Source: Candidatus Peregrinibacteria bacterium (lineage in GTDB: Bacteria; Patescibacteriota; Gracilibacteria; Peribacterales; Peribacteraceae). Taken from it: DNA of 64,000 bases. The DNA lies in assembly GCA_030649955.1 (NCBI GenBank), contig JAUSFD010000024.1, positions 1-64,000 of the forward strand. The letters run 5' to 3'. The position numbers were made by a program, and so were the translations under genes. This document shows, piece after piece, positions 1-64,000 of this stretch (its first letter is position 1; the number at the start of each line of letters is the position of its first letter). The notes beneath the pieces are model-generated. The model saw only the letters and a list, made by a program, of their open reading frames with translations, was not told where the DNA came from and did not search any database.

Positions 1-10
1 GGTATGAACC

Positions 11-52
11 CCAGAGCAAGCTCTGGACTCCTTTTTCCGGAGCAAGCTCCGG
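11..52. repeat. tandem hairpin repeat
   Basis: Two adjacent perfect hairpins share a core. The first is CCAGAGC-AA-GCTCTGG (11-26), the second CCGGAGC-AA-GCTCCGG (37-52), separated by a T-rich stretch. Both contain AGCAAGCT, so they look like two diverged copies of one palindromic element. The region before base 192 holds no gene. Confidence 0.7.
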
Positions 53-101
53 GGAATCAGACCATCGACTCCGCAAGCAGGTATACTTTCTCCAGGCCGC
101 T

Positions 102-132
102 CGTCCGGCGTAGCCCCGCGCACGGGGCGAAG
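102..132 (+). repeat. interspersed palindromic repeat, copy 1
   Basis: The 20-mer GTAGCCCCGCGCACGGGGCG lies at 110-129 and recurs in inverse orientation at 4873-4892. Similarity extends to about 30 bp, starting CGTCC on both sides. The core can fold as CCCCG/CGGGG. Together the copies bracket the HicB gene, two cysteine-rich genes and the first TrmB regulator. Confidence 0.75.
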
Positions 133-156
133 TCGGATTGAGGATGTTGGGATGGA

Positions 157-185
157 TTGTGAGACGAACAGGAATGGGCTACAAT
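157..185 (+). promoter_or_regulatory. promoter of HicB-like gene
   Basis: TTGTGA (157-162), a 17-nt spacer, then TACAAT (180-185). The ATG at 192 follows after 6 nt, so transcription would start at or next to the start codon, giving a leaderless mRNA. Confidence 0.6.
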
Positions 186-191
186 AGAGCC

Positions 192-437
192 ATGTTCACG
201 CAGTACGTTCGCTACATCATGGAGCACATGGCTCGATACGAAGTGATCAAGGATCGCAAGCCCCACTATGGTTCCATCAAGGGATTCAAGGGTGTGTGGG
301 CGCAGGGGAGAACACTCGCAGAATGTGAACAGGAGCTACAGGAAGTCCTCGAGGAGTGGTTGCTCCTGAAGATTCGCAAGGGGGGGTTCGTCCCTACTGT
401 CCGGAAGTACAATCTCAATGCACTCCTCGCTGCATGA
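192..437 (+). CDS. HicB-like antitoxin family protein (orphan)
   Basis: The 81-residue product matches the HicB fold. The strand-turn YGSIKGFKGVWAQGRTL (about residues 27-43) precedes a helix with ECEQELQEVLEEWLLLKIR, as in HicB antitoxins of the partial RNase-H fold. The ATG at 192 is preferred over the one at 138 because a TACAAT box lies 6 nt upstream and the HicB homology begins there. No HicA toxin gene follows: the next 125 bp are empty and then a cysteine-rich gene ends on the other strand. It may be a solitary regulator or the relic of a toxin-antitoxin pair. No C-terminal DNA-binding extension is visible. Confidence 0.75.
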   Translation: MFTQYVRYIMEHMARYEVIKDRKPHYGSIKGFKGVWAQGRTLAECEQELQEVLEEWLLLKIRKGGFVPTVRKYNLNALLAA

Positions 438-562
438 CCAGGCTCGGTCCTGTTTCCCGTCGCACGCTGATTCAGCGGAGACCTCCTTGCGCGCATCCTC
501 CGTCAAGCAGGTGTTTCCCGAAAAGAATGGCTGAGAGGCGACCGATAGGTACAGACAAGTAT

Positions 563-2239
563 TCAGTAAACCTCCTTCATGTAGCACTGTTCACAATGAA
601 CAATCTCCGGTCTATCGGGTGCGTAGCTCGTCTGTATTGGCTTCTGACAATTGGCACATGTGCGTTGCCATTGCTTCCGAGGGGTCCGAAGCCCAAGTCG
701 GTTACTGTAGCGGTACTGCCAATTCTCGCGAGGTACTGGCCATCCCATCTTCCTGTAGGCCGCGAGTTCCTGCGGAGTCACGCGGTAGTTCGTCTGTGTG
801 CTTGCGCAGAGGAGGACCTCGTCTGTGATGGAATCCGGTACATCTGCGATGCTATCCGGAATCGTTAAGTGTGTGCCCTTCGGAGCCTTAGGCTCATCCT
901 CCTTCCACCGGTACCCTCGTTTCTCCGCTTCCTTGCGAGAGAGAGGGAAGTAGTCATTCGCGAGTGTTCGATTGTAGTAGAAGTTGTTCATCGCTACCGG
1001 GAAATACTGACCCCACTCCCCGGCTTGCCCCTCGGAGCTCCCGGTAGGGGAGCGAAGTGGGGTTTTCCTCATGTGCTCAACAATCTTGGTCTTGAGCTTT
1101 TCGTACTCCTCCTTCTCGTACTGTTTGTTGAGAATGCAGTATTTCTTCTGACGTAACCCCACACACCCGAAGCAATCTTCCACGCTATAGCAGTCGATGC
1201 AGTACGCAGTATTCGTGTGATGCTCGCCATTCATGCAGCCAACGATCCCGTGAGAGAAGTCCACACTGAGGCAGTTGAACGCCAGTTCCCCGTAATGCAC
1301 GCCTGTGCAGAAGTACTGGTCCTTCTGCTTGAGCGTCCTGTCCGAGTACCCGATATCCTCCGCTTCCTGCACATTGTACGAATCGACAACGTTGCGCGAG
1401 TGGTAGATGAAATTCCCGGAGACGTTGTCATTATTCTCTCCGATCATCGCGCGGTGAATCACATCTTCCTGAACATGCTTGCGGAACTTCTCTTGGAAGA
1501 GCTCAACGAACTCGTTCGACGTCCTGAGCTTCTGGAGCGTCTTCTCAAACTCCTCCTTGCTCACGGGAACGTTCCAGATGTGGTAGCCCTTCCTGCGCAG
1601 GTTCCAGCACCCGATGCAGTTCTCGCAGTTGCGACAGTCGAAGAGGAACCACGAGTTCGTGCAGCTCTGTGAATTCTGTGCGAAAGCAGTCTCGTAGCAT
1701 TCCAAGCAATCAATGCACTCGTAACACCACTGGCACTTCTCCACGTAGTGGCAATCGATACACCCGAGGCTGTGGTAGACGCTCTGCCCGTAGAGGCAGC
1801 TTTCGCTGAACCAGCTGCCGAAGATCAGATAGCAACTCTTGTTGTGCGTCGCGTAGTTCGTGTAGTCGCAGTTCTCTGATTCGACTACGTAGATATTCGA
1901 CTTCGGCACTCGACGCTCCAATTCGACGAATTGCTCGAAGAATGGCCTTTCGAACGAAACAGGCATCCCGTATTCCATGGGATCCCACTGGTCACTCCAC
2001 CACACACTGTTCTCGAAGATGGGCTGTGGTGCATGGGGTGGGTAGTACGTGAGGATTTCCTTCCCGCTCTTGTCACACTTTCGCTTGTAGAGATCCACTT
2101 CGTTGCGGAACGAGAGCCGAGCTCGGTGCATGTCATCTGGACAGAGTGTGGGTACAGGCACACCCATCTTCTCGTAGAAGTGTTCATCTGCCTCAGAGAC
2201 AGTGAAGTTCGTGCCGCATGTGGTACATGTTCTCTGCAT
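563..2239 (-). CDS. cysteine-rich multi-zinc-ribbon protein, paralog 1
   Basis: The product is 558 residues with about 32 cysteines, mostly in CxxC knuckles. The family layout is: N-terminal ribbon R1 (residues ~5-35), a conserved WWSDQWDP block (~80), a central run of CxxC repeats (~165-215), a second Cys cluster ending in YCILNKQY (~370), a YFPLSRKEAE segment (~430) and C-terminal ribbon R4 (CANC then CEQC, ending KEVY). In this copy R1 is damaged (second knuckle is CPDD) and inner ribbon R3 is lost (CASTQTNYRV; no CPxCRH). The family is frequent in CPR genomes; its function is unknown, and metal binding is inferred from the knuckles. Upstream -10 TATACT lies 8 nt from the ATG. Confidence 0.85.
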   Translation of the reverse strand: MQRTCTTCGTNFTVSEADEHFYEKMGVPVPTLCPDDMHRARLSFRNEVDLYKRKCDKSGKEILTYYPPHAPQPIFENSVWWSDQWDPMEYGMPVSFERPFFEQFVELERRVPKSNIYVVESENCDYTNYATHNKSCYLIFGSWFSESCLYGQSVYHSLGCIDCHYVEKCQWCYECIDCLECYETAFAQNSQSCTNSWFLFDCRNCENCIGCWNLRRKGYHIWNVPVSKEEFEKTLQKLRTSNEFVELFQEKFRKHVQEDVIHRAMIGENNDNVSGNFIYHSRNVVDSYNVQEAEDIGYSDRTLKQKDQYFCTGVHYGELAFNCLSVDFSHGIVGCMNGEHHTNTAYCIDCYSVEDCFGCVGLRQKKYCILNKQYEKEEYEKLKTKIVEHMRKTPLRSPTGSSEGQAGEWGQYFPVAMNNFYYNRTLANDYFPLSRKEAEKRGYRWKEDEPKAPKGTHLTIPDSIADVPDSITDEVLLCASTQTNYRVTPQELAAYRKMGWPVPRENWQYRYSNRLGLRTPRKQWQRTCANCQKPIQTSYAPDRPEIVHCEQCYMKEVY

Positions 2240-2245
2240 TGGAAT

Positions 2246-2284
2246 CTAGTATACCTTTTTTAAGTAACACTCTTCTCCCCGTAT
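2246..2284 (-). pseudogene. remnant C-terminal tail of a cysteine-rich paralog carrying a -10 box
   Basis: Directly after the stop of the 2285-3961 gene, and in the same reading frame, the DNA encodes IRGEECYLKKVY followed by TAG. CYLKxVY-stop is the family C-terminus, so this is a second, detached tail. Its final GTA TAC TAG supplies TATACT (2248-2253 on the complement), placed 8 nt before the ATG at 2239. The simplest reading is that the gene that once ended here was replaced or recombined away, leaving its last ~10 codons as the promoter of paralog 1. Confidence 0.75.
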
Positions 2285-3961
2285 TCAGTACACGTGCTTC
2301 AAGTAGCAAGTTTCACAGTAGATTGTCTCCGGCCTATCTGGCGCATACGAGGTCTGCAGTGCCTTGTTGCAGCTCATGCAGGTTCGCTCCCAGAGTTTCC
2401 GAGGATTGCGTAGTTGCATTCGAGTACGGTGCCTGCACTCCGGGCAGGTGTGGGGGACAGGAACTGTCATCGTCTTATAGAAGTTAAGTTCCTGCGGGAT
2501 GATTCGGTAGTTCTTCTTGCACGTTTCGCAGGCAAGCATCTCCTGAGTGATGGATTCCTCAACATCCTTGATGTGATCAGGTAGCGTCACTGTTTGCGGT
2601 CGGTACTGCTTATCGTCGCTATCTCTCCAGTGAAAGCCCTGCTTCTTGGCTTCCTCTTTTGTGAGCGGGAAGTACTCCTCTGCGAGTGTCTCGTTGTAGC
2701 CGAAGAGTGCGTACTTTGGTGGGAAGTAGAGTCCCCATTCGCCCAGTTTCTCCATATGCGCGATAATCTTTGGGACCAGGTTCTCGTACTCCTCCTGCGT
2801 GTACTGTGTATTGAAAATGCAGAACTTCTTCCGTGTGAGTCCGGTGCAGCCGAAGCAGTCACTGCAGTTGAAGCAGTAGTCGCAGTAGAGCAACCGTTGC
2901 GAGTGGAAGACGAAGAGGCAGTACGCCGCGTTGTACACCTCGATCGTCCCGAGGGTGTCGTAGCAGAGCTCCGGCTTGAGGTACATGTTCGAGCAGTCGT
3001 AGTTGTCCTTCACATTCACGCCTACGCACACATAGCGGCAGTCCTCACTATCCGTGACATCGTAGCAATCGAGGCAGTTCCGGGAATTCTCGATGTAGTC
3101 CCCCGTGCAATTGTCACCATTCACGATGTTCGCGTACTTCCGGACCATCTTGGTCATCGCCTCGCGCGAGAGCTTTCGCATATCCTGCGTTCGCTGGTAC
3201 GAACCGTGGAACGTTTCGACGCGCTTCGCATACTCCTCCTTCGAGAGCGGCTGATTCATGAAGTGGTACTCCTTGTGGTCGAGGTTTGTGCACAGGCAGC
3301 AGTTCTTGCAGGACTTCAAGTTGCTCGAGAACAGGCAGTCCGTGCAGTTCTGCGAGAAGCTGAGGTACTGGCAGTTATAGGAGCTGTAGACGGAGAAGCA
3401 CTCGTAGCAGAGCTCGCTGTCGTAGAGGTAGCTGCAATCGACGCTCGATTTGCACTTCTGGAGGAGCTTGCCGTAGTAGCACTCCTCGCAATTCTCCGAG
3501 GAGTTGATGAGGTAGCAGTTTTTGCAGTAACCCGTTCCCGTGGTGAACCCGGAGTTCTCGTTGCCGATGCTGATGAGCGCCATACGAGGGACCGCTCGCT
3601 GGAGTTCTGCAAACTGCTCGAAGAACGAACGTTTGAAGTCGAACTGCCTCCCGAACTCCATAGGATCCCATGCATCGCTGCGCCACTCCTCCTGCGAGAA
3701 GATCTTCAGAGGTTCTTTCCCATCTACAGATTCCTCTGCGTATAGCCCGATGATGTCCTTGCCAGAGAACGACGAACGAACTTTGTAGAGGTTCTGCTCA
3801 TTTCTGTGGGATGTCCGGATCTGCGAACGGCAATCGGGGCAGTACACCGGCTTGGGTGGATGGACAGTCTTCCCTCCGTACATGAACCCGATCTTCTGGA
3901 GGAATGCTTCCTCGTCTGGGTGGATAGTGAATGGCTGGGAGCACTTCTTGCAGGTTGCCAT
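2285..3961 (-). CDS. cysteine-rich multi-zinc-ribbon protein, paralog 2
   Basis: 558 residues. All three usual ribbons are intact: R1 CKKC/CPDC, inner R3 CETC/CPEC and C-terminal R4 CMSC/CETC. The central region has dense CxxC repeats (CYLINSSENCEECYYG onward). The C-terminus is CYLKHVY. It is the first gene of block I and is divergent from the TrmB-like regulator at 4085, with a 123-bp shared upstream region. Unlike most paralogs it lacks a TATACT box close to the ATG; the best -10-like match, TAGAAC, is 14 nt away. This suggests a separate, regulated promoter. Function unknown. Confidence 0.85.
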   Translation of the reverse strand: MATCKKCSQPFTIHPDEEAFLQKIGFMYGGKTVHPPKPVYCPDCRSQIRTSHRNEQNLYKVRSSFSGKDIIGLYAEESVDGKEPLKIFSQEEWRSDAWDPMEFGRQFDFKRSFFEQFAELQRAVPRMALISIGNENSGFTTGTGYCKNCYLINSSENCEECYYGKLLQKCKSSVDCSYLYDSELCYECFSVYSSYNCQYLSFSQNCTDCLFSSNLKSCKNCCLCTNLDHKEYHFMNQPLSKEEYAKRVETFHGSYQRTQDMRKLSREAMTKMVRKYANIVNGDNCTGDYIENSRNCLDCYDVTDSEDCRYVCVGVNVKDNYDCSNMYLKPELCYDTLGTIEVYNAAYCLFVFHSQRLLYCDYCFNCSDCFGCTGLTRKKFCIFNTQYTQEEYENLVPKIIAHMEKLGEWGLYFPPKYALFGYNETLAEEYFPLTKEEAKKQGFHWRDSDDKQYRPQTVTLPDHIKDVEESITQEMLACETCKKNYRIIPQELNFYKTMTVPVPHTCPECRHRTRMQLRNPRKLWERTCMSCNKALQTSYAPDRPETIYCETCYLKHVY

Positions 3962-4054
3962 AGGACTTGGGGAATGTTCTAGGAGGTAAACAGAAGAAAA
4001 TGCCGTAATGGATGATTGAAGCGATCATACATATACTATTCCGCCATATTCCTG

Positions 4055-4076
4055 TATACTGTTCTTTAGAAAGAAC
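4055..4076 (+). promoter_or_regulatory. -10 box with adjoining inverted repeat, putative TrmB operator
   Basis: TATACT (4055-4060) is followed at once by the perfect inverted repeat GTTCTTT-AG-AAAGAAC (4061-4076). It lies 8 nt before the regulator's ATG, where a bound protein would block transcription start. Autoregulation by the TrmB-like product is inferred from position. Confidence 0.55.
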
Positions 4077-4084
4077 AACACCAG

Positions 4085-4852
4085 ATGCTCGCTAACTACT
4101 TAGAAAAACTCGGCCTGGATACGAAGGAGCGGACGATCTACCTGGTCCTCGCGGAACTGGGCGTGCAGCCAGCTTCCGTGATCGCCCGCCGTTGCAAGCT
4201 CGATCGCGTCACGACGTACAAACACCTGAAGCAACTCGCGGATCGTGGCTTTGTGAAAGTCTACTTCCGCGATTCCGTCCAATGCTTCGGGATCGAGAGC
4301 TTCGAAAACCTGCAAGCGAACATCAAGGAGAAGCTCACGGAGTTCGAGGAACTCCTCTCCCTCTACCCCACTGCTGCGAATCTCCTCCACTCTCTCAAGG
4401 CGGAGGAGGATGTGATTCCCAGGCTCGAGCTCTACGAAGGAGAGAGTGGCATCAAGAATTTCTTCCGCGACATCGTCTTCACCGCGAAGGAGGAGAATAT
4501 CCGGCAGATCCGTCTGCTCACCGCGAATACCTTCGAGGAAGGAGCAGCCGATGAGGCATTACAGGAAGTTGTTGAGGAATTCCTCGCAGATCTCGACGAA
4601 CGCAAGATAACGATCCAACTGTTCGAAGTCACAGGCAGTCTCGTCCCTGAGCGCCTGCGCTCTGTTCCTCACTCAGCAATTAACGCGAAGAGCATTCCCA
4701 TGACTCGGGGTACCACAACGATCTTCCTCGTGGGGAGGACCGTGTACATCGCCTGTCTCAAAGGCGCGAAGATGGGGCTGCGGATCAAGCAGGCAGAACT
4801 GAGTCAGATCTTCCATTTCTTGTTTGATGTTGTGGGGAGGAGGGAGAGTTAG
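4085..4852 (+). CDS. TrmB-family transcriptional regulator 1
   Basis: 255 residues. The N-terminal ~70 residues form a winged helix-turn-helix of the TrmB type: LGLDTKERTIYLVLAELG, then an HTH in which VTTYKHLKQLADRGFV is the recognition helix and wing start. A short linker helix (~85-110) leads to an effector domain like the phospholipase-D-like C-terminal part of TrmB regulators (LYEGESGIKNFFRDIVF onward). In archaea TrmB proteins sense sugars; the ligand here is unknown. It is divergent from paralog 2 and convergent with paralog 3, and it has an inverted repeat just upstream. The same arrangement recurs at 15882, which suggests each regulator controls the cysteine-rich gene facing it. Confidence 0.8.
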   Translation: MLANYLEKLGLDTKERTIYLVLAELGVQPASVIARRCKLDRVTTYKHLKQLADRGFVKVYFRDSVQCFGIESFENLQANIKEKLTEFEELLSLYPTAANLLHSLKAEEDVIPRLELYEGESGIKNFFRDIVFTAKEENIRQIRLLTANTFEEGAADEALQEVVEEFLADLDERKITIQLFEVTGSLVPERLRSVPHSAINAKSIPMTRGTTTIFLVGRTVYIACLKGAKMGLRIKQAELSQIFHFLFDVVGRRES

Positions 4853-5003
4853 CTGCTGCCCTCACCCGCCTCCGCCCCGTGCGCGGGGCTACGGACGGGC
4901 AAGCCCTCGCCCTCTCCCGGACGCGGGAGAGGGAACTGTTGTTGTTCTGTTGAATCGCCCCCTTCTCCCGAGTCCGGGAGAAGGGCCGGGGATGAGGGCA
5001 GTT
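4853..5003. repeat. intergenic repeat cluster with two strong hairpins and repeat copy 2
   Basis: Between the TrmB gene and the 3' end of paralog 3 lie CCCTCTCCCG-GACG-CGGGAGAGGG (4910-4933) and CCCTTCTCCCG-AGTC-CGGGAGAAGGG (4960-4985). The ends of the spacer also pair (CTGCCCTCA near 4855 with TGAGGGCAG near 5000). The inverse copy of the 102-132 repeat lies at 4869-4899. The spacer joins two convergent genes, so the hairpins may also stop transcription from both sides. Confidence 0.75.
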
Positions 5004-5005
5004 CC

Positions 5006-6667
5006 TCAATACACCTCCATCAAATAACATTCTTCGCAATAGACGATCTCAGGCCGATCCGGGGCGTAACTCGTTGAAATTCTCCGCTCACATTGGGAGC
5101 ATTTTCGATCCCACAGCTTACGAGGATTGCGCAAATTCAAACGATCCATGTGTCTACAATCGGGACAGTTTCGCGGTACGGAGATCCTGTGCTCCTTGTA
5201 GAAGCTCAGTTCCTGTGGAGTAATCTTGTAATTCTTCGTACATTTTCCACACCCGAGAATCTCTACTGAGATTTTGTCAGGAACATCGGAAATTGCATCA
5301 GGAGTGCTGAACGTTTGCGGCATGTACTGCTTTGGATCTGGATCTTTCCATTGCCATTTCCTTTGGAGAACTGCTTCCTTCGTAAACGGGAAATGCTCAT
5401 TGGCAACGGTCTCGTTGTAACAGAATGGCGACAGTGTAACAGGTAAGAACTCGCACCACTCTCCTGTGGAACGCATGAGTGCTATGAGTTGCGACACGGT
5501 ACGTTCATACTCCTCTTTTGTGTACTGGACATTCAGAATGCAGTACTGCTTGCGACGCAAGCTAATGCATCCAAAGCAGTCATTGCAATTGAAGCAAAGA
5601 TCGCAATAGAAGCAGTTGTGGAGGTTCTCACACGTCGTGCAGCCAACACAGCCGTAGCTGAAGTCCGTGCTCATGGATTCATAGAGAAGCTCACCATTCC
5701 CTGCACCTTCCACATCAGCGGTATCTTTCTGATCCGCAACTCTTGAGGAGTAGCGGATATCCTGCCCGCGATACACGGTGAAGCAGAATGTCACATCCTT
5801 GCATTGGAAGAGAAAATCCCCTGTACAGTTCTCATTGTTCGCCCCTGTTGTCGCCTTGTGAATGGCGCGCTCTGTTTTCCGTCGTTGGAACTCCGTGCGG
5901 AATTCCTGTAAGAATATCCACGATGAGAACTGTTTCCGTAGCGTGCTGATTTCCTCCTTCGAGGCTGGCTCGTTGAAAATACAATTCTCCCTATTCCTAA
6001 GGTTCCAGCATCCGATGCAGTTGCGCACGCCGCGGCAATCGAAGCAGAACACACTATCACTACTCTCACTACAAGCCTGGCAATGTGCGCAATTGTAGCT
6101 CCTATCGCAGTCGACCTGCTCGTAACTCAGTTCAGATTTTTCGAGACAGAAGCAATCGATGCAATTCCGGCTCTCCAGGATCGTGTCTCCGTAGAGACAG
6201 TCCTGATTGAACCACGATCCGAAGATTAAGTAGCAATTCTTGTTGTGCGGAGCATAGTTCACGAATTCACTGTTCTCACTCTCTCTATTGTAGACATTGA
6301 ATCGTGGGACGGTTTTCCTCATTGAAACAAACTGAGGGAAGAATGGAAGTGAGAAATCGATAGGCCGACCATACATATGAGGATCCCAAGAATCGCTCCA
6401 CCACTCCTTCTGCGTGTAAACCGTTAATCCTGCCAAAGGATCGTACATAGTGATGCACGGTTCGCCTGTGAGCGCTGAAGAACTGTGGTGGAGATGGCGA
6501 GTATTCCTGTGTGCGAGACGACGCTGCATACGACACAGCGCACAGAGAGTTGGTAGAGGAATCCCCTGTTTCACTCCTGCAATGACTGGTGAAATCTTGT
6601 CGTAGAATTCGAGATCATCCTGTGTGATCTCGAATGTATTGTGGCATTGTGCACATTCTCGATGCAT
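5006..6667 (-). CDS. cysteine-rich multi-zinc-ribbon protein, paralog 3
   Basis: 553 residues from the ATG at 6667. That start is chosen because MHRECAQCHNTF aligns with the N-termini of the other paralogs and TATACT lies 7 nt upstream; the open frame extends further only into the preceding gene's end. R1 (CAQC/CALC), R3 (CGKC/CPDC) and R4 (CSQC/CEEC) are all intact, and the central part is especially Cys-rich. The C-terminus is CYLMEVY-stop. It is the last gene of block II and faces the TrmB-like gene at 4085 tail to tail. Confidence 0.85.
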   Translation of the reverse strand: MHRECAQCHNTFEITQDDLEFYDKISPVIAGVKQGIPLPTLCALCRMQRRLAHRNTRHLHHSSSALTGEPCITMYDPLAGLTVYTQKEWWSDSWDPHMYGRPIDFSLPFFPQFVSMRKTVPRFNVYNRESENSEFVNYAPHNKNCYLIFGSWFNQDCLYGDTILESRNCIDCFCLEKSELSYEQVDCDRSYNCAHCQACSESSDSVFCFDCRGVRNCIGCWNLRNRENCIFNEPASKEEISTLRKQFSSWIFLQEFRTEFQRRKTERAIHKATTGANNENCTGDFLFQCKDVTFCFTVYRGQDIRYSSRVADQKDTADVEGAGNGELLYESMSTDFSYGCVGCTTCENLHNCFYCDLCFNCNDCFGCISLRRKQYCILNVQYTKEEYERTVSQLIALMRSTGEWCEFLPVTLSPFCYNETVANEHFPFTKEAVLQRKWQWKDPDPKQYMPQTFSTPDAISDVPDKISVEILGCGKCTKNYKITPQELSFYKEHRISVPRNCPDCRHMDRLNLRNPRKLWDRKCSQCERRISTSYAPDRPEIVYCEECYLMEVY

Positions 6668-6672
6668 GGGCG

Positions 6673-8355
6673 TCAGTATACCTCTTTTAAGTAGCACTCA
6701 TCGCAATACACATTCACCTTCTGCTCTGGTTGAAATGTAGTCTCAATTGCCTTCCCGCACTTCGAGCACTTCCCTGTGTGCAGGAGCCTCTGCCGACGCA
6801 GCAGTGTTCGCCGTCGGTGGCGCTCATCGGGGTGGAGGCGCGGGAGGGGAATTCCCCGCTCCCGGTAGAACTTGAGTTCCTGCTTCACAATGCGGAAAGG
6901 CCGCTTCGTACCCTCACACACGAGCGCCCAGTCGAGGACATCATCGGGGATGGCTGTGATGTCAGAGGGAACTTGGGAAGCGGGAACGCTCTTCTTCACA
7001 TCCGGCATCTCGTCCTGGATTTCCCGCCATCGGAATCCGCACTTCTCCGCTTCCGCTTTGGAGAGGGGGTAGTAGTCCTGTGCAAGTGTTTCGTTGTACG
7101 CGAATGGCGAGAGGGATTCCGGGAAATACTCACCCCATTCCCGCGTCTTCTGCATGTGAGCGATGATCTTCGGCACGAGTTCCTCGTACTCCTTCTGCGT
7201 GTACTGCTTGTTGAGGATGCAGTACCGCTCGTTCTTGAGGGCAATGCACCCGAAGAGGTTCTGGCAGCTGTTCACGATCTCTGTATACATTGAGTCCCTC
7301 GTCGACCACGCACCACTCGTCACGATGATCCCGTACGCGCCGTACCCAAGACTCATCCCCTCATATCCGAGTTCCGCTTCCGTCGTGTGGCAGACATCCA
7401 TGAGATCTTTGTTCTTGAAGCCTGTCGTCACGTAGGTGCAGTCTTCCGCGTAGGCGAGGTCGAAGCAGTTCTTCAAATTCTTGGAATTCGTGAGGTAATT
7501 CCCCCGCACGTTCTCGCAATTCTGGAGCTCGAGAGCGCGGTGGATGCTCTTCTTCTCGATGCCTTCGAATTCCTCCCAGAATTCAGGGAGTTTCCCCTCC
7601 CGTAGGGCTTTGAGAATGGTCGTCTTCTCCGCTTCGAACTCCTCCTTCGATTTCTGCACGTTGCGAACGACGTAGCTCTTGTTCCGCAGATTCGTGGAGA
7701 GGATGCAATCGTGGCAACCGCGGCAATCAGCCAAGAACAGAGAATCGTTGCAGTTCACGCAGTTGCGCGAATAGGAAAGCGAATGGCACTTCTCGCAGTC
7801 AACGACCTCGTAGCAGTACGCGGACTCAATGCACTGGAGAGTATCGACGCAGTGCTCGGACTTGATGACCTGTGTGCCGTACAGGCAGTGGTCGTCGTAC
7901 TCGGCAGCGAAGAGGAGGTAGCAGTCCTTCAAGTACCCGGAGAGGTTCACGTAGTCTGCGTTCTCCACGCTGACAACGTGCAGAGAGATGCGCGGTACCT
8001 CGCGCTGGAGTTCCGCAAATTGCTCAAAGAACGGACGGTTGAAGTCGAACGGTCGTCCGTACGACAGTCCGTCCCACTGGTCGCCCCACCATGCACTCGG
8101 TTCGTAGACTTTGAAGGGTTTATCCGGCGAGTACGCGGAAATGATCGAAGCTCCTGTCAGATCGCACGTCCGGCGGTAGAGGTGGTGCTCGTTGCGGAAG
8201 GAGAGACGACGTCGCTGTCGACAATCGGGACAACGCGTGGGGGGAGGGAGTGATTGCTTCTCTCCCGCAATGATCGGGGACAGTTTGTCGAGGAAGGCGA
8301 TGTCCGCGTCGTCGACGGAGAAACTCTGAGAGCAGGAAGCGCAGGTCTTTTGCAT
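6673..8355 (-). CDS. cysteine-rich multi-zinc-ribbon protein, paralog 4
   Basis: 560 residues. R1 is intact (CASC/CPDC) and R4 is intact (CSKC/CDEC), but the usual YAPDRPE between the R4 knuckles is replaced by FQPEQKV. Inner R3 is lost on both sides: CEGTKRPFRI has a single Cys and the partner knuckle reads LHPDERHRRR. The stop codon overlaps the -10 box of paralog 3, whose ATG is only 5 nt beyond the stop. The upstream TATACT is 9 nt from this ATG, the widest spacing in the set. Confidence 0.85.
   Translation of the reverse strand: MQKTCASCSQSFSVDDADIAFLDKLSPIIAGEKQSLPPPTRCPDCRQRRRLSFRNEHHLYRRTCDLTGASIISAYSPDKPFKVYEPSAWWGDQWDGLSYGRPFDFNRPFFEQFAELQREVPRISLHVVSVENADYVNLSGYLKDCYLLFAAEYDDHCLYGTQVIKSEHCVDTLQCIESAYCYEVVDCEKCHSLSYSRNCVNCNDSLFLADCRGCHDCILSTNLRNKSYVVRNVQKSKEEFEAEKTTILKALREGKLPEFWEEFEGIEKKSIHRALELQNCENVRGNYLTNSKNLKNCFDLAYAEDCTYVTTGFKNKDLMDVCHTTEAELGYEGMSLGYGAYGIIVTSGAWSTRDSMYTEIVNSCQNLFGCIALKNERYCILNKQYTQKEYEELVPKIIAHMQKTREWGEYFPESLSPFAYNETLAQDYYPLSKAEAEKCGFRWREIQDEMPDVKKSVPASQVPSDITAIPDDVLDWALVCEGTKRPFRIVKQELKFYRERGIPLPRLHPDERHRRRTLLRRQRLLHTGKCSKCGKAIETTFQPEQKVNVYCDECYLKEVY
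6675..6680 (-). promoter_or_regulatory. -10 box of paralog 3 inside the stop of paralog 4
   Basis: On the minus strand GAG GTA TAC TGA encodes E-V-Y-stop of paralog 4 and contains TATACT. The ATG of paralog 3 follows after 7 nt. No good -35 hexamer is visible at 16-18 nt. An AGAGG purine run ends 13 nt before the ATG, so a distant ribosome-binding site is a weaker alternative. Confidence 0.55.
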
Positions 8356-8362
8356 GAGGCGA

Positions 8363-10036
8363 TCAGTATACCTCCTTCAGGTAACACTGCTCGCAGAACA
8401 CAATTTCAGGGCGATCTTGTGCGAAGGAAGTTCGGATAGCCTTCTGACATTGAGCACATTTCCTGTCCCACAGCTTCCGTGGATTGCGCCTACGGAGACG
8501 TGCTTCGTGACGAGCGAAGAAACTCTTATCCGCAAGAGGAATCCCATTCGTTTTGGAGAAGTTGTACTCCTGCAGGGTGACCTTGTACGGTTTCCGCGTT
8601 GCTACACAGGTCAGAATCTTTGAGCAGATGTCTGGCGAAGTGTCTTGAATGGAGTCAGGAACTGGCACGGAAATCTTTGGACTTTGAGGAGCTTCCTGAT
8701 CGCTCCATCGTGCACCGAGTTCTCCTGCTCGCTCTTTCGTAATGGGGAAGTAATCCTGTGCAATGGTTTGGTTGTACGCGAGAGGGCAGAGAGACATGGG
8801 AAGGAATTGTCCCCACTCACCTGTATTCTGCATGTGTTCAATAATACGCGATGCCAACCTCTCGTACTCGTCCTTCGTGTACTGCTTGTTGAAGATGCAG
8901 TAGCTGCTGCGGCGCAGTGATACGCAGCCGAAGAGGTGCTGACACCCCTGCCTGCAACTGTAGGAGTAGAGCAGGTCGGCACCGTTGTACGTGAGGAGGC
9001 TGAAGAGTACGCGATGGCTGTCGTTGCCAACTTCCATGCACGAGTAGCACTCTTCTGCAGGGAATCCCCACGCGTAGCAATCCATGCAATTCTTCGCCTG
9101 ATGGAACCACGAGCAGTACTTGCAATCCTCGGAGTCACTGACATCGAAGCTCTCGTAGACACGTCGGGATCGGAGGATGCCGTTTCCCGTCACATCCTCG
9201 TTCATCTCTCCGATCATGAACTTGTGCGGGTACTGGAGTTGGTGCTTATCGAAGAAGACGCTCGCCTCTGCAACACGACTGCGACTGTGCAGCTGGAGAT
9301 CGGCGAAGCGTTCCTCGTACTCGTCTTTCGTCAGTTGCTTGTTCTTGTAGACGTACTCCTTCTCCACGAGGTTCACAGATCCGAAGCAGTGCTTGCAACC
9401 ACGACAGCTGTAGAGGAATGAAGAATCGTAGCAGTTGCTGCAGTTCTGAGAATAGTGCAGGTTGTAGCACTTCGCGCAATCGATGCACTCGTAGCAGAGC
9501 TGGCAGTGGTCAATGAAGCTGCAGTCCATGCAGTTGATGCAGTAATTCACGAAATTCCCGTAGTAGCAGTCCTCGTTATGGTTCGCACCTGAGATGAGGT
9601 AGCAGTTCTTGCACCAGCTCGCGGAGTTGATGTAGTCACTGTTCACGTTGCCACTTACCGAGAGAGCGATGAGAGGCACTTCTCGGAGGAGATCCCGGAA
9701 TTGATCGAAGAAGGGGCGCTGGAAATCGTAGTCCCTCCCGTAGTCCAGGGGATTCCAGGAATCACTCCACCACTCTTCGGGGGAATACACCTTACAGGGG
9801 GCCTCCGGAGGGTACTTCGAGAGCATCTGCTGCCCAGACAGATCGCTCTTTCGCTGGAAGAGGTGGAGTTCAGGCCGCCAAATTAGACGCTCCTGGAAGC
9901 GGCAATCAGGACAGGATGCCGGTGGAGGTACTGTGTACTTCTTGCCCTGGAACGTTGGCGACACACTCTCGAAGAATGCGAGGTCACCGTCCGTGACGGT
10001 GAAACTCGTGCCGCATTTCGCGCATGCTTTCTGCAA
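8363..10036 (-). CDS. cysteine-rich multi-zinc-ribbon protein, paralog 5 (TTG start)
   Basis: 557 residues starting at TTG 10036. The start is chosen because LQKACAKCGTSF aligns with the M-x-K-x-C-x-x-C start of the other paralogs and because TATACT lies exactly 7 nt upstream, as in paralog 3; the only upstream ATG lies inside the preceding gene. R1 CAKC/CPDC and R4 CAQC/CEQC are intact. R3 is lost (CVATRKPY and KSFFARHEAR). The central repeats are unusually rich in CxxCxxC (SCRGCKHCFG and CYECIDCAKCYN). Confidence 0.82.
   Translation of the reverse strand: MQKACAKCGTSFTVTDGDLAFFESVSPTFQGKKYTVPPPASCPDCRFQERLIWRPELHLFQRKSDLSGQQMLSKYPPEAPCKVYSPEEWWSDSWNPLDYGRDYDFQRPFFDQFRDLLREVPLIALSVSGNVNSDYINSASWCKNCYLISGANHNEDCYYGNFVNYCINCMDCSFIDHCQLCYECIDCAKCYNLHYSQNCSNCYDSSFLYSCRGCKHCFGSVNLVEKEYVYKNKQLTKDEYEERFADLQLHSRSRVAEASVFFDKHQLQYPHKFMIGEMNEDVTGNGILRSRRVYESFDVSDSEDCKYCSWFHQAKNCMDCYAWGFPAEECYSCMEVGNDSHRVLFSLLTYNGADLLYSYSCRQGCQHLFGCVSLRRSSYCIFNKQYTKDEYERLASRIIEHMQNTGEWGQFLPMSLCPLAYNQTIAQDYFPITKERAGELGARWSDQEAPQSPKISVPVPDSIQDTSPDICSKILTCVATRKPYKVTLQEYNFSKTNGIPLADKSFFARHEARLRRRNPRKLWDRKCAQCQKAIRTSFAQDRPEIVFCEQCYLKEVY
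8365..8370 (-). promoter_or_regulatory. -10 box of paralog 4 inside the stop of paralog 5
   Basis: AAG GAG GTA TAC TGA ends paralog 5 (K-E-V-Y-stop) and contains TATACT; the ATG of paralog 4 is 9 nt downstream. AAGGAGG is also a perfect Shine-Dalgarno sequence, but it lies 15 nt from the ATG, too far for normal use. Confidence 0.5.
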
Positions 10037-10041
10037 TGGGC

Positions 10042-11733
10042 CTAGTATACCTCTTTCAGATAGCACTGCTCACAGTAGACGATTTCAGGACGATCTGGAG
10101 CGTACGTCGTCTCAATCTCCTTCTCACATTTTACGCACGTTCTCTTCCAGAATGTTCGAGGATTCCTCCGATGGAAGCGATCGAGGTGGCGCTGATCGGG
10201 TGAGCGGCGCGGGAGGGGGATCTCCTGCTCACGGTAGAACGTGAGCTCCTGTGGTGTAATCTTGAATGGTTTTCCAGTTTCTTCGCAGAGGATTGCCCAG
10301 TTCAGCACATCGTCTGGGATGTCTTTGAGATCATCTGGGAGTTTCGCTGCGGGAATAGTCTTCGTCACTTTCGGCGGCTCAGGATCCACAGTGTCCCAAG
10401 TGTATCCATTCTTCTTTGCTTGGCTCTCCGTCAGTGGATAGTACATTTGCGCTGTCGTCCTGTTGTACCCGAAGGGAGAGAACGTGATGGGGAACAACTC
10501 GCCCCACTCCCCTGTTGTCTTCATATACTCGAGAATTTTCGGCACGAGCTTCTCGTACTCCTCCTTCGAATACTGCTTGTTGAGAATGCAGTACTTCTTA
10601 TGGTGCATGTTGAAACACCCGAAGCACGATACTGAGCTCTGGATGAACCAGCAGTAGAGCAGATCCGAGCAGCTGATGTGCGCGTTGTGAGTGAAGAGAA
10701 TGTGATACCCATCGTTCCCTGCAATCGAGCACTCGTACGATTCGCGGAGGTTGAGACCATACTGATAGATGTCGTAGATATTTTTCGCTCCCGTAACGAC
10801 CTGGTAGAGGAATTTTCCATCCTCCACATCCTCGCAATCGAAACTCTCCAATGTATTCTTGCAATTCTGGAGGTAATCACCGGAGCAGTTCTCGAGGTTA
10901 TGTCCGTGGAATTCCTTGAAGGGATGTGAAACTGCAAGTTCTTCCAGACGTTTCCGAAAATTCCCGTACTGCTTTGCAGAACTCAAATTGATCGCTCCCA
11001 TCTTCTCCTCGTACTTTTCCTTTGATAGCTGCTCGTTCTCGTAGCAGTACTCCTTCTCGCGCAATCCCACACACAACCAGCAACTCTTGCAGCCAATGCA
11101 ATCGCGCAGGAAGCCACTCGAGTGGCAGTTGATGCAGTCCTGGGATCCCCGCAATCCGTAGCACCTGTGGCAGTCGACGCAGTCGTAGCAGAGTTCACAG
11201 TGGAGGTTGTAGAAGCCGTCGACGCAGGAAATGTCCTTCTTGAATCCGTAGCCGTAGTAGCAATTCTCGCAGTAATCGGAGTGCATGATCAGGTAGCAGT
11301 TCTTCGCGAATCCCGCGTAGTGGATGTACTCGGAATTGATGTTCGTTCCCTCGCTCAGGAGATTCTGCGCTGGAACGTCCTGCCAGAGTTCCTTGAGTTG
11401 ATCGAAGATCGGCCAGGAGAAATCGACATCACGGCCGTACGAGCAGGGATCCCACTGATCACTGTGCCAGCACTCCCTGCAATAGATCACTTTCCCACTG
11501 TGCGGTGGATGCTCCGTGATCGTTCGCTTCTTGCAGAGTCCGCAAGTCGCTGGGTAGAAGAACCGTTCATTGCAGAGTGCTAGACGTCGCTGTTGGCGGC
11601 AATCTGGACAGTGCGTTGGAGTTGGGATCGTGTATTTCTTCCCATTAAACACCGGTGAAACGCTTTCGTAGAACGTCAGATCACCATCGGTAATGGTGAA
11701 TGCCAGTCCGCAATTCTTACAAGAAGTATTCAT
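10042..11733 (-). CDS. cysteine-rich multi-zinc-ribbon protein, paralog 6
   Basis: 563 residues with about 39 cysteines, one of the most Cys-rich members. It alone carries a complete extra ribbon R2: CGLCKK near residue 55 pairs with YCRECWHSDQWDP near 80, where the others have CDxTGK and no second knuckle. R1 (CKNC/CPDC) and R4 (CVKC/CEQC) are intact, R3 is lost (CEETGKPFKI and RSPDQRH). The ATG is 24 nt after the stop of paralog 7; no TATACT is present and TTTAGT 7 nt upstream is the best -10 candidate. Confidence 0.85.
   Translation of the reverse strand: MNTSCKNCGLAFTITDGDLTFYESVSPVFNGKKYTIPTPTHCPDCRQQRRLALCNERFFYPATCGLCKKRTITEHPPHSGKVIYCRECWHSDQWDPCSYGRDVDFSWPIFDQLKELWQDVPAQNLLSEGTNINSEYIHYAGFAKNCYLIMHSDYCENCYYGYGFKKDISCVDGFYNLHCELCYDCVDCHRCYGLRGSQDCINCHSSGFLRDCIGCKSCWLCVGLREKEYCYENEQLSKEKYEEKMGAINLSSAKQYGNFRKRLEELAVSHPFKEFHGHNLENCSGDYLQNCKNTLESFDCEDVEDGKFLYQVVTGAKNIYDIYQYGLNLRESYECSIAGNDGYHILFTHNAHISCSDLLYCWFIQSSVSCFGCFNMHHKKYCILNKQYSKEEYEKLVPKILEYMKTTGEWGELFPITFSPFGYNRTTAQMYYPLTESQAKKNGYTWDTVDPEPPKVTKTIPAAKLPDDLKDIPDDVLNWAILCEETGKPFKITPQELTFYREQEIPLPRRSPDQRHLDRFHRRNPRTFWKRTCVKCEKEIETTYAPDRPEIVYCEQCYLKEVY
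10044..10049 (-). promoter_or_regulatory. -10 box of paralog 5 inside the stop of paralog 6
   Basis: AAA GAG GTA TAC TAG ends paralog 6 and includes TATACT, 7 nt before the TTG start of paralog 5. The stop is TAG here and TGA at the other junctions, yet the hexamer is unchanged because it uses only the first base of the stop. Confidence 0.55.
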
Positions 11734-11757
11734 AGGGAAAACTAAAGATGTTACACA

Positions 11758-13428
11758 TCAATCGACAGCAGCGAGGTAACAGGATTCGCAGTACACAATC
11801 TCTGGTCTCTCAGGAGCGTACGTCGTCTGGATCTCCTTCTTACACTTCCCACACTCTCGCTTCCAGAATTTCCGGGGATTGCGCTGTTGCATTCTCTCCC
11901 GATGGCGGCAGAAGAAGCAGCGTAGGGGGAGCGGGAGATTCTTCTGACGGAGCAAATCTAGCTCACGCTGTACGATTCGGAAATTGCGTTTGCACTTCGC
12001 GCAACACAGCACTTCTTTCGTGACCGTATCCGGCACTTCCCCAATGGTATCAGGGGCTGCGTACGTAGATCCGGAGTACTCCTTGGCATCCTCATCCCGC
12101 CAGACGTACCCCTTCTTCTGCGCTTCTCCTTTGGTGAGGGGGAAGTAATCTTGAGCGAGCGTTTCGTTGTAGGCGAACGAGGCAAGCGCAATGGGAAAGA
12201 ATTCGCCCCATTCATCAGACTTCTCCATGTGCTCGATGATCCGAGGCGCGAGCTCCTCGTACTCCTCCTTCGTGTACTGCTTATTGAGGATGCAGTACTC
12301 CTTTCGACTCATTGCCACGCATCCGAAGAGGTTTTTGTTGTGCATGCAGAAGCTGCAGTAGTAGCAATCGTGATCCTCGAAGCAGTGTGAACAGAAGAGG
12401 ATGTGCTGCGATCGGTCACCAGAGTAACTACACTCGTACAGAAGCTGGCAGTCCCCTACCTCCTGCACATCCATTGAACTCTTCGTCGCCATCCACCCTT
12501 GATAGTTGTACGTGCAATCCCACAAATCGCGCGAATCGAAGCAGAAATGCGCATTCTTGCAGTTCGTGAGATAGTCCCCGAGAACATCTTCATTCTGAAT
12601 GCCGTGCACCTCCTTCTGCGGATACTCGAGCTTCAGTTTCTCGAACCGTTCCCGCGCAGACAGCAGACGTTCGCGTGAGGTGAGCATCAGCCGCACCTGC
12701 TCGAAGGCTTCCTTCGAAACGGGCTTATTCTCAATGTGGTATTCCTTATTGCGGAGATTGCTGCACATCAGACAGTTTTGGCAACCGGTACAATTCTTCA
12801 GGAACATGCTCCCCGAACAGTTCTGGCAGTCCTGGAGAAACGCACAATCGTAGCATTGGACGCTATCGACACATTCGTAACTCAGTTCGGATTTCCCGAT
12901 CCGGTAGCAGTCCATACAGTTCTGTGAATTGTTGATGCTGTACGAGTAGTAGCAGTCTCGATTGAGGTCGGAGTCGAAGATCAGATAGCAATCCTTATTC
13001 TTCGTGCAGTAGTTGATGTACTCCGAATTCTCATCGTACTGGTAGGTGGTGTGGAGCGCGTAACGGGGAACTGCGATAAGGAGGTCCCTGTACTGTTCAA
13101 AAAATGGACGGGAGAAATCAAAATCTCTCCCGTAGGTGGCTGCATCCCATTGATCGGACCACCACACTTCCTGTTTATAGACGGTGTACGGAGAACCCGG
13201 ATGGTAATTCGAAATGATCGAATCCTTCGTGAAGTCACATTTGCGCTTGTAGAGGTGGATCTGATTCCCCTGCGCGACTCGTCGCTGCTGCCGACACTCT
13301 GGACAGAGAGTGGGTGGCGGCAGGGAAAATTTCTTTCCCCCGAACGCCGGTGCCACGCTGTCGTAGAACGCCAGGTGCGCATCGGTAATATCGAAGGGGG
13401 CCGAGCATGCCTTGCAGGAACGATTCAT
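11758..13428 (-). CDS. cysteine-rich multi-zinc-ribbon protein, paralog 7
   Basis: 556 residues. R1 CKAC/CPEC, R3 CAKC/CFFC and R4 CGKC/CESC are all intact. The C-terminus is CYLAAVD, not KEVY, and correspondingly no TATACT precedes paralog 6. Its own promoter has TATAAT (13436-13441 on the complement) 7 nt before the ATG. It follows the toxin gene by 50 bp in the same direction. Confidence 0.85.
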   Translation of the reverse strand: MNRSCKACSAPFDITDAHLAFYDSVAPAFGGKKFSLPPPTLCPECRQQRRVAQGNQIHLYKRKCDFTKDSIISNYHPGSPYTVYKQEVWWSDQWDAATYGRDFDFSRPFFEQYRDLLIAVPRYALHTTYQYDENSEYINYCTKNKDCYLIFDSDLNRDCYYSYSINNSQNCMDCYRIGKSELSYECVDSVQCYDCAFLQDCQNCSGSMFLKNCTGCQNCLMCSNLRNKEYHIENKPVSKEAFEQVRLMLTSRERLLSARERFEKLKLEYPQKEVHGIQNEDVLGDYLTNCKNAHFCFDSRDLWDCTYNYQGWMATKSSMDVQEVGDCQLLYECSYSGDRSQHILFCSHCFEDHDCYYCSFCMHNKNLFGCVAMSRKEYCILNKQYTKEEYEELAPRIIEHMEKSDEWGEFFPIALASFAYNETLAQDYFPLTKGEAQKKGYVWRDEDAKEYSGSTYAAPDTIGEVPDTVTKEVLCCAKCKRNFRIVQRELDLLRQKNLPLPLRCFFCRHRERMQQRNPRKFWKRECGKCKKEIQTTYAPERPEIVYCESCYLAAVD

Positions 13429-13435
13429 GCCTGGG

Positions 13436-13441
13436 ATTATA
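13436..13441 (-). promoter_or_regulatory. -10 box of paralog 7
   Basis: TATAAT on the minus strand, followed after 7 nt by the ATG at 13428. Here the upstream gene is the toxin, whose stop lies about 38 bp away, so this consensus -10 is free of coding constraint. The spacing is the same as in the embedded boxes. Confidence 0.6.
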
Positions 13442-13478
13442 CTCGTCTTTCATCGCTCAATCACTGGATCTCCTAGTA

Positions 13479-13715
13479 CTACTTCTTGTACATCCCACCT
13501 CGAAATCCAATATCCGTAACAATGATTCCTGTCGTCGTTCGTGCGAAGATGATCCTCACTTGACCGACACGGCAGCGGAGGAGTCCTTTCTTCCCCGTCA
13601 GGTACTTCACATCAAGGGAGTTCCATTCCCCTGCAATGAGTTGCTGCAATGCTCTCTCCAACCGTTTGCGGAGCTTCGCATCCAGACGCGAGAGGAACTT
13701 CTGGACTTTATCCAT
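13479..13715 (-). CDS. RelE/ParE-family toxin
   Basis: 78 residues with the RelE/ParE layout: an N-terminal helix pair (LSRLDAKLRKRLERALQQLI), then strands LDVKYLTGKKGLLRCRVGQVRIIF and a final IIVTDIGFR. RCRVGQVRIIFAR matches the R-x-R-x-G-x-x-R-x-x-Y/F signature of ribosome-dependent mRNA interferases or gyrase-targeting ParE. The start overlaps the antitoxin stop by 8 bp, so the pair is translationally coupled. It lies between cysteine-rich paralogs 8 and 7. Confidence 0.82.
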   Translation of the reverse strand: MDKVQKFLSRLDAKLRKRLERALQQLIAGEWNSLDVKYLTGKKGLLRCRVGQVRIIFARTTTGIIVTDIGFRGGMYKK

Positions 13716-13995
13716 GGCGCTTGGAGCGCTTGCGGGATGATTTCCCCTTCTTCTCGAGTGCCCTATTCCCTGACTGAACCATCGTCAGGAGTTCCTCCGC
13801 GGGGATACCCGTTGGGAATCGCAAACCGAAGCTGCCATCTTCTCCTTCGTACTCCACGACATCGAGGAGAGGCTTTAGGAGCAATCCTTCTGGTCTGACG
13901 AGCGCGATGAAATGGTGTGTGGGGAACTGCTCACGCCACGCCTTGGGAAGGGTGACAGAGCCATTGGAATGGAGTTTGAGAGAGGTGATACTCAT
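13708..13995 (-). CDS. AbrB/SpoVT-type antitoxin
   Basis: 95 residues. The N-terminal ITSLKLHSNGSVTLPKAWREQF (read in pieces: a strand, GSVTLP loop, helix) is the swapped-hairpin AbrB DNA-binding fold. The C-terminus is strongly basic (SRKRSKRHG) and would contact the toxin. The ATG at 13995 is preferred over 14022 because TATAAT lies 7 nt before it and the 14022 start lies within the palindromic operator. First gene of the two-gene toxin-antitoxin operon. Confidence 0.8.
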   Translation of the reverse strand: MSITSLKLHSNGSVTLPKAWREQFPTHHFIALVRPEGLLLKPLLDVVEYEGEDGSFGLRFPTGIPAEELLTMVQSGNRALEKKGKSSRKRSKRHG

Positions 13996-14002
13996 AGTAT
14001 AG

Positions 14003-14031
14003 ATTATAGAGAATGTATACATTCACCACAA
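14003..14031 (-). promoter_or_regulatory. toxin-antitoxin promoter with palindromic operator
   Basis: On the minus strand: TTGTGG (14026-14031), a 17-nt spacer, TATAAT (14003-14008), then the ATG 7 nt further on. The spacer contains the perfect 14-bp palindrome GAATGTATACATTC (14011-14024), exactly where an AbrB-type antitoxin would block RNA polymerase. Autoregulation is inferred. Confidence 0.7.
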
Positions 14032-14043
14032 TATGCTTTTTCT

Positions 14044-15732
14044 TCAGTATATGGCTGAAAGGTAGCAAGATTCGCAATACACCGTCTCCGGCCTACCCGG
14101 AGCATAGCTCGTCTCAATGTCGCGCTGACACTTCGCACAGTTTCGGTTCCACAGTTTCCGCGGATTACGGAGCGCCATCCTCGCAAGATGTCGACAGTCA
14201 AAGCACTCGCGAGGGACTGCGACATTCATCTGTCGGTAGAATGAGAGTTCCTGAGGAATGATCTTGTACGCCTTCGCGCACCGCTCGCAGCGCAGGACGG
14301 ACTTCAAAATATCATCAGATGTTCGATCGATCGCCTCTGGTATGGGAGAAGGAGATTGACTCGCGGGAATTCGCTCTCCCTCCTCATCACGCCACTTCCA
14401 GCTCCTACTCTTCACATCTTCCTCAGATAGAGGAAAGTATTCCTGCGCGACGGTCTCGTTGTAGGCGAAGGGCGACATCTCCATAGAGAAGTACTCACCC
14501 CATTCGTTTGTGCTTCGCATATGCTCGATGAGTTTGCCTGCGAGCCGCTCGTACTCCTCCTTCGTGTACTGCTTATTGAGGATGCAGTACGACGCATGGC
14601 GCAACCCCATGCAGCCGAAGAGATCGTGGCTGTTCTCCATGCAGAGCTTGGAGTAGTAGACATTGCTGACACTCGTCCAGAGCTGATCGCAGAAGGCGAC
14701 TCCGCGCACACCCTCACCCACTTCGTGATTCTCGTAGCAGAACTCCGCGCCCTTCTCCGCACCAAAGACGAGAGTGTCGTGCACTTTCTTCATGTTGCGC
14801 GCGCTCGCGACGTACTTGCAGTCCTGTGAGTCGAGGAGATCGAAGCAATGCACACAGCGCTGCGTATTCCACAGGTAATCGCCACTCGAATCTTCATTCT
14901 GAGTGCCGTGCATGGCCCGCTGCGGGAACTGTTGTATCCAAGCCGAGAACTGCTCACCAAGCTTCGCGATCGCTGCTGAAGACGTGAGGTGGAGATCATC
15001 CCTCATCTTCTTGTATTCGGCTTCGGAGTACTGCTTATTCCAGATACAGTGCTTCTTGTTCCGGACATTGGAACACGCGATGCAGTCCATGCAACCGATG
15101 CAATTCTTCAGGAACCACGAGCTCGAGCAGTTCTCGCAGTCCTGCGAGTGCGCGAGGCTGTAGCACTTGCGACAGTCGATGCACTCATAGCAGAGCTCGC
15201 ACTCCTTCCCCTGGAGCATGTCCACGCAGCTCTTCGAATCGTAGAGGAAGTTGCCGTACATGCAGTCCTGGTCCACATCGGCTTCGAAGAGGAGGTAGCA
15301 GTTCTTGCACCAGCCACACTGGTTCACGTAATCGCTATTCTGCGTTCCAATCGCGGATAGAGCGAGGTGCGGCACGGCGCGCAGCAGCTCTGCGAACTGC
15401 GGGAAGAACGGGCGAGTGAAATCAATGTCTCTCCCCTGATCGTGTCCATCCCATGTTCCCGCGTACCAAGCCTTGTTTTCGTACACGATGAAGGGTTTAT
15501 CTTGGGAGTACACAGAAACGATCGACTTCTGCGTTGCGTTGCATGTGCGTTTGTAGAGTGTGCGTTCATTCCTCCAGGACATCCTGCGCAGCGCCCTACA
15601 ATCCGGGCAGAGTGTAGGAGGAGGAATATCGTACTTCTTTCCACCGAGGACCGGTGCGACATCACTCCGGAGAGCGATATCCTCCGGCGCATCCTCGAAT
15701 GCCTTCCTGCAGACTCTGCACGAGATAGCCAT
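14044..15732 (-). CDS. cysteine-rich multi-zinc-ribbon protein, paralog 8
   Basis: 562 residues. R1 (CRVC/CPDC), R3 (CERC/CFDC) and R4 (CAKC/CESC) are intact; the central block has CYECIDCRKCYS and CIGCMDCIACSN. The C-terminus is CYLSAIY, whose ATA TAC TGA still contains TATACT although the next gene is now the antitoxin 50 nt away. This fits insertion of the toxin-antitoxin pair between paralogs 8 and 7. It heads block II and is divergent from the second TrmB-like regulator. Confidence 0.85.
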   Translation of the reverse strand: MAISCRVCRKAFEDAPEDIALRSDVAPVLGGKKYDIPPPTLCPDCRALRRMSWRNERTLYKRTCNATQKSIVSVYSQDKPFIVYENKAWYAGTWDGHDQGRDIDFTRPFFPQFAELLRAVPHLALSAIGTQNSDYVNQCGWCKNCYLLFEADVDQDCMYGNFLYDSKSCVDMLQGKECELCYECIDCRKCYSLAHSQDCENCSSSWFLKNCIGCMDCIACSNVRNKKHCIWNKQYSEAEYKKMRDDLHLTSSAAIAKLGEQFSAWIQQFPQRAMHGTQNEDSSGDYLWNTQRCVHCFDLLDSQDCKYVASARNMKKVHDTLVFGAEKGAEFCYENHEVGEGVRGVAFCDQLWTSVSNVYYSKLCMENSHDLFGCMGLRHASYCILNKQYTKEEYERLAGKLIEHMRSTNEWGEYFSMEMSPFAYNETVAQEYFPLSEEDVKSRSWKWRDEEGERIPASQSPSPIPEAIDRTSDDILKSVLRCERCAKAYKIIPQELSFYRQMNVAVPRECFDCRHLARMALRNPRKLWNRNCAKCQRDIETSYAPGRPETVYCESCYLSAIY

Positions 15733-15738
15733 GCACTC

Positions 15739-15766
15739 ACTCTAGATAATGGGCAGGTATCGTCAA
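15739..15766 (-). promoter_or_regulatory. promoter of paralog 8
   Basis: On the minus strand: TTGACG (15761-15766), 16-nt spacer, TAGAGT (15739-15744), ATG 6 nt downstream. It diverges from the TrmB promoter, whose -35 is also TTGACG; the two -35 boxes are about 80 bp apart. Confidence 0.6.
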
Positions 15767-15846
15767 TATCCCTGTCGTATAGAAAGCTCATAATGATCAT
15801 TCATTTCGATTTTCTTCATACTTTAGCTTTTGTGACGTCAGAATTG

Positions 15847-15875
15847 TTGACGCATACCTTCGCCTTCCCTACTCT
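15847..15875 (+). promoter_or_regulatory. promoter of TrmB regulator 2
   Basis: TTGACG (15847-15852), 17-nt spacer, TACTCT (15870-15875), then ATG after 6 nt. One of the clearest leaderless promoters in the window. Confidence 0.65.
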
Positions 15876-15881
15876 GCTTTC

Positions 15882-16646
15882 ATGCAGACGGAAATCCTCC
15901 TCACCACCCTCGGTCTCTCTGCGAAAGCAGCGAAGGTGTACGTCACTCTCCTGCAGCTGGGTCCCGCAACGATGACACAGCTAGCGAAGGCTGCAGCATT
16001 CAAGCGACCGACAACGTACTTACTCGTCGATGAGCTGCTCATGCGCGGGTTCGTCACTGCAACGAAGAACGGCAAACGTACGACGTACGCTGCGGAGCAT
16101 CCGCGCCGTCTCCTCCAGGCAATGCGCACGCGAGAGCACGAGATGGAGCGCGTCCTCCCGGAACTCGAAGCTCTGTACTACGAACCGAAAGGCCGACCTC
16201 GCGTCGGTGTGTACGAAGGACTCCAGGGAACGATGCAGCTCTACGATGAGCTCTACGAATCGATCACCACCAAGCGCGAGGAAGCACTCTTCTTCACGGC
16301 GATCGGCGATCTGGAGGAGCGACATCCAGAGATTCTGGAGCGCTTCTACGCAACGCTCAACACACTCCCACGCGACTACCGCATGCGCGAGCTCAATCAC
16401 GGCGATGAGCGTGCGGTCACCTATGCGAAGAATGTTCGCCCGCGAACGGGCAAGAACCACCACATTCGCATCCTCGATACGAAGCGCTTCCCCTTCGCCA
16501 ATACGGACATGCTCATTATCGGGAACAAGATCATGATGTTCTCACTCAAGGATGATCTCGTTGCCATCGTCATTGAGAATACTCAGCTCGCGAACTCCCA
16601 GCGTGCGCTCTTCAATGCAGCGTGGGAGGCGGGGACAGAGGTGTAG
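15882..16646 (+). CDS. TrmB-family transcriptional regulator 2
   Basis: 254 residues. Winged HTH at ~5-70 (LGLSAKAAKVYVTLLQLG, then RPTTYLLVDELLMRGFV), a helical linker (REHEMERVLPELEALY) and an effector domain opening VGVYEGLQGTMQLYDELYES. It has the same domain order and length as the regulator at 4085, with clearly diverged sequence. It is divergent from paralog 8 and so mirrors the block I arrangement. Downstream is a 144-bp gap and then the convergent O-antigen ligase gene. The ligand is unknown. Confidence 0.8.
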   Translation: MQTEILLTTLGLSAKAAKVYVTLLQLGPATMTQLAKAAAFKRPTTYLLVDELLMRGFVTATKNGKRTTYAAEHPRRLLQAMRTREHEMERVLPELEALYYEPKGRPRVGVYEGLQGTMQLYDELYESITTKREEALFFTAIGDLEERHPEILERFYATLNTLPRDYRMRELNHGDERAVTYAKNVRPRTGKNHHIRILDTKRFPFANTDMLIIGNKIMMFSLKDDLVAIVIENTQLANSQRALFNAAWEAGTEV

Positions 16647-16790
16647 CAGGTTGATGGTTATCGTTCCTCCAGTAGAGAGACCGATGAGTCCGAAGAGACC
16701 GACGATACCGACGAACGAAACATCCCGAGAATCGGTTCTCTTTCTCCCTGTTCCTCGGACTCTTCGGTCTCCTCGGTCTCTTCGGAATCC

Positions 16791-18800
16791 TCACCAGAGA
16801 TACCCCGGCGCCCTCGCCTTCACCTTCTCCCGTTCCTCCTTCGCATGCCGGTCCACACGTGCACCGAGGACTTCGTAGCGCGGAGCATCGTCAGGGAAGA
16901 GCACCTCGAGCTTCGTCATCAGCGCCAGGAACTCTTCGACGTTCGGGGAGAGCGCGATGAAGTGGGTGTTCTGAACGATCGCCTTCGCGTACTCGTCGAC
17001 GAGGGTATCGATCTCCGCGCGCATGCCCTGAATGGTCTCCAGACCATTCGGTTCTCCTTCGAGTATGCGCATGTAATCCGCAAGCGCTCCGATGCGGTTC
17101 CACTTTCCGTATTCGTACGCGCGCTCGTAGGAGGAGAGCGCTCGACCGGGGTCGTTTAAATGCATTGCGAGATCACCCTGGAGCTTCCATGCGCGCGCGT
17201 CTTCTGCGTTCATTGAGAAGTACGCATCGAGAGCTGATTGTGCCTTGGGGAAGCGCTCAAAGATGATCAACAAATTTGCTCGGCTTAAGTGCATGTCCCG
17301 GGAGAAACGCTCCATGCTCGCTCGGTCGTACCAGAGGAGTGCCTCCTCTCCACGCCCCGCTGCTTCCGCGTGCCTCCCCATGCTCGAGAGTGCGAGAAAT
17401 CTCCCCTCGAAAACCGCGAGGAGTAAGAGTGCACTCACGAGTGCGATCTCCACCGTTCGCACGGATTTCGCCGTCCTCTCCTCGAGTGGTAATCCCCTCC
17501 CCTTCACAATGAGTCCGAGCATGAGCCAGAACGGGAGAGCGATCCCAACAAACTGGAGGTTGTAATCGATTAGGTTATGCGCGAGCACCCCCGCGATCCC
17601 AATCAGCGCGTACGGTTCGATACGCGAGTGGAAAGACATCGAGGAAACGGTGTATGACTTGAGTGACGGAACAATCGCAGTGAAGAGGAGAGCGGCGAAG
17701 AGGAGAGCTGCGATCCACCCGCGTTCCATCGCGAGCTTGAGGAAGACGTTGTGCGGGTGATCCGATGTCGCGAGCACGTGCTCCTGCAGGCGTGGCTGGA
17801 TGAAACGGAAGCTGTACGGACCCCAGCCGAGGAAGGGCTTCTCCAGCGACAGTGCGAACGACTGCGACCAGAACGCACTGCGCTCATTCACCGATGTATT
17901 CCCCTCATCTGCAGCGAACGTCACCTTCTCCACAACAGATGTCACGGGGTAGATCTGTCCACGGATCAAGTTCGCAGCGACGAAGGTGAGGAGGGCGATA
18001 CCGAGAGTGAGGGAGAGTGCAGCGATGTGTTTGAGAAGTGCATCACCAACGCGCCGCAGTTCGACACTAGCATGCCGCGCGTGCGGGAGGGATGCGAGGA
18101 TGACGAGGAGCAGCAGCTGGCCGCTGAATGCGATCATCGCACCGCGCGAGAAGCTCAGGAGCATGCAGCCGATGAGGAAGCCGAGGAATCCCCATGGCTT
18201 GTGTCGATTGCGCTCCGCTTCCGCACGCAGCGCGAAGGAGAGAGCGATGGGCCAGACGAGGAGCAGGAACTGCGCCCATGCGTTTGGCCAGAAGTCCGTG
18301 TGAAACCGCGGATCGAAGAACGTCCCGACGAAGCGCTCGACGGGTTCCAGGATGTACACCGCAACGCCGACCACGCACGCGATGCAAGCGCTCACGAGCA
18401 GTGCGAGCGTGAACTGATCCGTGAATGTCATGCGCCTGTTCTCCGTCTGCGGGTCGATGCGTGATCGGAACCGGATCATCCAGAAGAAGATGAGCATCAG
18501 CGATCCCTCGCGCAGTACTTCATCGAATCCGTAATTCTGCGTCGTGGATGTCGCGTAGCTGAGGATCGTCCACAGGACGAAGGCGATCCCGAGCACGAAG
18601 ACCGGGAGCGGCACCTGCTCTCCCTTCTCTCCTCGATCAATCCCTTTGGAGTACGTCCACAGCACCAGGAGCTCAGCCACAGCTGCGAGCAACCACGTCG
18701 CCTCCAGCGTCTTTCCCCCCTTCCAAAGAGGGGTGAAGATGATGAGCACGAGCAACGCCCACGGTGCGTACGACGGGATGAGTGTGAAGAGTCTCTTCAT
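16791..18800 (-). CDS. O-antigen ligase-like membrane protein with C-terminal TPR region
   Basis: 669 residues. About twelve hydrophobic segments occupy the first ~430 residues. The Wzy_C hallmark is there: a periplasmic loop with GWGPYSFRF and DHPHNVFLKLAMERGW. The last ~220 residues are soluble and TPR-like (ALLWYDRASMERFSRD, ALSSYERAYEYGKW). Such proteins polymerise or ligate surface polysaccharide, or attach glycans to protein. The ATG at 18800 is chosen because CATACT lies 7 nt upstream and the transmembrane region starts right after; the open frame upstream overlaps the divergent gene. The specific substrate cannot be read from sequence. Confidence 0.8.
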   Translation of the reverse strand: MKRLFTLIPSYAPWALLVLIIFTPLWKGGKTLEATWLLAAVAELLVLWTYSKGIDRGEKGEQVPLPVFVLGIAFVLWTILSYATSTTQNYGFDEVLREGSLMLIFFWMIRFRSRIDPQTENRRMTFTDQFTLALLVSACIACVVGVAVYILEPVERFVGTFFDPRFHTDFWPNAWAQFLLLVWPIALSFALRAEAERNRHKPWGFLGFLIGCMLLSFSRGAMIAFSGQLLLLVILASLPHARHASVELRRVGDALLKHIAALSLTLGIALLTFVAANLIRGQIYPVTSVVEKVTFAADEGNTSVNERSAFWSQSFALSLEKPFLGWGPYSFRFIQPRLQEHVLATSDHPHNVFLKLAMERGWIAALLFAALLFTAIVPSLKSYTVSSMSFHSRIEPYALIGIAGVLAHNLIDYNLQFVGIALPFWLMLGLIVKGRGLPLEERTAKSVRTVEIALVSALLLLAVFEGRFLALSSMGRHAEAAGRGEEALLWYDRASMERFSRDMHLSRANLLIIFERFPKAQSALDAYFSMNAEDARAWKLQGDLAMHLNDPGRALSSYERAYEYGKWNRIGALADYMRILEGEPNGLETIQGMRAEIDTLVDEYAKAIVQNTHFIALSPNVEEFLALMTKLEVLFPDDAPRYEVLGARVDRHAKEEREKVKARAPGYLW

Positions 18801-18855
18801 CCAGGGTAGTATGCCACATGTACAGAAACGCAGAGAACCGCTATACTCAGGGGAA

Positions 18856-19155
18856 ATGCGAAATCCACACCCACCCCGCGTCTTCACCCTGAGCCTCTTC
18901 TTCCTCGGGCTCCTCACGGTTCTGGTTCTCCAGGCCTCCGCCCGCTTCGGTGGAGCTGCAGTCCACATGAACGCGAATGCGATGTACTCCCCTGCTCCCA
19001 TGTACGGAGATCTGAAGCTGAATGCATCGAGCGAAAGCAATTCCAGATCGAGCGCGAGGAAGCGCGCATATCGCTCGACACGGAGTGTGAAGAAGATAGG
19101 ATCGGCAGTTCGGAAAGCGCTGAACAGGAAGGGAAACACTCGCCAGAGGAGATAG
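18856..19155 (+). CDS. small secreted or membrane-anchored basic protein
   Basis: 99 residues. A hydrophobic segment (VFTLSLFFLGLLTVLVLQASA, split around residues 8-28) is followed by a Ser/Arg-rich tail (SARKRAYRSTRSVKKIGSAV). TATACT (18842-18847) lies 8 nt before the ATG. It is divergent from the O-antigen ligase gene, with overlapping promoter regions. Not recognised; a surface protein with a basic tail, reminiscent in composition of the tails at 61598 and 63597. Confidence 0.55.
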   Translation: MRNPHPPRVFTLSLFFLGLLTVLVLQASARFGGAAVHMNANAMYSPAPMYGDLKLNASSESNSRSSARKRAYRSTRSVKKIGSAVRKALNRKGNTRQRR

Positions 19156-19188
19156 GTGTGGTACGATCCGTCGGCTGCTCATTCGATA

Positions 19189-19224
19189 CATGCCGTGGTG
19201 GCGCCCTTCGACTACGCTCAGGGT
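19189..19224. repeat. partial tRNA 5' end copy and REP-like element
   Basis: ATGCCGTGGTGGCG just upstream (about 19190-19203) repeats the first 12 bases of the following tRNA-Leu. It runs directly into CCCTTCGACTACGCTCAGGG (19204-19223), which recurs inverted at 60341-60360 beside the second tRNA-Leu. Confidence 0.65.
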
Positions 19225-19268
19225 CGTTCGCAGATGGCACACTTTCGTTCGATCATTTTATTGCACAT

Positions 19269-19355
19269 GCCGTGGTGGCGGAATTGGTAGACGCGCACGC
19301 TTCAGGAGCGTGTATCCGCAAGGATGTGGAGGTTCGAGTCCTCTCCACGGCACCA
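19269..19355 (+). tRNA. tRNA-Leu (CAG)
   Basis: The acceptor stem GCCGTGG pairs with CCACGGC, followed by discriminator A and an encoded CCA (19353-19355). The anticodon loop reads CTTCAGGAG, anticodon CAG. The long variable arm is typical of class II tRNA-Leu, and the T arm GGTTCGAGTCC is standard. Confidence 0.93.
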
Positions 19356-19392
19356 TTCGACTCGTCGTCGTTGCTCACGCAACGACTCCTCG

Positions 19393-19411
19393 CTCATGGT
19401 AAACCATTCGA
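19393..19411. repeat. tRNA-downstream hairpin repeat, copy 1
   Basis: CTCATGGTAAACCATTCGA occurs 37 nt after the tRNA's CCA end and again, base for base, at 60297-60315, 30 nt after the second tRNA-Leu. ATGGT-AA-ACCAT forms a short stem. The flanking ATTCGA/TCGAAT words also pair. Confidence 0.8.
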
Positions 19412-19530
19412 TTCCGTACGAGTCGAATGACTCTGTTTACCCTGACGAAATTTAAGGGAGCGAACGAAGCGAAGCGGAGTGAGTCGAAGAGCCCAACAGA
19501 ACAAAACAGGATCTGCTTGCATCGACCGCT

Positions 19531-19821
19531 ATGCCATGGTTCGTCTACATCGCTCAAGCTCCAACGAATTGCCACTACACAGTCATCTCCACCAATCCTC
19601 GTAGACGGGGCGAAGGAGTGTCATACCCCTTTGCGTTTGAAACGCTACTAATCTATGAAAGCTTGATGGAAGCGATTATTAGCTTGGGCAAACGCTACGG
19701 GGTACGAGAGGAGAGAGTATGTGGTTCTCGGAATAGTCGCGTTGCTATTGCAACTTGGTATCAGGAGAGATCCTTCTTGCGCTCCTCGAACTCCTTCTTG
19801 TCGATCTCCCCCTTGGCGTAG
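19531..19821 (+). pseudogene. degenerate GIY-YIG nuclease-like ORF
   Basis: The 96-residue frame opens MPWFVYIAQAPTNCHYT and continues TNPRRR then LLIYESLMEAIISLGKR. This order resembles small GIY-YIG proteins (VYI, then YTG, then TNxxRR, then a helix with a catalytic Glu). The Gly of the second motif is Val, and the middle (GEGVSYPFAF) lies where a GACGGGGCGAAGG repeat-like stretch occurs, so a repeat insertion may have broken the gene. The last 60 nt overlap the convergent SHOCT gene, and no clear promoter is visible. It could be chance. Confidence 0.4.
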
Positions 19822-20444
19822 CGCTCTTTCAGGATGTCGAGTGCGGATTTCCCTCCCTGCATACCCGAAGCGCGTGAGAGCCACTTCACGAGTGCGAAGA
19901 TCCCAGCAATGATGAGAACCCACCAAAGGATCATGAAGAGAAAACCGAAGGGCGCGAAGCCAAGTCCATAACCCATCATGGACGACATCGTATCAGGAGC
20001 GTAGCCGTTTGACCAACTTCCCATCATCGGGGATGCGCTGTTCCAACCTCCCCCCATCATCCCCATCATGGGCATCATCATGCCCGCGTTCCCCATGGGC
20101 AATGACCCTCCTCCTCCGCACCCGCTCATGCGCTTCCCCATGGCAACGTGCATCTCCTCTTCCCCCTCCTCGCCCATCATGCGCGTCATCATCGCGTTCA
20201 TTGCCTCATGAGCGTCACCAGTCATCTCCCCCATGAAGAACTCCCCGAGCGCGGCGAACTGTTCGTCGGTGAGATCCTTGCACCCCACTTCGTCTCGCTC
20301 CATCTTCTGCCAGATTTCTTTTCCCTCTGCTTCCTCTTGCGCGGTATGGTCGTCGGAAGGTGCCATCACCGCTTCCTGTGCATAGGCGAAGGGTGAGAGG
20401 AAGAGCGAGCCGGTGAGAATGGCGACGGAAAGACGACGGAGCAT
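19761..20444 (-). CDS. secreted/membrane SHOCT-domain protein with Met/Gly-rich region
   Basis: 227 residues from the ATG at 20444, where a signal peptide starts (LSVAILTGSLFLSPFAYA). An acidic helical region follows, then a Met/Gly-rich stretch (MMMPMMGMMGGGW, ~115-130), a transmembrane segment (FGFLFMILWWVLIIAGIFALV) and a C-terminal SHOCT motif (ALDILKERYAKGEIDKKEFE). SHOCT domains are short oligomerisation tails. The Met-rich part could bind copper(I), but this is a guess. It is divergent from the DUF302 gene, 34 bp away. Confidence 0.75.
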   Translation of the reverse strand: MLRRLSVAILTGSLFLSPFAYAQEAVMAPSDDHTAQEEAEGKEIWQKMERDEVGCKDLTDEQFAALGEFFMGEMTGDAHEAMNAMMTRMMGEEGEEEMHVAMGKRMSGCGGGGSLPMGNAGMMMPMMGMMGGGWNSASPMMGSWSNGYAPDTMSSMMGYGLGFAPFGFLFMILWWVLIIAGIFALVKWLSRASGMQGGKSALDILKERYAKGEIDKKEFEERKKDLS

Positions 20445-20478
20445 GGCATGAAGGGGAAACGTCCCGTAGTATACACCT

Positions 20479-20862
20479 ATGGATTTCGAATACACCGTCA
20501 CCACAGGCAAGGACTTTGCTTCGGCAGTCACGAGCGTCGAGGAGGAAATTGCAAAGGCAGGGATGCGCGTGCTGCACATTCATGACGTGCAAGCGACACT
20601 CGCGGAGAAAGGCATCAACCGTGATCCGTACAAGATTGTGGAGTTCTGCAACGCGAAGTACGCTAGCGAGTTCCTCCGCGCCGACCCCAAGATCGGTCTC
20701 TGCATGCCCTGCAAAATCAATGTGTACATCCATGAGGAAAAGGTCTTCCTCTCCGGCATGCGTCCCATCGTCCTCCCGCAGTTCTTCCCGCACGCCAATC
20801 TGGGCGATAAGCCGCAGGAGGTTGATGCCATCGTGCGGTCGATCATCGATACGGCGAAGTGA
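20479..20862 (+). CDS. DUF302-domain protein
   Basis: 127 residues. It matches the DUF302 fold along its length: DFEYTVTTGKDFASAVTSVEE, VLHIHDVQATLAEKG, YKIVEFCNAKYASEFL, IGLCMPCKINVYIHEEKVFLS and a C-terminal helix VDAIVRSIIDTA. The conserved CMPC with the preceding NAKYA is typical. The biochemical role of the family is not established. TAGTAT lies 6 nt before the ATG, so the transcript is probably leaderless. Confidence 0.85.
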   Translation: MDFEYTVTTGKDFASAVTSVEEEIAKAGMRVLHIHDVQATLAEKGINRDPYKIVEFCNAKYASEFLRADPKIGLCMPCKINVYIHEEKVFLSGMRPIVLPQFFPHANLGDKPQEVDAIVRSIIDTAK

Positions 20863-20993
20863 AGCTCTGCGGGCTTACTCTGGCCACGCATTTTTCCGCA
20901 TCCTCCATCGATGCTCTCGATCTCTTCCTGAAAACCGAAGAGATCGATAGCGACTCTGAGGAAGTAGTTTGCGCAGCGCCTTCATGATTCATC

Positions 20994-22304
20994 TCACCCC
21001 GCCCTCTGCAACTCAGCGACACGCTGCTGTGCTTCGCGAGCTTCTCGGCGAGCCGCATCTCGTTCCTCGAACGCGACGCGCAGCTGCGTCTCGAAGTTGA
21101 GAATCAGCTCCTGCAGGATACGCTCTCGATTTTCAGAGGCTTTGAGCTTCATTTCTACCTGGAACTTCTCCTCCTCAGCCGCTCTGCGCTTCGCTCGCTC
21201 TTCTTGGAGCTCAGTAGCGAGTGCGCTCCTCTCCGCCTCCAGACGACGATTCTCAGAATTGCGCAGCAGGAAGGATTTCCAGAGCGGGTCCTCAATATTC
21301 CTGCGAAAGTCCTCCTTATCTTTCTTCATGCGCGTGTCCGCGAGCTCGACCATCAAGCGGAAGGCGTTCACACCCAGTTCTTCGAGCGTCTTCGCTTCTT
21401 CCGTATCCGGGGAGAGCGCTGTATCCAGCGACTCGAGGAACGTTGCAACACCGTAGCTCACCGATGGGATGAAGCGGTCCATGAGTTTCTTCTGCGATGC
21501 ACGGAGCTTCTCCTCCATCAATGGAGGATCCCGCTTGTAAGCTGCCCGATCTTCATCGCTCCAGTCGTCGAACTCCATTGCGAACGCGGAGTCTAAGGTG
21601 ACGGCTGCATTCAGTGTAGGGTCATCCACCATAGCCTGCTGAACAACACGAGCAAAAGCATTAAGAGTACTTTTGTCGATTGCTCGATCCTGTGAGCGCA
21701 CGACGACGATGAACTCATCGCCAGCGTAAGCGTATGTTTCTGTATGAAGTTTCCTTTCGTCGAGCCACCGTTGTACTTCTGGTGGCGGCTTGCAGAGGAA
21801 CTCCGCCATCTTCTCGAGGTACTTCCCCACACGAGCGTGACTCGTACACTCCACAATCGTCTTCGTGCCATCGACATCGAAGAAGACGCAGCCCATGCGC
21901 TCGAGAGGAGCTGGATTCTCACTCGAAGCGACGGTAATGAGGTTGTAGGCAACGATGGGAGGTTGCGTGTCGAAGTGCGCGATCGAGTGGTTCCTATTGG
22001 AGAGCGCAGCATCACGCCCGACTTCCATGTGCGCTTGAAGCACAACTGGATTCAGGAACACCGCGAGGCTCTTGCCCTCTGCTGAGGAGAGATCTCCGTG
22101 GGGCGATGCGTGAGTAACCTCCTCCTGTACGATCGCTGCCAACTGGCGGCGAACGAGATTCTGGATGAACTCAGGCAGTCGCGTGAGTAGCAGCTCGTAG
22201 AGCTGTGGAGCTCCGTTCGGGTACGCCTGTTCGTAGAGCGCACGGAGCTTCTGGTGAATCTCGCGTAAATCCGGAGCCGATCGCATCTGGGAGCCATTTT
22301 CCAT
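20994..22304 (-). CDS. degenerate GGDEF (AGDEF) domain protein with coiled-coil C-terminus
   Basis: 436 residues. FFDVDGTKTI (~141-150) and AYAGDEFIVVV (~192-202) match the metal-binding and active-site loops of diguanylate cyclases, but the signature is AGDEF, and a 60-residue insert separates the second part of the domain (SVSYGVATF, ~285). The last ~110 residues are a long charged coiled coil. It may bind c-di-GMP or GTP or have weak cyclase activity; no transmembrane or sensor domain is seen. The GTG at 22322 overlaps the -10 box, so the ATG at 22304 is the likely start. Confidence 0.7.
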   Translation of the reverse strand: MENGSQMRSAPDLREIHQKLRALYEQAYPNGAPQLYELLLTRLPEFIQNLVRRQLAAIVQEEVTHASPHGDLSSAEGKSLAVFLNPVVLQAHMEVGRDAALSNRNHSIAHFDTQPPIVAYNLITVASSENPAPLERMGCVFFDVDGTKTIVECTSHARVGKYLEKMAEFLCKPPPEVQRWLDERKLHTETYAYAGDEFIVVVRSQDRAIDKSTLNAFARVVQQAMVDDPTLNAAVTLDSAFAMEFDDWSDEDRAAYKRDPPLMEEKLRASQKKLMDRFIPSVSYGVATFLESLDTALSPDTEEAKTLEELGVNAFRLMVELADTRMKKDKEDFRRNIEDPLWKSFLLRNSENRRLEAERSALATELQEERAKRRAAEEEKFQVEMKLKASENRERILQELILNFETQLRVAFEERDAARREAREAQQRVAELQRAG

Positions 22305-22312
22305 AGCTAGAT

Positions 22313-22341
22313 TAAATATCACATATATTGAGTTATGTCAA
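22313..22341 (-). promoter_or_regulatory. promoter of the AGDEF gene
   Basis: On the minus strand: consensus TTGACA (22336-22341), 17-nt spacer, TATTTA (22313-22318), ATG 8 nt downstream. This is the only exact -35 consensus with good spacing that I found in the window. Confidence 0.7.
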
Positions 22342-22529
22342 ATTTTCGCATGGAGTTTTCCTGGACGGATCGCATCGAAAGTTCATCCCTCTACTTCAGA
22401 AAAAAATCGGAGCGCGGAGACTAGTCAAGGAGTTTCCCTCGAACAAGGGTTAGCGCAATCTCTCTCTGTACAATTATCAGTCGACTACGTATGGTATGCG
22501 AACGTCGAACATTCCATCCCCCCTACACC

Positions 22530-23132
22530 ATGTCGAAGCGCCTCTCTGCTCTTCTCGTCTCCACACTCACGCTCGCTGCGTGTCAGAGTGCCATCGCACC
22601 ATCTGAGGAGAGTGCCGATTCCTCCAGTTCTGTCACAACGGAAGTGAATTCCTCTTCGAGCGCTGGATCGGAAGAAGCCGTCGACCCACAGGGGAAGACG
22701 AACGCAGATGCATGGGCCATGGTGAAGGCATGGACACCTGGTCTTACGTGGTCCTTCCCGGAGCGCGGGACGAACGATACGGAGATGTACATCGACGATA
22801 ACCACGTGATCCCCGCACAGGCACTGCAAGCGGAGTTCATGACGTCCACGATGACTCGAGCGCAGTTCACGAAGTTCTTCGAGGATTCTCGCTCGACTCT
22901 CGAAGCGACAGCGCAGACGAGCAACTGGCTGAAGCACAAGTGGTTCGACGCGGATGGGGTGACGGGGACGTCCTTCGGTTTCAGGCTCGACACTCCCCAG
23001 GGCGTGAAGTTCCTCATCGTCTCTGCCAACGGCACGGACTGCAAAGGGGCGTCCGATCAGCTGCCCACTTGCTCGACGTACGCAAGCATGGCACTCATCA
23101 CGGATGCGCTGCCGACGGATGCGGATTTGTAA
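22530..23132 (+). CDS. putative lipoprotein, unknown function
   Basis: 200 residues. The signal SKRLSALLVSTLTLAAC has a clear lipobox (LAAC, Cys18), followed by a Ser-rich linker (~25-50) and a soluble domain (TWSFPERGTNDTEMYIDDN onward) with two cysteines near the C-terminus (TDCKGASDQLPTC). The ATG at 22530 is chosen because the signal peptide begins there. The domain is not recognised. The gene stop directly abuts the convergent VOC fragment. Confidence 0.65.
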   Translation: MSKRLSALLVSTLTLAACQSAIAPSEESADSSSSVTTEVNSSSSAGSEEAVDPQGKTNADAWAMVKAWTPGLTWSFPERGTNDTEMYIDDNHVIPAQALQAEFMTSTMTRAQFTKFFEDSRSTLEATAQTSNWLKHKWFDADGVTGTSFGFRLDTPQGVKFLIVSANGTDCKGASDQLPTCSTYASMALITDALPTDADL

Positions 23133-23366
23133 TTATTTCTTCGCATCCTCCCACAATCCCACGACATTCCCGGAGGGATCGGTGACGTATGCGTAAAAGC
23201 CCATCCCCATCATATCCATCTTCGGCATGACGACTTTTCCACCGGCCTTCTCGACTTCCTTCACTTTGTCGTCGATGGAGGAGACGTTGATCGCGAAGAT
23301 GGGAGCCTTCGCCACCTCCGTGCGCTTCATGATGCCACCATTAATCGCTCCCGGCTTGAGCGGCAT
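23133..23366 (-). pseudogene. 5'-truncated glyoxalase/VOC-family gene
   Basis: About 77 residues match only the C-terminal half of single-domain VOC proteins: PGAINGGIMKR, then APIFAINVSSIDDKVKEVEKAGGKVVMPKM, then GFYAYVTDPSGNVVGLWE. The N-terminal beta-alpha-beta unit with the first metal ligand (usually about 45 residues) is absent; that position is occupied by the start of the divergent gene at 23420. The frame stays open upstream to 23414 with unrelated residues. Probably a relic cut by a rearrangement, although a short dimerising product cannot be excluded. Confidence 0.6.
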
Positions 23367-23419
23367 GCGCGTCTTCTCGCAATGGGAGTAGAATGGGAAT
23401 ACATCCCCCCCCATTCACG

Positions 23420-24604
23420 ATGATCGTCCGCTCCCTCTTCGTTGCTCTCCTCCTCGTTGCACCTGCACTCCCTGTGAGTGAGGCCGCGACCTTCCTCCAC
23501 GGTAAGCAGGTCTCCATCTCCGCTCCGGTCAACGATGATCTCTACGCTGCGGGCGGGATGCTTCGCATCAGCGAACCGGTGAATGGCGATCTCGTTATTG
23601 CGGGAGGGAACATCACCGTCTCGCAATCTGTCGCAGGAGACCTCATCGCAGCGGGAGGAAATATCTCCGTGCGCGGAACAATCGGCGATGATGCGCGCGT
23701 TGCTGGTGGTGACGTGACGATCGCGAGCACCCTGAGCGGCGATCTCATCGTCTTCGGCGGTAGTGTCGTGATCGAGGAGAACACAACGGTTGAGGGTGAC
23801 CTCGTCGTCTTCGGTGGTCATGTGACGGTCCTCGGCATTGTGCGTGGTGATCTGCAGTCGCGCACCGGCTACATCACACTCAATGGAGAAGTCCTCGGTA
23901 GCGCGGATATGCAAGGAGAACGAGTCGTCGTCGCCGGGCGCATCGCGGGACCGAGCACGCTCGTCGCGGAGAAGATTGAGCTCCAGGAAGGCGCATCCTT
24001 CGGTGGCAATGTGACGTACTGGCAGGAAAATGGAGAATTGGAATTTGGCTCCTCACTCCAGGGCGGCACTGCAACATTCGATCCCGAACTCCAGCCCCAT
24101 AGGAATGTGGGGAAGCGAGACGCTATGAAGGCCTTCGGTCTTCTGGCGCTCTGGTCATTCCTCTCCGGCCTGCTCCTGCTGCTCATCCTCGTCCTCGCGA
24201 CGAAGAACTTCTTCCGCAACGCTGCGAAGGAAGTGGAGGATCGGCCGCTGCAGATGATGCTCTGGGGGTTCCTGTACCTCATCGCTGTCCCCGTGCTCGC
24301 AGTCCTCCTCTGCTTCTCCCTCATCGGCATCCCGCTCGGGCTCTTCGTGCTCATGATGTACGCATTCGTCCTCTACTTCTCCTGTGTGTTCACGGCACTC
24401 GTGTTCGGGAAGTGGCTCCAAGAGCACTACAAACTCAGCAAGAGTAAGCTCGTCCACTTCGGCGTGAGCCTTGGCGTGTACATCGCCATGGCTCTCCTCA
24501 CGTTGATTCCCATTCTGGGCTGGCTCGTGCAGTTACTCCTCGTCTGTACGGCATTAGGAGCGCTCCTCGCGACGAAGCTCGCCGTGTACAGGAAGGTCAT
24601 GTAG
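23420..24604 (+). CDS. bactofilin-like polymer-forming protein with C-terminal membrane domain
   Basis: 394 residues. Signal peptide (IVRSLFVALLLVAPALPVSEA), then ~190 residues of short beta-helical repeats (NGDLVIAGGNITV, AGDLIAAGGNISV, SGDLIVFGGSVVI) as in bactofilin/polymer-forming proteins, then four hydrophobic segments (~230-390). It would present a beta-helix outside the membrane. The ATG at 23420 starts the signal peptide. TAGAAT about 20 nt upstream may be its -10. The head lies against the truncated VOC gene. Confidence 0.72.
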   Translation: MIVRSLFVALLLVAPALPVSEAATFLHGKQVSISAPVNDDLYAAGGMLRISEPVNGDLVIAGGNITVSQSVAGDLIAAGGNISVRGTIGDDARVAGGDVTIASTLSGDLIVFGGSVVIEENTTVEGDLVVFGGHVTVLGIVRGDLQSRTGYITLNGEVLGSADMQGERVVVAGRIAGPSTLVAEKIELQEGASFGGNVTYWQENGELEFGSSLQGGTATFDPELQPHRNVGKRDAMKAFGLLALWSFLSGLLLLLILVLATKNFFRNAAKEVEDRPLQMMLWGFLYLIAVPVLAVLLCFSLIGIPLGLFVLMMYAFVLYFSCVFTALVFGKWLQEHYKLSKSKLVHFGVSLGVYIAMALLTLIPILGWLVQLLLVCTALGALLATKLAVYRKVM

Positions 24605-24629
24605 AGGCCAAATTCGTAGGAGAAAATGC

Positions 24630-24657
24630 TTGCATCTTTGTCGATGATAAGTATAAT
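24630..24657 (+). promoter_or_regulatory. promoter of small ORF at 24684
   Basis: TTGCAT (24630-24635), 16-nt spacer, consensus TATAAT (24652-24657). The leader is about 20 nt and pyrimidine-rich, with no Shine-Dalgarno motif. Confidence 0.65.
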
Positions 24658-24683
24658 GCACTTACTTTTTCCTCCTTATTTTT

Positions 24684-24911
24684 ATGGGAAACGAAGCAAG
24701 GGACTTAGAAACACCGGACACGCTGCCTTTTGAGGACAAGCCACGCATCGATACCGAAACCCTCAATAGGGACCCTGAAGGTGTTGCAAAATTCGCAGAT
24801 GCTTTGCTCAGTGGAGTGACTGAAAAAGAGGAAACGGATATTCTGACGATGAATCCGGAACTCCAAAGAGCTGTTACACAGACGCGGGCTGCAAAAAAGG
24901 AAGCTGCCTGA
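24684..24911 (+). CDS. small acidic hypothetical protein
   Basis: 75 residues, highly charged, no hydrophobic segment (for example [20 protein letters not shown] and a helical tail [11 protein letters not shown]). Its own consensus promoter and intrinsic terminator mark it as a genuine monocistronic gene. No family recognised. Confidence 0.65.
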
Positions 24912-24930
24912 GTCCCTTTTCTGAAGCAAC

Positions 24931-24960
24931 AAAAAAGAGCGGCCCTGCCGCTCTTTTTTT
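24931..24960 (+). terminator. intrinsic terminator after the 24684 gene
   Basis: AAAAAAGAGCGGC, loop CCT, GCCGCTCTTTTTTT: a 13-bp stem ending in a T run. It insulates the small gene from the phosphate operon. Confidence 0.9.
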
Positions 24961-25039
24961 GTTCCAACAATTGCCCTCTCCGTCAACTGAACCGGGGAGC
25001 CATTGCCCGTATCATGGAAGTCTCTTCTCCCCTCTCCCC

Positions 25040-26047
25040 ATGAAATCTCGCGCAGCACTCCTCCTGCTCCCGCTCATTTCCCTTGCGGCGTGTTCGCCCG
25101 GAACACAGAAGAGCACAGTAGAGATCGATGGCTCCAGTACGGTGTTTCCGATCACGGAAGCCATGGCGGAGGAATTCCAGAAGGCGAATCCCGACACCCA
25201 AGTCGTCGTGGGTATTTCCGGCACGGGGGGCGGGTTCGAGAGATTCTGTCGCGGCGAGACGCACATCAACGATGCCTCGCGTCCCATCAAGGCAGCAGAG
25301 GCGACCGCATGCACAGAGAAGGGCATTGAATACATCGAGCTCCCGATTGCGTACGACGGACTCGCGGTGATGGTCCACCCCTCCAATGACTGGGTGGACT
25401 ACCTCACCGTGGCGGAGCTGAAGAAGATGTGGGAGCCCGAAGCCCAGAACACCGTTATGCGCTGGAATCAGATCCGTCCCGAGTGGCCGGACGAGCCCCT
25501 GTCTTTGTACGGAGCTGGCGTGGACTCTGGAACGTACGACTACTTCACACAGGCGATCGTCGGGAAGGAAGGCTCCAGTCGCGGGGACTTCGTCTCCAGC
25601 GAGGATGATAACGTCCTCGTGCAGGGAATCGCCTCTGACCCGAATGCGCTGGGCTTCTTCGGGTACGCGTACTACGACGCAAACAAGGAGAAGTTGAAGT
25701 TGATCCCCATTGCCCCAGGTGCTGAAGGCACTGCTGCGGATGCCATCCTCCCAGCGCCGGCAACGATCAATGACGGTTACTACCAGCCGCTCTCTCGTCC
25801 CATTTTCATCTACGTGAGTCGCAGCGCAGCGGACGATGCGGCAGTCGCCAGCTTCGTGAGCTTCTACATCGATCCCACGAATGCAGAGAAGCTCGTGAGT
25901 GAAGTGCAGTATGTTCCCCTCCCAGAGGAACTCTACACCGTCATCAGGAAGCGCTTCCAGGAGAGGACCATCGGCTCCATCTTCGAGAATGCTGGTTCTC
26001 AAGTCGGTGTCACATTAGAAGAGCTCCTCAACCGGGAAGCGCGATGA
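25040..26047 (+). CDS. pstS: phosphate ABC transporter, phosphate-binding lipoprotein
   Basis: 335 residues. The lipoprotein signal [17 protein letters not shown] ends in a lipobox. The mature part shows PstS phosphate-site motifs: [32 protein letters not shown] and, for the second lobe, [12 protein letters not shown]. It captures phosphate outside the membrane for the PstCAB channel. The ATG at 25040 is the start of the signal peptide. First gene of a tightly packed operon; its stop overlaps the pstC start (ATGA). Confidence 0.92.
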
Positions 26048-26943
26048 CCAGTGCGACTCCCGGATCGTCGCACGTGAAGGAGCAGATGGTGGGATGGGCC
26101 TTCAAGCTGTGCGGTCTCCTCTCCCTGTTCGTCACGGTGGGGATTGCGGTTGTCCTCTTCGCGGAAGCAGCGCACTTCTTCGGCGAGGTATCGGTGGTGG
26201 AGTTCCTCTTCGGTACGGAGTGGACGCCGCTCTTCACGGAGAAACACTTCGGGATTTTGCCCCTCGTCCTCGGAACTCTCCTCGTATCCGCGATTGCGAT
26301 GATCGTCGCCATTCCGCTGGGGATCCTCATTGCCGTGTACTTGAGTGAGTACGCATCGGCGAGAGTTCGCCGATCGCTGAAGCCCATTCTCGAGATCCTC
26401 GCAAGCATCCCCACCATTGTCTTCGGCTACTTCGCACTGCTCTCTGTTACTCCATTCCTCCAGAAGATCATCCCAGGCCTCTCCGGATTCAATGCGCTTT
26501 CTCCAGGGATCGTCATGGGCATCATGATCCTCCCCTTCGTCGTTTCCCTGACGGACGATGCGATGACCGCTGTGCCGCACAGCCTGCGGATGGCCGCGTA
26601 CGGTCTGGGATCTACGCGACTGCAGGTTGCATTCCGCGTTGTCCTCCCCTCAGCGAGCTCGGGTGTCATCGCGGCCTGTGTCCTCGCAGTATCCCGGGCG
26701 GTCGGAGAGACCATGCTCGTCGCCATCGCCGCGGGCATGCGGCCGACCTTCACCCTGAACCCTCTGGTACCCGTACAGACTATTACTGCGTACATCGTCC
26801 AAGTGAGCCTGGGAGATACACCGGCGGGAACACTCGAGTACAGGAGCATCTTCGCTGTGGCATCTGTCCTCTTCGTGCTCACGTTCATCCTGAACATGCT
26901 CGCGCAGAAGTTGCGGGCATCATTCAAATTCACCTATGCATAG
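26044..26943 (+). CDS. pstC: phosphate ABC transporter permease
   Basis: 299 residues with about six membrane segments. The BPD_transp_1 signature with the EAA loop appears as [21 protein letters not shown], followed by [15 protein letters not shown], which is typical of PstC. It forms the phosphate channel with PstA. Overlaps pstS by 4 nt and pstA by 8 nt. Confidence 0.92.
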
Positions 26944-27823
26944 TAACTTTGAAGCAATGGCACGCACCGTACATCGGAAGAGCGCAGAGAGCGTCTTCTT
27001 TCTCTCTGCTCTGCTGGCCCTCAGTGTCGCCCTCCTGATGCTGGCTGTCCTCGTCGTGGAAGTTTTCGTGGACGGCTTCTCGCAGTTGGACTGGCAGTTC
27101 CTCACACACTTCCCGTCCCGGAATCCTGAGGATGCGGGGATCCTCTCCGCCTGGGTGGGAAGCGTGTACCTCATTACGCTGACTGTGGCATTCGCCGTAC
27201 CCCTGGGCGTGGCCGCAGCGATCTACTTCGAGGAGTACGCGCGGAAGAATTGGTTCAACACTTTGATGGAGATGAACATCGGCACGCTCGCCGGCGTCCC
27301 CTCCATCATCTACGGCCTGCTGGGCTTGGGGCTCTTCGTGCGGACACTGAACATGGGTCGCAGCCTGCTCGCGGGGGCACTCACGATGGCGCTCCTCGTC
27401 CTCCCCATCATCATCATCACCGCACGCGAAGCCATCCGTGCTATCCCCTCCTCCGTACAAGACGCGGCGTTCGCTCTGGGTGCTACGCGCTCGCAGGTCA
27501 TCAGGACCATTATCCTCCCTCTCTCCTTCCCCGGCATCCTGACGGGCATCATCCTCGCCCTCTCACGCGCGATCGGCGAAACAGCACCGCTTATCGCTAT
27601 CGGGGCACTCACGTACATCGCCTTTCTTCCCGACGGGCTCTCGTCCCCCTTCACCGCCCTGCCCATCCAGATTTTCAACTGGGTCTCCCGCCCGCAAGCA
27701 GGATTCCACAGCAACGCCGCCGCCGCGATCATCGTCCTGCTCACCATTACGCTGCTCCTGAACGCGTTCGCTATACTCCTGCGGAACTACTTCTACCGGA
27801 GAATCCACGCCCATCTCTCATGA
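26936..27823 (+). CDS. pstA: phosphate ABC transporter permease
   Basis: 295 residues, six membrane segments. PstA motifs: [27 protein letters not shown], an EAA loop [20 protein letters not shown] and [13 protein letters not shown]. Both ends overlap the neighbouring operon genes (8 nt with pstC, ATGA with pstB). Confidence 0.92.
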
Positions 27824-28575
27824 GCAACGCATTCGAAATCAAGAATCTGAACATCTACTACAACGGCCTCCACGCCGTGAAGAACGTCTCCATTGATATT
27901 CCTCACACCCTCATTACGGCGATCATCGGCGCTTCTGGTTGCGGAAAATCCTCCTTCCTGCGAGCGATGAACCGCATGAATGACTTGATCCCCAACTCCA
28001 GACGCACGGGGGAAATTCTCTTCCACGGCGTGGATATTCACCAGCCGATGATGAGTGAAGTCACCCTGCGCAGGAGGATCGGCATGGTGTTCCAGAAGCC
28101 CAATCCCTTCCCCTTCTCCATCTTCGATAACGTTGCATACGGCCTGCGAATCCAGGGAATGCGGGACAAAGCAACGCTGGATCAGAGAGTCGAGGAGAGC
28201 TTGAGGCGAGCCGCACTGTGGCCCGAGGTGAAAGATCGCTTGAAGCAATCCGCATTCGCACTCTCCGGAGGGCAGCAGCAGCGACTGTGCATCGCTCGGA
28301 CTCTCGCTGTGGATCCCGAAGTGCTCCTCCTCGACGAACCCTGCGCATCACTCGATCCCACCGGGACTGCGAGAATCGAGGAGCTCCTCCAGAAGTTGGA
28401 GAAGGAGATCACCATCATCATCGTCACGCACAACATGCAGCAGGCGAAGCGCCTCTCGGATACTGTTGGCTTTTTCCACCTCGGGGAACTCGTGGAGTTT
28501 GGGAGAACAGAGGAAATGTTCGAGCATCCTCGCATACAGCTCACGCGTGATTACATCATGGGGCATTTCGGGTGA
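27820..28575 (+). CDS. pstB: phosphate ABC transporter ATP-binding protein
   Basis: 251 residues. Walker [10 protein letters not shown] (~33-41), Q-loop [18 protein letters not shown] signature LSGGQQQR, Walker [14 protein letters not shown] and the switch His in [10 protein letters not shown]. Drives phosphate import through PstCA. The start ATG overlaps the pstA stop. No phoU follows; the next gene has its own promoter. Confidence 0.95.
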
Positions 28576-28603
28576 TTTCGTGAAAGCACTGTAGAATGCT
28601 GCT

Positions 28604-29197
28604 ATGACAGAGCAGAGAACACACTTTCTTGGGCTTCGATCATTCATATCGATAACCATCATCATTGTCCTCGCCCTTTTTGCCCTCACACTCCATTGGA
28701 TGGGCCGCATCCCATGGTGTGAATGTGGGTTCGGACTCCTCGAGACGAGTGCATGGAGCACATCAACTTCACAACATTTCGTCGATCCCTACACGCTCTC
28801 GCACATTCTGCACGGGCTCATCTTCTACGCTGTACTGAACCTCTTTCGCAAACGCATCCCTCTTCAATACAGACTGCTCATCGCCCTCGGAATCGAAGTG
28901 GGATGGGAAGTGCTCGAGAATTCCCCGATCATCATCGAACGCTACCGGGCGCAGACGGCATCGCTCGAGTACTTCGGTGACAGCATCCTGAATTCGCTCG
29001 GGGATGTCTTATCAGCACTTGTCGGGTTCTGGATGGCGCACCGCTTCTCGTGGAAATGGACTCTCGGGCTCCTCATCGTGATTGAATTCGCGATGCTCTG
29101 GGCAATACGGGATAACCTCACGTTAAACATCATCATGCTCCTCACACCGATTCAGGCCATTAAGGAATGGCAATTGAAAGGGGTTCCAACGCAATAA
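28604..29197 (+). CDS. DUF2585-family membrane protein
   Basis: 197 residues, four to five membrane segments. Family motifs: DPYTLSHILHGLIFY, GIEVGWEVLENSPIIIERYR and DSILNSLGDVLSALVGF. The conserved His, Glu and Arg in the membrane suggest an enzyme or transporter site, but the role is unknown. TAGAAT (28592-28597) lies 6 nt before the ATG, so it is separate from pstB despite the 28-nt gap. Confidence 0.85.
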   Translation: MTEQRTHFLGLRSFISITIIIVLALFALTLHWMGRIPWCECGFGLLETSAWSTSTSQHFVDPYTLSHILHGLIFYAVLNLFRKRIPLQYRLLIALGIEVGWEVLENSPIIIERYRAQTASLEYFGDSILNSLGDVLSALVGFWMAHRFSWKWTLGLLIVIEFAMLWAIRDNLTLNIIMLLTPIQAIKEWQLKGVPTQ

Positions 29198-29200
29198 AGC

Positions 29201-29220
29201 GGCGGGCAAGTATGCCCGCC
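29201..29220. terminator. hairpin after DUF2585 gene (REP-like)
   Basis: GGCGGGCA-AGTA-TGCCCGCC, an 8-bp stem with a 4-nt loop, 3 nt after the stop codon and without a T run. Its architecture resembles the REP hairpins at 42559 and 43081 (GCGGG...CCCGC, 4-nt loop), so it may be a REP relative acting as a weak terminator. Confidence 0.55.
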
Positions 29221-29289
29221 CTCATACCTGGTGGTGTGTGATCAGAATCCGTATGAATGATTCCCGCCCTCGTACCGGAATGTTTGCAA

Positions 29290-29652
29290 TCAAGATCGTG
29301 GTACGAATCGCATCGAGAGCGAATTCACGCAATGGCGTGTGTTCTTCTCTGTGAGGCGTTCACCGTTGAAGACGTGACCCAAATGTGCAGAACAGTTCGC
29401 ACATTGAATCTCCGTGCGCATTCCATCTTCATCGGGGATCCGCTTCACCGCTCCGGGGATCTCGTCATCGAAGCTTGGCCAACCGCAGCCAGAGGAGAAC
29501 TTATCTTCGGATCGATACAGCTCAGCTCCGCAGCGTCTGCAAGTGTACGTACCAGCTTCGAAGAAAGTGTCGTACTCACCGGTGAACGGTGCCTCCGTCC
29601 CCTTGTGCTCTATGATGCGGGTTTCTTCGGGAGTGAGTGGATTGAACTTCAT
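29290..29652 (-). CDS. msrB: peptide-methionine (R)-S-oxide reductase
   Basis: 120 residues. It reduces methionine-R-sulfoxide in proteins. Hallmarks: LTPEETRIIEHKGTEAPFTG, zinc knuckles CRRCG and CANCS, SGCGWPSF and the catalytic Cys in RHCVNSLSMRF. The ATG at 29652 is where homology starts; the frame upstream is not conserved. Monocistronic, divided by a hairpin from the upstream SLH gene. Confidence 0.93.
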   Translation of the reverse strand: MKFNPLTPEETRIIEHKGTEAPFTGEYDTFFEAGTYTCRRCGAELYRSEDKFSSGCGWPSFDDEIPGAVKRIPDEDGMRTEIQCANCSAHLGHVFNGERLTEKNTRHCVNSLSMRFVPRS

Positions 29653-29695
29653 AGAGGCAGTGTGCAATGCGTTCACGTTCCACACAACGACGAAA

Positions 29696-29724
29696 CAGCC
29701 AGCCCCTCTAAAGTAGGCTGGCTG
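29696..29724 (-). terminator. hairpin after the SLH/CHRD gene
   Basis: CAGCCAGCC (29696-29704) pairs with GGCTGGCTG (29716-29724), 15 nt beyond the stop of the minus-strand SLH gene. On that strand a short TTT follows, so it is a modest intrinsic terminator. Confidence 0.6.
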
Positions 29725-29738
29725 ATTCGCTTTGAGAA

Positions 29739-31328
29739 TTACTGAGGTTTGATTTGTCCGCGGATCTCTCCATTGGGATTCGCAGCGGTGTGGACGTTCA
29801 CGTAGATGCGCTCACGGAGGAGCGCATCGCGCTCCGCAGCAGTGAGCCCCGTCCAGGTACCCGTCGCGCGGTTGCCGATGAAGACAATCGGCTCCACCAC
29901 ATCTCCGCTCACTCCCGTCTGCGCGAGGTGGAAGTGGGCAGCGGTGATCGTGCTGCCAGTACCTTTCAGCGTGATGTCGTAGCGCAAGCCATCCTCGAGG
30001 AGGGTGAAGGTTCCCGTTCCCGTCATCGTCGTCGTGACTGCAGGAACTTCCTGTGCACCCGTGAGTGTTGCCGTGAAGGAAACACCGGAATCGTTGTGGA
30101 GGAAGGTGCTCGCATCGGAGAAGATGACACCGGCCTCCGTTCTCAAACCGGTGACGGTGAGCGTGTAGCTCGCCTGCGAGCGGAGATCCTCCTTGAGGCG
30201 AAGTTCTACTTCTCTGTCATTCAGCGACACGACGCGGTCGATCGCGACGGAGCCGGTCTGGCTCGCGAGCTGGTAGCGGAAGACTTCTTCCGCTCGCACA
30301 GCGTCGATATCCGCATTGAATGCCAGCGTGATGCGGTTGTCTGCTGTCACTGTGAGGGACATGATTTCCGCCGTGGGATCCTCATCGATGGTGAAGACGT
30401 GATCCGAAGAGAACGTCACTCCTGCTTTTGAACGCAGGTTAATCGCAGAGACGCGGTAGCGGTCTGCACGGAGGGCATTCGTCAGCGTGAGCTCCACGGT
30501 GCGGTCGGAGACGAGGTGAGCATCACTCACGATGGCCTTCGCAGAGTCCGTTACGCTGATCACCGTGTAGTTATCCCTATCCTCAGCGGTCGCTTCGTTG
30601 AGATCCTCACTGAAGGTGACGCGCACCTTCGTATTCGACTCCACGCGCACATCGGAGATGAAGGGGGTTTCCTCCGCTGGTCCGCAGTCGTTGCTGTAGT
30701 CGAGATGTTGGGACGCGCGGTGGAACATGACGATCATCTCCGCTCTATTCATGAGGGTAGCGGGACGAACACGACCAGTCGCATCATCACCTTGGAGGAT
30801 GCAGTGATCAGCTGCCGCTTGGATGGGATCGAAGTACCATTCGCGTTCATGCACATCCGGGAACTGGGGAGCAGAACCTGTGTGTGGGAGGGCATACGCG
30901 CGAACGAGGAGAGCTGCAGCTTCTGCACGATTCACCGAATCAGGAGGACGGGCGGTGCAGGGTCGCGAATCCTTGTAACAGTCACGGTCGCCGCGGACCC
31001 ATCCTTGGATTGCTGCCGTCTCTACGTACGGGTAGTACCACGCGGATTTGGGAACGTCGTCGAAGCTCGGCGTCTCGGGGTTATCGAGCGAGAGACCGTA
31101 GACGCGGACGAGGAGCTTGATGAGCTCCGCACGTGTCGCGATATCATTCGGGCGGAGGCGTGCCTCAGCGGAATCGAGGGCACCGAGGCCGAGGAGTGCA
31201 TCAGCGGCTTCCTCGTACCACACACCCGCGTCTACATCAGTGTAGTGCGTGAGGCCTTGAGCATTCGCCGGTGGTGCAAGGCTCGTGAGGAGGAGAGTGA
31301 AGAGTGTGCCGGTGGCTATGCGGAGCAT
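29739..31328 (-). CDS. S-layer-homology surface protein with Ig-like and CHRD domains
   Basis: 529 residues. Signal peptide (LRIATGTLFTLLLTSLAPPANA), three SLH repeats (starting YTDVDAGVWYEEAADALL, FDDVPKSAWYYPYV and FPDVHEREWYFDPI, ~residues 28-205), two SbsA-like Ig domains (VRVTFSEDLNEATAED, then ITLAFNADIDA, ~210-400) and a C-terminal CHRD domain (FTATLTGAQEVPAV, AAHFHLAQTG, IYVNVHTAANPNGEIRGQI). SLH repeats tie such proteins to wall polymers. ATG 31328 is preferred over 31343 because AAGGAA lies 5 nt before it, one of few Shine-Dalgarno-like sites here. Confidence 0.85.
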   Translation of the reverse strand: MLRIATGTLFTLLLTSLAPPANAQGLTHYTDVDAGVWYEEAADALLGLGALDSAEARLRPNDIATRAELIKLLVRVYGLSLDNPETPSFDDVPKSAWYYPYVETAAIQGWVRGDRDCYKDSRPCTARPPDSVNRAEAAALLVRAYALPHTGSAPQFPDVHEREWYFDPIQAAADHCILQGDDATGRVRPATLMNRAEMIVMFHRASQHLDYSNDCGPAEETPFISDVRVESNTKVRVTFSEDLNEATAEDRDNYTVISVTDSAKAIVSDAHLVSDRTVELTLTNALRADRYRVSAINLRSKAGVTFSSDHVFTIDEDPTAEIMSLTVTADNRITLAFNADIDAVRAEEVFRYQLASQTGSVAIDRVVSLNDREVELRLKEDLRSQASYTLTVTGLRTEAGVIFSDASTFLHNDSGVSFTATLTGAQEVPAVTTTMTGTGTFTLLEDGLRYDITLKGTGSTITAAHFHLAQTGVSGDVVEPIVFIGNRATGTWTGLTAAERDALLRERIYVNVHTAANPNGEIRGQIKPQ

Positions 31329-31470
31329 AGTTGTTTCCTTCATGAGAGTAGTGGGGAGAGAACAAAACTGTGTCTGTTGTTGAGACGATCGAGAGGCCGA
31401 ACTCTTACCGCCTTTCTATCCAGGAAGCGAGCAAACGGCCTATTCTGTGCGTACGTGCTATTCTGCACTT

Positions 31471-32358
31471 ATGGATCACCACACGCGGGGACTCCTCGAA
31501 ATCCACATTGCGAGCTTCATCCTCGGATTCGTCGGGATCATTGGCAAATTCCTGACCCTCACGCCGGTGCAGATCGTCTTCGGAAGAGTCCTCTTCGCAT
31601 CCCTCGCGCTCTTCGTACTCCTCCGCATTGCGAAGATACCGTTGCGTCTGCACTCGCGGAAGGATGCGCTCTCTCTCCTCTTCCTCGGAGTTCTCCTGCC
31701 CTTCCACTGGTTCTGCTTCTTCCAATCGGTCTACATCGCCAGTGTCGCGATCGGCATCATCACGTTCGCGGCATTCCCCGTGTTCGTCGTGCTTTTCGAC
31801 CCACTGTTCTCACGCACTCGCATACGGATGAAAGAGCTCATCATCGCCTGCATCACTCTCTTCGGCGTCAGCCTCGTCGCCCCTTCTCTCGATATCAGCA
31901 GTGCCGCAACACAAGCCACACTGTGGGGACTGGGATCAGCGTGCACATTCGCGATCTTGAGCATCCTCAATCGTCAGCACGTCGCGCGGTACCCGAGCTT
32001 GCTGGTCGCCTTCTACCAAGATGCCGTCGCCGTCCTCGTTCTCCTCCCGTTCATCCTCGTGTCGCCACCGACAGTGGGAACACAGGATCTTCTTCTCCTC
32101 ATTCTCCTCGGCACCGTCTGCACAGCAGGCGGACACTCCCTCCTCATCAAAGGGATGCGGTACGTCCGTGCGCAGACTGCGAGCATCATCACCACACTCG
32201 AAACTGTGTACGGACTCATCCTCGCTGCACTCATCTTCGGAGACATCCCTACTCCCCGCATGCTCATCGGCGGGATCATCATACTCGCGATGGCCATCGT
32301 CTCCAGCGCGATGCAGCACAGTGAACTCGTCGTCGCGGAGCAAACCTCGCGGGAGTAG
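31471..32358 (+). CDS. EamA/DMT-family transporter
   Basis: 295 residues, ten predicted membrane helices in two EamA halves (first half GLLEIHIASFILGFVGIIG; second half with ATLWGLGSACTFAILSIL). Drug/metabolite-transporter proteins export small metabolites; the substrate is unknown. TATTCT (31459-31464) lies 6 nt before the ATG at 31471, which fixes the start. Confidence 0.85.
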   Translation: MDHHTRGLLEIHIASFILGFVGIIGKFLTLTPVQIVFGRVLFASLALFVLLRIAKIPLRLHSRKDALSLLFLGVLLPFHWFCFFQSVYIASVAIGIITFAAFPVFVVLFDPLFSRTRIRMKELIIACITLFGVSLVAPSLDISSAATQATLWGLGSACTFAILSILNRQHVARYPSLLVAFYQDAVAVLVLLPFILVSPPTVGTQDLLLLILLGTVCTAGGHSLLIKGMRYVRAQTASIITTLETVYGLILAALIFGDIPTPRMLIGGIIILAMAIVSSAMQHSELVVAEQTSRE

Positions 32359-32397
32359 CTTCCCTTTTTCCCTGCACTCTCCTATAAGTAGTGCTGC

Positions 32398-33687
32398 TTG
32401 GCCGTGCAGAAAAAACCGTACGAAGGCATCGCTCTCACTGCAGAGCAAACTGCATCTCTGGATGCACAACTGCGATCGGATGGCGTCATCAACGATCGGT
32501 ACACCCCTCCCGTCTTCCCCGGGTGCGTTGCCGTACGGGGCGATATCCTCGATCGTGCAGCGACAATTGCGCAACTCTTCTACCGTGCGTGCAAGACGTG
32601 CCACGAGCAGATGCAGACGGATGCAGCATTGAAGGATGCGCTGACCCTCCCGTTCCAGAACTACCCCGCCCTCCTCGCAGCGATCCTGGGGAGCCCATTC
32701 TGGATGGAGTACTTCCGCATCGATTTCTACCTGCACCCACAAACGCTTGAGCTCTCCATCATCGAAGCGAATACCTCTCCAGGAGCACTCCCGGAACACG
32801 GCCGCATCGACACGTTCTTCGGGGAGTTCCTCGATACATCCCCTCCCCATGGAGCAGCGAAGCTCCAGCCTGGTTCCGTTATCCGCGCCCTCAAACAGTA
32901 CGTCGATCGCGTCGGAGGTGACGTGCGCACGTTCGGCCTCATCGCACGTGATGACGGCGGCTTCTTCCCGCTTGCAGAGGCGAACCTCTACAGCCCAGAA
33001 GTGCGCGCAGTGGGATGGGAGCCCGTCCTCTGCACCATCGAGGACGGCATCACACTCGACCTCTTCCGCGAGGTCCCGCAATCCATCGATACGATCAGCG
33101 ATCTCGATGCGCTCTTCCACAATCCCGGCAATACCATGCAGCACCGGGAGACCTTCACGCGCTGGCTCGCGGAGCGCGGGATCATGCTCCTTCCGCCGCG
33201 GTCCAACATGCTCTTCACGAATAAATCGTTCCTCACGGTCCTCTCGAGGATGGACCACTTCGAAGGGTTAACGACAGAGGAGTTCGCACTCCTCCACGGA
33301 GCTCTCATCCCCTGCTTCCCACTCGCCGAGCTCGAGGAGCACCTCCCGCTCGTGCGCGACTGGACGGGGGTCGTCGTGAAGCGCAACCTGGGGAGTTCGG
33401 GCGCGAATGTGAAGATCTTCGACTACGCCGTCACGCCCGTCGATGAAGCTCTTCGCGAACTGCGCAAGACGCAGGAAGAGAGCATGAGAGACGGAAGCAC
33501 ATGGACGGTGCAGCAGTACATTCCGCCACCATCGATTAAGCTTAACAGTGAGCCGTTCTCCTTCGACATCATGACGTACGCGCTGATGGGATCACCCCCG
33601 CAGTTCCTCTTCTCCTCTCGACCGTTCCGGGACGGCAAGGCGAACATTCGGTTCGGAGCGTTCTACGGACAGATTTGCAGGGTGTGA
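32398..33687 (+). CDS. ATP-grasp-like protein, substrate unknown
   Basis: 429 residues, soluble. FRIDFYLHPQTLELSIIEANTSPGALPE (in pieces; ~103-130) and GVVVKRNLGSSGANVKIF (~323-340) resemble the carboxylate-loop and nucleotide-binding segments of circularly permuted ATP-grasp ligases. A late SFDIMTYALMG strand may belong to the same fold. The start is TTG 32398 or GTG 32404; TATAAG is 9 nt before the TTG. The last 25 nt overlap the convergent sulfotransferase gene. It could equally be a distant glutathionylspermidine-synthase relative. Confidence 0.5.
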   Translation: MAVQKKPYEGIALTAEQTASLDAQLRSDGVINDRYTPPVFPGCVAVRGDILDRAATIAQLFYRACKTCHEQMQTDAALKDALTLPFQNYPALLAAILGSPFWMEYFRIDFYLHPQTLELSIIEANTSPGALPEHGRIDTFFGEFLDTSPPHGAAKLQPGSVIRALKQYVDRVGGDVRTFGLIARDDGGFFPLAEANLYSPEVRAVGWEPVLCTIEDGITLDLFREVPQSIDTISDLDALFHNPGNTMQHRETFTRWLAERGIMLLPPRSNMLFTNKSFLTVLSRMDHFEGLTTEEFALLHGALIPCFPLAELEEHLPLVRDWTGVVVKRNLGSSGANVKIFDYAVTPVDEALRELRKTQEESMRDGSTWTVQQYIPPPSIKLNSEPFSFDIMTYALMGSPPQFLFSSRPFRDGKANIRFGAFYGQICRV

Positions 33688-34412
33688 AGAAGGAGATCTT
33701 CACTCCACTTCCTCACTTCGTTGTAGAAACGCAGGAGTTTCCTATCGATCTCCTCCGCATGGTCTGGGAGGAGTTCTCCCTCCTTCTTCGAACGCTGGAT
33801 CGTCCGCGATGATGCCACGCTGTCGTAGTGCCCCTGCTCTACTCCCTCTCTGTCCAATCCCGGTGTAGCGAGGAAATCATCCTTCCAGTCGAGCATGGCT
33901 GCATCGTAGGGTATCCCAATCCTCTTGCAGATCTCCTGGAGAACGCGCTCTGGATGCTCGCAGAGCGTTTCGTAGGTCATGACAACGGCATCCGGCCGCA
34001 CAAATTTCGCATCACACAGGAGCTCGTAGGCGTGACGATACGCCGTGATGAAGAGACGCGGGTCACCTTCAGGGACCAGGTTGTTCTCCAGCCACGATTG
34101 GTACGTCGACCGCGGTTCCCGGAACACGAAGAGCTGCCGACTAGCCCCGATGCTCTCCTTGTTTGGAAAGACCGGGAGCGTGCAGTCCTCCTCTGTCCCG
34201 TACCCAATTGTCTCCTTCCCTACGAGGACCTTCCCCGGCGGGACCTCCTGTTCGAAGAAACCGTAGTCCGCCTTCCCCTCGCGCCGCTGTCCCTCCTTCA
34301 CGGACTGGAAACCCGCAGGAACACTCAGCGGGTGGTTCCTGAATGCACGCAGGACCATCGTGCTCCCCGACCGGCACGGGGTGACGACCATCAAGCGATC
34401 CAGCATCTGCAT
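33663..34412 (-). CDS. sulfotransferase-family protein
   Basis: 249 residues. The PAPS 5'-phosphosulfate loop is VVTPCRSGSTMVLRAF (~9-24) and the 3'-phosphate site is LFVFREPRSTYQSWL (~94-108), as in bacterial sulfotransferases. DAVVMTYETLCEHPERVLQEICKRIG (in pieces; ~140-165) is the typical following helix. The acceptor is unknown; surface glycan sulfation would fit the envelope-rich setting but is inference. Confidence 0.75.
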   Translation of the reverse strand: MQMLDRLMVVTPCRSGSTMVLRAFRNHPLSVPAGFQSVKEGQRREGKADYGFFEQEVPPGKVLVGKETIGYGTEEDCTLPVFPNKESIGASRQLFVFREPRSTYQSWLENNLVPEGDPRLFITAYRHAYELLCDAKFVRPDAVVMTYETLCEHPERVLQEICKRIGIPYDAAMLDWKDDFLATPGLDREGVEQGHYDSVASSRTIQRSKKEGELLPDHAEEIDRKLLRFYNEVRKWSEDLLLHTLQICP

Positions 34413-34491
34413 AGTGCCGTATCCTGATTGACCTCTCCTGGCAATGCAAGAGACTTGTGTCCTCTATGGGAAAGAGGAGGATCCGCTCCCT

Positions 34492-34716
34492 ATGCAAACC
34501 ACCCTCCTCTCGTTCTCCGTCGCTCTCCTCACCCTCTGCCCAGCAATCGCCCATGGAGCTGCGCCGAATGGCTTCGTTCAGACTGTAGATTCCGCATTCG
34601 TCACCGCAGAGCACTCGCTCTCACGATTCCCCGATGGTCCTGCACGAGACAGTGCAGAGACGAAGGTGAAAGCCTCGCACGACATCGCGATGAATTCCAT
34701 TCGGAACCTGAAGTAG
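34492..34716 (+). CDS. small secreted hypothetical protein
   Basis: 74 residues. Signal peptide QTTLLSFSVALLTLCPAIAHG with a cleavage site near AHGA, then a short helical mature part (TVDSAFVTAEHSLSRF, KVKASHDIAMNSIRNLK). The ATG at 34492 is chosen because the signal peptide begins there. No family recognised. Confidence 0.5.
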   Translation: MQTTLLSFSVALLTLCPAIAHGAAPNGFVQTVDSAFVTAEHSLSRFPDGPARDSAETKVKASHDIAMNSIRNLK

Positions 34717-34837
34717 CACGCTCTTGGTATTCTCATTCCATTTCCATTTCAAAAGGATACCGCGTAGCTTTCACTCAATGGCTCAATGATAAGGGAAGAC
34801 AAGTACTGATCAGTATCACTTTGAAAGCGAAGTGGTA

Positions 34838-37000
34838 TCACTCATCCCCTCGCTCTGCGGGGAGGAGGCCTGCCAGACTTTCATCGTGTTCCTCAGGATC
34901 CAATCCCTGCGCTCGGAGGATCTCCCGCCATTGGCACAGGGCAGCAGGAACATCCTGTTTCGCTTTGTAGAGGCAGTGAACGAACTCCCAGCGAGGGGTC
35001 CCCTTCGCGATGTCAGCGGCGAGGAGGATGCGCTCGATCTGTGGCCAGAGGTCCTTCCATTCTTTCTGCTCTTCTCGTCCACTCTCCAGAGCCTTCGCAG
35101 TTGCATTACAGTCACGCAGGCAGTACGCAACCATGTCGGGTGCAGAGGCTGATCCGCCGAAGCGGCGATCGCTGAACTGGCGCATGTTGTGTTCGAGCTC
35201 CTCCATGGTGAGGTGAAGGACACGAGCGAGCGGCTCCAGAGCACGAGGTTTCAGGAGACGCTTCGGGGTGGGGTGCAGCTTGGGAGCCTTCCTCCCCTTG
35301 GGAACGGCGATCGTTCCCGCGAGCTGCTCGGTGTAACGATCTCGCCAATCTGCGCGTAGCGCATCGGTCATCTCTCCCCCCATACACTTGACGATGTGCT
35401 CGAGGAGGGGCCAGGAGGGAACTTCGATTCCCTCTGCGAAGCGTCGCATGTGATGCTTTGAAGCGAACATGGGACCGATGTACTCTGGCAGTGTTGCACG
35501 CACTGCATCAGAGAGCTGGCGGAACTCGGTGGAGATGCGCGCACCGGCACGTTCCGAGAGACGGGTAATCGCCTCCTTCACCGTGGAAGGTTTCGAGAAG
35601 CTGTCACGAATGGCGATTGCCTCGTGTGCTTTGGTCATCCCCAGGTGATGCACGATGATACTCAGCGCTTCCGCCACTTCATTGGAAATCCTCTCTTCCG
35701 CACCTTGGCAATTCTCGAAAAGAGTGATGTCTCGCTCTGTCAACGGTGGATCCATCTCCTTGCACTGCGCGAGTGCAGTATTCACTTCTTCCGATCCATC
35801 TTCTCGCACATCGTTGATGATCGCGATGAGTGAGCGTTTCGACACACCCCACTGTTCCCGATCCAAGCGCAATGGATGACCAGCAGAATCCGTGCCGAGC
35901 CGCTTGCGGTACAGTGTCCGCTCCTCGCGGAAGCACGCGATGAGTTCTTCCGCCTCCTCTGGCATCTCAGCGACGACGTGAGCGAGAACTGCCGGAGGAG
36001 CAGTCTCATTGAGGAGTTCCTTCCCCTCGAGAGCGGGATCTCGGAGGAATGAGCTCGGGCGACCCTCCGCTTGCAGGATGGTCTTCATCATCCCATCACT
36101 GATTCCCCGTTGGCGCTGCTTCTCGCGGAGTGCGACGAAGAACTGCGGGCGCACTTGCTCCATTGCGTACGCTTTCTCGTATCTCTCCCGAAGTTTCTGG
36201 GCTCCCTGTTGACCGACGATCTTCGTGAGAACGGGGAGTGCCTTGTCCCAAGAAGGCATCTTGAAGCGGGCGAGTTCAAACTCCGGTGTTCGTCTGGTAC
36301 TCGGGGCCAAACGAGTCCTAGCGCGGGTGAGTTTTGGCCTCGTCGAGAGCTGGTCCCGAATATGGAGCTCTGCCAGGACTGGCGGAACGCTACGCTTGCC
36401 CTCGAGGATGGAGCGCGCCTCGGTCACCCACACTGATCGGACGAGGCTCACATCCACGCCGTGTTCGCGTGGAGGGAAGGAGCAGAGGACCCGGTTTAGG
36501 TCGCGGAAGGGCGTCAAGTGCCCCTGATCCCGTCGTTCGCGCAGCGCGGGCAGGCTTACTCCTGTCCTCTCTTCGACTTTATGCGGCCCCATCCGTAGCT
36601 CGAACTCCTCGAAGAGGCCGTACACCGTCCTACGCTGATCCCCCAGCATCTCGTCGATCACAGCGCGGACGAACTCCTGCGGGACTTCGGTTCCATTCCA
36701 CAGACGCACGAATGCGGAATACACCTCACGTGAGAGGTGTGTGGCATGCGGCGAAAAGCGGTCGTTCTCACTCTGTTCGACGAGGTCAGAACGTACCCCT
36801 GTGCGTTCTGCGTAGCGAGAACGACTCAGCTGCAAGATCACCCAGCGGATGTGTGCGAGGAGGGAGAGGAGCCTGTCCTCCCTCTCGAGGACATCGTTGT
36901 ACTCCCCATTCCGAGCGATGATGAGTGCCCTCTTCGATGGAGTCACACCCTGCGTTCCCTCCGTAACGGGGAGCGGCCGGAGAGCGGAGTCGACAGACAT
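34838..37000 (-). CDS. large protein with multiple XRE-like helix-turn-helix units (A)
   Basis: 720 residues, soluble, Arg/Glu-rich. It is not a known family to me. Several segments fit XRE-type HTH units: RSRYAERTGVRSDLVEQSE (~63-81), HKVEERTGVSLPALRERRD (~139-157), QRGISDGMMKTILQAEGRPS (~298-317), REQWGVSKRSLIAIIND (~380-396) and HHMRRFAEGIEVPSWPLLE (~522-540). The units are separated by 80-150 residues of helix with W/Y-rich ends (RADWRDRYTEQL). It is divergent from a similar 771-residue protein 30 bp away. A multi-HTH DNA-binding or nucleoid protein is inferred. Confidence 0.55.
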   Translation of the reverse strand: MSVDSALRPLPVTEGTQGVTPSKRALIIARNGEYNDVLEREDRLLSLLAHIRWVILQLSRSRYAERTGVRSDLVEQSENDRFSPHATHLSREVYSAFVRLWNGTEVPQEFVRAVIDEMLGDQRRTVYGLFEEFELRMGPHKVEERTGVSLPALRERRDQGHLTPFRDLNRVLCSFPPREHGVDVSLVRSVWVTEARSILEGKRSVPPVLAELHIRDQLSTRPKLTRARTRLAPSTRRTPEFELARFKMPSWDKALPVLTKIVGQQGAQKLRERYEKAYAMEQVRPQFFVALREKQRQRGISDGMMKTILQAEGRPSSFLRDPALEGKELLNETAPPAVLAHVVAEMPEEAEELIACFREERTLYRKRLGTDSAGHPLRLDREQWGVSKRSLIAIINDVREDGSEEVNTALAQCKEMDPPLTERDITLFENCQGAEERISNEVAEALSIIVHHLGMTKAHEAIAIRDSFSKPSTVKEAITRLSERAGARISTEFRQLSDAVRATLPEYIGPMFASKHHMRRFAEGIEVPSWPLLEHIVKCMGGEMTDALRADWRDRYTEQLAGTIAVPKGRKAPKLHPTPKRLLKPRALEPLARVLHLTMEELEHNMRQFSDRRFGGSASAPDMVAYCLRDCNATAKALESGREEQKEWKDLWPQIERILLAADIAKGTPRWEFVHCLYKAKQDVPAALCQWREILRAQGLDPEEHDESLAGLLPAERGDE

Positions 37001-37030
37001 TGGTCTGTGATTCTCCCTCTTCTACACTCT

Positions 37031-39346
37031 ATGTCAATGTTCTCGTTGGTCCTCGAAAACTGTGCAAATTACGCAGATTCCTCCCCCTTGACTGAAGAGG
37101 TACGATGGACAGCTTCCCTCCCCACTTCCTCCATGCACGTGAACCTCGATGGCCAACGGAAGAGTTCCAACACGTATGGGGAACGAGTGCTCGAGACGGT
37201 TCGGCAGAAGGGGGATCCGCTCGCCACACTCATCGCAGAAGTGCGGTGGCAGCAACTGGGAATGACACGTAAGGGAGCTGACAGGAAGGCAGGCGAATGG
37301 GAGGGATTCTTCACAGCTCTGGAGGATCCGTCCCGTCCCCACCTCCATGCGAACTACGCGAAGCTCACGGTCTTCTTCGAAATGCAGGGCATTGCAAAGG
37401 AGACCGTAGATCGCATCCTCGATCTGCTCGTCGCCGATAGGGAAGGTCTCGACCGCTTCTTCGAGCGACTGCACTACAAGTTCGGTCCAGAACTTCTGGC
37501 CGCATCGGGTCTCCCTCGCGAGAAGCTCACCGTACGCCGCGAGAAGGGAACAGTCCCCGATTACTTGGAACCCCAGGAGATCGTTCGCACTCTGTTCTCG
37601 AGCAGTGCAGTCCGAGAACGGTACCGCGGACGAGAAAAAGAAATGCGAGGAGAACAACGGCAGCTCCTCGACGATGCGAAGACATTCTGGACATTGGACA
37701 AACAGAAGGAACTCCACAGCCGTGGCATAGAGGATGTCCTCGTTCGCTTCCTCACAGAGTATGAGAAGTATGTCCGCTCACAGGGCAAACCTTTTTCGAA
37801 CAGAGAAGCATTCGAGAAACAGGTTCCTACAGAGACAGCGTTCGCACTCTCGCGGTGTACTATGACTCCCTGGTGCCCGGAACTCGAGGCACTTGTGCGC
37901 AAGGTTATCCCCGCCGCGGAGCTGGAAGCATTTCGCACGCAGTGGTTCGTCGAGCAAGTGAAGGAAACTCCACGCAGTCACTTCAAGGAACACTTCATGA
38001 AGAGCATGGAAGCGCAGGGCATCACGACAGCACAACTCGCAGCGTTTGCAGGAATTGACCGATCCACGACGAACAATCCCACCCAGGCAGTACGGCAGAT
38101 CATCGATCAATGCCGTGCCTCCGAGGTCGCACCTCCACTCGTTCTCGTCGAGCTCGTCGGGAGGGACAACGTGCAGATAGATGAACAAGGGACGTTCGAG
38201 AAGGTAGCGCTCATCCGTTCGTTCCGGAGGGATCGGGAGGACTACTATCGTCGCACAGGCAACGCGGTGCACGGAGGACGGAATGCACCGCAGCTCAGCG
38301 TGCGCATCGGGCGAGATCTCGCGGGGGTGAGTGCGCATGACCTTGCATGGCAACTCTGCGATCCCACAGGCGATCGCCGTCGTGCACTCGAAGCAAAGCG
38401 CTCACAGAAAGTCCCTGCGGATGTCGAGCGGATACACAAGCGATTGCTCCGCTTCGAGCTTGGAGAAATTCCCCAGCAGGGTGCGCGGAACACTTCTCCT
38501 ACGGCACTCGCACAGCGAATGGAGCCCCCCATGAACCGCGAGGAACAGATGAGTATTTTCCGGGCCATTCAAACACTCGGTGAGGCGAAAGTTGCAGCGG
38601 CCCTTGAGCGAAAGGAACAAGCAGAGGTGCAGAAGGCGACAATGCCAGATACTCTCGGGACTGTGGATTCCATTCCTGCGTACATCGCGGCTCTGGTGCA
38701 GAGTGCGGGGGGAATGAAGCCAGCGGCGCGAATAACTCGTGGTTCAACGAGGAGCACGACGGGGAGCTCCCTTGGCATGCATGCGCAGCGCCTCCGGAAC
38801 ACCATCAATGGTAATGACATTCCTCCTCTCCCTCTCCTGGTGCAGGCAGTGAAGAACGTGCAGGCGAAGATGGGGTGGCAGTGCGATGCAGATGCCCTCG
38901 AGGCTCAGCTCAGGCGCACTTGGTATGTGGACTATCCTGAGCACTTACTGTCACGTGAGAAAGATCCAGTGGAAGACCCGCTCGCACGCATGCTCTGCAC
39001 GATCATCGCGGGCAACGCACCAACGAACACTGCCTTCGCCAGGAAGATGCCTGTTGCCCACGGGTACGCCGTGCCGTTGCTCTCCGCAACAGTGGGCGGT
39101 CTCAAAGTTGGCTGGAAGCCATCATGGCACAATCTGAGCATGATCCTGCGCGCGGGTAAGTTCAGAGAAGGGACTCCGGTGTGGAAACTCGCGGAGCAGC
39201 TCTTCGAGGATCCCGATACGGATCTCTCTACAGCACTCAAGACCCTCCTGCCGACATTCCGCGAGGAGGGTATCGAGATCCATCCGAGTACACTGCCTGG
39301 CATCACCCTCGAGGAACTCGGCGTGAAGAAGAAGACTCAGCGCTGA
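37031..39346 (+). CDS. large protein with multiple XRE-like helix-turn-helix units (B)
   Basis: 771 residues from ATG 37031 (ATG 37133 is an alternative). Same style as the divergent protein: HTH-like units GLPREKLTVRREKGTVPDYL (~175-195), GITTAQLAAFAGIDRSTTNN (~333-352), AQRLRNTINGNDIPPLPLL (~580-598) and TAFARKMPVAHGYAVPLLSA (~663-682), the last leading into PSWHNLSMILRAG. Linkers are helical and charged. The shared PSW/PPLPLL-type helix after the turn links A and B as likely paralogs. No enzymatic motif or membrane segment is seen. Confidence 0.55.
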   Translation: MSMFSLVLENCANYADSSPLTEEVRWTASLPTSSMHVNLDGQRKSSNTYGERVLETVRQKGDPLATLIAEVRWQQLGMTRKGADRKAGEWEGFFTALEDPSRPHLHANYAKLTVFFEMQGIAKETVDRILDLLVADREGLDRFFERLHYKFGPELLAASGLPREKLTVRREKGTVPDYLEPQEIVRTLFSSSAVRERYRGREKEMRGEQRQLLDDAKTFWTLDKQKELHSRGIEDVLVRFLTEYEKYVRSQGKPFSNREAFEKQVPTETAFALSRCTMTPWCPELEALVRKVIPAAELEAFRTQWFVEQVKETPRSHFKEHFMKSMEAQGITTAQLAAFAGIDRSTTNNPTQAVRQIIDQCRASEVAPPLVLVELVGRDNVQIDEQGTFEKVALIRSFRRDREDYYRRTGNAVHGGRNAPQLSVRIGRDLAGVSAHDLAWQLCDPTGDRRRALEAKRSQKVPADVERIHKRLLRFELGEIPQQGARNTSPTALAQRMEPPMNREEQMSIFRAIQTLGEAKVAAALERKEQAEVQKATMPDTLGTVDSIPAYIAALVQSAGGMKPAARITRGSTRSTTGSSLGMHAQRLRNTINGNDIPPLPLLVQAVKNVQAKMGWQCDADALEAQLRRTWYVDYPEHLLSREKDPVEDPLARMLCTIIAGNAPTNTAFARKMPVAHGYAVPLLSATVGGLKVGWKPSWHNLSMILRAGKFREGTPVWKLAEQLFEDPDTDLSTALKTLLPTFREEGIEIHPSTLPGITLEELGVKKKTQR

Positions 39347-39348
39347 AG

Positions 39349-39633
39349 TCAGCACACCACCGCGCGCGCGCGTTCCAGCGCACCGCGGAAATCGGCGAAG
39401 GCGCGGTCCATCGACTGTCGAACATCCTGGCGGCGATCACGGCCGGTGTCGTGGAGCGTCGCGAGGAGGGAACTCAGGGTCTCCCACTTGTCACGGAGGT
39501 TCCGCACGAGTCCGGCCTTGTGATCAGGGAGCATTGCACTGTGGTGCACACGGACTTCCAGCAGGCGGAGCTGCGCCTCGCACGCCTGCATCCGACAGGA
39601 GACGACGTCGCCTGCGAAAGCGGTATCGGTCAT
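39349..39633 (-). CDS. small helical hypothetical protein
   Basis: 94 residues from ATG 39633. Mostly helical and charged: ACEAQLRLLEVRVHH, NLRDKWETLSSLLATLH, MDRAFADFRGALERARA, with three cysteines. Its stop lies 2 nt from the end of the convergent multi-HTH gene. Reading-frame quality is reasonable but no family is recognised. Confidence 0.5.
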   Translation of the reverse strand: MTDTAFAGDVVSCRMQACEAQLRLLEVRVHHSAMLPDHKAGLVRNLRDKWETLSSLLATLHDTGRDRRQDVRQSMDRAFADFRGALERARAVVC

Positions 39634-39755
39634 AGTGGATGGGGGAAAACAGCAAAACACAGCGAGAAATCTTGAACAACAGAATTATGTGACGATGCAT
39701 CCCACGCATTCTTACCGCCTGGAGAGAGAATGTTGCGAGTTTTACCTTTTGTTTC

Positions 39756-40355
39756 TCAATCGAAATTCAACGGTCCCCCGAAGTCCCCATCAGTATCGCG
39801 GACACGAAGGATGCAAGCGCTCACCGGGCAATCGCCCCAGATGAGACCAGGGACGGCGATGCCGCTGCCGCAGGTGAGCGGACCGAAGGCATCGATGATA
39901 TCCCGACCCGTGCAACGCCCTGAACGCGAGCGCGGTGCTGCCACATTCGTACCTTGTGAAGCTTCCACGGCATTTCGCTCCCGAATCCGTGCGAGGATCC
40001 CGGATCCACTAGGCACACTGCTATGAGAGGAGCGCTGCGCGCGGATGCGTGCGAGTACCTCCGATCCTCCAAAGCTACTGCTGCTCCGCGATGCGCGGAT
40101 CCGCGCAAGGACCTCTGAGCCCTCGAAACTGCTCGTGCTCCGCCGTGAGGATGCGCTGCTGTTGAGTCCTCGGAGGCGGTTCTGCTCACGGATGCGCTCG
40201 AGAATGGACAGCGTCGATGTGGAGGCACTCGAACGAGTTGAGGAACTGCGTCCCGATGACGCGGAGGAAGACTGACCAGAACTCGTCGTCGTGCCCGCGT
40301 AGACCGCTACGGGCAGGATGAGGACAGCGAGGAGGAGCATCGGGAGACCGCGCAT
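39756..40355 (-). CDS. secreted Ser-rich protein with EVLARIR repeats
   Basis: 199 residues. Signal peptide RGLPMLLLAVLILPVAVYAG, then a Ser/Arg-rich low-complexity region with four spaced copies of a (V/I)LxRIRxxN/S unit: SILERIREQN, EVLARIRASR, EVLARIRAQR and GILARIRERN, two of them preceded by F(E/G)GS. A C-terminal globular part has four cysteines (GRCTGRD, LTCGSG, GDCPVSACIL), which may form disulfides outside the cell. Family unknown. Confidence 0.55.
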   Translation of the reverse strand: MRGLPMLLLAVLILPVAVYAGTTTSSGQSSSASSGRSSSTRSSASTSTLSILERIREQNRLRGLNSSASSRRSTSSFEGSEVLARIRASRSSSSFGGSEVLARIRAQRSSHSSVPSGSGILARIRERNAVEASQGTNVAAPRSRSGRCTGRDIIDAFGPLTCGSGIAVPGLIWGDCPVSACILRVRDTDGDFGGPLNFD

Positions 40356-40414
40356 GGGGGCTGGGAGTCTAGGGGACACACAGCAGGGCGCAAGTGTTCT
40401 CTCCTCCTGCACTC

Positions 40415-40454
40415 TTGACTCCGCTCTTTAGCACTCTAGAATACGGACTGCTAA
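40415..40454 (+). promoter_or_regulatory. groES promoter with CIRCE operator
   Basis: TTGACT (40415-40420), 16-nt spacer, TAGAAT (40437-40442). Overlapping the -10 box is TTAGCACTC-N9-GACTGCTAA (40428-40436 and 40446-40454), one mismatch from the CIRCE inverted repeat bound by HrcA. It predicts heat-shock repression by HrcA; no hrcA lies in the window. Confidence 0.9.
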
Positions 40455-40488
40455 ATCCATCCTCCGTCATCTCTTTTCCCCTCGTCCT

Positions 40489-40824
40489 ATGACAGCTCTT
40501 CCTAAACTTGCCGTGAGCATTCGCCCGCTCGGGGACCGCGTGCTCGTCCACCCGATTGAGAAGGAACAGACCACTGCCTCCGGCATCGTCATCCCGGATA
40601 CCGCCAGCGGCGAGAAGCCTCAGGAGGGCCTTGTACTCGCGATGGGCAAGGGCGGCGTTGGCAAGGACTCCGTGAATCCCACCGAATTCCTGAAGGTTGG
40701 CGACAAGGTCCTCTTTGGGAAGTACGCCGGCGATGACGTGAAGCTGAAGACGAAGGACGGCAAGACGATCGAAGTGAAAGTCCTCCACTTGGATTCCATC
40801 CTCGGCGTTGTCCAGAACGCGTAA
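40489..40824 (+). CDS. groS: co-chaperonin GroES
   Basis: 111 residues, slightly longer than the usual ~97. IRPLGDRVLVHPIEKEQTT is the core start, TASGIVIPDTA the mobile loop that docks to GroEL, and VLFGKYAGDDVKLK the late strand. A short insertion at GKGGVGKDSVNPTEF accounts for the extra length. Capping heptamer for GroEL. 27 bp before groEL, transcribed from the CIRCE promoter; the 5' region is pyrimidine-rich without a Shine-Dalgarno site. Confidence 0.95.
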   Translation: MTALPKLAVSIRPLGDRVLVHPIEKEQTTASGIVIPDTASGEKPQEGLVLAMGKGGVGKDSVNPTEFLKVGDKVLFGKYAGDDVKLKTKDGKTIEVKVLHLDSILGVVQNA

Positions 40825-40851
40825 TCCCCTACTCTTTCCTCCATTCATACC

Positions 40852-42489
40852 ATGCCAGCCAAGCAACTCCTCTTCGGAAGCGAAGCCCGCGAGAAGATCC
40901 TCAAAGGCGTCGCCAAGCTCGCCTCTGCCGTCTCCGCGACGATGGGCCCCCTGGGGCGCAACGTCGTGATCGAGAAGAAGTACGGCGGCCCCATGGTCAC
41001 GAAGGATGGCGTCTCCGTAGCGAAGGAAATCGAACTCCCCGATCCGTTCGAGAACATGGGCGCGCAGCTCGTCCGCGAGGCCGCGACGAAGACCAACGAC
41101 GCAGCAGGTGATGGGACGACGACTGCAACGGTCCTCGCGCACGCCATCATGCAGGAGGGACTCAAGCACCTGGGCTCTGGCAAGAACGCGATCTCCATCA
41201 AGAACGGCATCCTCAAGGCAGTCGCCGCAGTGAGCAAGCACCTCGAAACGCAGAAGAAGAACGTCTCGAAGCGCGAGGAGTACGCGGCTGTCGCCACGAT
41301 CTCCGCGCAGGATGAGGAAATCGGCGAGGTGATCGCCGAGGTCATCGACGAAGTCGGCAAAGACGGCGTCGTCACGGTCGAGGCGGGCCAGACGCTCGGG
41401 CTCGAGAAGGAGTTCGTGGAGGGTATGCAGTTCGATCAGGGCTACATCTCGCCGTACTTTGTGACGGATCCCGCCAGGATGGAAGCTGTCTACGAACGTG
41501 CCTACATCCTCATCACCGATAAGAAGATTAGCTCCATCCAGGAGATCCTCCCGCTCCTCGAGAGCCTCGCACAGAAGGGTCGTAAGGAGATCGTCATCAT
41601 TGCGGAGAACGTGGAAGGTGAGGCGCTCGCGACTCTCGTGGTGAATAAACTCCGTGGAACTTTCTCTGCGCTCGCCGTGAAGGCCCCCGCCTTCGGTGAC
41701 CGCCGGAAGGAGATGCTCAAGGACATCGCCGCCCTCACGGGAGGTCGCTTCATCTCCGAGGAGGTGGGCCTCAAGCTGGAGAACGCGACGATAGACGACC
41801 TCGGCACCGCTCGCCGCGTGGTCTCATCAAAGGATGCAACGCTCATCATCGATGGTGGCGGAAAGAAGAGTGAGATCGAGGCACGCGTGAACGAGATTAA
41901 GGGGCAACTCGAGAATACGAAGTCCGACTTCGACCGCGAGAAGCTTCAGGAGCGCCTTGCGAAATTGAGCGGTGGAGTCGCCGTCATCAAGGTTGGTGCA
42001 GCCACGGAGGTCGAGCAGAAGGAGAAGCAGCACAGAGTGGAAGACGCACTCTCCGCCACACGTGCTGCCGCAGAGGAGGGCATCGTCCCCGGTGGAGGCA
42101 CCGCCTACATCCGCGCGATCGAGTCGCTGGAGAAGGTGAAGGTGGAGAACGAGGACGAGCGCATCGGCGTCGACATCGTGAAGGGCGCCCTTACCGCTCC
42201 CACCATGCACATCGCGAACAACGCAGGTGTCGAGGGCAAGATCGTCGTCGAGAAGGTGAAGAACGAGTGCAAGGGGAACGTCGGCTACAACGCCTACACC
42301 GAGAAGTACGAGGACCTTGTGAAGGCTATGGTTATCGACCCCAAGAAGGTCACGCGCTCCGCCCTCGAGAACGCCGCATCCGTCGCCGCCATGTTCCTCA
42401 CCCTCGAGGTTGCCGTTACCGAGATTCCCAAGAAGGAGGAGTCCATGCCGGCGATGCCGGGTGGAGGTGGGGGGATGGAGGATTTCTAA
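40852..42489 (+). CDS. groL: chaperonin GroEL
   Basis: 545 residues, normal length. Key motifs: [44 protein letters not shown] (nucleotide site), and [15 protein letters not shown]. The C-terminus [14 protein letters not shown] is a short version of the GGM tail. ATP-driven folding chamber with GroES. Ends at an intrinsic terminator. Confidence 0.97.
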
Positions 42490-42506
42490 TATTCGAGGAA
42501 TCAAAG

Positions 42507-42532
42507 AAAGCCGCCGAGAGGCGGCTTTTTTT
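42507..42532 (+). terminator. groESL intrinsic terminator
   Basis: AAGCCGCC-GAGA-GGCGGCTT followed by TTTTT, 18 nt after the groEL stop. Confidence 0.92.
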
Positions 42533-42554
42533 CTATAAATACTCTCTCAACTTC

Positions 42555-42577
42555 GGGAGCGGGTCTTCTGACCCGCG
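42555..42577 (+). repeat. REP hairpin, left of RAYT gene
   Basis: GGGAGCGGGTCTTCTGACC then CGCG; the stem GCGGGTC-TTCT-GACCCGC is at 42559-42576, preceded by GGGAG. It is matched in inverse orientation at 43081-43103 on the other side of the transposase gene. Confidence 0.85.
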
Positions 42578-42627
42578 GGTTCTGAGGTATACACAACAGT
42601 ACCTTTCGAAAGTACACTCGCTCTCCT

Positions 42628-43062
42628 GTGTTTCAGCGACACCCGGTCCAAAACGGCTGCACGATGTTCGTGACGACGAACATCCAGGAGCGGAGACCTG
42701 TCTTTCGAAATTCAGCGTACGCTCGAGAGGCGATTGAGACGCTCTACCGCATCAAAGAATTTTATCCATTTCTACTCTTCGGATTCGCCATCATGCCGGA
42801 TCACTGTCATCTTCTGCTCTGCCTTGAAGCACCTCAGACCATTTCCGAACTCATGCGGAAGTTCAAAATGGGCACGAGTAGGAACATTGGCATGGGTCCA
42901 ATATGGCAATCAAGATTCCACGTGAAGTATCCCAACAACTCACAGGAGGCTCTGCTCTACATTCATCGAAATCCAGTGAAAGCTCATCTATGTGACGAGC
43001 CCTCTGACTATCCATGGTCATCTGCTAGCGGAAAGTGGGAAGTACAGGATCTCGGTTGGTAA
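42628..43062 (+). CDS. REP-associated tyrosine transposase (RAYT, Y1/HUH family)
   Basis: 144 residues with GTG start (MFQRHPVQNGCTMFVTTN); ATG 42664 is an alternative. The metal-binding HUH motif is PDHCHLLL (~57-64), the FVTTNIQERRPVF strand precedes it, and IHRNPVKAHL with YPWSSA form the typical end. The catalytic Tyr is probably in LLYIHRNP or HVKY. RAYT enzymes cut single-stranded REP hairpins and spread them without moving themselves. The gene is flanked by inverted REPs, a REPtron layout. Confidence 0.85.
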   Translation: MFQRHPVQNGCTMFVTTNIQERRPVFRNSAYAREAIETLYRIKEFYPFLLFGFAIMPDHCHLLLCLEAPQTISELMRKFKMGTSRNIGMGPIWQSRFHVKYPNNSQEALLYIHRNPVKAHLCDEPSDYPWSSASGKWEVQDLGW

Positions 43063-43080
43063 AGAATTTCCTTCATGTTC

Positions 43081-43103
43081 GCGGGTCCGAAGACCCGCTC
43101 CCC
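43081..43103 (-). repeat. REP hairpin, right of RAYT gene (inverted)
   Basis: On the complement it reads GGGGAGCGGGTCTTCGGACC then CGC, with stem GCGGGTC-CGAA-GACCCGC on the plus strand (43081-43098). It differs from the left copy only in the loop and outer bases. GGAG directly before the stem matches the tetranucleotide position used by RAYT enzymes. Confidence 0.85.
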
Positions 43104-43126
43104 ATGAAAAATATTCTCATTGTTCT

Positions 43127-45649
43127 TCACCACTTAATATCCGACTTCCGAATCACAATCTTATCCCCCCTCTTCACATCGTGATTGAGGAGGTAATCCG
43201 CAATGTAGTTCTCGATGGTGGCGCTCATAACTCTTCGCATTTCGCGAGCACCAAATTCGGGGGAATACCCACGATCGGCGATCTCTGCGAGGAGATCGGG
43301 TTCCACTTCCACGATGAGACCGCGCGTTTTCTTGAGATCTCCGATGATATCGTCGATCATCATCTCCGCGATGTGCTTCGTCTGCGGTTCCGTGAGCGGC
43401 TCGTACATGACGATCTCGTCGAAGCGGTTCAAGAACTCCGGAGAGTAGATCTTCTCCTGAAGTACGGCGTCGAGGAGCTTCTGCTTGAGCTCGAGACGAT
43501 CGACATGGGGCTTGTTCTTGAGGTAGTCCCGGAGGAAGAGCGCTCCAGCATTGGAAGTGGCAATGATGATCGTCGAGCGGAAGTCCGTCTTCACACCGCG
43601 GCTATCGATGAGGAAGCCTTCATCGAGGACCTGGAGGAAGAGGTGTAGAACCTTCGTGTGACTCTTCTCGATTTCATCGAGGAGCACCAGCGTGAACGGT
43701 CGCTCCTGCACTTTCTGCGCGAGGAACCCTTCGTGGTAGGTCGCACTGGGATCGGTCGTCCCGATGATGCCGGCGACGCCGGCCTCCGTACTGAATTCGT
43801 TCATATCCAAGCGAACGAGCGCATCGGTGGAGCCGAAGTACTCGCGCGCGAGAACCTTCGCGGTGTGCGTTTTTCCGACACCAGTCGGACCGAGGAAGAG
43901 GAATGTCCCGAAGGGTTTGTTTCCCGTGTTCACTTCCAACCGTGCACGCTTGAGTGCGGAGACGAGTGCACGGACCGCCTGCTCTTGGCCAACGATCTCC
44001 TGCTTCAGAGTATCCTCGAGACCCAGGAGTTTCTTCTTCTCGTCCTGCGAAACGCCGGAGAGGTTGATGTGCGTCTTCAAGGAGATCACCTCGCGGATAT
44101 GCTCCTCCCGCACGTACGGATCGTAGGCTTTGCGCGCGAGGTAGATGGCGTCTTCGAGGACGTTCACCGCTTTGCCGGGGAATCCGCCTTTGCCCAAGTA
44201 CCGCTGCGCGAGTGCGATGATGGAGCGGATCGCTTTGTACGTCACCCGCACTCTCTCTTTCGGGAGCAGCTGCACAGGGATACCACACGCACGCAGCAGG
44301 AAATTCTTCGCAACAGCGACGGACCGCACGAGTCCCCTCCCCCACGACAGCCGCTGGATGCGGAAATAGTGCTCCATCACGACACCGATCGTCTCTTCCT
44401 CTGTACTGTCCTCCACGTAGACACGTTCGAGGAGGCTATCGATGAGGGGATCGGTCTTCACGAACGTGTGGTAGTCCTCCATGCTCGCGACGCCGAGCAC
44501 GTGGACATTCGCGGTCTGGAGGAATTTCGTGATCACGGCTCGCAGATGCGGACCTCCCGCCCGGAGGACGAGCGCCAGTTGATCGATGACGAGGACGAAC
44601 TTCCCCGCTTCCTCGGCTTTGCGAAGAGCCGTGAGAAGGAATGCATCAGGACGATCCTGGCAGGAGAGGAGTTCCTCTGTGCGCAGCATGAGGACGCGCG
44701 TGTACGGGAGCCCGCGCTCCTGCTCGTGTTTGCGCAATTCATAGACGAAGTGCTCGACGAGCGTGCGCTTGCCCACGCCGACCTTCCCGAGGAGGAGGAC
44801 GTTGTGACTCGAGGACTGCCCGAGCATACGAATCACCTCCTCGATTTCCTTCCCGTGAATGCGCGCAGCTCTCCGCGGTCGCCACAGGACAGATTCACTC
44901 AGGTCCTTCGTCAGGCGGTCGAGCTCGTTCGTGTATCCCATCACCCACGATCTCCCCATCCCACCGAATTGCTTCAGGAGCGATTGCGGCGAGAAGAATC
45001 CGTCGCTCTTCCCGTAGACATGATGGTGGAACCACTCCCACTGGAAGATGGCACTCAGCTCGTCGATGCCCATGTCGCACTCCGTGAGGAGCGGCTCGAA
45101 TGTGGGATTATGCAGCAACACAGAGAGCGTAACGCTCGCACTGATGCGCGTGCGGCCCATCGCGACCATGGCGGCACGGCACTCCTCGAGGAATGCGGTG
45201 GTATCCATCCCTCCGTTCTTTCCCAGGACATCGCGCACGCGTGTGAGGAGCGTCTCGCGCTCCATCCCGAGCTCATCGAGGATGAAGACGCCGCACGGCG
45301 TGTCGACTGCGGCGAAGACGAGGTCGTAGACGTTCGCGGTCGTTGGGCTCCGCACAGCAGCGACCAAGGGGAATGCGAGGAGATTTTCCAGGGCAACACT
45401 GTCATCCAGCACATGTTCCTCATCCTCGAACTTCTGCTCCAGAAAGGTATCGAGAACGCAGAGCGGGAAGAGGACGATGAGCGCGGGGAAAACGGGAATC
45501 ATCCAATCCCCTGTCTCTGCGGCGATCACAACGAAGGGGAGGAGGATGCACCCGTAGATGAGCCACGCAATGGGGTGGAAGAAGATCTTCTTCAGGAAGA
45601 CTCCTGCGTACACGCGCGTTGCCGTGAGGGAGAGGTGCGTCTCGTTCAT
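43127..45649 (-). CDS. membrane-anchored Clp-like double AAA+ ATPase
   Basis: 840 residues from ATG 45649. Two hydrophobic segments near the N-terminus (~25-65), a weak Clp_N-like helical repeat pair (~105-205), AAA1 with Walker A GKVGVGKRT (~288) and a degenerate Walker B FVLVIDQ (Gln for catalytic Glu), and AAA2 with intact GPTGVGKT (~587), LVLLDEIEK (~654) and arginine finger region SPEFLNRFDEI. The C-terminal D2-small domain ends at NHDVKRGDKIVIR. It resembles ClpC/ClpB but is fixed to the membrane, with an inactive-looking D1. Starts 4 nt inside the end of the small membrane gene upstream. Confidence 0.8.
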   Translation of the reverse strand: MNETHLSLTATRVYAGVFLKKIFFHPIAWLIYGCILLPFVVIAAETGDWMIPVFPALIVLFPLCVLDTFLEQKFEDEEHVLDDSVALENLLAFPLVAAVRSPTTANVYDLVFAAVDTPCGVFILDELGMERETLLTRVRDVLGKNGGMDTTAFLEECRAAMVAMGRTRISASVTLSVLLHNPTFEPLLTECDMGIDELSAIFQWEWFHHHVYGKSDGFFSPQSLLKQFGGMGRSWVMGYTNELDRLTKDLSESVLWRPRRAARIHGKEIEEVIRMLGQSSSHNVLLLGKVGVGKRTLVEHFVYELRKHEQERGLPYTRVLMLRTEELLSCQDRPDAFLLTALRKAEEAGKFVLVIDQLALVLRAGGPHLRAVITKFLQTANVHVLGVASMEDYHTFVKTDPLIDSLLERVYVEDSTEEETIGVVMEHYFRIQRLSWGRGLVRSVAVAKNFLLRACGIPVQLLPKERVRVTYKAIRSIIALAQRYLGKGGFPGKAVNVLEDAIYLARKAYDPYVREEHIREVISLKTHINLSGVSQDEKKKLLGLEDTLKQEIVGQEQAVRALVSALKRARLEVNTGNKPFGTFLFLGPTGVGKTHTAKVLAREYFGSTDALVRLDMNEFSTEAGVAGIIGTTDPSATYHEGFLAQKVQERPFTLVLLDEIEKSHTKVLHLFLQVLDEGFLIDSRGVKTDFRSTIIIATSNAGALFLRDYLKNKPHVDRLELKQKLLDAVLQEKIYSPEFLNRFDEIVMYEPLTEPQTKHIAEMMIDDIIGDLKKTRGLIVEVEPDLLAEIADRGYSPEFGAREMRRVMSATIENYIADYLLNHDVKRGDKIVIRKSDIKW

Positions 45650-46080
45650 TGCGCGATGGTCGTGAGGGAACCGATAGTTGCAAGTGATCCGTAGACGAAC
45701 ACGATCGGGAACGCGAGCCAGAGTGCGAGGAACGCGGCGAAGAAGAGGAGCAGGCAAATCTCCACAGCGATGCCGATGGCGATCGCAATGATTCTGAAGA
45801 GGAATCCGATGATCCTGCTCACCATGTTAAGCGCAAAGGTCTGGGCAACTTCGCCGAAGCGCAGCATCTGACTCGGGTAGCGATCGGTGATTCCCTTCCA
45901 AGGGGAGAAGAGTGTGCGGATGAGGAACGTGAACGAGAAGATGTCGATGAACGCCCTTGCGTACGCGAAGTAGTTCGTGACGATGCGCACGGGCATCTCG
46001 AGGAAGTACCATGGCACGAACGTCCCGAGGAAGATCGAGGGGAGCATCAGCGGCCGGACGATGGGCGCGAGGAGGAGCAT
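45646..46080 (-). CDS. small membrane protein coupled to the Clp-like ATPase
   Basis: 144 residues from ATG 46080. Four hydrophobic stretches (APIVRPLMLPSIFLGTFVPW, IDIFSFTFLIRTLFSPW, IIGFLFRIIAIAIGIAVEIC, FFAAFLALWLAFPIVFVYG). The stop overlaps the ATPase start (ATGA), so the two are translated together and probably act together in the membrane. The family is not recognised. A TATACT box lies about 25 nt upstream. Confidence 0.65.
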   Translation of the reverse strand: MLLLAPIVRPLMLPSIFLGTFVPWYFLEMPVRIVTNYFAYARAFIDIFSFTFLIRTLFSPWKGITDRYPSQMLRFGEVAQTFALNMVSRIIGFLFRIIAIAIGIAVEICLLLFFAAFLALWLAFPIVFVYGSLATIGSLTTIAQ

Positions 46081-46248
46081 GAAGTGGGTATGAGAATCTC
46101 CCGAGTATAGCAGAAATCGGGGTCTTCCTGAAGGCACGCAGCTCATCTGGCTGCGGAAAGCTCGGCACTGCGCTCTCACATGGAATTGCAGAAAATCAAA
46201 AATAGTACATTTTAGTGTTATGTTCTTCGGCTATTATCGTTAGTAGAG

Positions 46249-46262
46249 GTGACACTTGTCAC
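46249..46262. promoter_or_regulatory. palindrome upstream of the SLH/beta-propeller gene
   Basis: GTGACA-CT-TGTCAC, a perfect inverted repeat 17 nt before the ATG. TATTAT (46232-46237) upstream could be the -10 box, placing the palindrome just after the transcription start. Candidate operator. Confidence 0.5.
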
Positions 46263-46279
46263 TTTTTCCCATTCATCCT

Positions 46280-48784
46280 ATGCGATTCCTCTCTTCCCGC
46301 ACCCTAGCGGCTTCCCTGACAGTAGCTCTAGGAATGGCGCAGTTCCCCCTCTCCGCATTCGCCTTCAGCGACGTCGGAACCAGCACTTCCTACGAAAAGG
46401 CTATCAAGGCAATGGAGGAGGAGGGCGTCATCGAAGGTTACAGTGATGGAACATTCAAACCGACAGCCCACGTCAACCGAGCGGAGTTCCTGAAGATCAT
46501 CCTCGAGGCGCGCGGTGATGTCTCCTTCTCCGGCAGTAATTGCTTCCCAGACGTCGACGATGACTGGTACGCCAAGTACGTCTGCACTGCTCAGGATGAG
46601 GGCATCATCCAAGGCTACCCGGATGGCACCTTCAGACCGGAACAACCGATCAACTTCGTCGAGGCGAGCAAGATCCTCGCACTCGCCTATAAACAAGACG
46701 TCTCGATGTACTCACCCGACTGGTACGAGCCATACGCTCGCGCTCTCGAGAGCTCGAAGGCCATCCCTCTCAGCATTGCCGGTCTGGACAAGCTCGTCAC
46801 GCGCGGCGAGATGGTGGAGATGATGTGGCGCCTCTCCGAGAGCATCACAGATCAGCCGGCGAAGGGTTACGTGAACGTGAAGTACCCGGAGGTGGCGATC
46901 AATACCGCATCGGATGCTGTGCAGGTGGCGAAGACCTGTGCAGATCTCTCTGCGTTCTCTGCTGAGGCAGCGCGCAGTGGAGGCACAGGTTTCGACGATG
47001 CTGTCTTCCTCCAGGAGGGAGTCACCCGTGGTGTACCCACCGCTCCAGCTTCCAACAAAAACACGACTGCTGCTGATGCTCCAGAAACCGGCGGCGGAGG
47101 CGACTACTCCCAGACGAACGTCCAGGTCGAGGGCGTCGATGAAGCCGATATCGTGAAGGCCGATGGCAATTACCTCTACATCGTCTCCGGCCAGAAAGTG
47201 AGGATCGTCCGTGTGAATCCTGCAAATACCCTCACCCTCGCGAGTGTCATCGATCTCGAGGAAGTCTCCTTCACCCCTTCTGATCTCTACATCCTCGGCG
47301 ATCGGCTTGTCATCACAGGCCATCGGTGGGTGAACTATGACCAACCGCACATCATGGAGAAGCGCATCGGTCTCACGATCTGGCCAGGACCCTGGTACAA
47401 CTCCCAGAAGGCGGAGGTGCGCATCTACGATATCTCCGATCGCACCAAGCCCGAGCTCGAGCGCAAGGTTGCGTTCGATGGCAATGCCGTCACTACACGC
47501 CGCATTGAGGACAAACTCTACCTCGTCGTGAACCAACAGGTCCCCTACTGGGGCCGTCCGATCCCGTTGATCGAAGCGACAGAGGATGATGTCCTCCCGC
47601 GGTTCGAGGACTCGAAGAACGGCGAGGAAGACGAGCCCGTCACTCGCTGCGATGGTGTCTCCGTGATCCCACATGTCCCCTCTCCACAGTACCTCACGGT
47701 CGGCGTGATCGACCTCGACAGTCCCAATGCTGAAGTGGAGCGCGAGGTGGTGCTCGGCAGTGCGGAGAACGTGTACTCCTCACTCGATAACCTCTACATC
47801 GCGACGACGGAGCATCGGTACTACTGGGATCCCGTTGCGGAGAAGGGGCCCACGGAGAAGACGAACCTCTACCGCTTCGCCTTCGAGGACGACGGCGTCT
47901 CCATGGAAGCACAGGGCACCGTCCCCGGTCGCATCCTGAACCAGTTCTCCATGGACGAGCACGAGAATACCTTCCGTATAGCGACGACCACGGGCTACTC
48001 GTGGGACGCTGAGCGCCCCTCGACGAATAACCTCTACGTCCTGAACATGGCGCTCGACGAGACCGGAAAGATTGAGGAGATTGCTCCCGGTGAACAGATC
48101 TACTCCGTGCGCTTCCTCGGTGACCGCACGTACATGGTCACCTTCCGCAACATCGATCCCCTCTTCGTCATCGATACGAGTGATCCTCGCAATCCGAAGA
48201 TCCTCGGGAAGCTGAAGATCCCTGGGTACTCGAACTACCTGCACCCCTACGACGAGAACCACATCCTCGGCTTCGGGAAGGATGCGGTGATTGCCAAGGA
48301 TCCCAACTTCGCCTGGTACCAGGGCATGAAGATGGCACTGTTCGATGTCTCCGATGTGGAGAATCCGAAGGAGCTCCATGCCGTGACGATCGGTGATCGT
48401 GGTACGGATAGTCCCCTCCTCTGGAACCACAAAGCACTCCTCTTCGAGAAGGATCGCGACTTGCTCGCATTCCCGATCACAGTGGCGGAGATCCCTGCTT
48501 CACAGAAGACCGGGAACGACGGCAGCGCGTACGGCTCTCCCGTGTTCCAGGGTGCCTACGTGTACGAACTGACGCTGAAGGACGGCTTCCAGAAGAAGGG
48601 TGAGATCACCCACTACGATGAGGAGAACAATCTCAAGTCCGGTGACGTCTCCCTCGGCTACGGTCGCGACATCGAGCGTATCGTCCGCGTCGGCGATTCC
48701 CTGCTAACGATTTCACAAGGTGCTGTTGCCAGCCACTCCGAGGAGACGGTGACGGAACAGGACACGCTGAACTTCAACGACTGA
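46280..48784 (+). CDS. SLH-anchored secreted beta-propeller protein
   Basis: 834 residues. Signal peptide (RFLSSRTLAASLTVALGMAQ...AFA), three SLH repeats (FSDVGTSTSYEKAIKAMEEE, CFPDVDDDWYAKYVCTAQDE, WYEPYARALESSKAIP; ~30-200), a Thr/Ala linker, then ~560 residues matching the Beta_propel family of secreted proteins (TNVQVEGVDEADIVKADGNY, LYIVSGQKVRIVR, later ILGKLKIPGYSNYLHPYDEN). Enzymatic activity is not established for the family. ATG 46280 is the signal-peptide start. It shares the SLH anchor with the 29739 gene. Confidence 0.85.
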   Translation: MRFLSSRTLAASLTVALGMAQFPLSAFAFSDVGTSTSYEKAIKAMEEEGVIEGYSDGTFKPTAHVNRAEFLKIILEARGDVSFSGSNCFPDVDDDWYAKYVCTAQDEGIIQGYPDGTFRPEQPINFVEASKILALAYKQDVSMYSPDWYEPYARALESSKAIPLSIAGLDKLVTRGEMVEMMWRLSESITDQPAKGYVNVKYPEVAINTASDAVQVAKTCADLSAFSAEAARSGGTGFDDAVFLQEGVTRGVPTAPASNKNTTAADAPETGGGGDYSQTNVQVEGVDEADIVKADGNYLYIVSGQKVRIVRVNPANTLTLASVIDLEEVSFTPSDLYILGDRLVITGHRWVNYDQPHIMEKRIGLTIWPGPWYNSQKAEVRIYDISDRTKPELERKVAFDGNAVTTRRIEDKLYLVVNQQVPYWGRPIPLIEATEDDVLPRFEDSKNGEEDEPVTRCDGVSVIPHVPSPQYLTVGVIDLDSPNAEVEREVVLGSAENVYSSLDNLYIATTEHRYYWDPVAEKGPTEKTNLYRFAFEDDGVSMEAQGTVPGRILNQFSMDEHENTFRIATTTGYSWDAERPSTNNLYVLNMALDETGKIEEIAPGEQIYSVRFLGDRTYMVTFRNIDPLFVIDTSDPRNPKILGKLKIPGYSNYLHPYDENHILGFGKDAVIAKDPNFAWYQGMKMALFDVSDVENPKELHAVTIGDRGTDSPLLWNHKALLFEKDRDLLAFPITVAEIPASQKTGNDGSAYGSPVFQGAYVYELTLKDGFQKKGEITHYDEENNLKSGDVSLGYGRDIERIVRVGDSLLTISQGAVASHSEETVTEQDTLNFND

Positions 48785-48837
48785 GGCACTGAACTTCGGG
48801 AAAGTTTCCCTCCCTCTCGCTGCGACGAGGGGGAGGG

Positions 48838-48887
48838 ATTTGGATTAGGATTAGGATTTGGGCCCTAATCCAAATCCTAATCCTCGG
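48838..48887. repeat. GGATTAG/GGATTTG word repeats forming an inverted repeat
   Basis: Between the beta-propeller gene and tmk, hexamer/heptamer words GGATTAG and GGATTTG run for ~30 bp and are then followed by their complements (CCTAATCC, AAATCCTAATCC). The two arms meet at GGGCCC. The same words recur around 60064-60174. Confidence 0.8.
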
Positions 48888-48936
48888 CTTCTCCCTGACC
48901 TTCACTTCCTCCCTGCCCTCCCGTACTCTGCTCTCC

Positions 48937-49539
48937 ATGCAAGGGCGCTTCATCGTCATCGAGGGGCCAGACGGGGCAGGGACCACCCTCCACAGCCGTC
49001 TCCTCGCGGAGAGACTCACGGCAGATGGGGTGGAGGTGATTCTCACAGCGGAGCCGACGGATAATGCTATCGGGCAGGGCATCCGGGCGCTCCTCGCGGA
49101 GGGTGGAGTGGGTGGCGCAGCCCTCCAGCTCCTCTTCTGTGCGGATCGGGCTGAGCACGTTTCGCAGGTGATCCTCCCGGCACTCGCGGAAGGGAAGACG
49201 GTGATCACCGACCGCTACATCCCCTCCACATTTGCCTACGGGAGCGCTCTCGGTTTGGACATAGGTTGGCTCAGAGAAGTGAACAAAAAATTTATACAAC
49301 CTGATCAGACGATCTACCTCCTCCCGCCGCTCGCCGTCTGCACGGAGCGACTCGCTCGCCGGGTCTCGAGAGACATGCTCGAAGACGATAGTCTTCGGGC
49401 AGATGTGTATGGCGCATACCTGCAGCTCAGTGAAAGTGAACCCGATACCCACGTGATCGACACATCTGGTGACAAAGTGGAAGCGAGTGACAGGATCGTG
49501 CGCATCGTCCAGGAGGTGCTCGCACGCGAGGTTGCTTGA
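48937..49539 (+). CDS. tmk: thymidylate kinase with atypical P-loop
   Basis: 200 residues. Phosphorylates dTMP to dTDP. FIVIEGPDGAGTTLHSRLL is the P-loop but has Thr where the Walker A Lys is expected. Other motifs are standard: AEPTDNAIGQGIRALL, FCADRAEHV, VITDRYIPSTFAYGSA (DRY/DR-x-x-x-S) and LPPLAVCTERLARR. Length is normal. TACTCT (48924-48929) lies 7 nt before the ATG. Followed 19 bp later by folD, which has its own -10 box. Confidence 0.88.
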   Translation: MQGRFIVIEGPDGAGTTLHSRLLAERLTADGVEVILTAEPTDNAIGQGIRALLAEGGVGGAALQLLFCADRAEHVSQVILPALAEGKTVITDRYIPSTFAYGSALGLDIGWLREVNKKFIQPDQTIYLLPPLAVCTERLARRVSRDMLEDDSLRADVYGAYLQLSESEPDTHVIDTSGDKVEASDRIVRIVQEVLAREVA

Positions 49540-49558
49540 GACCCTGTATACTTCCGCC

Positions 49559-50410
49559 ATGCCCGCGCTCCTCCTCGTCGGCCGACCCGCCGCAGATGCG
49601 CTCCTCGCTTCCTTGAAGGAGAAGATCGCTGCGCTGAATCCCAAGCTCGTCATTGTTCAAGTGGGGGACGATCCTGCGAGTGAGAGTTACATCCGGCAGA
49701 AAGTGAAGAGTGCGGATTCCGTAGGACTGCGCGCGGAACACAGACACCTCCCGAAGGAGACGGATCTCGCGACCCTTCTCTCCCTCATCGCGGAGCTCAA
49801 TGCAGATCCGGATGTGACAGGCTTCATCGTCCAGCTCCCGCTCCCGGAGCACCTCCACGGTGCTGAGCCGCAGATTATCAAGGCTATCGATCCCAAGAAG
49901 GATGTCGATGGCTTCGGTGCGTACAACCTGGGGAAGATGTTCCTCTCTACAGAGTTTGAGCACCTGCCTCCCGCTACCCCCGCTGGCGTGATCGAACTCC
50001 TGAACTTCTACAAGATCGCCATTGAGGGACGGCATGCGGTGATCGTCGGCCGCAGCAATATCGTCGGGAAACCGCTCGCGATCATGCTCCTGAACCGAGG
50101 GGCAACTGTCACCATCTGCCACAGCAGGACTGTCAATTTGCCGGAGTACACGCGTCAGGCGGATATCCTCTTCTCGGCTGTTGGCAAGCCACGCTTGATA
50201 CAGGCCGACATGGTGAAGCGTGGTGCGGTCGTCATCGACATCGGGGTGAGTAGGGATGAGGAGGGACTGAAGGGCGACTGCGATTTTGAGGAGCTGAAGC
50301 AGATCGTGTCGGCAATCACTCCCGTCCCCGGAGGAGTCGGCCCTATGACGGTCGCGAGCCTCATTCGCAATTGCGTCAGAGCAGCGGAGCGGCAAAGGAA
50401 AGAATATTGA
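49559..50410 (+). CDS. folD: bifunctional methylenetetrahydrofolate dehydrogenase/cyclohydrolase
   Basis: 283 residues. Interconverts 5,10-methylene-THF and 10-formyl-THF, supplying one-carbon units for purine synthesis (purF and purD follow). Motifs: SYIRQKVKSADSVG with catalytic Lys, GFIVQLPLPEHL, the NADP site GRSNIVGKPLAIMLLNRGAT and PVPGGVGPMTVASL. TATACT (49547-49552) lies 6 nt before the ATG at 49559, which sets the start. Confidence 0.95.
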   Translation: MPALLLVGRPAADALLASLKEKIAALNPKLVIVQVGDDPASESYIRQKVKSADSVGLRAEHRHLPKETDLATLLSLIAELNADPDVTGFIVQLPLPEHLHGAEPQIIKAIDPKKDVDGFGAYNLGKMFLSTEFEHLPPATPAGVIELLNFYKIAIEGRHAVIVGRSNIVGKPLAIMLLNRGATVTICHSRTVNLPEYTRQADILFSAVGKPRLIQADMVKRGAVVIDIGVSRDEEGLKGDCDFEELKQIVSAITPVPGGVGPMTVASLIRNCVRAAERQRKEY

Positions 50411-50484
50411 ATGTTGAATATTGAATGTAGAAGCCTCGCATCAAGCTATTCACCATTCAACATTCCATATTCCACATTCTCTCC
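50407..50484. repeat. GAATGTT/GAATATT word repeats forming an inverted repeat
   Basis: After the folD stop, GAATGTTGAATATTGAATG is followed ~40 bp on by CATTCAACATTCCATATTCC, giving a long imperfect hairpin. Probably a spacer repeat that also acts as a transcript end. Words differ from those in the neighbouring spacers. Confidence 0.75.
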
Positions 50485-50505
50485 AAGGAAAATCTCCTTC
50501 TTTCC

Positions 50506-50687
50506 TTGCGCCTGTGAGAATTCGCTCTACAATGCCCTTGTGGTACATCCCTCCACAATTTTATCGGCCTTCCGGACGCTCGGACTGGCCTGCTTTGCCG
50601 CGCTGCGTGCGCGCTTCCTCGTGACGCTCGCTCCGGCGATCGTCCCCGTGAGGACGGTGCATGTTCCGCGGAGAGTGAGCAGGTAGT
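50506..50687 (+). promoter_or_regulatory. purF promoter and long leader
   Basis: TTGCGC (50506-50511), 16-nt spacer, TACAAT (50528-50533). This leaves about 145 nt before the purF ATG, much longer than other leaders here. The leader is GC-rich and could fold, and a 30-codon reading frame begins right at the -10 end. I recognise no known riboswitch. Confidence 0.45.
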
Positions 50688-52190
50688 ATGTGCGGGATCC
50701 TCGCCGTCTCCGGCTTCCGCGACGCGATCCAGGATCTCTACGACGGCCTCATCGTCCTGCAGCACCGTGGCCAGGACGCCGCGGGCATTGTCACCTACAA
50801 CAACCAATTCCATCTAAAGAAGGCGAATGGCATGGTGCGGGACGTCTTCCATGCACAATCTCTCGACCGGCTTCGCGGTCCGATGGGCATCGGGCATGTC
50901 CGCTACCCCACTGCTGGGTGCAGTAGCGAGTTCGAGGCGCAGCCGTTCTTCGTCAACTCCCCCTTCGGTATCGCGCTCGCGCACAACGGGAACCTCACGA
51001 ATGCCAAGGAGCTCTCGCGTGACCTCCTCCACACAGACTTCAGGCATCTCAACACCACCTCCGACTCGGAGGTGCTCTTGAACGTCTTCGCCCTCGCTCT
51101 CCAGAAACAGCGCCCCATCAAGCTCCAACCCGAGCACATCTTCCGCGCTGTGCGAACGGTGCACCGTCGCTGTCGAGGGAGCTACTCGGCGGTCGCCCTC
51201 ATCGGCGGGCAGGGCATTGTCGCCTTCCGCGACCCCTATGGTATCCGCCCGCTGCAGTTGGGGAAGCGGAAGTACGGGATGAAGGAGGAATTCATGCTCT
51301 GCTCGGAGAATACGGTTCTGAGGCCGCTTGGCTACGAGTTCGTCCGTGATCTCCTCCCCGGCGAGTGCGTCTTCATCGACCGGAAGAACAAGGTGCACGC
51401 CCGCGTCTGCAAGCGCGGACATCTGGCACCGTGTTCCTTCGAGTGGGTGTACCTCGCGGCGCCCGATTCCATCCTCGACAATGTGAGCGTCTACAAGGCC
51501 CGCATCCGCATGGGCGAATCACTCGCTCCTCAAATCCGCACGGCTGGTATCCACATCGACTCCGTCATCCCCATTCCGGACTCCTCCCGTGCCGCTGCAG
51601 CCGGACTCGCCGATAAGCTGAAGATTCGCTACCGTGAGGGATTCGTGAAGAACCGCTACATCGGCCGTACGTTCATCATGCCGGGACAGGCACTGCGCCA
51701 GCGCAGCCTCCACTTCAAGATCCATCCCATCGAGCTCGAGTTCCGCGGCAACAACGTCCTCCTCGTTGATGATTCCATCGTTCGCGGCAACACGAGCCGG
51801 AAGATCGTGGAGATGGCACGCGAGTCGGGAGCGAAGAAGGTGTACTTCGCCTCCGCCTCCCCTCCCCTCACAGGTCCATGCCCATACGGGGTCGACATCC
51901 CGACGACGGAGGAGCTCATCGGCTCGAACCACTCGATTGAGGAGATACGCGAGATGATCGGTGCGGATGGGCTCTACTACGCGAAGGTCGAGGACATGGT
52001 GAAGGCCATCCGCGTAGGAAATCGCAAACTCCAGCGCCTTTGCACGGGCTGTTTCAACGGTCGCTACTCGACCCCAGACATCACGAAGAAAATCCTCCTG
52101 CAGCTGGGCAGTAACCGCAACGTGACGCGGGAGACGGGCGATGCGAAGGAGGAGGAAGAGGAGGGAGCGAGGGCAATGACACTAATTTGA
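50688..52190 (+). CDS. purF: amidophosphoribosyltransferase
   Basis: 500 residues. First committed step of purine synthesis: PRPP plus glutamine to phosphoribosylamine. The N-terminus MCGILAVSG gives the nucleophile Cys after Met removal, with no propeptide. Glutaminase motifs: GIGHVRYPTAG and ALAHNGNLTNAKEL. The PRPP-binding loop is VLLVDDSIVRGNTSRK (~360). C-terminal RLCTGCFNGRYSTPD is typical. ATG 50688 is fixed by the catalytic Cys2. Confidence 0.95.
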   Translation: MCGILAVSGFRDAIQDLYDGLIVLQHRGQDAAGIVTYNNQFHLKKANGMVRDVFHAQSLDRLRGPMGIGHVRYPTAGCSSEFEAQPFFVNSPFGIALAHNGNLTNAKELSRDLLHTDFRHLNTTSDSEVLLNVFALALQKQRPIKLQPEHIFRAVRTVHRRCRGSYSAVALIGGQGIVAFRDPYGIRPLQLGKRKYGMKEEFMLCSENTVLRPLGYEFVRDLLPGECVFIDRKNKVHARVCKRGHLAPCSFEWVYLAAPDSILDNVSVYKARIRMGESLAPQIRTAGIHIDSVIPIPDSSRAAAAGLADKLKIRYREGFVKNRYIGRTFIMPGQALRQRSLHFKIHPIELEFRGNNVLLVDDSIVRGNTSRKIVEMARESGAKKVYFASASPPLTGPCPYGVDIPTTEELIGSNHSIEEIREMIGADGLYYAKVEDMVKAIRVGNRKLQRLCTGCFNGRYSTPDITKKILLQLGSNRNVTRETGDAKEEEEEGARAMTLI

Positions 52191-52302
52191 ATGTCGAATG
52201 GAGAATGGAGAATGGAGAATGTAGAATGTAGAATGTATGTAGAATTGGGAATCATCTCATAAGTAATCCATTCTACATTGTACATTTTTCATTCTTCATT
52301 CT
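52188..52302. repeat. GAATGGA/GAATGTA word repeats forming an inverted repeat
   Basis: From the purF stop to the purD start, words GAATGGA and GAATGTA are repeated about seven times (GAATGGAGAATGGAGAATG), then complemented by CATTCTACATTGTACATT and CATTCTTCATTCTG just before the purD ATG. The right arm reaches within 2 nt of that start codon, so it could hide or expose the start. Confidence 0.8.
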
Positions 52303-52303
52303 G

Positions 52304-53656
52304 ATGCGTGTTCTCCTCATCTCCTCCTCCGCCCGTGGCCACGCCATCGCCGATGCTCTCACGAGGAGTTCCCAGACGCCGGAGATCATTTCCGTGTGTC
52401 CTCAAGCCAATCCCGGCATCAAGGCTCTCGCTGCGCAGCAGCACGTGACGAACATCATGGATTTCCCCTCCGTTCTCCGCATCGCTGCGGAAGTGAAGCC
52501 TGACTTTGCCATTATTGGGCCTGACGATCCCATTGCTGGCGGCCTCGCGGATGAGCTGCTCAAACTGGATATCCCGAGTGTCGCTCCACTCAAATCTCTC
52601 GCACAGGTGGAATCGAGCAAGGGATTCACGCGCAATCTCCTCGCAAGTCATGCTATCGATGCCTCTCCTCACTTCCGCATCTTCACACGAGAACAGAGCG
52701 GCGGGGATCTCGATGCGTTGAGGAAGGAGATTCACCGATTCATCGAGGATGATCTGCATGCCTCCTACGTTGTGAAGTACGACGCGCTGAAGGGTGGGAA
52801 AGGCGTGAAGGTCTCCGGCGATCACCTCGAGGCGGTAGCTGACGGAGTCGAGTACGCAATCGAGTGCCTGGAGGAATGTGGAAGAGTGGTGATAGAGGAG
52901 AAGCTCATCGGCGTTGAATTCAGTCTCCTCTCCTTCGTCTCGGGAGACCGCGTCGTGGATATGCCCATCGTGCAGGATCACAAGCGTGCGTTCGAAGGAG
53001 ACACAGGACCCAACACTGGCGGAATGGGAACCTACACCGATGCAAATCACTCACTCCCCTTCCTGACGCCCAATGACGTCGCACGTGCGAAGGAGATCAA
53101 TCGATTGACGGCTCACGCACTCTTGAAGGAATGCGGAACACCGTACAGGGGAATTCTCTACGGCGGATTCATCGCGGTGAAGGATGGAATACGTTTGATT
53201 GAATACAATGCGCGTTTTGGTGATCCTGAAGCTCTGAACATCCTCCCACTCCTCGAGTCGGATTTTGTCGCGATCTGTCTGGCAATCATCGATGGAACGC
53301 TGAACGAATCACTCGTTTCGTTCGCGAAGAAAGCAACAGTCTGCAAGTACATCACACCGAAGAGCTACCCGGATGCGAAGAATGAGAAAGGACAGGTAGT
53401 GACCTTTCCCAAAGACATTCCGGAGAACGCGCGCATCTTTTACGGCGATGTCTCGCAAGCCGATGATGGCACACTCCACCTGGGAGGATCGAGGACCGCG
53501 GGGATCGTCGGCATTGCGGACACGATTGCCAAGGCAGAACGGATTGCGGAGGAACTCTGCGCAAAAGTGGAGGGACCTGTGCGTCATCGGAAGGATATTG
53601 GCACAGCGAAGCTCATTGAACGACGCATCGAAATGCTGAGGAAGTTACGGGAATAG
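52304..53656 (+). CDS. purD: phosphoribosylamine-glycine ligase
   Basis: 450 residues. Joins phosphoribosylamine to glycine with ATP, directly after PurF in the pathway. GARS motifs: VLLISSSARGHAIADAL, IIGPDDPIAGGLADEL, ATP-grasp VVKYDALKGGKGVKV, TGPNTGGMGTY, and YNARFGDPEALNILPLL. Some insertions make it a little longer than the ~430 norm. There is no classic promoter in the repeat spacer, so it is likely read through from purF. Confidence 0.93.
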   Translation: MRVLLISSSARGHAIADALTRSSQTPEIISVCPQANPGIKALAAQQHVTNIMDFPSVLRIAAEVKPDFAIIGPDDPIAGGLADELLKLDIPSVAPLKSLAQVESSKGFTRNLLASHAIDASPHFRIFTREQSGGDLDALRKEIHRFIEDDLHASYVVKYDALKGGKGVKVSGDHLEAVADGVEYAIECLEECGRVVIEEKLIGVEFSLLSFVSGDRVVDMPIVQDHKRAFEGDTGPNTGGMGTYTDANHSLPFLTPNDVARAKEINRLTAHALLKECGTPYRGILYGGFIAVKDGIRLIEYNARFGDPEALNILPLLESDFVAICLAIIDGTLNESLVSFAKKATVCKYITPKSYPDAKNEKGQVVTFPKDIPENARIFYGDVSQADDGTLHLGGSRTAGIVGIADTIAKAERIAEELCAKVEGPVRHRKDIGTAKLIERRIEMLRKLRE

Positions 53657-53671
53657 GGACAGATCAATGGA

Positions 53672-54496
53672 TTATTCCTCCATTTTCAGCAATTTTGAGA
53701 CCGTTTTGAAAGCTGCCTTCGGAGAGAGGAAGAGATACGGAGTATCTTTCAGGAGGGGTTTCCATCTGCTCTCACCAGCGAAATGGAGCAATCCCGCTGA
53801 GATGAACACACGCTTGTCATCTGCTCGCGCATTGCTCACGTAGTCGAGCAGACGATTGTTGCGCTTCTTCCCAATGCGGAGAATCCTCAGCTTGATCGCA
53901 GTCACTCTCCGGAGAATGACCGTGTGACGGGTGATGTCGCGAGTTTCGTTTGCCTCCTTCACAAGGTCATGGAGTTCATGCATTGCCTGATCGTGTTCAG
54001 CGGCGAGCTTCGCATCATCCCACCCGTGCACGGTGGGGTGTTTGCCAGTTTTCGTAAGTACCATAACAAGGGGGTGTGCTTGTGCTTTCTCATCACTCGT
54101 GCTCTCGACGAGGAGTATATCTTCATCCCGAACCATGCTCCCAAGGAGTGCCCAAAGAGTGAGAGCATCATCAAGATCACTATGTTTATCACCGAAACCG
54201 AGTACCTGTGCGCGCTCCACTGGTGCATTGCCGCTCCATGCGACGAAGGACTCTCTGAGAAAATGGTCGATGCGAGGATTCGTGGAGAGTTCCTTTGGAA
54301 TCTCCCTCTCCAATCTCTCCAAGGGTAAACTACTCTCCTCAATTTCAACGGAATCAATCTTCCCTTCCATATTCTCGTCTGTCCTGATGCCGAGAAGAGT
54401 CAGGAAGACTGCACCTTGAACCCCTGCTCGCAAGAGTTCTCTCCGTGAAGGGCGTCGATATCCTTCTCTAGAGGGATCCTGGGTTTCAGTTTCCAT
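53672..54496 (-). CDS. Tat-signal-like exported protein, unknown function
   Basis: 274 residues. SRRELLRAGVQGAVFLTLLG (~17-36) looks like a twin-arginine export signal. The mature part has GFGDKHSDLDDALTLWALL (~100-118), DILLVESTSDEK, WDDAKLAAEHDQAMHELHDL and near the end VFISAGLLHFAGES. A His early and a GLLHF-like strand late recall the ChaN/TraB-GumN-type fold, but similarity is weak. Upstream sequence has TTGACA (54526-54531) without a convincing -10 box. Convergent with purD, 15 bp away. Confidence 0.5.
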   Translation of the reverse strand: METETQDPSREGYRRPSRRELLRAGVQGAVFLTLLGIRTDENMEGKIDSVEIEESSLPLERLEREIPKELSTNPRIDHFLRESFVAWSGNAPVERAQVLGFGDKHSDLDDALTLWALLGSMVRDEDILLVESTSDEKAQAHPLVMVLTKTGKHPTVHGWDDAKLAAEHDQAMHELHDLVKEANETRDITRHTVILRRVTAIKLRILRIGKKRNNRLLDYVSNARADDKRVFISAGLLHFAGESRWKPLLKDTPYLFLSPKAAFKTVSKLLKMEE

Positions 54497-54633
54497 CCTT
54501 TGTATTTTGAATTAAATATTCATTTTGTCAAATCCTTACCAGGGAAGCACTATGCGAATAATTCCCTGCGTTTTCATCGCTATCTGTCGTGCGAGCAACA
54601 AGGAGAACTTGCAGTATTGTACTAATATATTAT

Positions 54634-55701
54634 TCAACTTTTTCTGCTTTCAGCTGCGAGTTTCTGCTCCTCATCTCCCTTCTTCAGAGCAGCGACTATA
54701 TCTCCGATCCCTCCCTCCATTATTCGCGGCAAATTGCTGAAGTTCTCCCCAATGCGGTGATCGGTGACGCGGTCCTGGGGGAAGTTGTACGTGCGGATCT
54801 TCTCGCTGCGATCACCAGTGCCAATCTGACCCGAACGTAGATCTCCCCTCTCCTTCGCGAGCTTCTCCTGCTGGAAGGCGTAGAGGCGACTGCGGAGCAC
54901 ACTCATCGCCAGCGAACGGTTCTTCAACTGGCTGCGTTCAGTTTGGCAGGAAACTACCATGCCCGTGGGAAGGTGCGTGATGCGCACAGCGCTCTCGGTC
55001 TTGTTCACGTGTTGTCCTCCAGCACCACTGGCGCGGAACGTATCGAGACGCAGATCCTCGGCGCGAATCTCCACATCAACCTCTTCTGCTTCCGGGAGGA
55101 TAGCGACCGTGGCTGTCGAGGTGTGCACACGGCCTTTGTTCTCCGTCGCGGGGATGCGCTGTACGCGATGCACACCCGACTCGTACTTGAGCTCGCCGTA
55201 TGCACCAGCACCGTCGATTTTGCACGATGCCTCCTTGATTCCTCCCCCGTCCGCATCGGACTTATCGAGGAGTTCCGTCGCCCATCCGCGTTGCTCCGCG
55301 TACCGCAGATACATGCGCAGGAGTTCCCCCGCGAAGAGTGCCGCCTCCTCGCCGCCCGTTCCCGCACGCACCTCGAGGATAACACTCCTGTCGTCGTCGG
55401 GATCCCGCGGGACGAGGAATGCCTTCATCTCCTCTAAGAGTACGGGCATACGTGCTCGCGCAGCTGCAGCTTCCTCTTCTGCAAGTTCCTTCAGCTCAGG
55501 ATCGTTCTCCACTTCGGCAACAGACCGGATGGCACTCTCACAACGTCGGTACTCCTCGAGGAGGAGTGTAAGGGGCTTGAGTTCAGCGATACGCTTCTGG
55601 ATGCGGATCAAGCGCTTGGTATCCGCAAAGACCTCCGGGTTCTGGAGGCTTTTCTCCAAGGACGCATACTCTTCCTGCAGCGCGGTGAGCTTCTCGAGCA
55701 T
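54634..55701 (-). CDS. prfA: peptide chain release factor 1
   Basis: 355 residues. Terminates translation at UAA and UAG. The recognition motif PAT (~184-186, in QRIPATENKGRVHTS) identifies RF1, since RF2 has SPF; the catalytic GGQ is at ~228-230 in ASGAGGQHVNKTESAVR. TAGGAT (55708-55713 on the complement) lies 6 nt before ATG 55701, so the GTG at 55707 is rejected. TGA stops elsewhere in the window require an RF2 outside it. Confidence 0.95.
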   Translation of the reverse strand: MLEKLTALQEEYASLEKSLQNPEVFADTKRLIRIQKRIAELKPLTLLLEEYRRCESAIRSVAEVENDPELKELAEEEAAAARARMPVLLEEMKAFLVPRDPDDDRSVILEVRAGTGGEEAALFAGELLRMYLRYAEQRGWATELLDKSDADGGGIKEASCKIDGAGAYGELKYESGVHRVQRIPATENKGRVHTSTATVAILPEAEEVDVEIRAEDLRLDTFRASGAGGQHVNKTESAVRITHLPTGMVVSCQTERSQLKNRSLAMSVLRSRLYAFQQEKLAKERGDLRSGQIGTGDRSEKIRTYNFPQDRVTDHRIGENFSNLPRIMEGGIGDIVAALKKGDEEQKLAAESRKS

Positions 55702-55721
55702 GGCCACATCCTACCGGAGAC

Positions 55722-56294
55722 TCAGCGCGCTGGCACCGGCTTCGCAGTGGGCTTCTCAAGCGGTTCTACTGTCGGGGGACGCATCCACTCCGGGAGCTCC
55801 GATGCAGGGACTTCCGGCCCCAGCCGCACGCCGCGGATGACGGCTTTGCACGAGGGGTTCACGACAACATCAACGAGAAGACGGCGGGCATTGCGCACCT
55901 GCTCGAGCTCCTGCCCCAAGCCTTCCTCGACGAAGTACTGCGCGATATCCGGGAAGATGAGTCTGCGGTACTGCCCTTGGCCGCGTATGCACACCTCACC
56001 TGGGCCAAGAGTGGGGAATTCCTCACTGAAGCGCACGCGCTCGAACGTGTCCCCCTTCTTCTCGAGTACTGCATACACGGTCTGTCCTCCTTCCCACTTC
56101 GCCGGCAGATCTGCGCCCGCCTGGTACCCCAGGACCACGTACTGCCCGCGGAAGATGGACATGGGATCGATGGGCTCGGTGCGTAGCGTGATGACGGTTC
56201 CATTGCGCATGTGGAGCACGTAGGGCAGGAAGAGCCCAAACACCATCGCGAGCTCCAGGAGTAAGCCGATGAGGAAGAGTGTGCGCCTGTTCAT
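55722..56294 (-). CDS. GDYXXLXY-domain protein
   Basis: 190 residues. One N-terminal membrane segment (TLFLIGLLLELAMVFGLFLPYV), then the family core RTEPIDPMSIFRGQYVVLGY, with the RGQYVVLGY form of the GDYXXLXY signature, and TVYAVLEKKGDTFERV. It ends in a Pro-rich tail. Overlaps the DUF2157 gene stop by 4 nt. Such proteins are regularly next to DUF2157/DUF4401 membrane proteins and probably form a complex; the function is unknown. Confidence 0.82.
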   Translation of the reverse strand: MNRRTLFLIGLLLELAMVFGLFLPYVLHMRNGTVITLRTEPIDPMSIFRGQYVVLGYQAGADLPAKWEGGQTVYAVLEKKGDTFERVRFSEEFPTLGPGEVCIRGQGQYRRLIFPDIAQYFVEEGLGQELEQVRNARRLLVDVVVNPSCKAVIRGVRLGPEVPASELPEWMRPPTVEPLEKPTAKPVPAR

Positions 56295-57526
56295 CTCCGC
56301 ATCGTGGTGAGGATTTGACGCCGTTTACGCTCGAGAGTCATCGTGAGGGCGAGGATCAGTATGCCCCCAATGATGAAGGCGAGGGAGCGGTCGAAGAGCG
56401 CGAAGACCCAGGAGAAGTACTGGACGATGATGGCAGCAGCCACCCCGAGCATCCCCATATTCACAACGGGCGTCATGTGGAGGATGGTGCCGTACCAGAT
56501 GACCGTGAGGAGGAAGACGAAGGAGAGGAGGATGTGCATCACGAAGAACGCGGTGAAGAGCGTCCCATTCGTTCCATTCAAGAGATAGAACGAAAGACCA
56601 TCGGAACCGAGGGGATAGCCCAACCACTCCGGCACACGGGTGACGATGAACAGGTACGCAACGTAGAGAACGAGAGCCAGGAGCGCCCATACCCCCTGCT
56701 TCGTTTGGAAGACGCCAAAGCCGACGGCGAGGAGGAAGAGTGCGAGGGAGACCAAGGTCACGACGATGGCAACCGGATCCGTCGCGAAGCGGAAGAATCC
56801 GTAGAAGACCGACTCATCCGCTGTGGAAACGACGACCGGGAGGATGATGAGGAAGATGCCCCAGTGGAAGAGTGTTGTGGACCCGAAGGAGAGTCCCTTC
56901 GCTCGCCGGTGGAGGACACCCAAGCTCATGAGCCCCATGCCGATGATCGGGAGAATCGTGAGGATGCTCCGACGGTTATCGAAGAGGAAATCGAGTTCAG
57001 AGAAGAAGCCGCTCGTTGCGTAACTGCGCAGCCACCCCAGGAAGAGGAGGAGGAGCGGGACGGCGAGCCACAGATGGAGCTTCGATCTCAGCACGTACGC
57101 GAAGATTGCTGTCCCCAGGAACCAGAGGAGCGCTCCCCACCAGAACGTGAGCGGCAGGTGATAGATTTGCCCGATGAGGAAAATGCTCGCACCATAGATG
57201 AACACGTTCACGAACAGGAGCGCGAGGCCCGTCTTCTCGAACGCTCTGTTCTCGAATGCGAGGTAGTACCCTGCGATTGCAGTGGAGATCATGCCGAGGA
57301 GGAGAAGCGCCACCTTGACTACGGGTAGCATTTCTTGCCAGTTACTCGCAATAAAGAGGATCACTCCCAGTCCTATGAGGATTGCTCCCACTGCGGAAAA
57401 GATACTGATCGCACGGTGCGGGATCTCCCCTGAGCCACTCTGAATGCTCTTGCGGAGCTCCTGCGCCTTCTTCTCCGTGAGGAGTCCTTCGTCCTGCCAG
57501 TGTGCGAGAGCCTGATCAACGTTCAC
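56291..57526 (-). CDS. DUF2157 membrane protein
   Basis: 411 residues from GTG 57526. A soluble N-terminal helix pair (VDQALAHWQDEGLLTEKKAQEL, in pieces) precedes about twelve membrane helices (AISIFSAVGAILIGLGVILF onward). GTG is preferred to ATG 57550 because DUF2157 homology starts at NVDQALAHW and TATCCT lies 8 nt before it. Coupled by 4-nt overlap to the GDYXXLXY gene downstream. Role unknown. Confidence 0.8.
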   Translation of the reverse strand: MNVDQALAHWQDEGLLTEKKAQELRKSIQSGSGEIPHRAISIFSAVGAILIGLGVILFIASNWQEMLPVVKVALLLLGMISTAIAGYYLAFENRAFEKTGLALLFVNVFIYGASIFLIGQIYHLPLTFWWGALLWFLGTAIFAYVLRSKLHLWLAVPLLLLFLGWLRSYATSGFFSELDFLFDNRRSILTILPIIGMGLMSLGVLHRRAKGLSFGSTTLFHWGIFLIILPVVVSTADESVFYGFFRFATDPVAIVVTLVSLALFLLAVGFGVFQTKQGVWALLALVLYVAYLFIVTRVPEWLGYPLGSDGLSFYLLNGTNGTLFTAFFVMHILLSFVFLLTVIWYGTILHMTPVVNMGMLGVAAAIIVQYFSWVFALFDRSLAFIIGGILILALTMTLERKRRQILTTMRR

Positions 57527-57555
57527 GATCGCACAGGATACACAATTCCCCATTT

Positions 57556-57696
57556 TTTTCAACCGCTTCTTCTCTCGAGAAGAAAACCCAAAGCCCAAAA
57601 CCCAACTCCCAAAAAAGTTCAAAATTTCAATATTCCAATTTTCAAACTTGGAACTTGTTCATTATTTGGTCTTTGGGCTTTGGGTTTTGGAACTTA
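57556..57696. repeat. CCCAAAG word repeats forming an inverted repeat
   Basis: AAAACCCAAAGCCCAAAACC on the left is complemented by TTTGGGCTTTGGGTTTTGG on the right (~57655-57692), around an AT-rich core with CCAATTTTCAAACTTGG. A separate 8-bp hairpin TTCTTCTC-TC-GAGAAGAA lies at the left edge. It fills the divergent spacer between DUF2157 and mnmA. Confidence 0.8.
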
Positions 57697-57726
57697 TGAT
57701 CCGTGAGTCTACTGTTTCCCAGACCC

Positions 57727-58818
57727 ATGCGCATCCTCGTCGCTCTCTCCGGCGGAATCGACTCCTCCACCGTCGCCCACATGCTCGCAGAGCAGGGGCA
57801 CGAGCTCATCGGTGTGCGATTCACGTTATGGAGTGATCCTCTCGCACCCGCGCTCGCGGAGATCCTCCCGAACAAGTGTTGCAATGCACAGACGGCTGCC
57901 CGAGCCGCAGCGACTGCGAAGGCATTGAAGATCCCGCTGCACATCGTTGACCTCTCTGAGGAATTCAAGAGAGCTGTCGTGGACCCATTCCTCGCAGGGT
58001 ACCGCGCAGGGAAGACGCCGAACCCGTGCATCGGCTGCAATCGATCGATCAAGTTCGGCAAACTCCTCTCACTCATGGAGGAGCTTCATTGCGAGCGGCT
58101 CGCGACCGGTCACTACGCGCGCACAGCAACGGAGGAGCTCTCCGATGGATCCACGCGGATGCTACTGCTGGAAGCCGAGGATGAGCGCAAGGACCAGAGC
58201 TACTACCTCTACGGACTCACGCAGGAACAGCTCGCGCGCGCCGTCTTCCCACTCGGCACGATGCGGAAGGCAGAGGTGTACGCGCTCGCGAAGCGCTATG
58301 ACGTCCCATACGATGAGTATTACCGCGAGAGTCAGGACCTCTGCTTCTTCCCAGAGAAAACGCCCGAGCAGTTCCTCCGGCGCCACCTCACAGATGCACT
58401 GAAGCCCGGAAAGATCGTACGGCGCGATGGTACCGTCGTCGGAGATCATGAGGGGCTACCGCTCTACACGGTCGGTCAACGTCGTGGTCTTGGGATTGGC
58501 GGGCTCACGATTCCGTTGGAGGTGGTGTCCAAGGACTCCGACCGTAATGAACTCGTTGTCGCGGAACGAGGGGAAGTGCACACAGACGAAGTGACGCTCA
58601 CTGATCTGCGCTTCGTCTCCTGGATTCCCGAACCAGGCATGGAGCACGCGTTTGAGTGTCGTCTTCGCTCACTCTCTCCAAGGAGGAGCGGAACGCTCTC
58701 CATTGAAGGGAATACCGCCCGATTCTCCTTCCCCGATCCCGTGTCACCTCAAGCTCCCGGGCAAGCACTCGTGCTCTACAGAGGCCGCGAAGTCGTGGGG
58801 GGTGGAACTATGGGCTGA
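57727..58818 (+). CDS. mnmA: tRNA-specific 2-thiouridylase
   Basis: 363 residues. Makes s2U34 in tRNA Lys, Glu and Gln. PP-loop ATP site ALSGGIDSSTVAHML (~6-20), catalytic Cys101 in NPCIGCNRSIKF and the persulfide-accepting Cys206 in ESQDLCFF. The late domain has YTVGQRRGLGIGG. The ATG at 57727 begins the conserved RILVALSGG; TACTGT 11 nt upstream may be the -10 box. Confidence 0.94.
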   Translation: MRILVALSGGIDSSTVAHMLAEQGHELIGVRFTLWSDPLAPALAEILPNKCCNAQTAARAAATAKALKIPLHIVDLSEEFKRAVVDPFLAGYRAGKTPNPCIGCNRSIKFGKLLSLMEELHCERLATGHYARTATEELSDGSTRMLLLEAEDERKDQSYYLYGLTQEQLARAVFPLGTMRKAEVYALAKRYDVPYDEYYRESQDLCFFPEKTPEQFLRRHLTDALKPGKIVRRDGTVVGDHEGLPLYTVGQRRGLGIGGLTIPLEVVSKDSDRNELVVAERGEVHTDEVTLTDLRFVSWIPEPGMEHAFECRLRSLSPRRSGTLSIEGNTARFSFPDPVSPQAPGQALVLYRGREVVGGGTMG

Positions 58819-58906
58819 CCGCTCGATTCCGGCGGACGGGAGCGCTATACTGCTCCCCTTCTGCAGTGCAGAGATGCGGAAGATATGCTACAATACTCTG
58901 ATTCCT

Positions 58907-60067
58907 ATGCCCCCTTCCCACCAGGCACAGTACGACAGCGAGGGGAACATCATTCTGCCCTCCCCGCCGGAGGTGCAGCGCTACGAGGAACCTCTAGAAC
59001 TGGCTCCTCCACCCACACATCCTGTTTCGCAGCGTGAGCGTCCGACCGTGGACGCGCTGTGGCGGCAGGTGCGCGGCCGCATCGGCGGTGTCGCGAGTGA
59101 TTTCCTCACGGAGGGAGCTCAGCAATACCGCATGAGCTTGCGCGACGGTACGACGCTGTGGGTGAAGATGAAGACGGGGTCGAAGTCCCTCTCGCGAATA
59201 CTCTGGTCCTTCCTCGCACAACCCGTCTGGATTCCCGCGCGAAATCACACGGTGAAGCAGTACAGTAGGGGGACACTCTTCCTCATCGATACTGTTCGTT
59301 TCGGGGGAACCTTCGCCGGCATCTTCCTCCTGCTCTTCGTTTCGCTCAATTACGAGAGCTTCTGGAAGATCTTCAGTGCAAATCTCAATCCCCTGAGGGA
59401 TCTCCCCGGGGCCGAGGAGGAAGCGAGTGGCTTCGATAGCGCTCTCAAGGAGAAGCTCAAACACGTCCCGTCGCTCTCCACTGCAGGGCGTGCGGAGGGG
59501 AACCTCTTGAGCTACCTCCCCGAGGTCGGTCCGCCCGAGAATCTCCTCATCATCGCGAAGCTCAACTTGAACGTCCCCCTCGTGACTCCTCCCTTCGAAG
59601 CCCTGTTGCAGGAGGATTGGGCACAGGTCGAGACGGATATCCAGTCGTCACTCCAGTACGGAGTTGTCCACTACCCGGGCACTGCGCGACCGGGTCAGGC
59701 GGGCAACTTCTTCGTCACTGGCCATAGCTCGTACTACCCGTGGGCGGATGGAAACTACAAGACGGTCTTCGCTCGGCTGCAGGAGCTCCATGTCGGCGAC
59801 GAGTACTGGGTGTACTACGGTGGGGATAAGCACCGCTACGTCATTCGCGAGAAGAAAGAGGTTCGCCCATCGGACATCTCCGTCCTCGACCAGCCCTCGG
59901 ATGCACGACTCTCCACACTCATGACGTGCACACCCGTGGGGACAACGCTCCGACGGTTGATCATCGTTGCGGAGGAAGTAGATCCCATCACCGGCATCGC
60001 CCTCGAGGTCGGCGCTCAATCCGAGCGTGATACGCCGAATGTGCCATTAGAACTCCTCCCGATTTAG
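58907..60067 (+). CDS. sortase-family transpeptidase
   Basis: 386 residues, longer than usual. A ~130-residue Pro-rich cytoplasmic N-terminus precedes one membrane segment (FGGTFAGIFLLLFVSLNYES region), then the sortase barrel: NLNVPLVTP, catalytic His in FFVTGHSSYYPW, catalytic Cys in STLMTCTPVGTT and Arg in LRRLIIVAE. Anchors or links surface proteins after cutting a sorting motif. No LPxTG substrate was found here. TACTCT (58894-58899) lies 7 nt before ATG 58907. Confidence 0.88.
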   Translation: MPPSHQAQYDSEGNIILPSPPEVQRYEEPLELAPPPTHPVSQRERPTVDALWRQVRGRIGGVASDFLTEGAQQYRMSLRDGTTLWVKMKTGSKSLSRILWSFLAQPVWIPARNHTVKQYSRGTLFLIDTVRFGGTFAGIFLLLFVSLNYESFWKIFSANLNPLRDLPGAEEEASGFDSALKEKLKHVPSLSTAGRAEGNLLSYLPEVGPPENLLIIAKLNLNVPLVTPPFEALLQEDWAQVETDIQSSLQYGVVHYPGTARPGQAGNFFVTGHSSYYPWADGNYKTVFARLQELHVGDEYWVYYGGDKHRYVIREKKEVRPSDISVLDQPSDARLSTLMTCTPVGTTLRRLIIVAEEVDPITGIALEVGAQSERDTPNVPLELLPI

Positions 60068-60178
60068 GATTAGGATTTGGATTAGGGTTTGAGGGAATCT
60101 GTTCATGGAGAGAGAGTATATATACTCCCTCCGAGTCGTTCATTTCGTCCTAATCCTAACCCTAATCCTAATCCTCAC
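60068..60178. repeat. TTAGGAT word repeats around a palindrome
   Basis: GGATTAGGATTTGGATTAGG follows the sortase stop and its complement (CCTAATCCTAACCCTAATCC) ends just before the tRNA. The centre carries the perfect palindrome GAGTATATATACTC (about 60114-60127). Same word family as the spacer at 48838. Confidence 0.8.
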
Positions 60179-60180
60179 TC

Positions 60181-60266
60181 GCCGCTGTGGTGGAACGGTA
60201 GACACGGGGGACTTAAAATCCCCTGCCCTCACGGGCTTCTCGGTTCGATTCCGAGCAGCGGCACCA
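60181..60266 (+). tRNA. tRNA-Leu (UAA)
   Basis: Acceptor GCCGCTG pairs with CAGCGGC, discriminator A, encoded CCA (60264-60266). The anticodon loop CTTAAAA gives anticodon UAA. A long variable arm (class II) and TTCGATTCC T loop are present. Confidence 0.93.
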
Positions 60267-60296
60267 TTCGATTCGCCCTCACTCCGTTCGGGCTCA

Positions 60297-60360
60297 CTCA
60301 TGGTAAACCATTCGACTCTCTTATTGCGCGAATCGAATGACCCTGAGCGTAGTCGAAGGG
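60297..60360. repeat. tRNA-downstream repeats, copy 2
   Basis: CTCATGGTAAACCATTCGA (60297-60315) is identical to 19393-19411, and CCCTGAGCGTAGTCGAAGGG (60341-60360) is the inverse of 19204-19223. Thus both tRNA-Leu genes carry the same two small elements. The rest of the spacer up to 60500 contains further TCGAAT/ATTCGA words and no gene. Confidence 0.85.
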
Positions 60361-60500
60361 CCAATTCTCGATTCGCAGTTCACTACGCTCACTCCTCGCT
60401 CATGGTCCTCTCACCTTCGGTGCTCGGGCCACTACTTCGCAGAGAAATGCTGATGAAGCAATTCCCCATTACGTAGATCGGTTCGTATCGCTGAATCTAT

Positions 60501-60529
60501 TTGCAGTAAATACAAAAACATAGTATAAT
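60501..60529 (+). promoter_or_regulatory. promoter of EamA gene
   Basis: TTGCAG (60501-60506), 17-nt spacer, consensus TATAAT (60524-60529), ATG 10 nt later. Confidence 0.7.
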
Positions 60530-60539
60530 AATATGAAAC

Positions 60540-61541
60540 ATGCTCCACATCCACCTCACTCGCTGGCCTTTCGTGCAGTGGCGCAGCAGTGCTCCCTCCG
60601 CACTCGCTGTCGGATGGGTAGCGCTGATCATCAGTATCATCGCAGGCTCCTCCTACAACTCCTTTGCAAAGCAGCTCGGAGAGGGCCTGTCTCCCCTCTC
60701 TTTGATATTTGTCAGCGAAGTGCTGACGGGATTCTTCGTCCTGCTCTCCTTCGGCACGGTCCCCCTCGTGCGGCAGATACTCTCCCTCCAGCAACGCCAT
60801 CTACTCCCTATGCTCGTCCTGGGGGTGATCAACGGCATCGTCGCTCCCGTTCTCTGGTTCATTGGCTTGCGATCCACCAGTGCGGTCAATGCCGAGCTCT
60901 TCGGTCGCAGCGAAATGCTCGCGATGATTCTCTTCGCGGTTCTCTTTTTGGGGGAGAGAATCAAGCGTGAACACATCATCGCTGGAGCGGTGATGATCTC
61001 CGGCATCATCTTCGTCGCATTTCGAGGGTTCTCTGTCAGCATCACACTCCAGTGGGGGGATGCTCTCATCCTCCTGGCGAGCGTGGTTTTCGCCAGCGGG
61101 AGCATCATCTTCAAGCGCTTCCTGCACGATGTTCCCGTGCAAGTCGTCACGGTCCTCCGTTCCGTTGTTGCCGTTTCAGCATTCTTCTTCGTATCACCCT
61201 TCATCACGCATCCCCTCGTGGAAGAGATCCGGACATTCCCCCTGGAGCTTTTGCCAGCACTTCTCGGCTTTGCATTCATTGCACGCTTCTTGCTCCTCAT
61301 CAGCTTCTACGAGGCGGTTGATCGCATTCCGGTTGCAACAGTCTCCCTCGCTTCCACGATGAACATCGTAGGCGGGACACTCTTCGCACACTTCTACCTG
61401 GGAGAGCAATTCGCCTGGTACCACATGTTCGGAGGCGGACTCATCGCACTGGGAGTTCTCCTGCTGCAACTCATCGGTGTGCACGCTACCCCCGAGGAGC
61501 ACGAGCGCCACATCCGGCAGCACCCGCGACACCACCATTAG
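60540..61541 (+). CDS. EamA/DMT-family transporter
   Basis: 333 residues, ten membrane segments in two EamA units (VGWVALIISIIAGSSYNSFA; second unit from WGDALILLASVVFASGSIIF). It ends with a His-rich cytoplasmic tail (ERHIRQHPRHHH), which could bind metal. Substrate unknown. Strong own promoter and terminator make it monocistronic. Only distantly similar to the 31471 transporter. Confidence 0.85.
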   Translation: MLHIHLTRWPFVQWRSSAPSALAVGWVALIISIIAGSSYNSFAKQLGEGLSPLSLIFVSEVLTGFFVLLSFGTVPLVRQILSLQQRHLLPMLVLGVINGIVAPVLWFIGLRSTSAVNAELFGRSEMLAMILFAVLFLGERIKREHIIAGAVMISGIIFVAFRGFSVSITLQWGDALILLASVVFASGSIIFKRFLHDVPVQVVTVLRSVVAVSAFFFVSPFITHPLVEEIRTFPLELLPALLGFAFIARFLLLISFYEAVDRIPVATVSLASTMNIVGGTLFAHFYLGEQFAWYHMFGGGLIALGVLLLQLIGVHATPEEHERHIRQHPRHHH

Positions 61542-61548
61542 GACAACG

Positions 61549-61579
61549 AAAAAGCCCCCCGATCTCGGGGGGGGCTTTT
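61549..61579. terminator. bidirectional intrinsic terminator
   Basis: AAAAGCCCCCC paired with GGGGGGGGCTTTT around GATCTC; A and T runs flank both sides, so it can serve the EamA gene and the convergent gene ending at 61598. Confidence 0.9.
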
Positions 61580-61597
61580 ATTGTTACGGAATGCGGA

Positions 61598-63364
61598 TTA
61601 CCTCCGACCGCTCGCATTCTTCCACTTCGCGAGACGGGCCTCTCTGCGCGCGTTGACGCGGGCTTTGCGGGCATTGATGCGCGACATTCTCTTCTCCCGT
61701 GCGAGAGTCTTGCGCTGCTCGGATGTTAGGCTCTTCAAGTCCTGCTTAAGAATGCCTGTGGGCGTAGAGGGCTTCACAGCCTGCACACTCTTGCCCCCAC
61801 CTCCACCCCCGGAGCGTACACCGCCACCTCCTCCACCACCACCCGTCGCGTTCGTCGTACTACTCCCAATGGGCGAGAAGTTGGTCGTGTCTGTGATGCT
61901 CCGCGCATCTTGCGCATCTGTGTACGTTGCAGTCATGACCGCTTCCGCCGCACCCTGCAGAGTGCCATCGCTACTCGTAGCAGACGCGTTAGTTACGGGG
62001 AGTGATCCTCGGAAGATACCGGATGCTACAGCAGTCTCCGTGAGAGTCACGGTCTCCGAATCCCCTCCAGCAAGGGCGACCGTGATCGTGAGCGTGTCTG
62101 CGGCCGTTCCGCTGATGTTCTCGTCACTATCGGTGACCGTGAAGTACGCCGTCTCCCCTGACTTGATTTCGGACACAGAGGCGTAGCTACTGTTCGTGAT
62201 CATGAAGGTCGAACCCGAGTGGACGAGTTTACCCGTGTCTTCCTTGATGGAACCGTTGTTCGTGATTGTTGCGCCTGTTGCGTAGAGGGTCTGCGCGACG
62301 AACGTCAGAGTGGAACTACTGTCGATGGTGAGCGTTCCCAGGACGCGGATGTTACTCGTGAGCGTGACACCGCTCGATGCGGAGACCTGGAGGTTGTGGA
62401 CTTCGGAGGCGACACCTTCCACATCGAGGTTCTGGTACTTGCCATTCATAATGAGCGTTCCACCCGACAGAATGAACCGACCCGCGGCCCCCGTGGTGAG
62501 TGAGCCGGAGAGTCGAATATTCTCCTCCGCTTCGAGCGTTGCATCAGCGTCGTTCCCGATGGCGATGAAGCCGCTGGAGTTGAGCTTGGTATCCCTCTGC
62601 TGCAAGTCAAAGGTTCCGTTCGTGATAGTCAAATTCTTCATCCGCAGCGTCGCGCCGCTGACGATGAGGTCATCGCTCCCCGCCGCACCGACGCTATTCA
62701 GGATGATTCCCGAGAAGATCGACTGTCCAACGGCCTGGGTTACAGGGAGTCCGTCGGCGATGGAGCCGGAGAAGGCGAAGTTTTGGTCCTGCCATCCCTC
62801 GAAGAGCACCGTACCGGAGTACCGGATGCGACCCGCACGGTTGACGATGAGATCACCGGAGAGGGAGAAAATGTGGTTCGCGACGGAGTTGCTCATGATG
62901 CCTCCTGTCTGCACGTAGCTGCCGGAGATGTTGAGTTTCGAACCGGTGCCGAAGTTCAATCGTCCGCTTCCCATGCGAATTCCCCCCGAACCGACAATGA
63001 GTGAGGATGATCCCACGAGGAGTCGACCGGAGAACGTGGGAGAGAGGATGAGCTTCTCGACCTGCGTATTGTTCTTGAGCTTGATCCACTGGCCAGTGCC
63101 GCGCTGGATCATGATGCTCGAATCCAAACTTACCGTGTCGGCTGCGCCTGGAATGGAAGCACCGGTAGCGCCGGTAACCGTGGCCGCCCAGTTATCCGTG
63201 TTGTCCCACTGTTGCCCACGATCATCTGCATCACCGCGCCAGTAGCGCGTGGCGGCGAATGCAGCGTTCGGTGCCAGCATCGAGACGATGAGCGACATAC
63301 TCGTGAGGAAGCGCAGGCGTTCCGTGAAACGCGTCCATGCAGCGGAGAATCGGGAGGTGTCCAT
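61598..63364 (-). CDS. large secreted beta-rich protein with Gly linker and basic C-terminal tail
   Basis: 588 residues. Signal peptide region (FLTSMSLIVSMLAPNAAFA, cleavage near residue 38), then RYWRGDADDRGQQWDNTDNW and ~300 residues of short beta repeats (LIVGSGGIRMGSGRLNFGTG) like autotransporter-type beta-helix proteins. A late segment GETAYFTVTDSDENISGTAA resembles an Ig-like module. A run of Gly and RSGGGGGG follows, then a ~65-residue tail (SLTSEQRKTLAREKRMSRIN, then ARKARVNARREARLAKWK) that is strongly basic. The tail is nearly repeated in the next gene. No LPxTG or membrane anchor. Confidence 0.72.
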   Translation of the reverse strand: MDTSRFSAAWTRFTERLRFLTSMSLIVSMLAPNAAFAATRYWRGDADDRGQQWDNTDNWAATVTGATGASIPGAADTVSLDSSIMIQRGTGQWIKLKNNTQVEKLILSPTFSGRLLVGSSSLIVGSGGIRMGSGRLNFGTGSKLNISGSYVQTGGIMSNSVANHIFSLSGDLIVNRAGRIRYSGTVLFEGWQDQNFAFSGSIADGLPVTQAVGQSIFSGIILNSVGAAGSDDLIVSGATLRMKNLTITNGTFDLQQRDTKLNSSGFIAIGNDADATLEAEENIRLSGSLTTGAAGRFILSGGTLIMNGKYQNLDVEGVASEVHNLQVSASSGVTLTSNIRVLGTLTIDSSSTLTFVAQTLYATGATITNNGSIKEDTGKLVHSGSTFMITNSSYASVSEIKSGETAYFTVTDSDENISGTAADTLTITVALAGGDSETVTLTETAVASGIFRGSLPVTNASATSSDGTLQGAAEAVMTATYTDAQDARSITDTTNFSPIGSSTTNATGGGGGGGGVRSGGGGGGKSVQAVKPSTPTGILKQDLKSLTSEQRKTLAREKRMSRINARKARVNARREARLAKWKNASGRR

Positions 63365-63553
63365 AGGGGAAGGTGGAGAAGAGTGAAGGGAATGTACGTT
63401 CCACGGAGAAACCGCGGAAACTTACCGGTCATTGTTCCATTCCCCTGTGCAGAGCGACAACCACATTGCCTTTCCTGTGAGGAATTTTGTGATGCAACGT
63501 GCGATCACTCCGCGTGCTCCTCGCGCGCGGAGGAAACTACTCAGCCTACAGAA

Positions 63554-63574
63554 AAGCCCCCGTGCAGGGGGCTT
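63554..63574 (-). terminator. intrinsic terminator after the 63597 gene
   Basis: AAGCCCCC-GTGCA-GGGGGCTT; on the minus strand it is followed by TTTTC, 23 nt past the stop. Confidence 0.85.
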
Positions 63575-63596
63575 CCTCTTCCATTCCTCTAGAGAA

Positions 63597-64000
63597 TTAC
63601 TTCCGCCCGCTCGTCTTCCACTTCGACAGACGCGCTTCCTTGCGAGCGTTGATACGCGCCTTGCGTCCGTTGATGCGCGCTTCACGCTTCTCCTTCGCGA
63701 GCATCTTGCGCACCTCGGGTGTCAGGCTCTTCAGCTGCTCCTTGAGAACGCCAGTCGGCGCAGCGAGCTTCGGGCTCTGCACGCTCTTCCCCCCTCCGCC
63801 TCCACCGGAGCGCACACCGCCCCCTCCACCACCGCCGCCCGTGGCACTCGTCGTGGCGGAACCGATGGGTGTGAAGTTGGCCGTATCCGCATTGACTTTC
63901 GCATCCTGCGCATCCGTGTACGTCGCGGTGATCAGGGAATCAGCGGTGCCCTGGAGCGTTCCGTCGTTCGACGTTGCACTCGCGTTCGCGAGGGCGATGG
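63597..64000 (-). CDS. partial secreted protein, paralog of the 61598 protein
   Basis: The C-terminal ~134 residues are in the window; the gene runs off the end. It aligns with the end of the 61598 product: NASATSNDGTLQGTADSLIT, TATYTDAQDAK, a poly-Gly run with VRSGGGGGGKSV, then PTGVLKEQLKSLTPEVRKML and the basic RINARKEARLSKWK tail. The GTG inside the Gly run is not a start, because the frame is open and similar to the paralog up to the window edge. The two genes are 230 bp apart in tandem. Confidence 0.75.
   Translation of the reverse strand, partial: IALANASATSNDGTLQGTADSLITATYTDAQDAKVNADTANFTPIGSATTSATGGGGGGGGVRSGGGGGGKSVQSPKLAAPTGVLKEQLKSLTPEVRKMLAKEKREARINGRKARINARKEARLSKWKTSGRK

Follow-up and report, generated by a model that had tools for sequence, protein, structure and literature searches.

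We analyzed a stretch of 64,000 nucleotides (hereafter, the window) from a Candidatus Peregrinibacteria genome (assembly GCA_030649955.1, contig JAUSFD010000024.1), and we found in it a divergent gene pair coding for two large proteins, P0001 and P0002, that are predicted to consist largely of helix-turn-helix (HTH) units of the XRE type. The two proteins belong to a family, here called B, whose members in related genomes usually adjoin a gene coding for a putative SF2-type helicase, here called A. The pair appears to form the DNA-reading half of a two-part system that is so far undescribed. In Patescibacteria, whose genomes are small, few systems of regulation or defence have been described. 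Below, labels beginning with G denote genomes (G000 is that of the window), and those beginning with L denote loci.

The gene pair and its surroundings

P0001 (34838-37000, minus strand, 720 aa) and P0002 (37031-39346, plus strand, 771 aa) are intact open reading frames. An earlier note on this DNA, made from the sequence alone, had given their coordinates, strands and lengths exactly, as well as their head-to-head arrangement with 30 bp between the annotated ATG codons. The start of P0002 is uncertain: residues 1 to ~39 have a pLDDT below 50 in the AlphaFold2 model, and an alternative ATG at 37133 would widen the gap, so that the true intergenic distance could be up to ~132 bp. The earlier note also considered the expression of the two genes to be tightly linked, which may be the case; a single promoter-like match was found (Table 1), and the P0002 start is uncertain. 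Inverted repeats in the spacer were considered as operators and not accepted, being weak pairs of 12-13 nt. P0001 has a pI of 7.3, close to neutral, and acidic proteins occur among the B homologues.

The pair is flanked by a sulfotransferase-like gene, an ATP-grasp-like gene, groES/groEL, a Y1 transposase and a Clp-type AAA ATPase, and among the window neighbours inspected none had an evident link to P0001 or P0002. The transposase-like gene (42628-43062; IS200/Y1 type, PF01797, 1.5e-9) lies between groEL and the Clp-type ATPase and is not Tn7-like. Elsewhere in the window we observed eight tandem paralogous genes of ~560 aa (563-15732, minus strand) with N-terminal Cys-x2-Cys motifs; the four that were tested match a treble-clef zinc finger (PF23477, up to 2.2e-8) at the C-terminus. 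A TrmB-type regulator (4085-4852), and possibly another (15882-16646), accompany this array. The window also encodes a 534-aa protein with S-layer homology, Ig-like and CHRD domains (29739-31343).

Table 1. Features of the P0001/P0002 gene pair in window coordinates; percentages are hhalign probabilities against the XRE profile.
Feature	Position	Strand	Residues and evidence
P0001 probable unit 7	34910..35233	-	~590-697; helix pattern; P0002 equivalent matches XRE structures
P0001 unit 6	35318..35581	-	~474-561, with VPSWPLL; 77%; HTH_31 4.7e-6 in L028 equivalent
P0001 unit 5	35600..35875	-	~376-467; 76%; HTH_31 7.7e-6 in L031 equivalent
P0001 unit 4	35972..36142	-	~287-343; 78%; best HTH_26 stretch of consensus
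P0001 probable unit 3	36155..36382	-	~207-282, with MPSWDKAL; helix pattern
P0001 unit 2	36398..36625	-	~126-201; 42%, score 22.6 vs <=15.1 in shuffles
P0001 unit 1	36692..36874	-	~43-103; 94%; Z 7.5 to C.Esp1396I and YmfM
Spacer between the two start codons	37001..37030	.	30 bp
Promoter-like TTGACA-16-GAGAAT	37037-37010	-	Upstream of P0001, overlaps P0002 start; consensus match only
P0002 unit 1	37217..37429	+	~63-133; 94%; CapH N-terminal HTH Z 6.5
P0002 unit 2	37445..37621	+	~139-197; 42%
P0002 probable unit 3	37733..37906	+	~235-292; helix pattern, weak Pfam only
P0002 unit 4	37982..38158	+	~318-376; 78%
P0002 unit 5	38288..38458	+	~420-476; 76%
P0002 unit 6	38672..38872	+	~548-614, with IPPLPLL; 77%
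P0002 unit 7	38978..39208	+	~650-726, with KPSWHNL; C.Esp1396I Z 6.6, HipB Z 6.1

Both proteins are arrays of predicted XRE-type HTH units

Searched singly, neither P0001 nor P0002 matched anything in Pfam, NCBIfam or PADLOC at E<=10, and the one PHROGs match (E 0.11) was not significant. A family profile was therefore needed. Relatives were gathered in related genomes by tblastn and then by profile, and 18 family B members were aligned; segments of 80 columns of this alignment were compared using hhalign with a profile of XRE domains, for which 33 HTH_3 sequences from relatives were used. Five separate positions of the B profile matched the XRE profile, with probabilities of 94, 42, 78, 76 and 77%, while the controls reached at most 3.8% (200 column shuffles) and 10.9% (segments of a helicase alignment). 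The family B consensus also passed the curated Pfam cut-off (HTH_26, 1.8e-8; HTH_3, 4.3e-5), and HTH_31 matched single homologues in two further places, at 7.7e-6 (L031) and at 4.7e-6 (L028). At the third unit, the consensus segment gave weak matches to HTH_17 and HTH_26 (E 0.015-0.02) and an hhalign probability of 2%, not above control. A search of PDB sequences with the B and A profiles returned chance matches only.

Structure prediction, which had been set beforehand as a check on the multi-HTH reading, gave XRE-fold HTH units in both proteins. The AlphaFold2 models are all alpha (mean pLDDT 80.6 for P0001 and 79.2 for P0002), and VIA-align comparison with XRE structures identified XRE-fold domains at residues 42-120 of P0001 and at 61-132 and 645-733 of P0002 (Z 6.1-7.5), with the five-helix lambda-repressor-like fold present in first and last units. 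The top structural matches of both first units and of the last P0002 unit were C.Esp1396I, YmfM, the N-terminal domain of CapH and HipB. The first unit of P0002 fits the CapH N-terminal HTH with an rmsd of 2.4 over 66 of 66 residues; the matches of its last unit, where the sequence profile was negative, span 75-77 residues. These Z values are middling if taken alone, yet they agree with the sequence evidence.

Profile and models together suggest about seven units per protein, spaced ~60-115 residues apart: five are firmly established by sequence profile, a sixth is supported by predicted structure, and a seventh is probable from its helix pattern. The hhalign matches at five sites, the consensus Pfam matches and the modelled XRE folds thus bear out the multi-HTH nature that the earlier note had proposed for both proteins. 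Its several HTH segments stood; its count of four or five, at a spacing of 100-150 residues, was too low. The PSW or PPLPLL helix that it had seen following these segments is indeed there, the motif being the start of the helix directly after the recognition helix. The internal repeats that it expected are visible only by comparison with XRE domains: self-comparison of the family profile gave at most ~6%, the units having diverged too far to detect one another.

Distribution and phylogeny of family B

P0001 and P0002 align over nearly their full length (22% identity, E 2e-10) and score 2e-210 and 7e-231, respectively, with the family B profile; judging from these alignments, they are paralogues of one family. 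Of the 74 genomes in the window's own family, 14 carry B according to profile searches; the remaining ~279 genomes of the class (353 in total) yielded none, and a phylum-wide search of 380 genomes found no B beyond that family. The named carriers are metagenome-assembled genomes of Candidatus Peribacteria or Peregrinibacteria. The searches made of viral contigs and of phage and plasmid collections returned no relative of P0001, P0002 or A. That no described family has this layout, as the earlier note had it, is consistent with the empty library searches above, and we found no paper describing such a family in the open-access literature. Of these elements, only the domains are known already; the profile libraries and open-access literature searched contain neither the array nor the family nor the A-B partnership.

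Within the B tree, P0001 belongs to a "B1" clade, and its nearest relative (34% identical, sister at 100/99 support) is the B1 protein of G097 (L105, 6231-8522). P0002 shares 27-28% identity with the B proteins encoded in tandem at L028, and its branch has no firm placement. Two B genes, one in G023 (L036:6097-8535) and one in G053 (L031), lie in similar neighbourhoods near a tyrosine-recombinase-like gene; the one in G023 is distant and separate from the A-B pair of that genome.

A helicase-like partner gene in relatives

A conserved gene of ~760-890 aa, A, directly adjoins B in 11 of the 14 B-bearing genomes (G004, G010, G023, G040, G050, G051, G056, G096, G097, G098 and G111). In G112, both A and B lie at contig edges, and A was not found in G053 or in the window's genome, alone among the 14; ~1.4% of the latter is missing, and A could lie there. 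Where the two genes are co-directional, B starts within -14 to +19 nt of the stop codon that precedes it. Several layouts were observed (a slash marks head-to-head genes): A-B in most genomes, A-B-B in G040, B/A in G023, B-B/A in G051 and B1/A-B2 in G097. Two related cassettes are broken: B of G050 is split into two frames by a frameshift (L032:7605-9361), and a second A of G040 is split in two frames (L129:1760-3978, G040:C77).

We classify A as probably SF2-helicase-like because of its invariant motifs and its profile matches. In nine divergent members, only 17-33% identical to the first, the Q-motif Gln, GxGK (Walker A), DE (Walker B) and GR..H (motif VI) are invariant. Two divergent members matched Pfam ResIII above the cut-off (1.4e-6 and 1.6e-5), and one of the two, the A protein of L125, matched a DNA helicase family in PHROGs (phrog_16, 2.5e-5), the sole significant PHROGs match for A. 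There was no significant NCBIfam or PADLOC match, and no Helicase_C match for a second RecA domain; motif VI is visible in the sequence. Pairwise identities of A rise and fall with those of B across nine genomes (r = 0.97, Mantel p 1e-4), a correlation that might equally come from linkage alone.

The earlier note had also offered the pair as the two parts of a defence-like system with recognition modules. That they are two different parts is not supported, since the two proteins are paralogous and the ATPase part is absent from the genome. The idea of recognition modules is indirectly supported by the coupling to a helicase-like gene and by the way in which highly divergent alleles replace one another at one slot, described next.

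Apparent exchange of alleles and partners near ligA

In the genus of G096, G097 and G032, A lies at the same slot near ligA, next to a gene for a TPR protein; two of these genomes also have an HD/RelA-SpoT gene at this slot. The LigA proteins of the three genomes are 76-84% identical, and their A proteins only 17-25%. The genus of G111 and G017 shows the same disparity (LigA 73% identical, A 17%), and here the HTH array gives way to a short ArsR-like HTH protein as the partner. Over the fixed slot as a whole (L104, L105 and L125; L108 and L128), flanking genes are 51-84% identical, in contrast to the 17-25% of the A alleles. At L126:2693-6054, L127:8013-11434 and L128:6514-9536, the gene after a divergent A is a short one for an ArsR-type HTH protein, in place of the multi-XRE gene, and two of these three loci adjoin a gene that resembles ribonucleotide reductase by sequence. 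In G041 and G107, A is paired with an ArsR-type protein of 244-258 aa (HTH_5, 4.9e-22 for that of G041).

The ArsR-paired A genes and the switch of partner suggest a constant component, A, combined with an exchangeable HTH partner, and strongly diverged alleles that replace each other at a fixed slot. Replacement of divergent alleles is typical of loci under diversifying pressure, and this is our main argument for a putative conflict-related role. The ligA slots of 20 genomes chosen for having no cassette there contained neither A nor B, and no obvious other defence genes among the output listed. We also found no defence-island neighbours, and PADLOC gave no match for P0001 or P0002 at E<=10 and no significant match for the A and B proteins of relatives.

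A fusion to a sigma factor

In G053, one of the two B-bearing genomes in which A was not found, a 1269-aa protein (L031:7968-11777) joins a complete multi-XRE B protein to a complete RpoD-like sigma-70 factor through a linker of ~90 aa. The sigma part has Pfam regions 1.2, 2, 3 and 4, with NCBIfam in agreement, and the B part belongs to the clade of P0001 (93/91 support). Since a sigma factor has a role at promoters alone, this single case suggests that DNA binding by B was recruited to transcription at least once. Pfam detected no sigma region (2 or 4) in P0001 or P0002. Genomes of the family also hold multiple divergent sigma-70 factors that carry long extensions of up to 1022 aa (loci L067-L081, e.g., L069:2926-5994, L068:3970-6621 and, on G000:C8, L067:2933-4873); the extensions did not match the B profile.

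Proposed role and alternative explanations

The reading that we favour, and to which we give an even chance, is that P0001 and P0002 are DNA-reading array proteins of an ATPase/HTH-array system, orphaned in this genome and now motor-less binders or regulators. Each HTH array would lie along a long, extended DNA site and read it with several recognition helices. In relatives, the B array would bring the coupled ATPase A to that DNA, to move on it or to remodel it, and the swapping of divergent A genes and of HTH partners would fit diversifying pressure, for example in the discrimination or restraint of foreign DNA. The motor gene may have been lost in the window's genome from a B1/A-B2 arrangement: P0001 has its nearest relative in the B1 protein of G097, whose gene is oriented head to head with A, and the gene order of the window therefore looks like B1/A-B2 without A, by a parsimony argument in which the P0002 branch is not firmly placed. 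In the simplest case, P0001 and P0002 would then be repressors or regulators acting at specific sites, among them the divergent promoter region of the pair itself.

It is possible, and to us less probable, that B proteins are primarily transcription factors, regulators of promoters with multiple sites, A being a transcription or chromatin remodeller and the pair in the window a set of oversized divergent regulators. Small divergent HTH pairs are normally regulators, and the sigma-70 fusion involves the very clade of P0001 in a family of genomes with many extended and divergent sigma factors. However, that fusion was seen once, it would be unusual for regulators to diverge in step with an SF2 ATPase or to exchange alleles of 17% identity at one locus, and there are no conserved adjacent target genes, the neighbours varying between genomes. 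A tentative proposal, in which we place somewhat less trust, is a DNA-discrimination system specific to Peribacteria: an interchangeable reader (an XRE array or an ArsR-type protein) would direct an SF2 translocase to extended DNA sequences, whole cassettes would be swapped at the fixed slot, and the array would serve as a protein 'ruler' of many bases, read by several recognition helices, and would have been re-used in one genome as the DNA-binding half of a sigma factor.

It is unlikely that the B proteins of the window are decaying remnants, functionless after the loss of A. The absence of A from G000, the patchy distribution of B (14 of 74 genomes) and the broken cassettes of G050 and G040 would agree with decay; against it, the two genes have 720 and 771 codons without a stop, their models reach a pLDDT of ~80, and their GC3 is within the range of the window. 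Moreover, P0001 and the B1 of L105 have already diverged to 34% identity, and unselected frames of 2 kb would not have remained open for so long.

The favoured slot near ligA recalls Tn7-type transposons, in which B would be a TnsD/TniQ-like target selector and A an AAA+ regulator (TnsC-like). We regard this as very improbable: the GR..H motif and ResIII similarity of A indicate SF2 rather than AAA+, Pfam scans of P0001, P0002 and the consensus gave no TniQ match (a diverged core could be missed), and no Tn7-like transposase was recognised beside the pair or at homologous loci, where many neighbours were judged by translation only. Equally improbable is a generic alpha-solenoid scaffold with a convergent resemblance to HTH domains, for which speak the lack of a whole-chain Foldseek match (best E 0.08-0.3) and the many helical-repeat proteins among the weak ones, and against which stand the five separated XRE profile matches far above controls, the Pfam HTH matches of the consensus at the curated cut-off, and the XRE structures as best VIA-align rows at both ends.

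A family of ~2-kb genes that is tied to an unannotated motor, and whose divergent alleles are exchanged at one location, is a sign of strong selection. Should the arrays recognise long sites, they would represent naturally occurring DNA readers with multiple HTH units, and their code could be tested; and the swap between XRE array and ArsR protein beside the same motor, together with the sigma fusion, makes the idea of a motor plus exchangeable reader directly testable.

Comparison with known systems

Units of B share both fold and profile match with XRE (Cro/C1) proteins (HTH_3, HTH_26 and HTH_31; C.Esp1396I, HipB and the N-terminal domain of CapH). Known XRE proteins typically have one HTH per chain and dimerise, whereas B proteins are predicted to carry about seven diverged units in a chain of 700-800 aa; and, unlike in known XRE proteins, we recognised no separate sensor or dimerisation domain in B. 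RpoD-type sigma-70 factors are linked to the family through the one fusion in G053, and P0001 and P0002 themselves are without sigma regions.

With the SF2 ResIII group, to which the res subunits of type III restriction systems belong, A shares the Walker A motif, the DE box, GR..H and the Q-motif Gln. In contrast to that group, A is coupled to an HTH array or an ArsR protein, and not to a modification gene or a nuclease.

The nearest architectural precedent for B, a multi-HTH chain with an ATPase partner, is TnsD/TniQ of Tn7-like transposons. TnsD-like target selectors combine in one chain several HTH domains (in the C-terminal region), a long DNA site and an ATPase partner (PMC10293859). B differs from them in having no TniQ match and no recognised Tn7-like transposase genes nearby, and in having a partner that is apparently SF2-helicase-like instead of AAA+.
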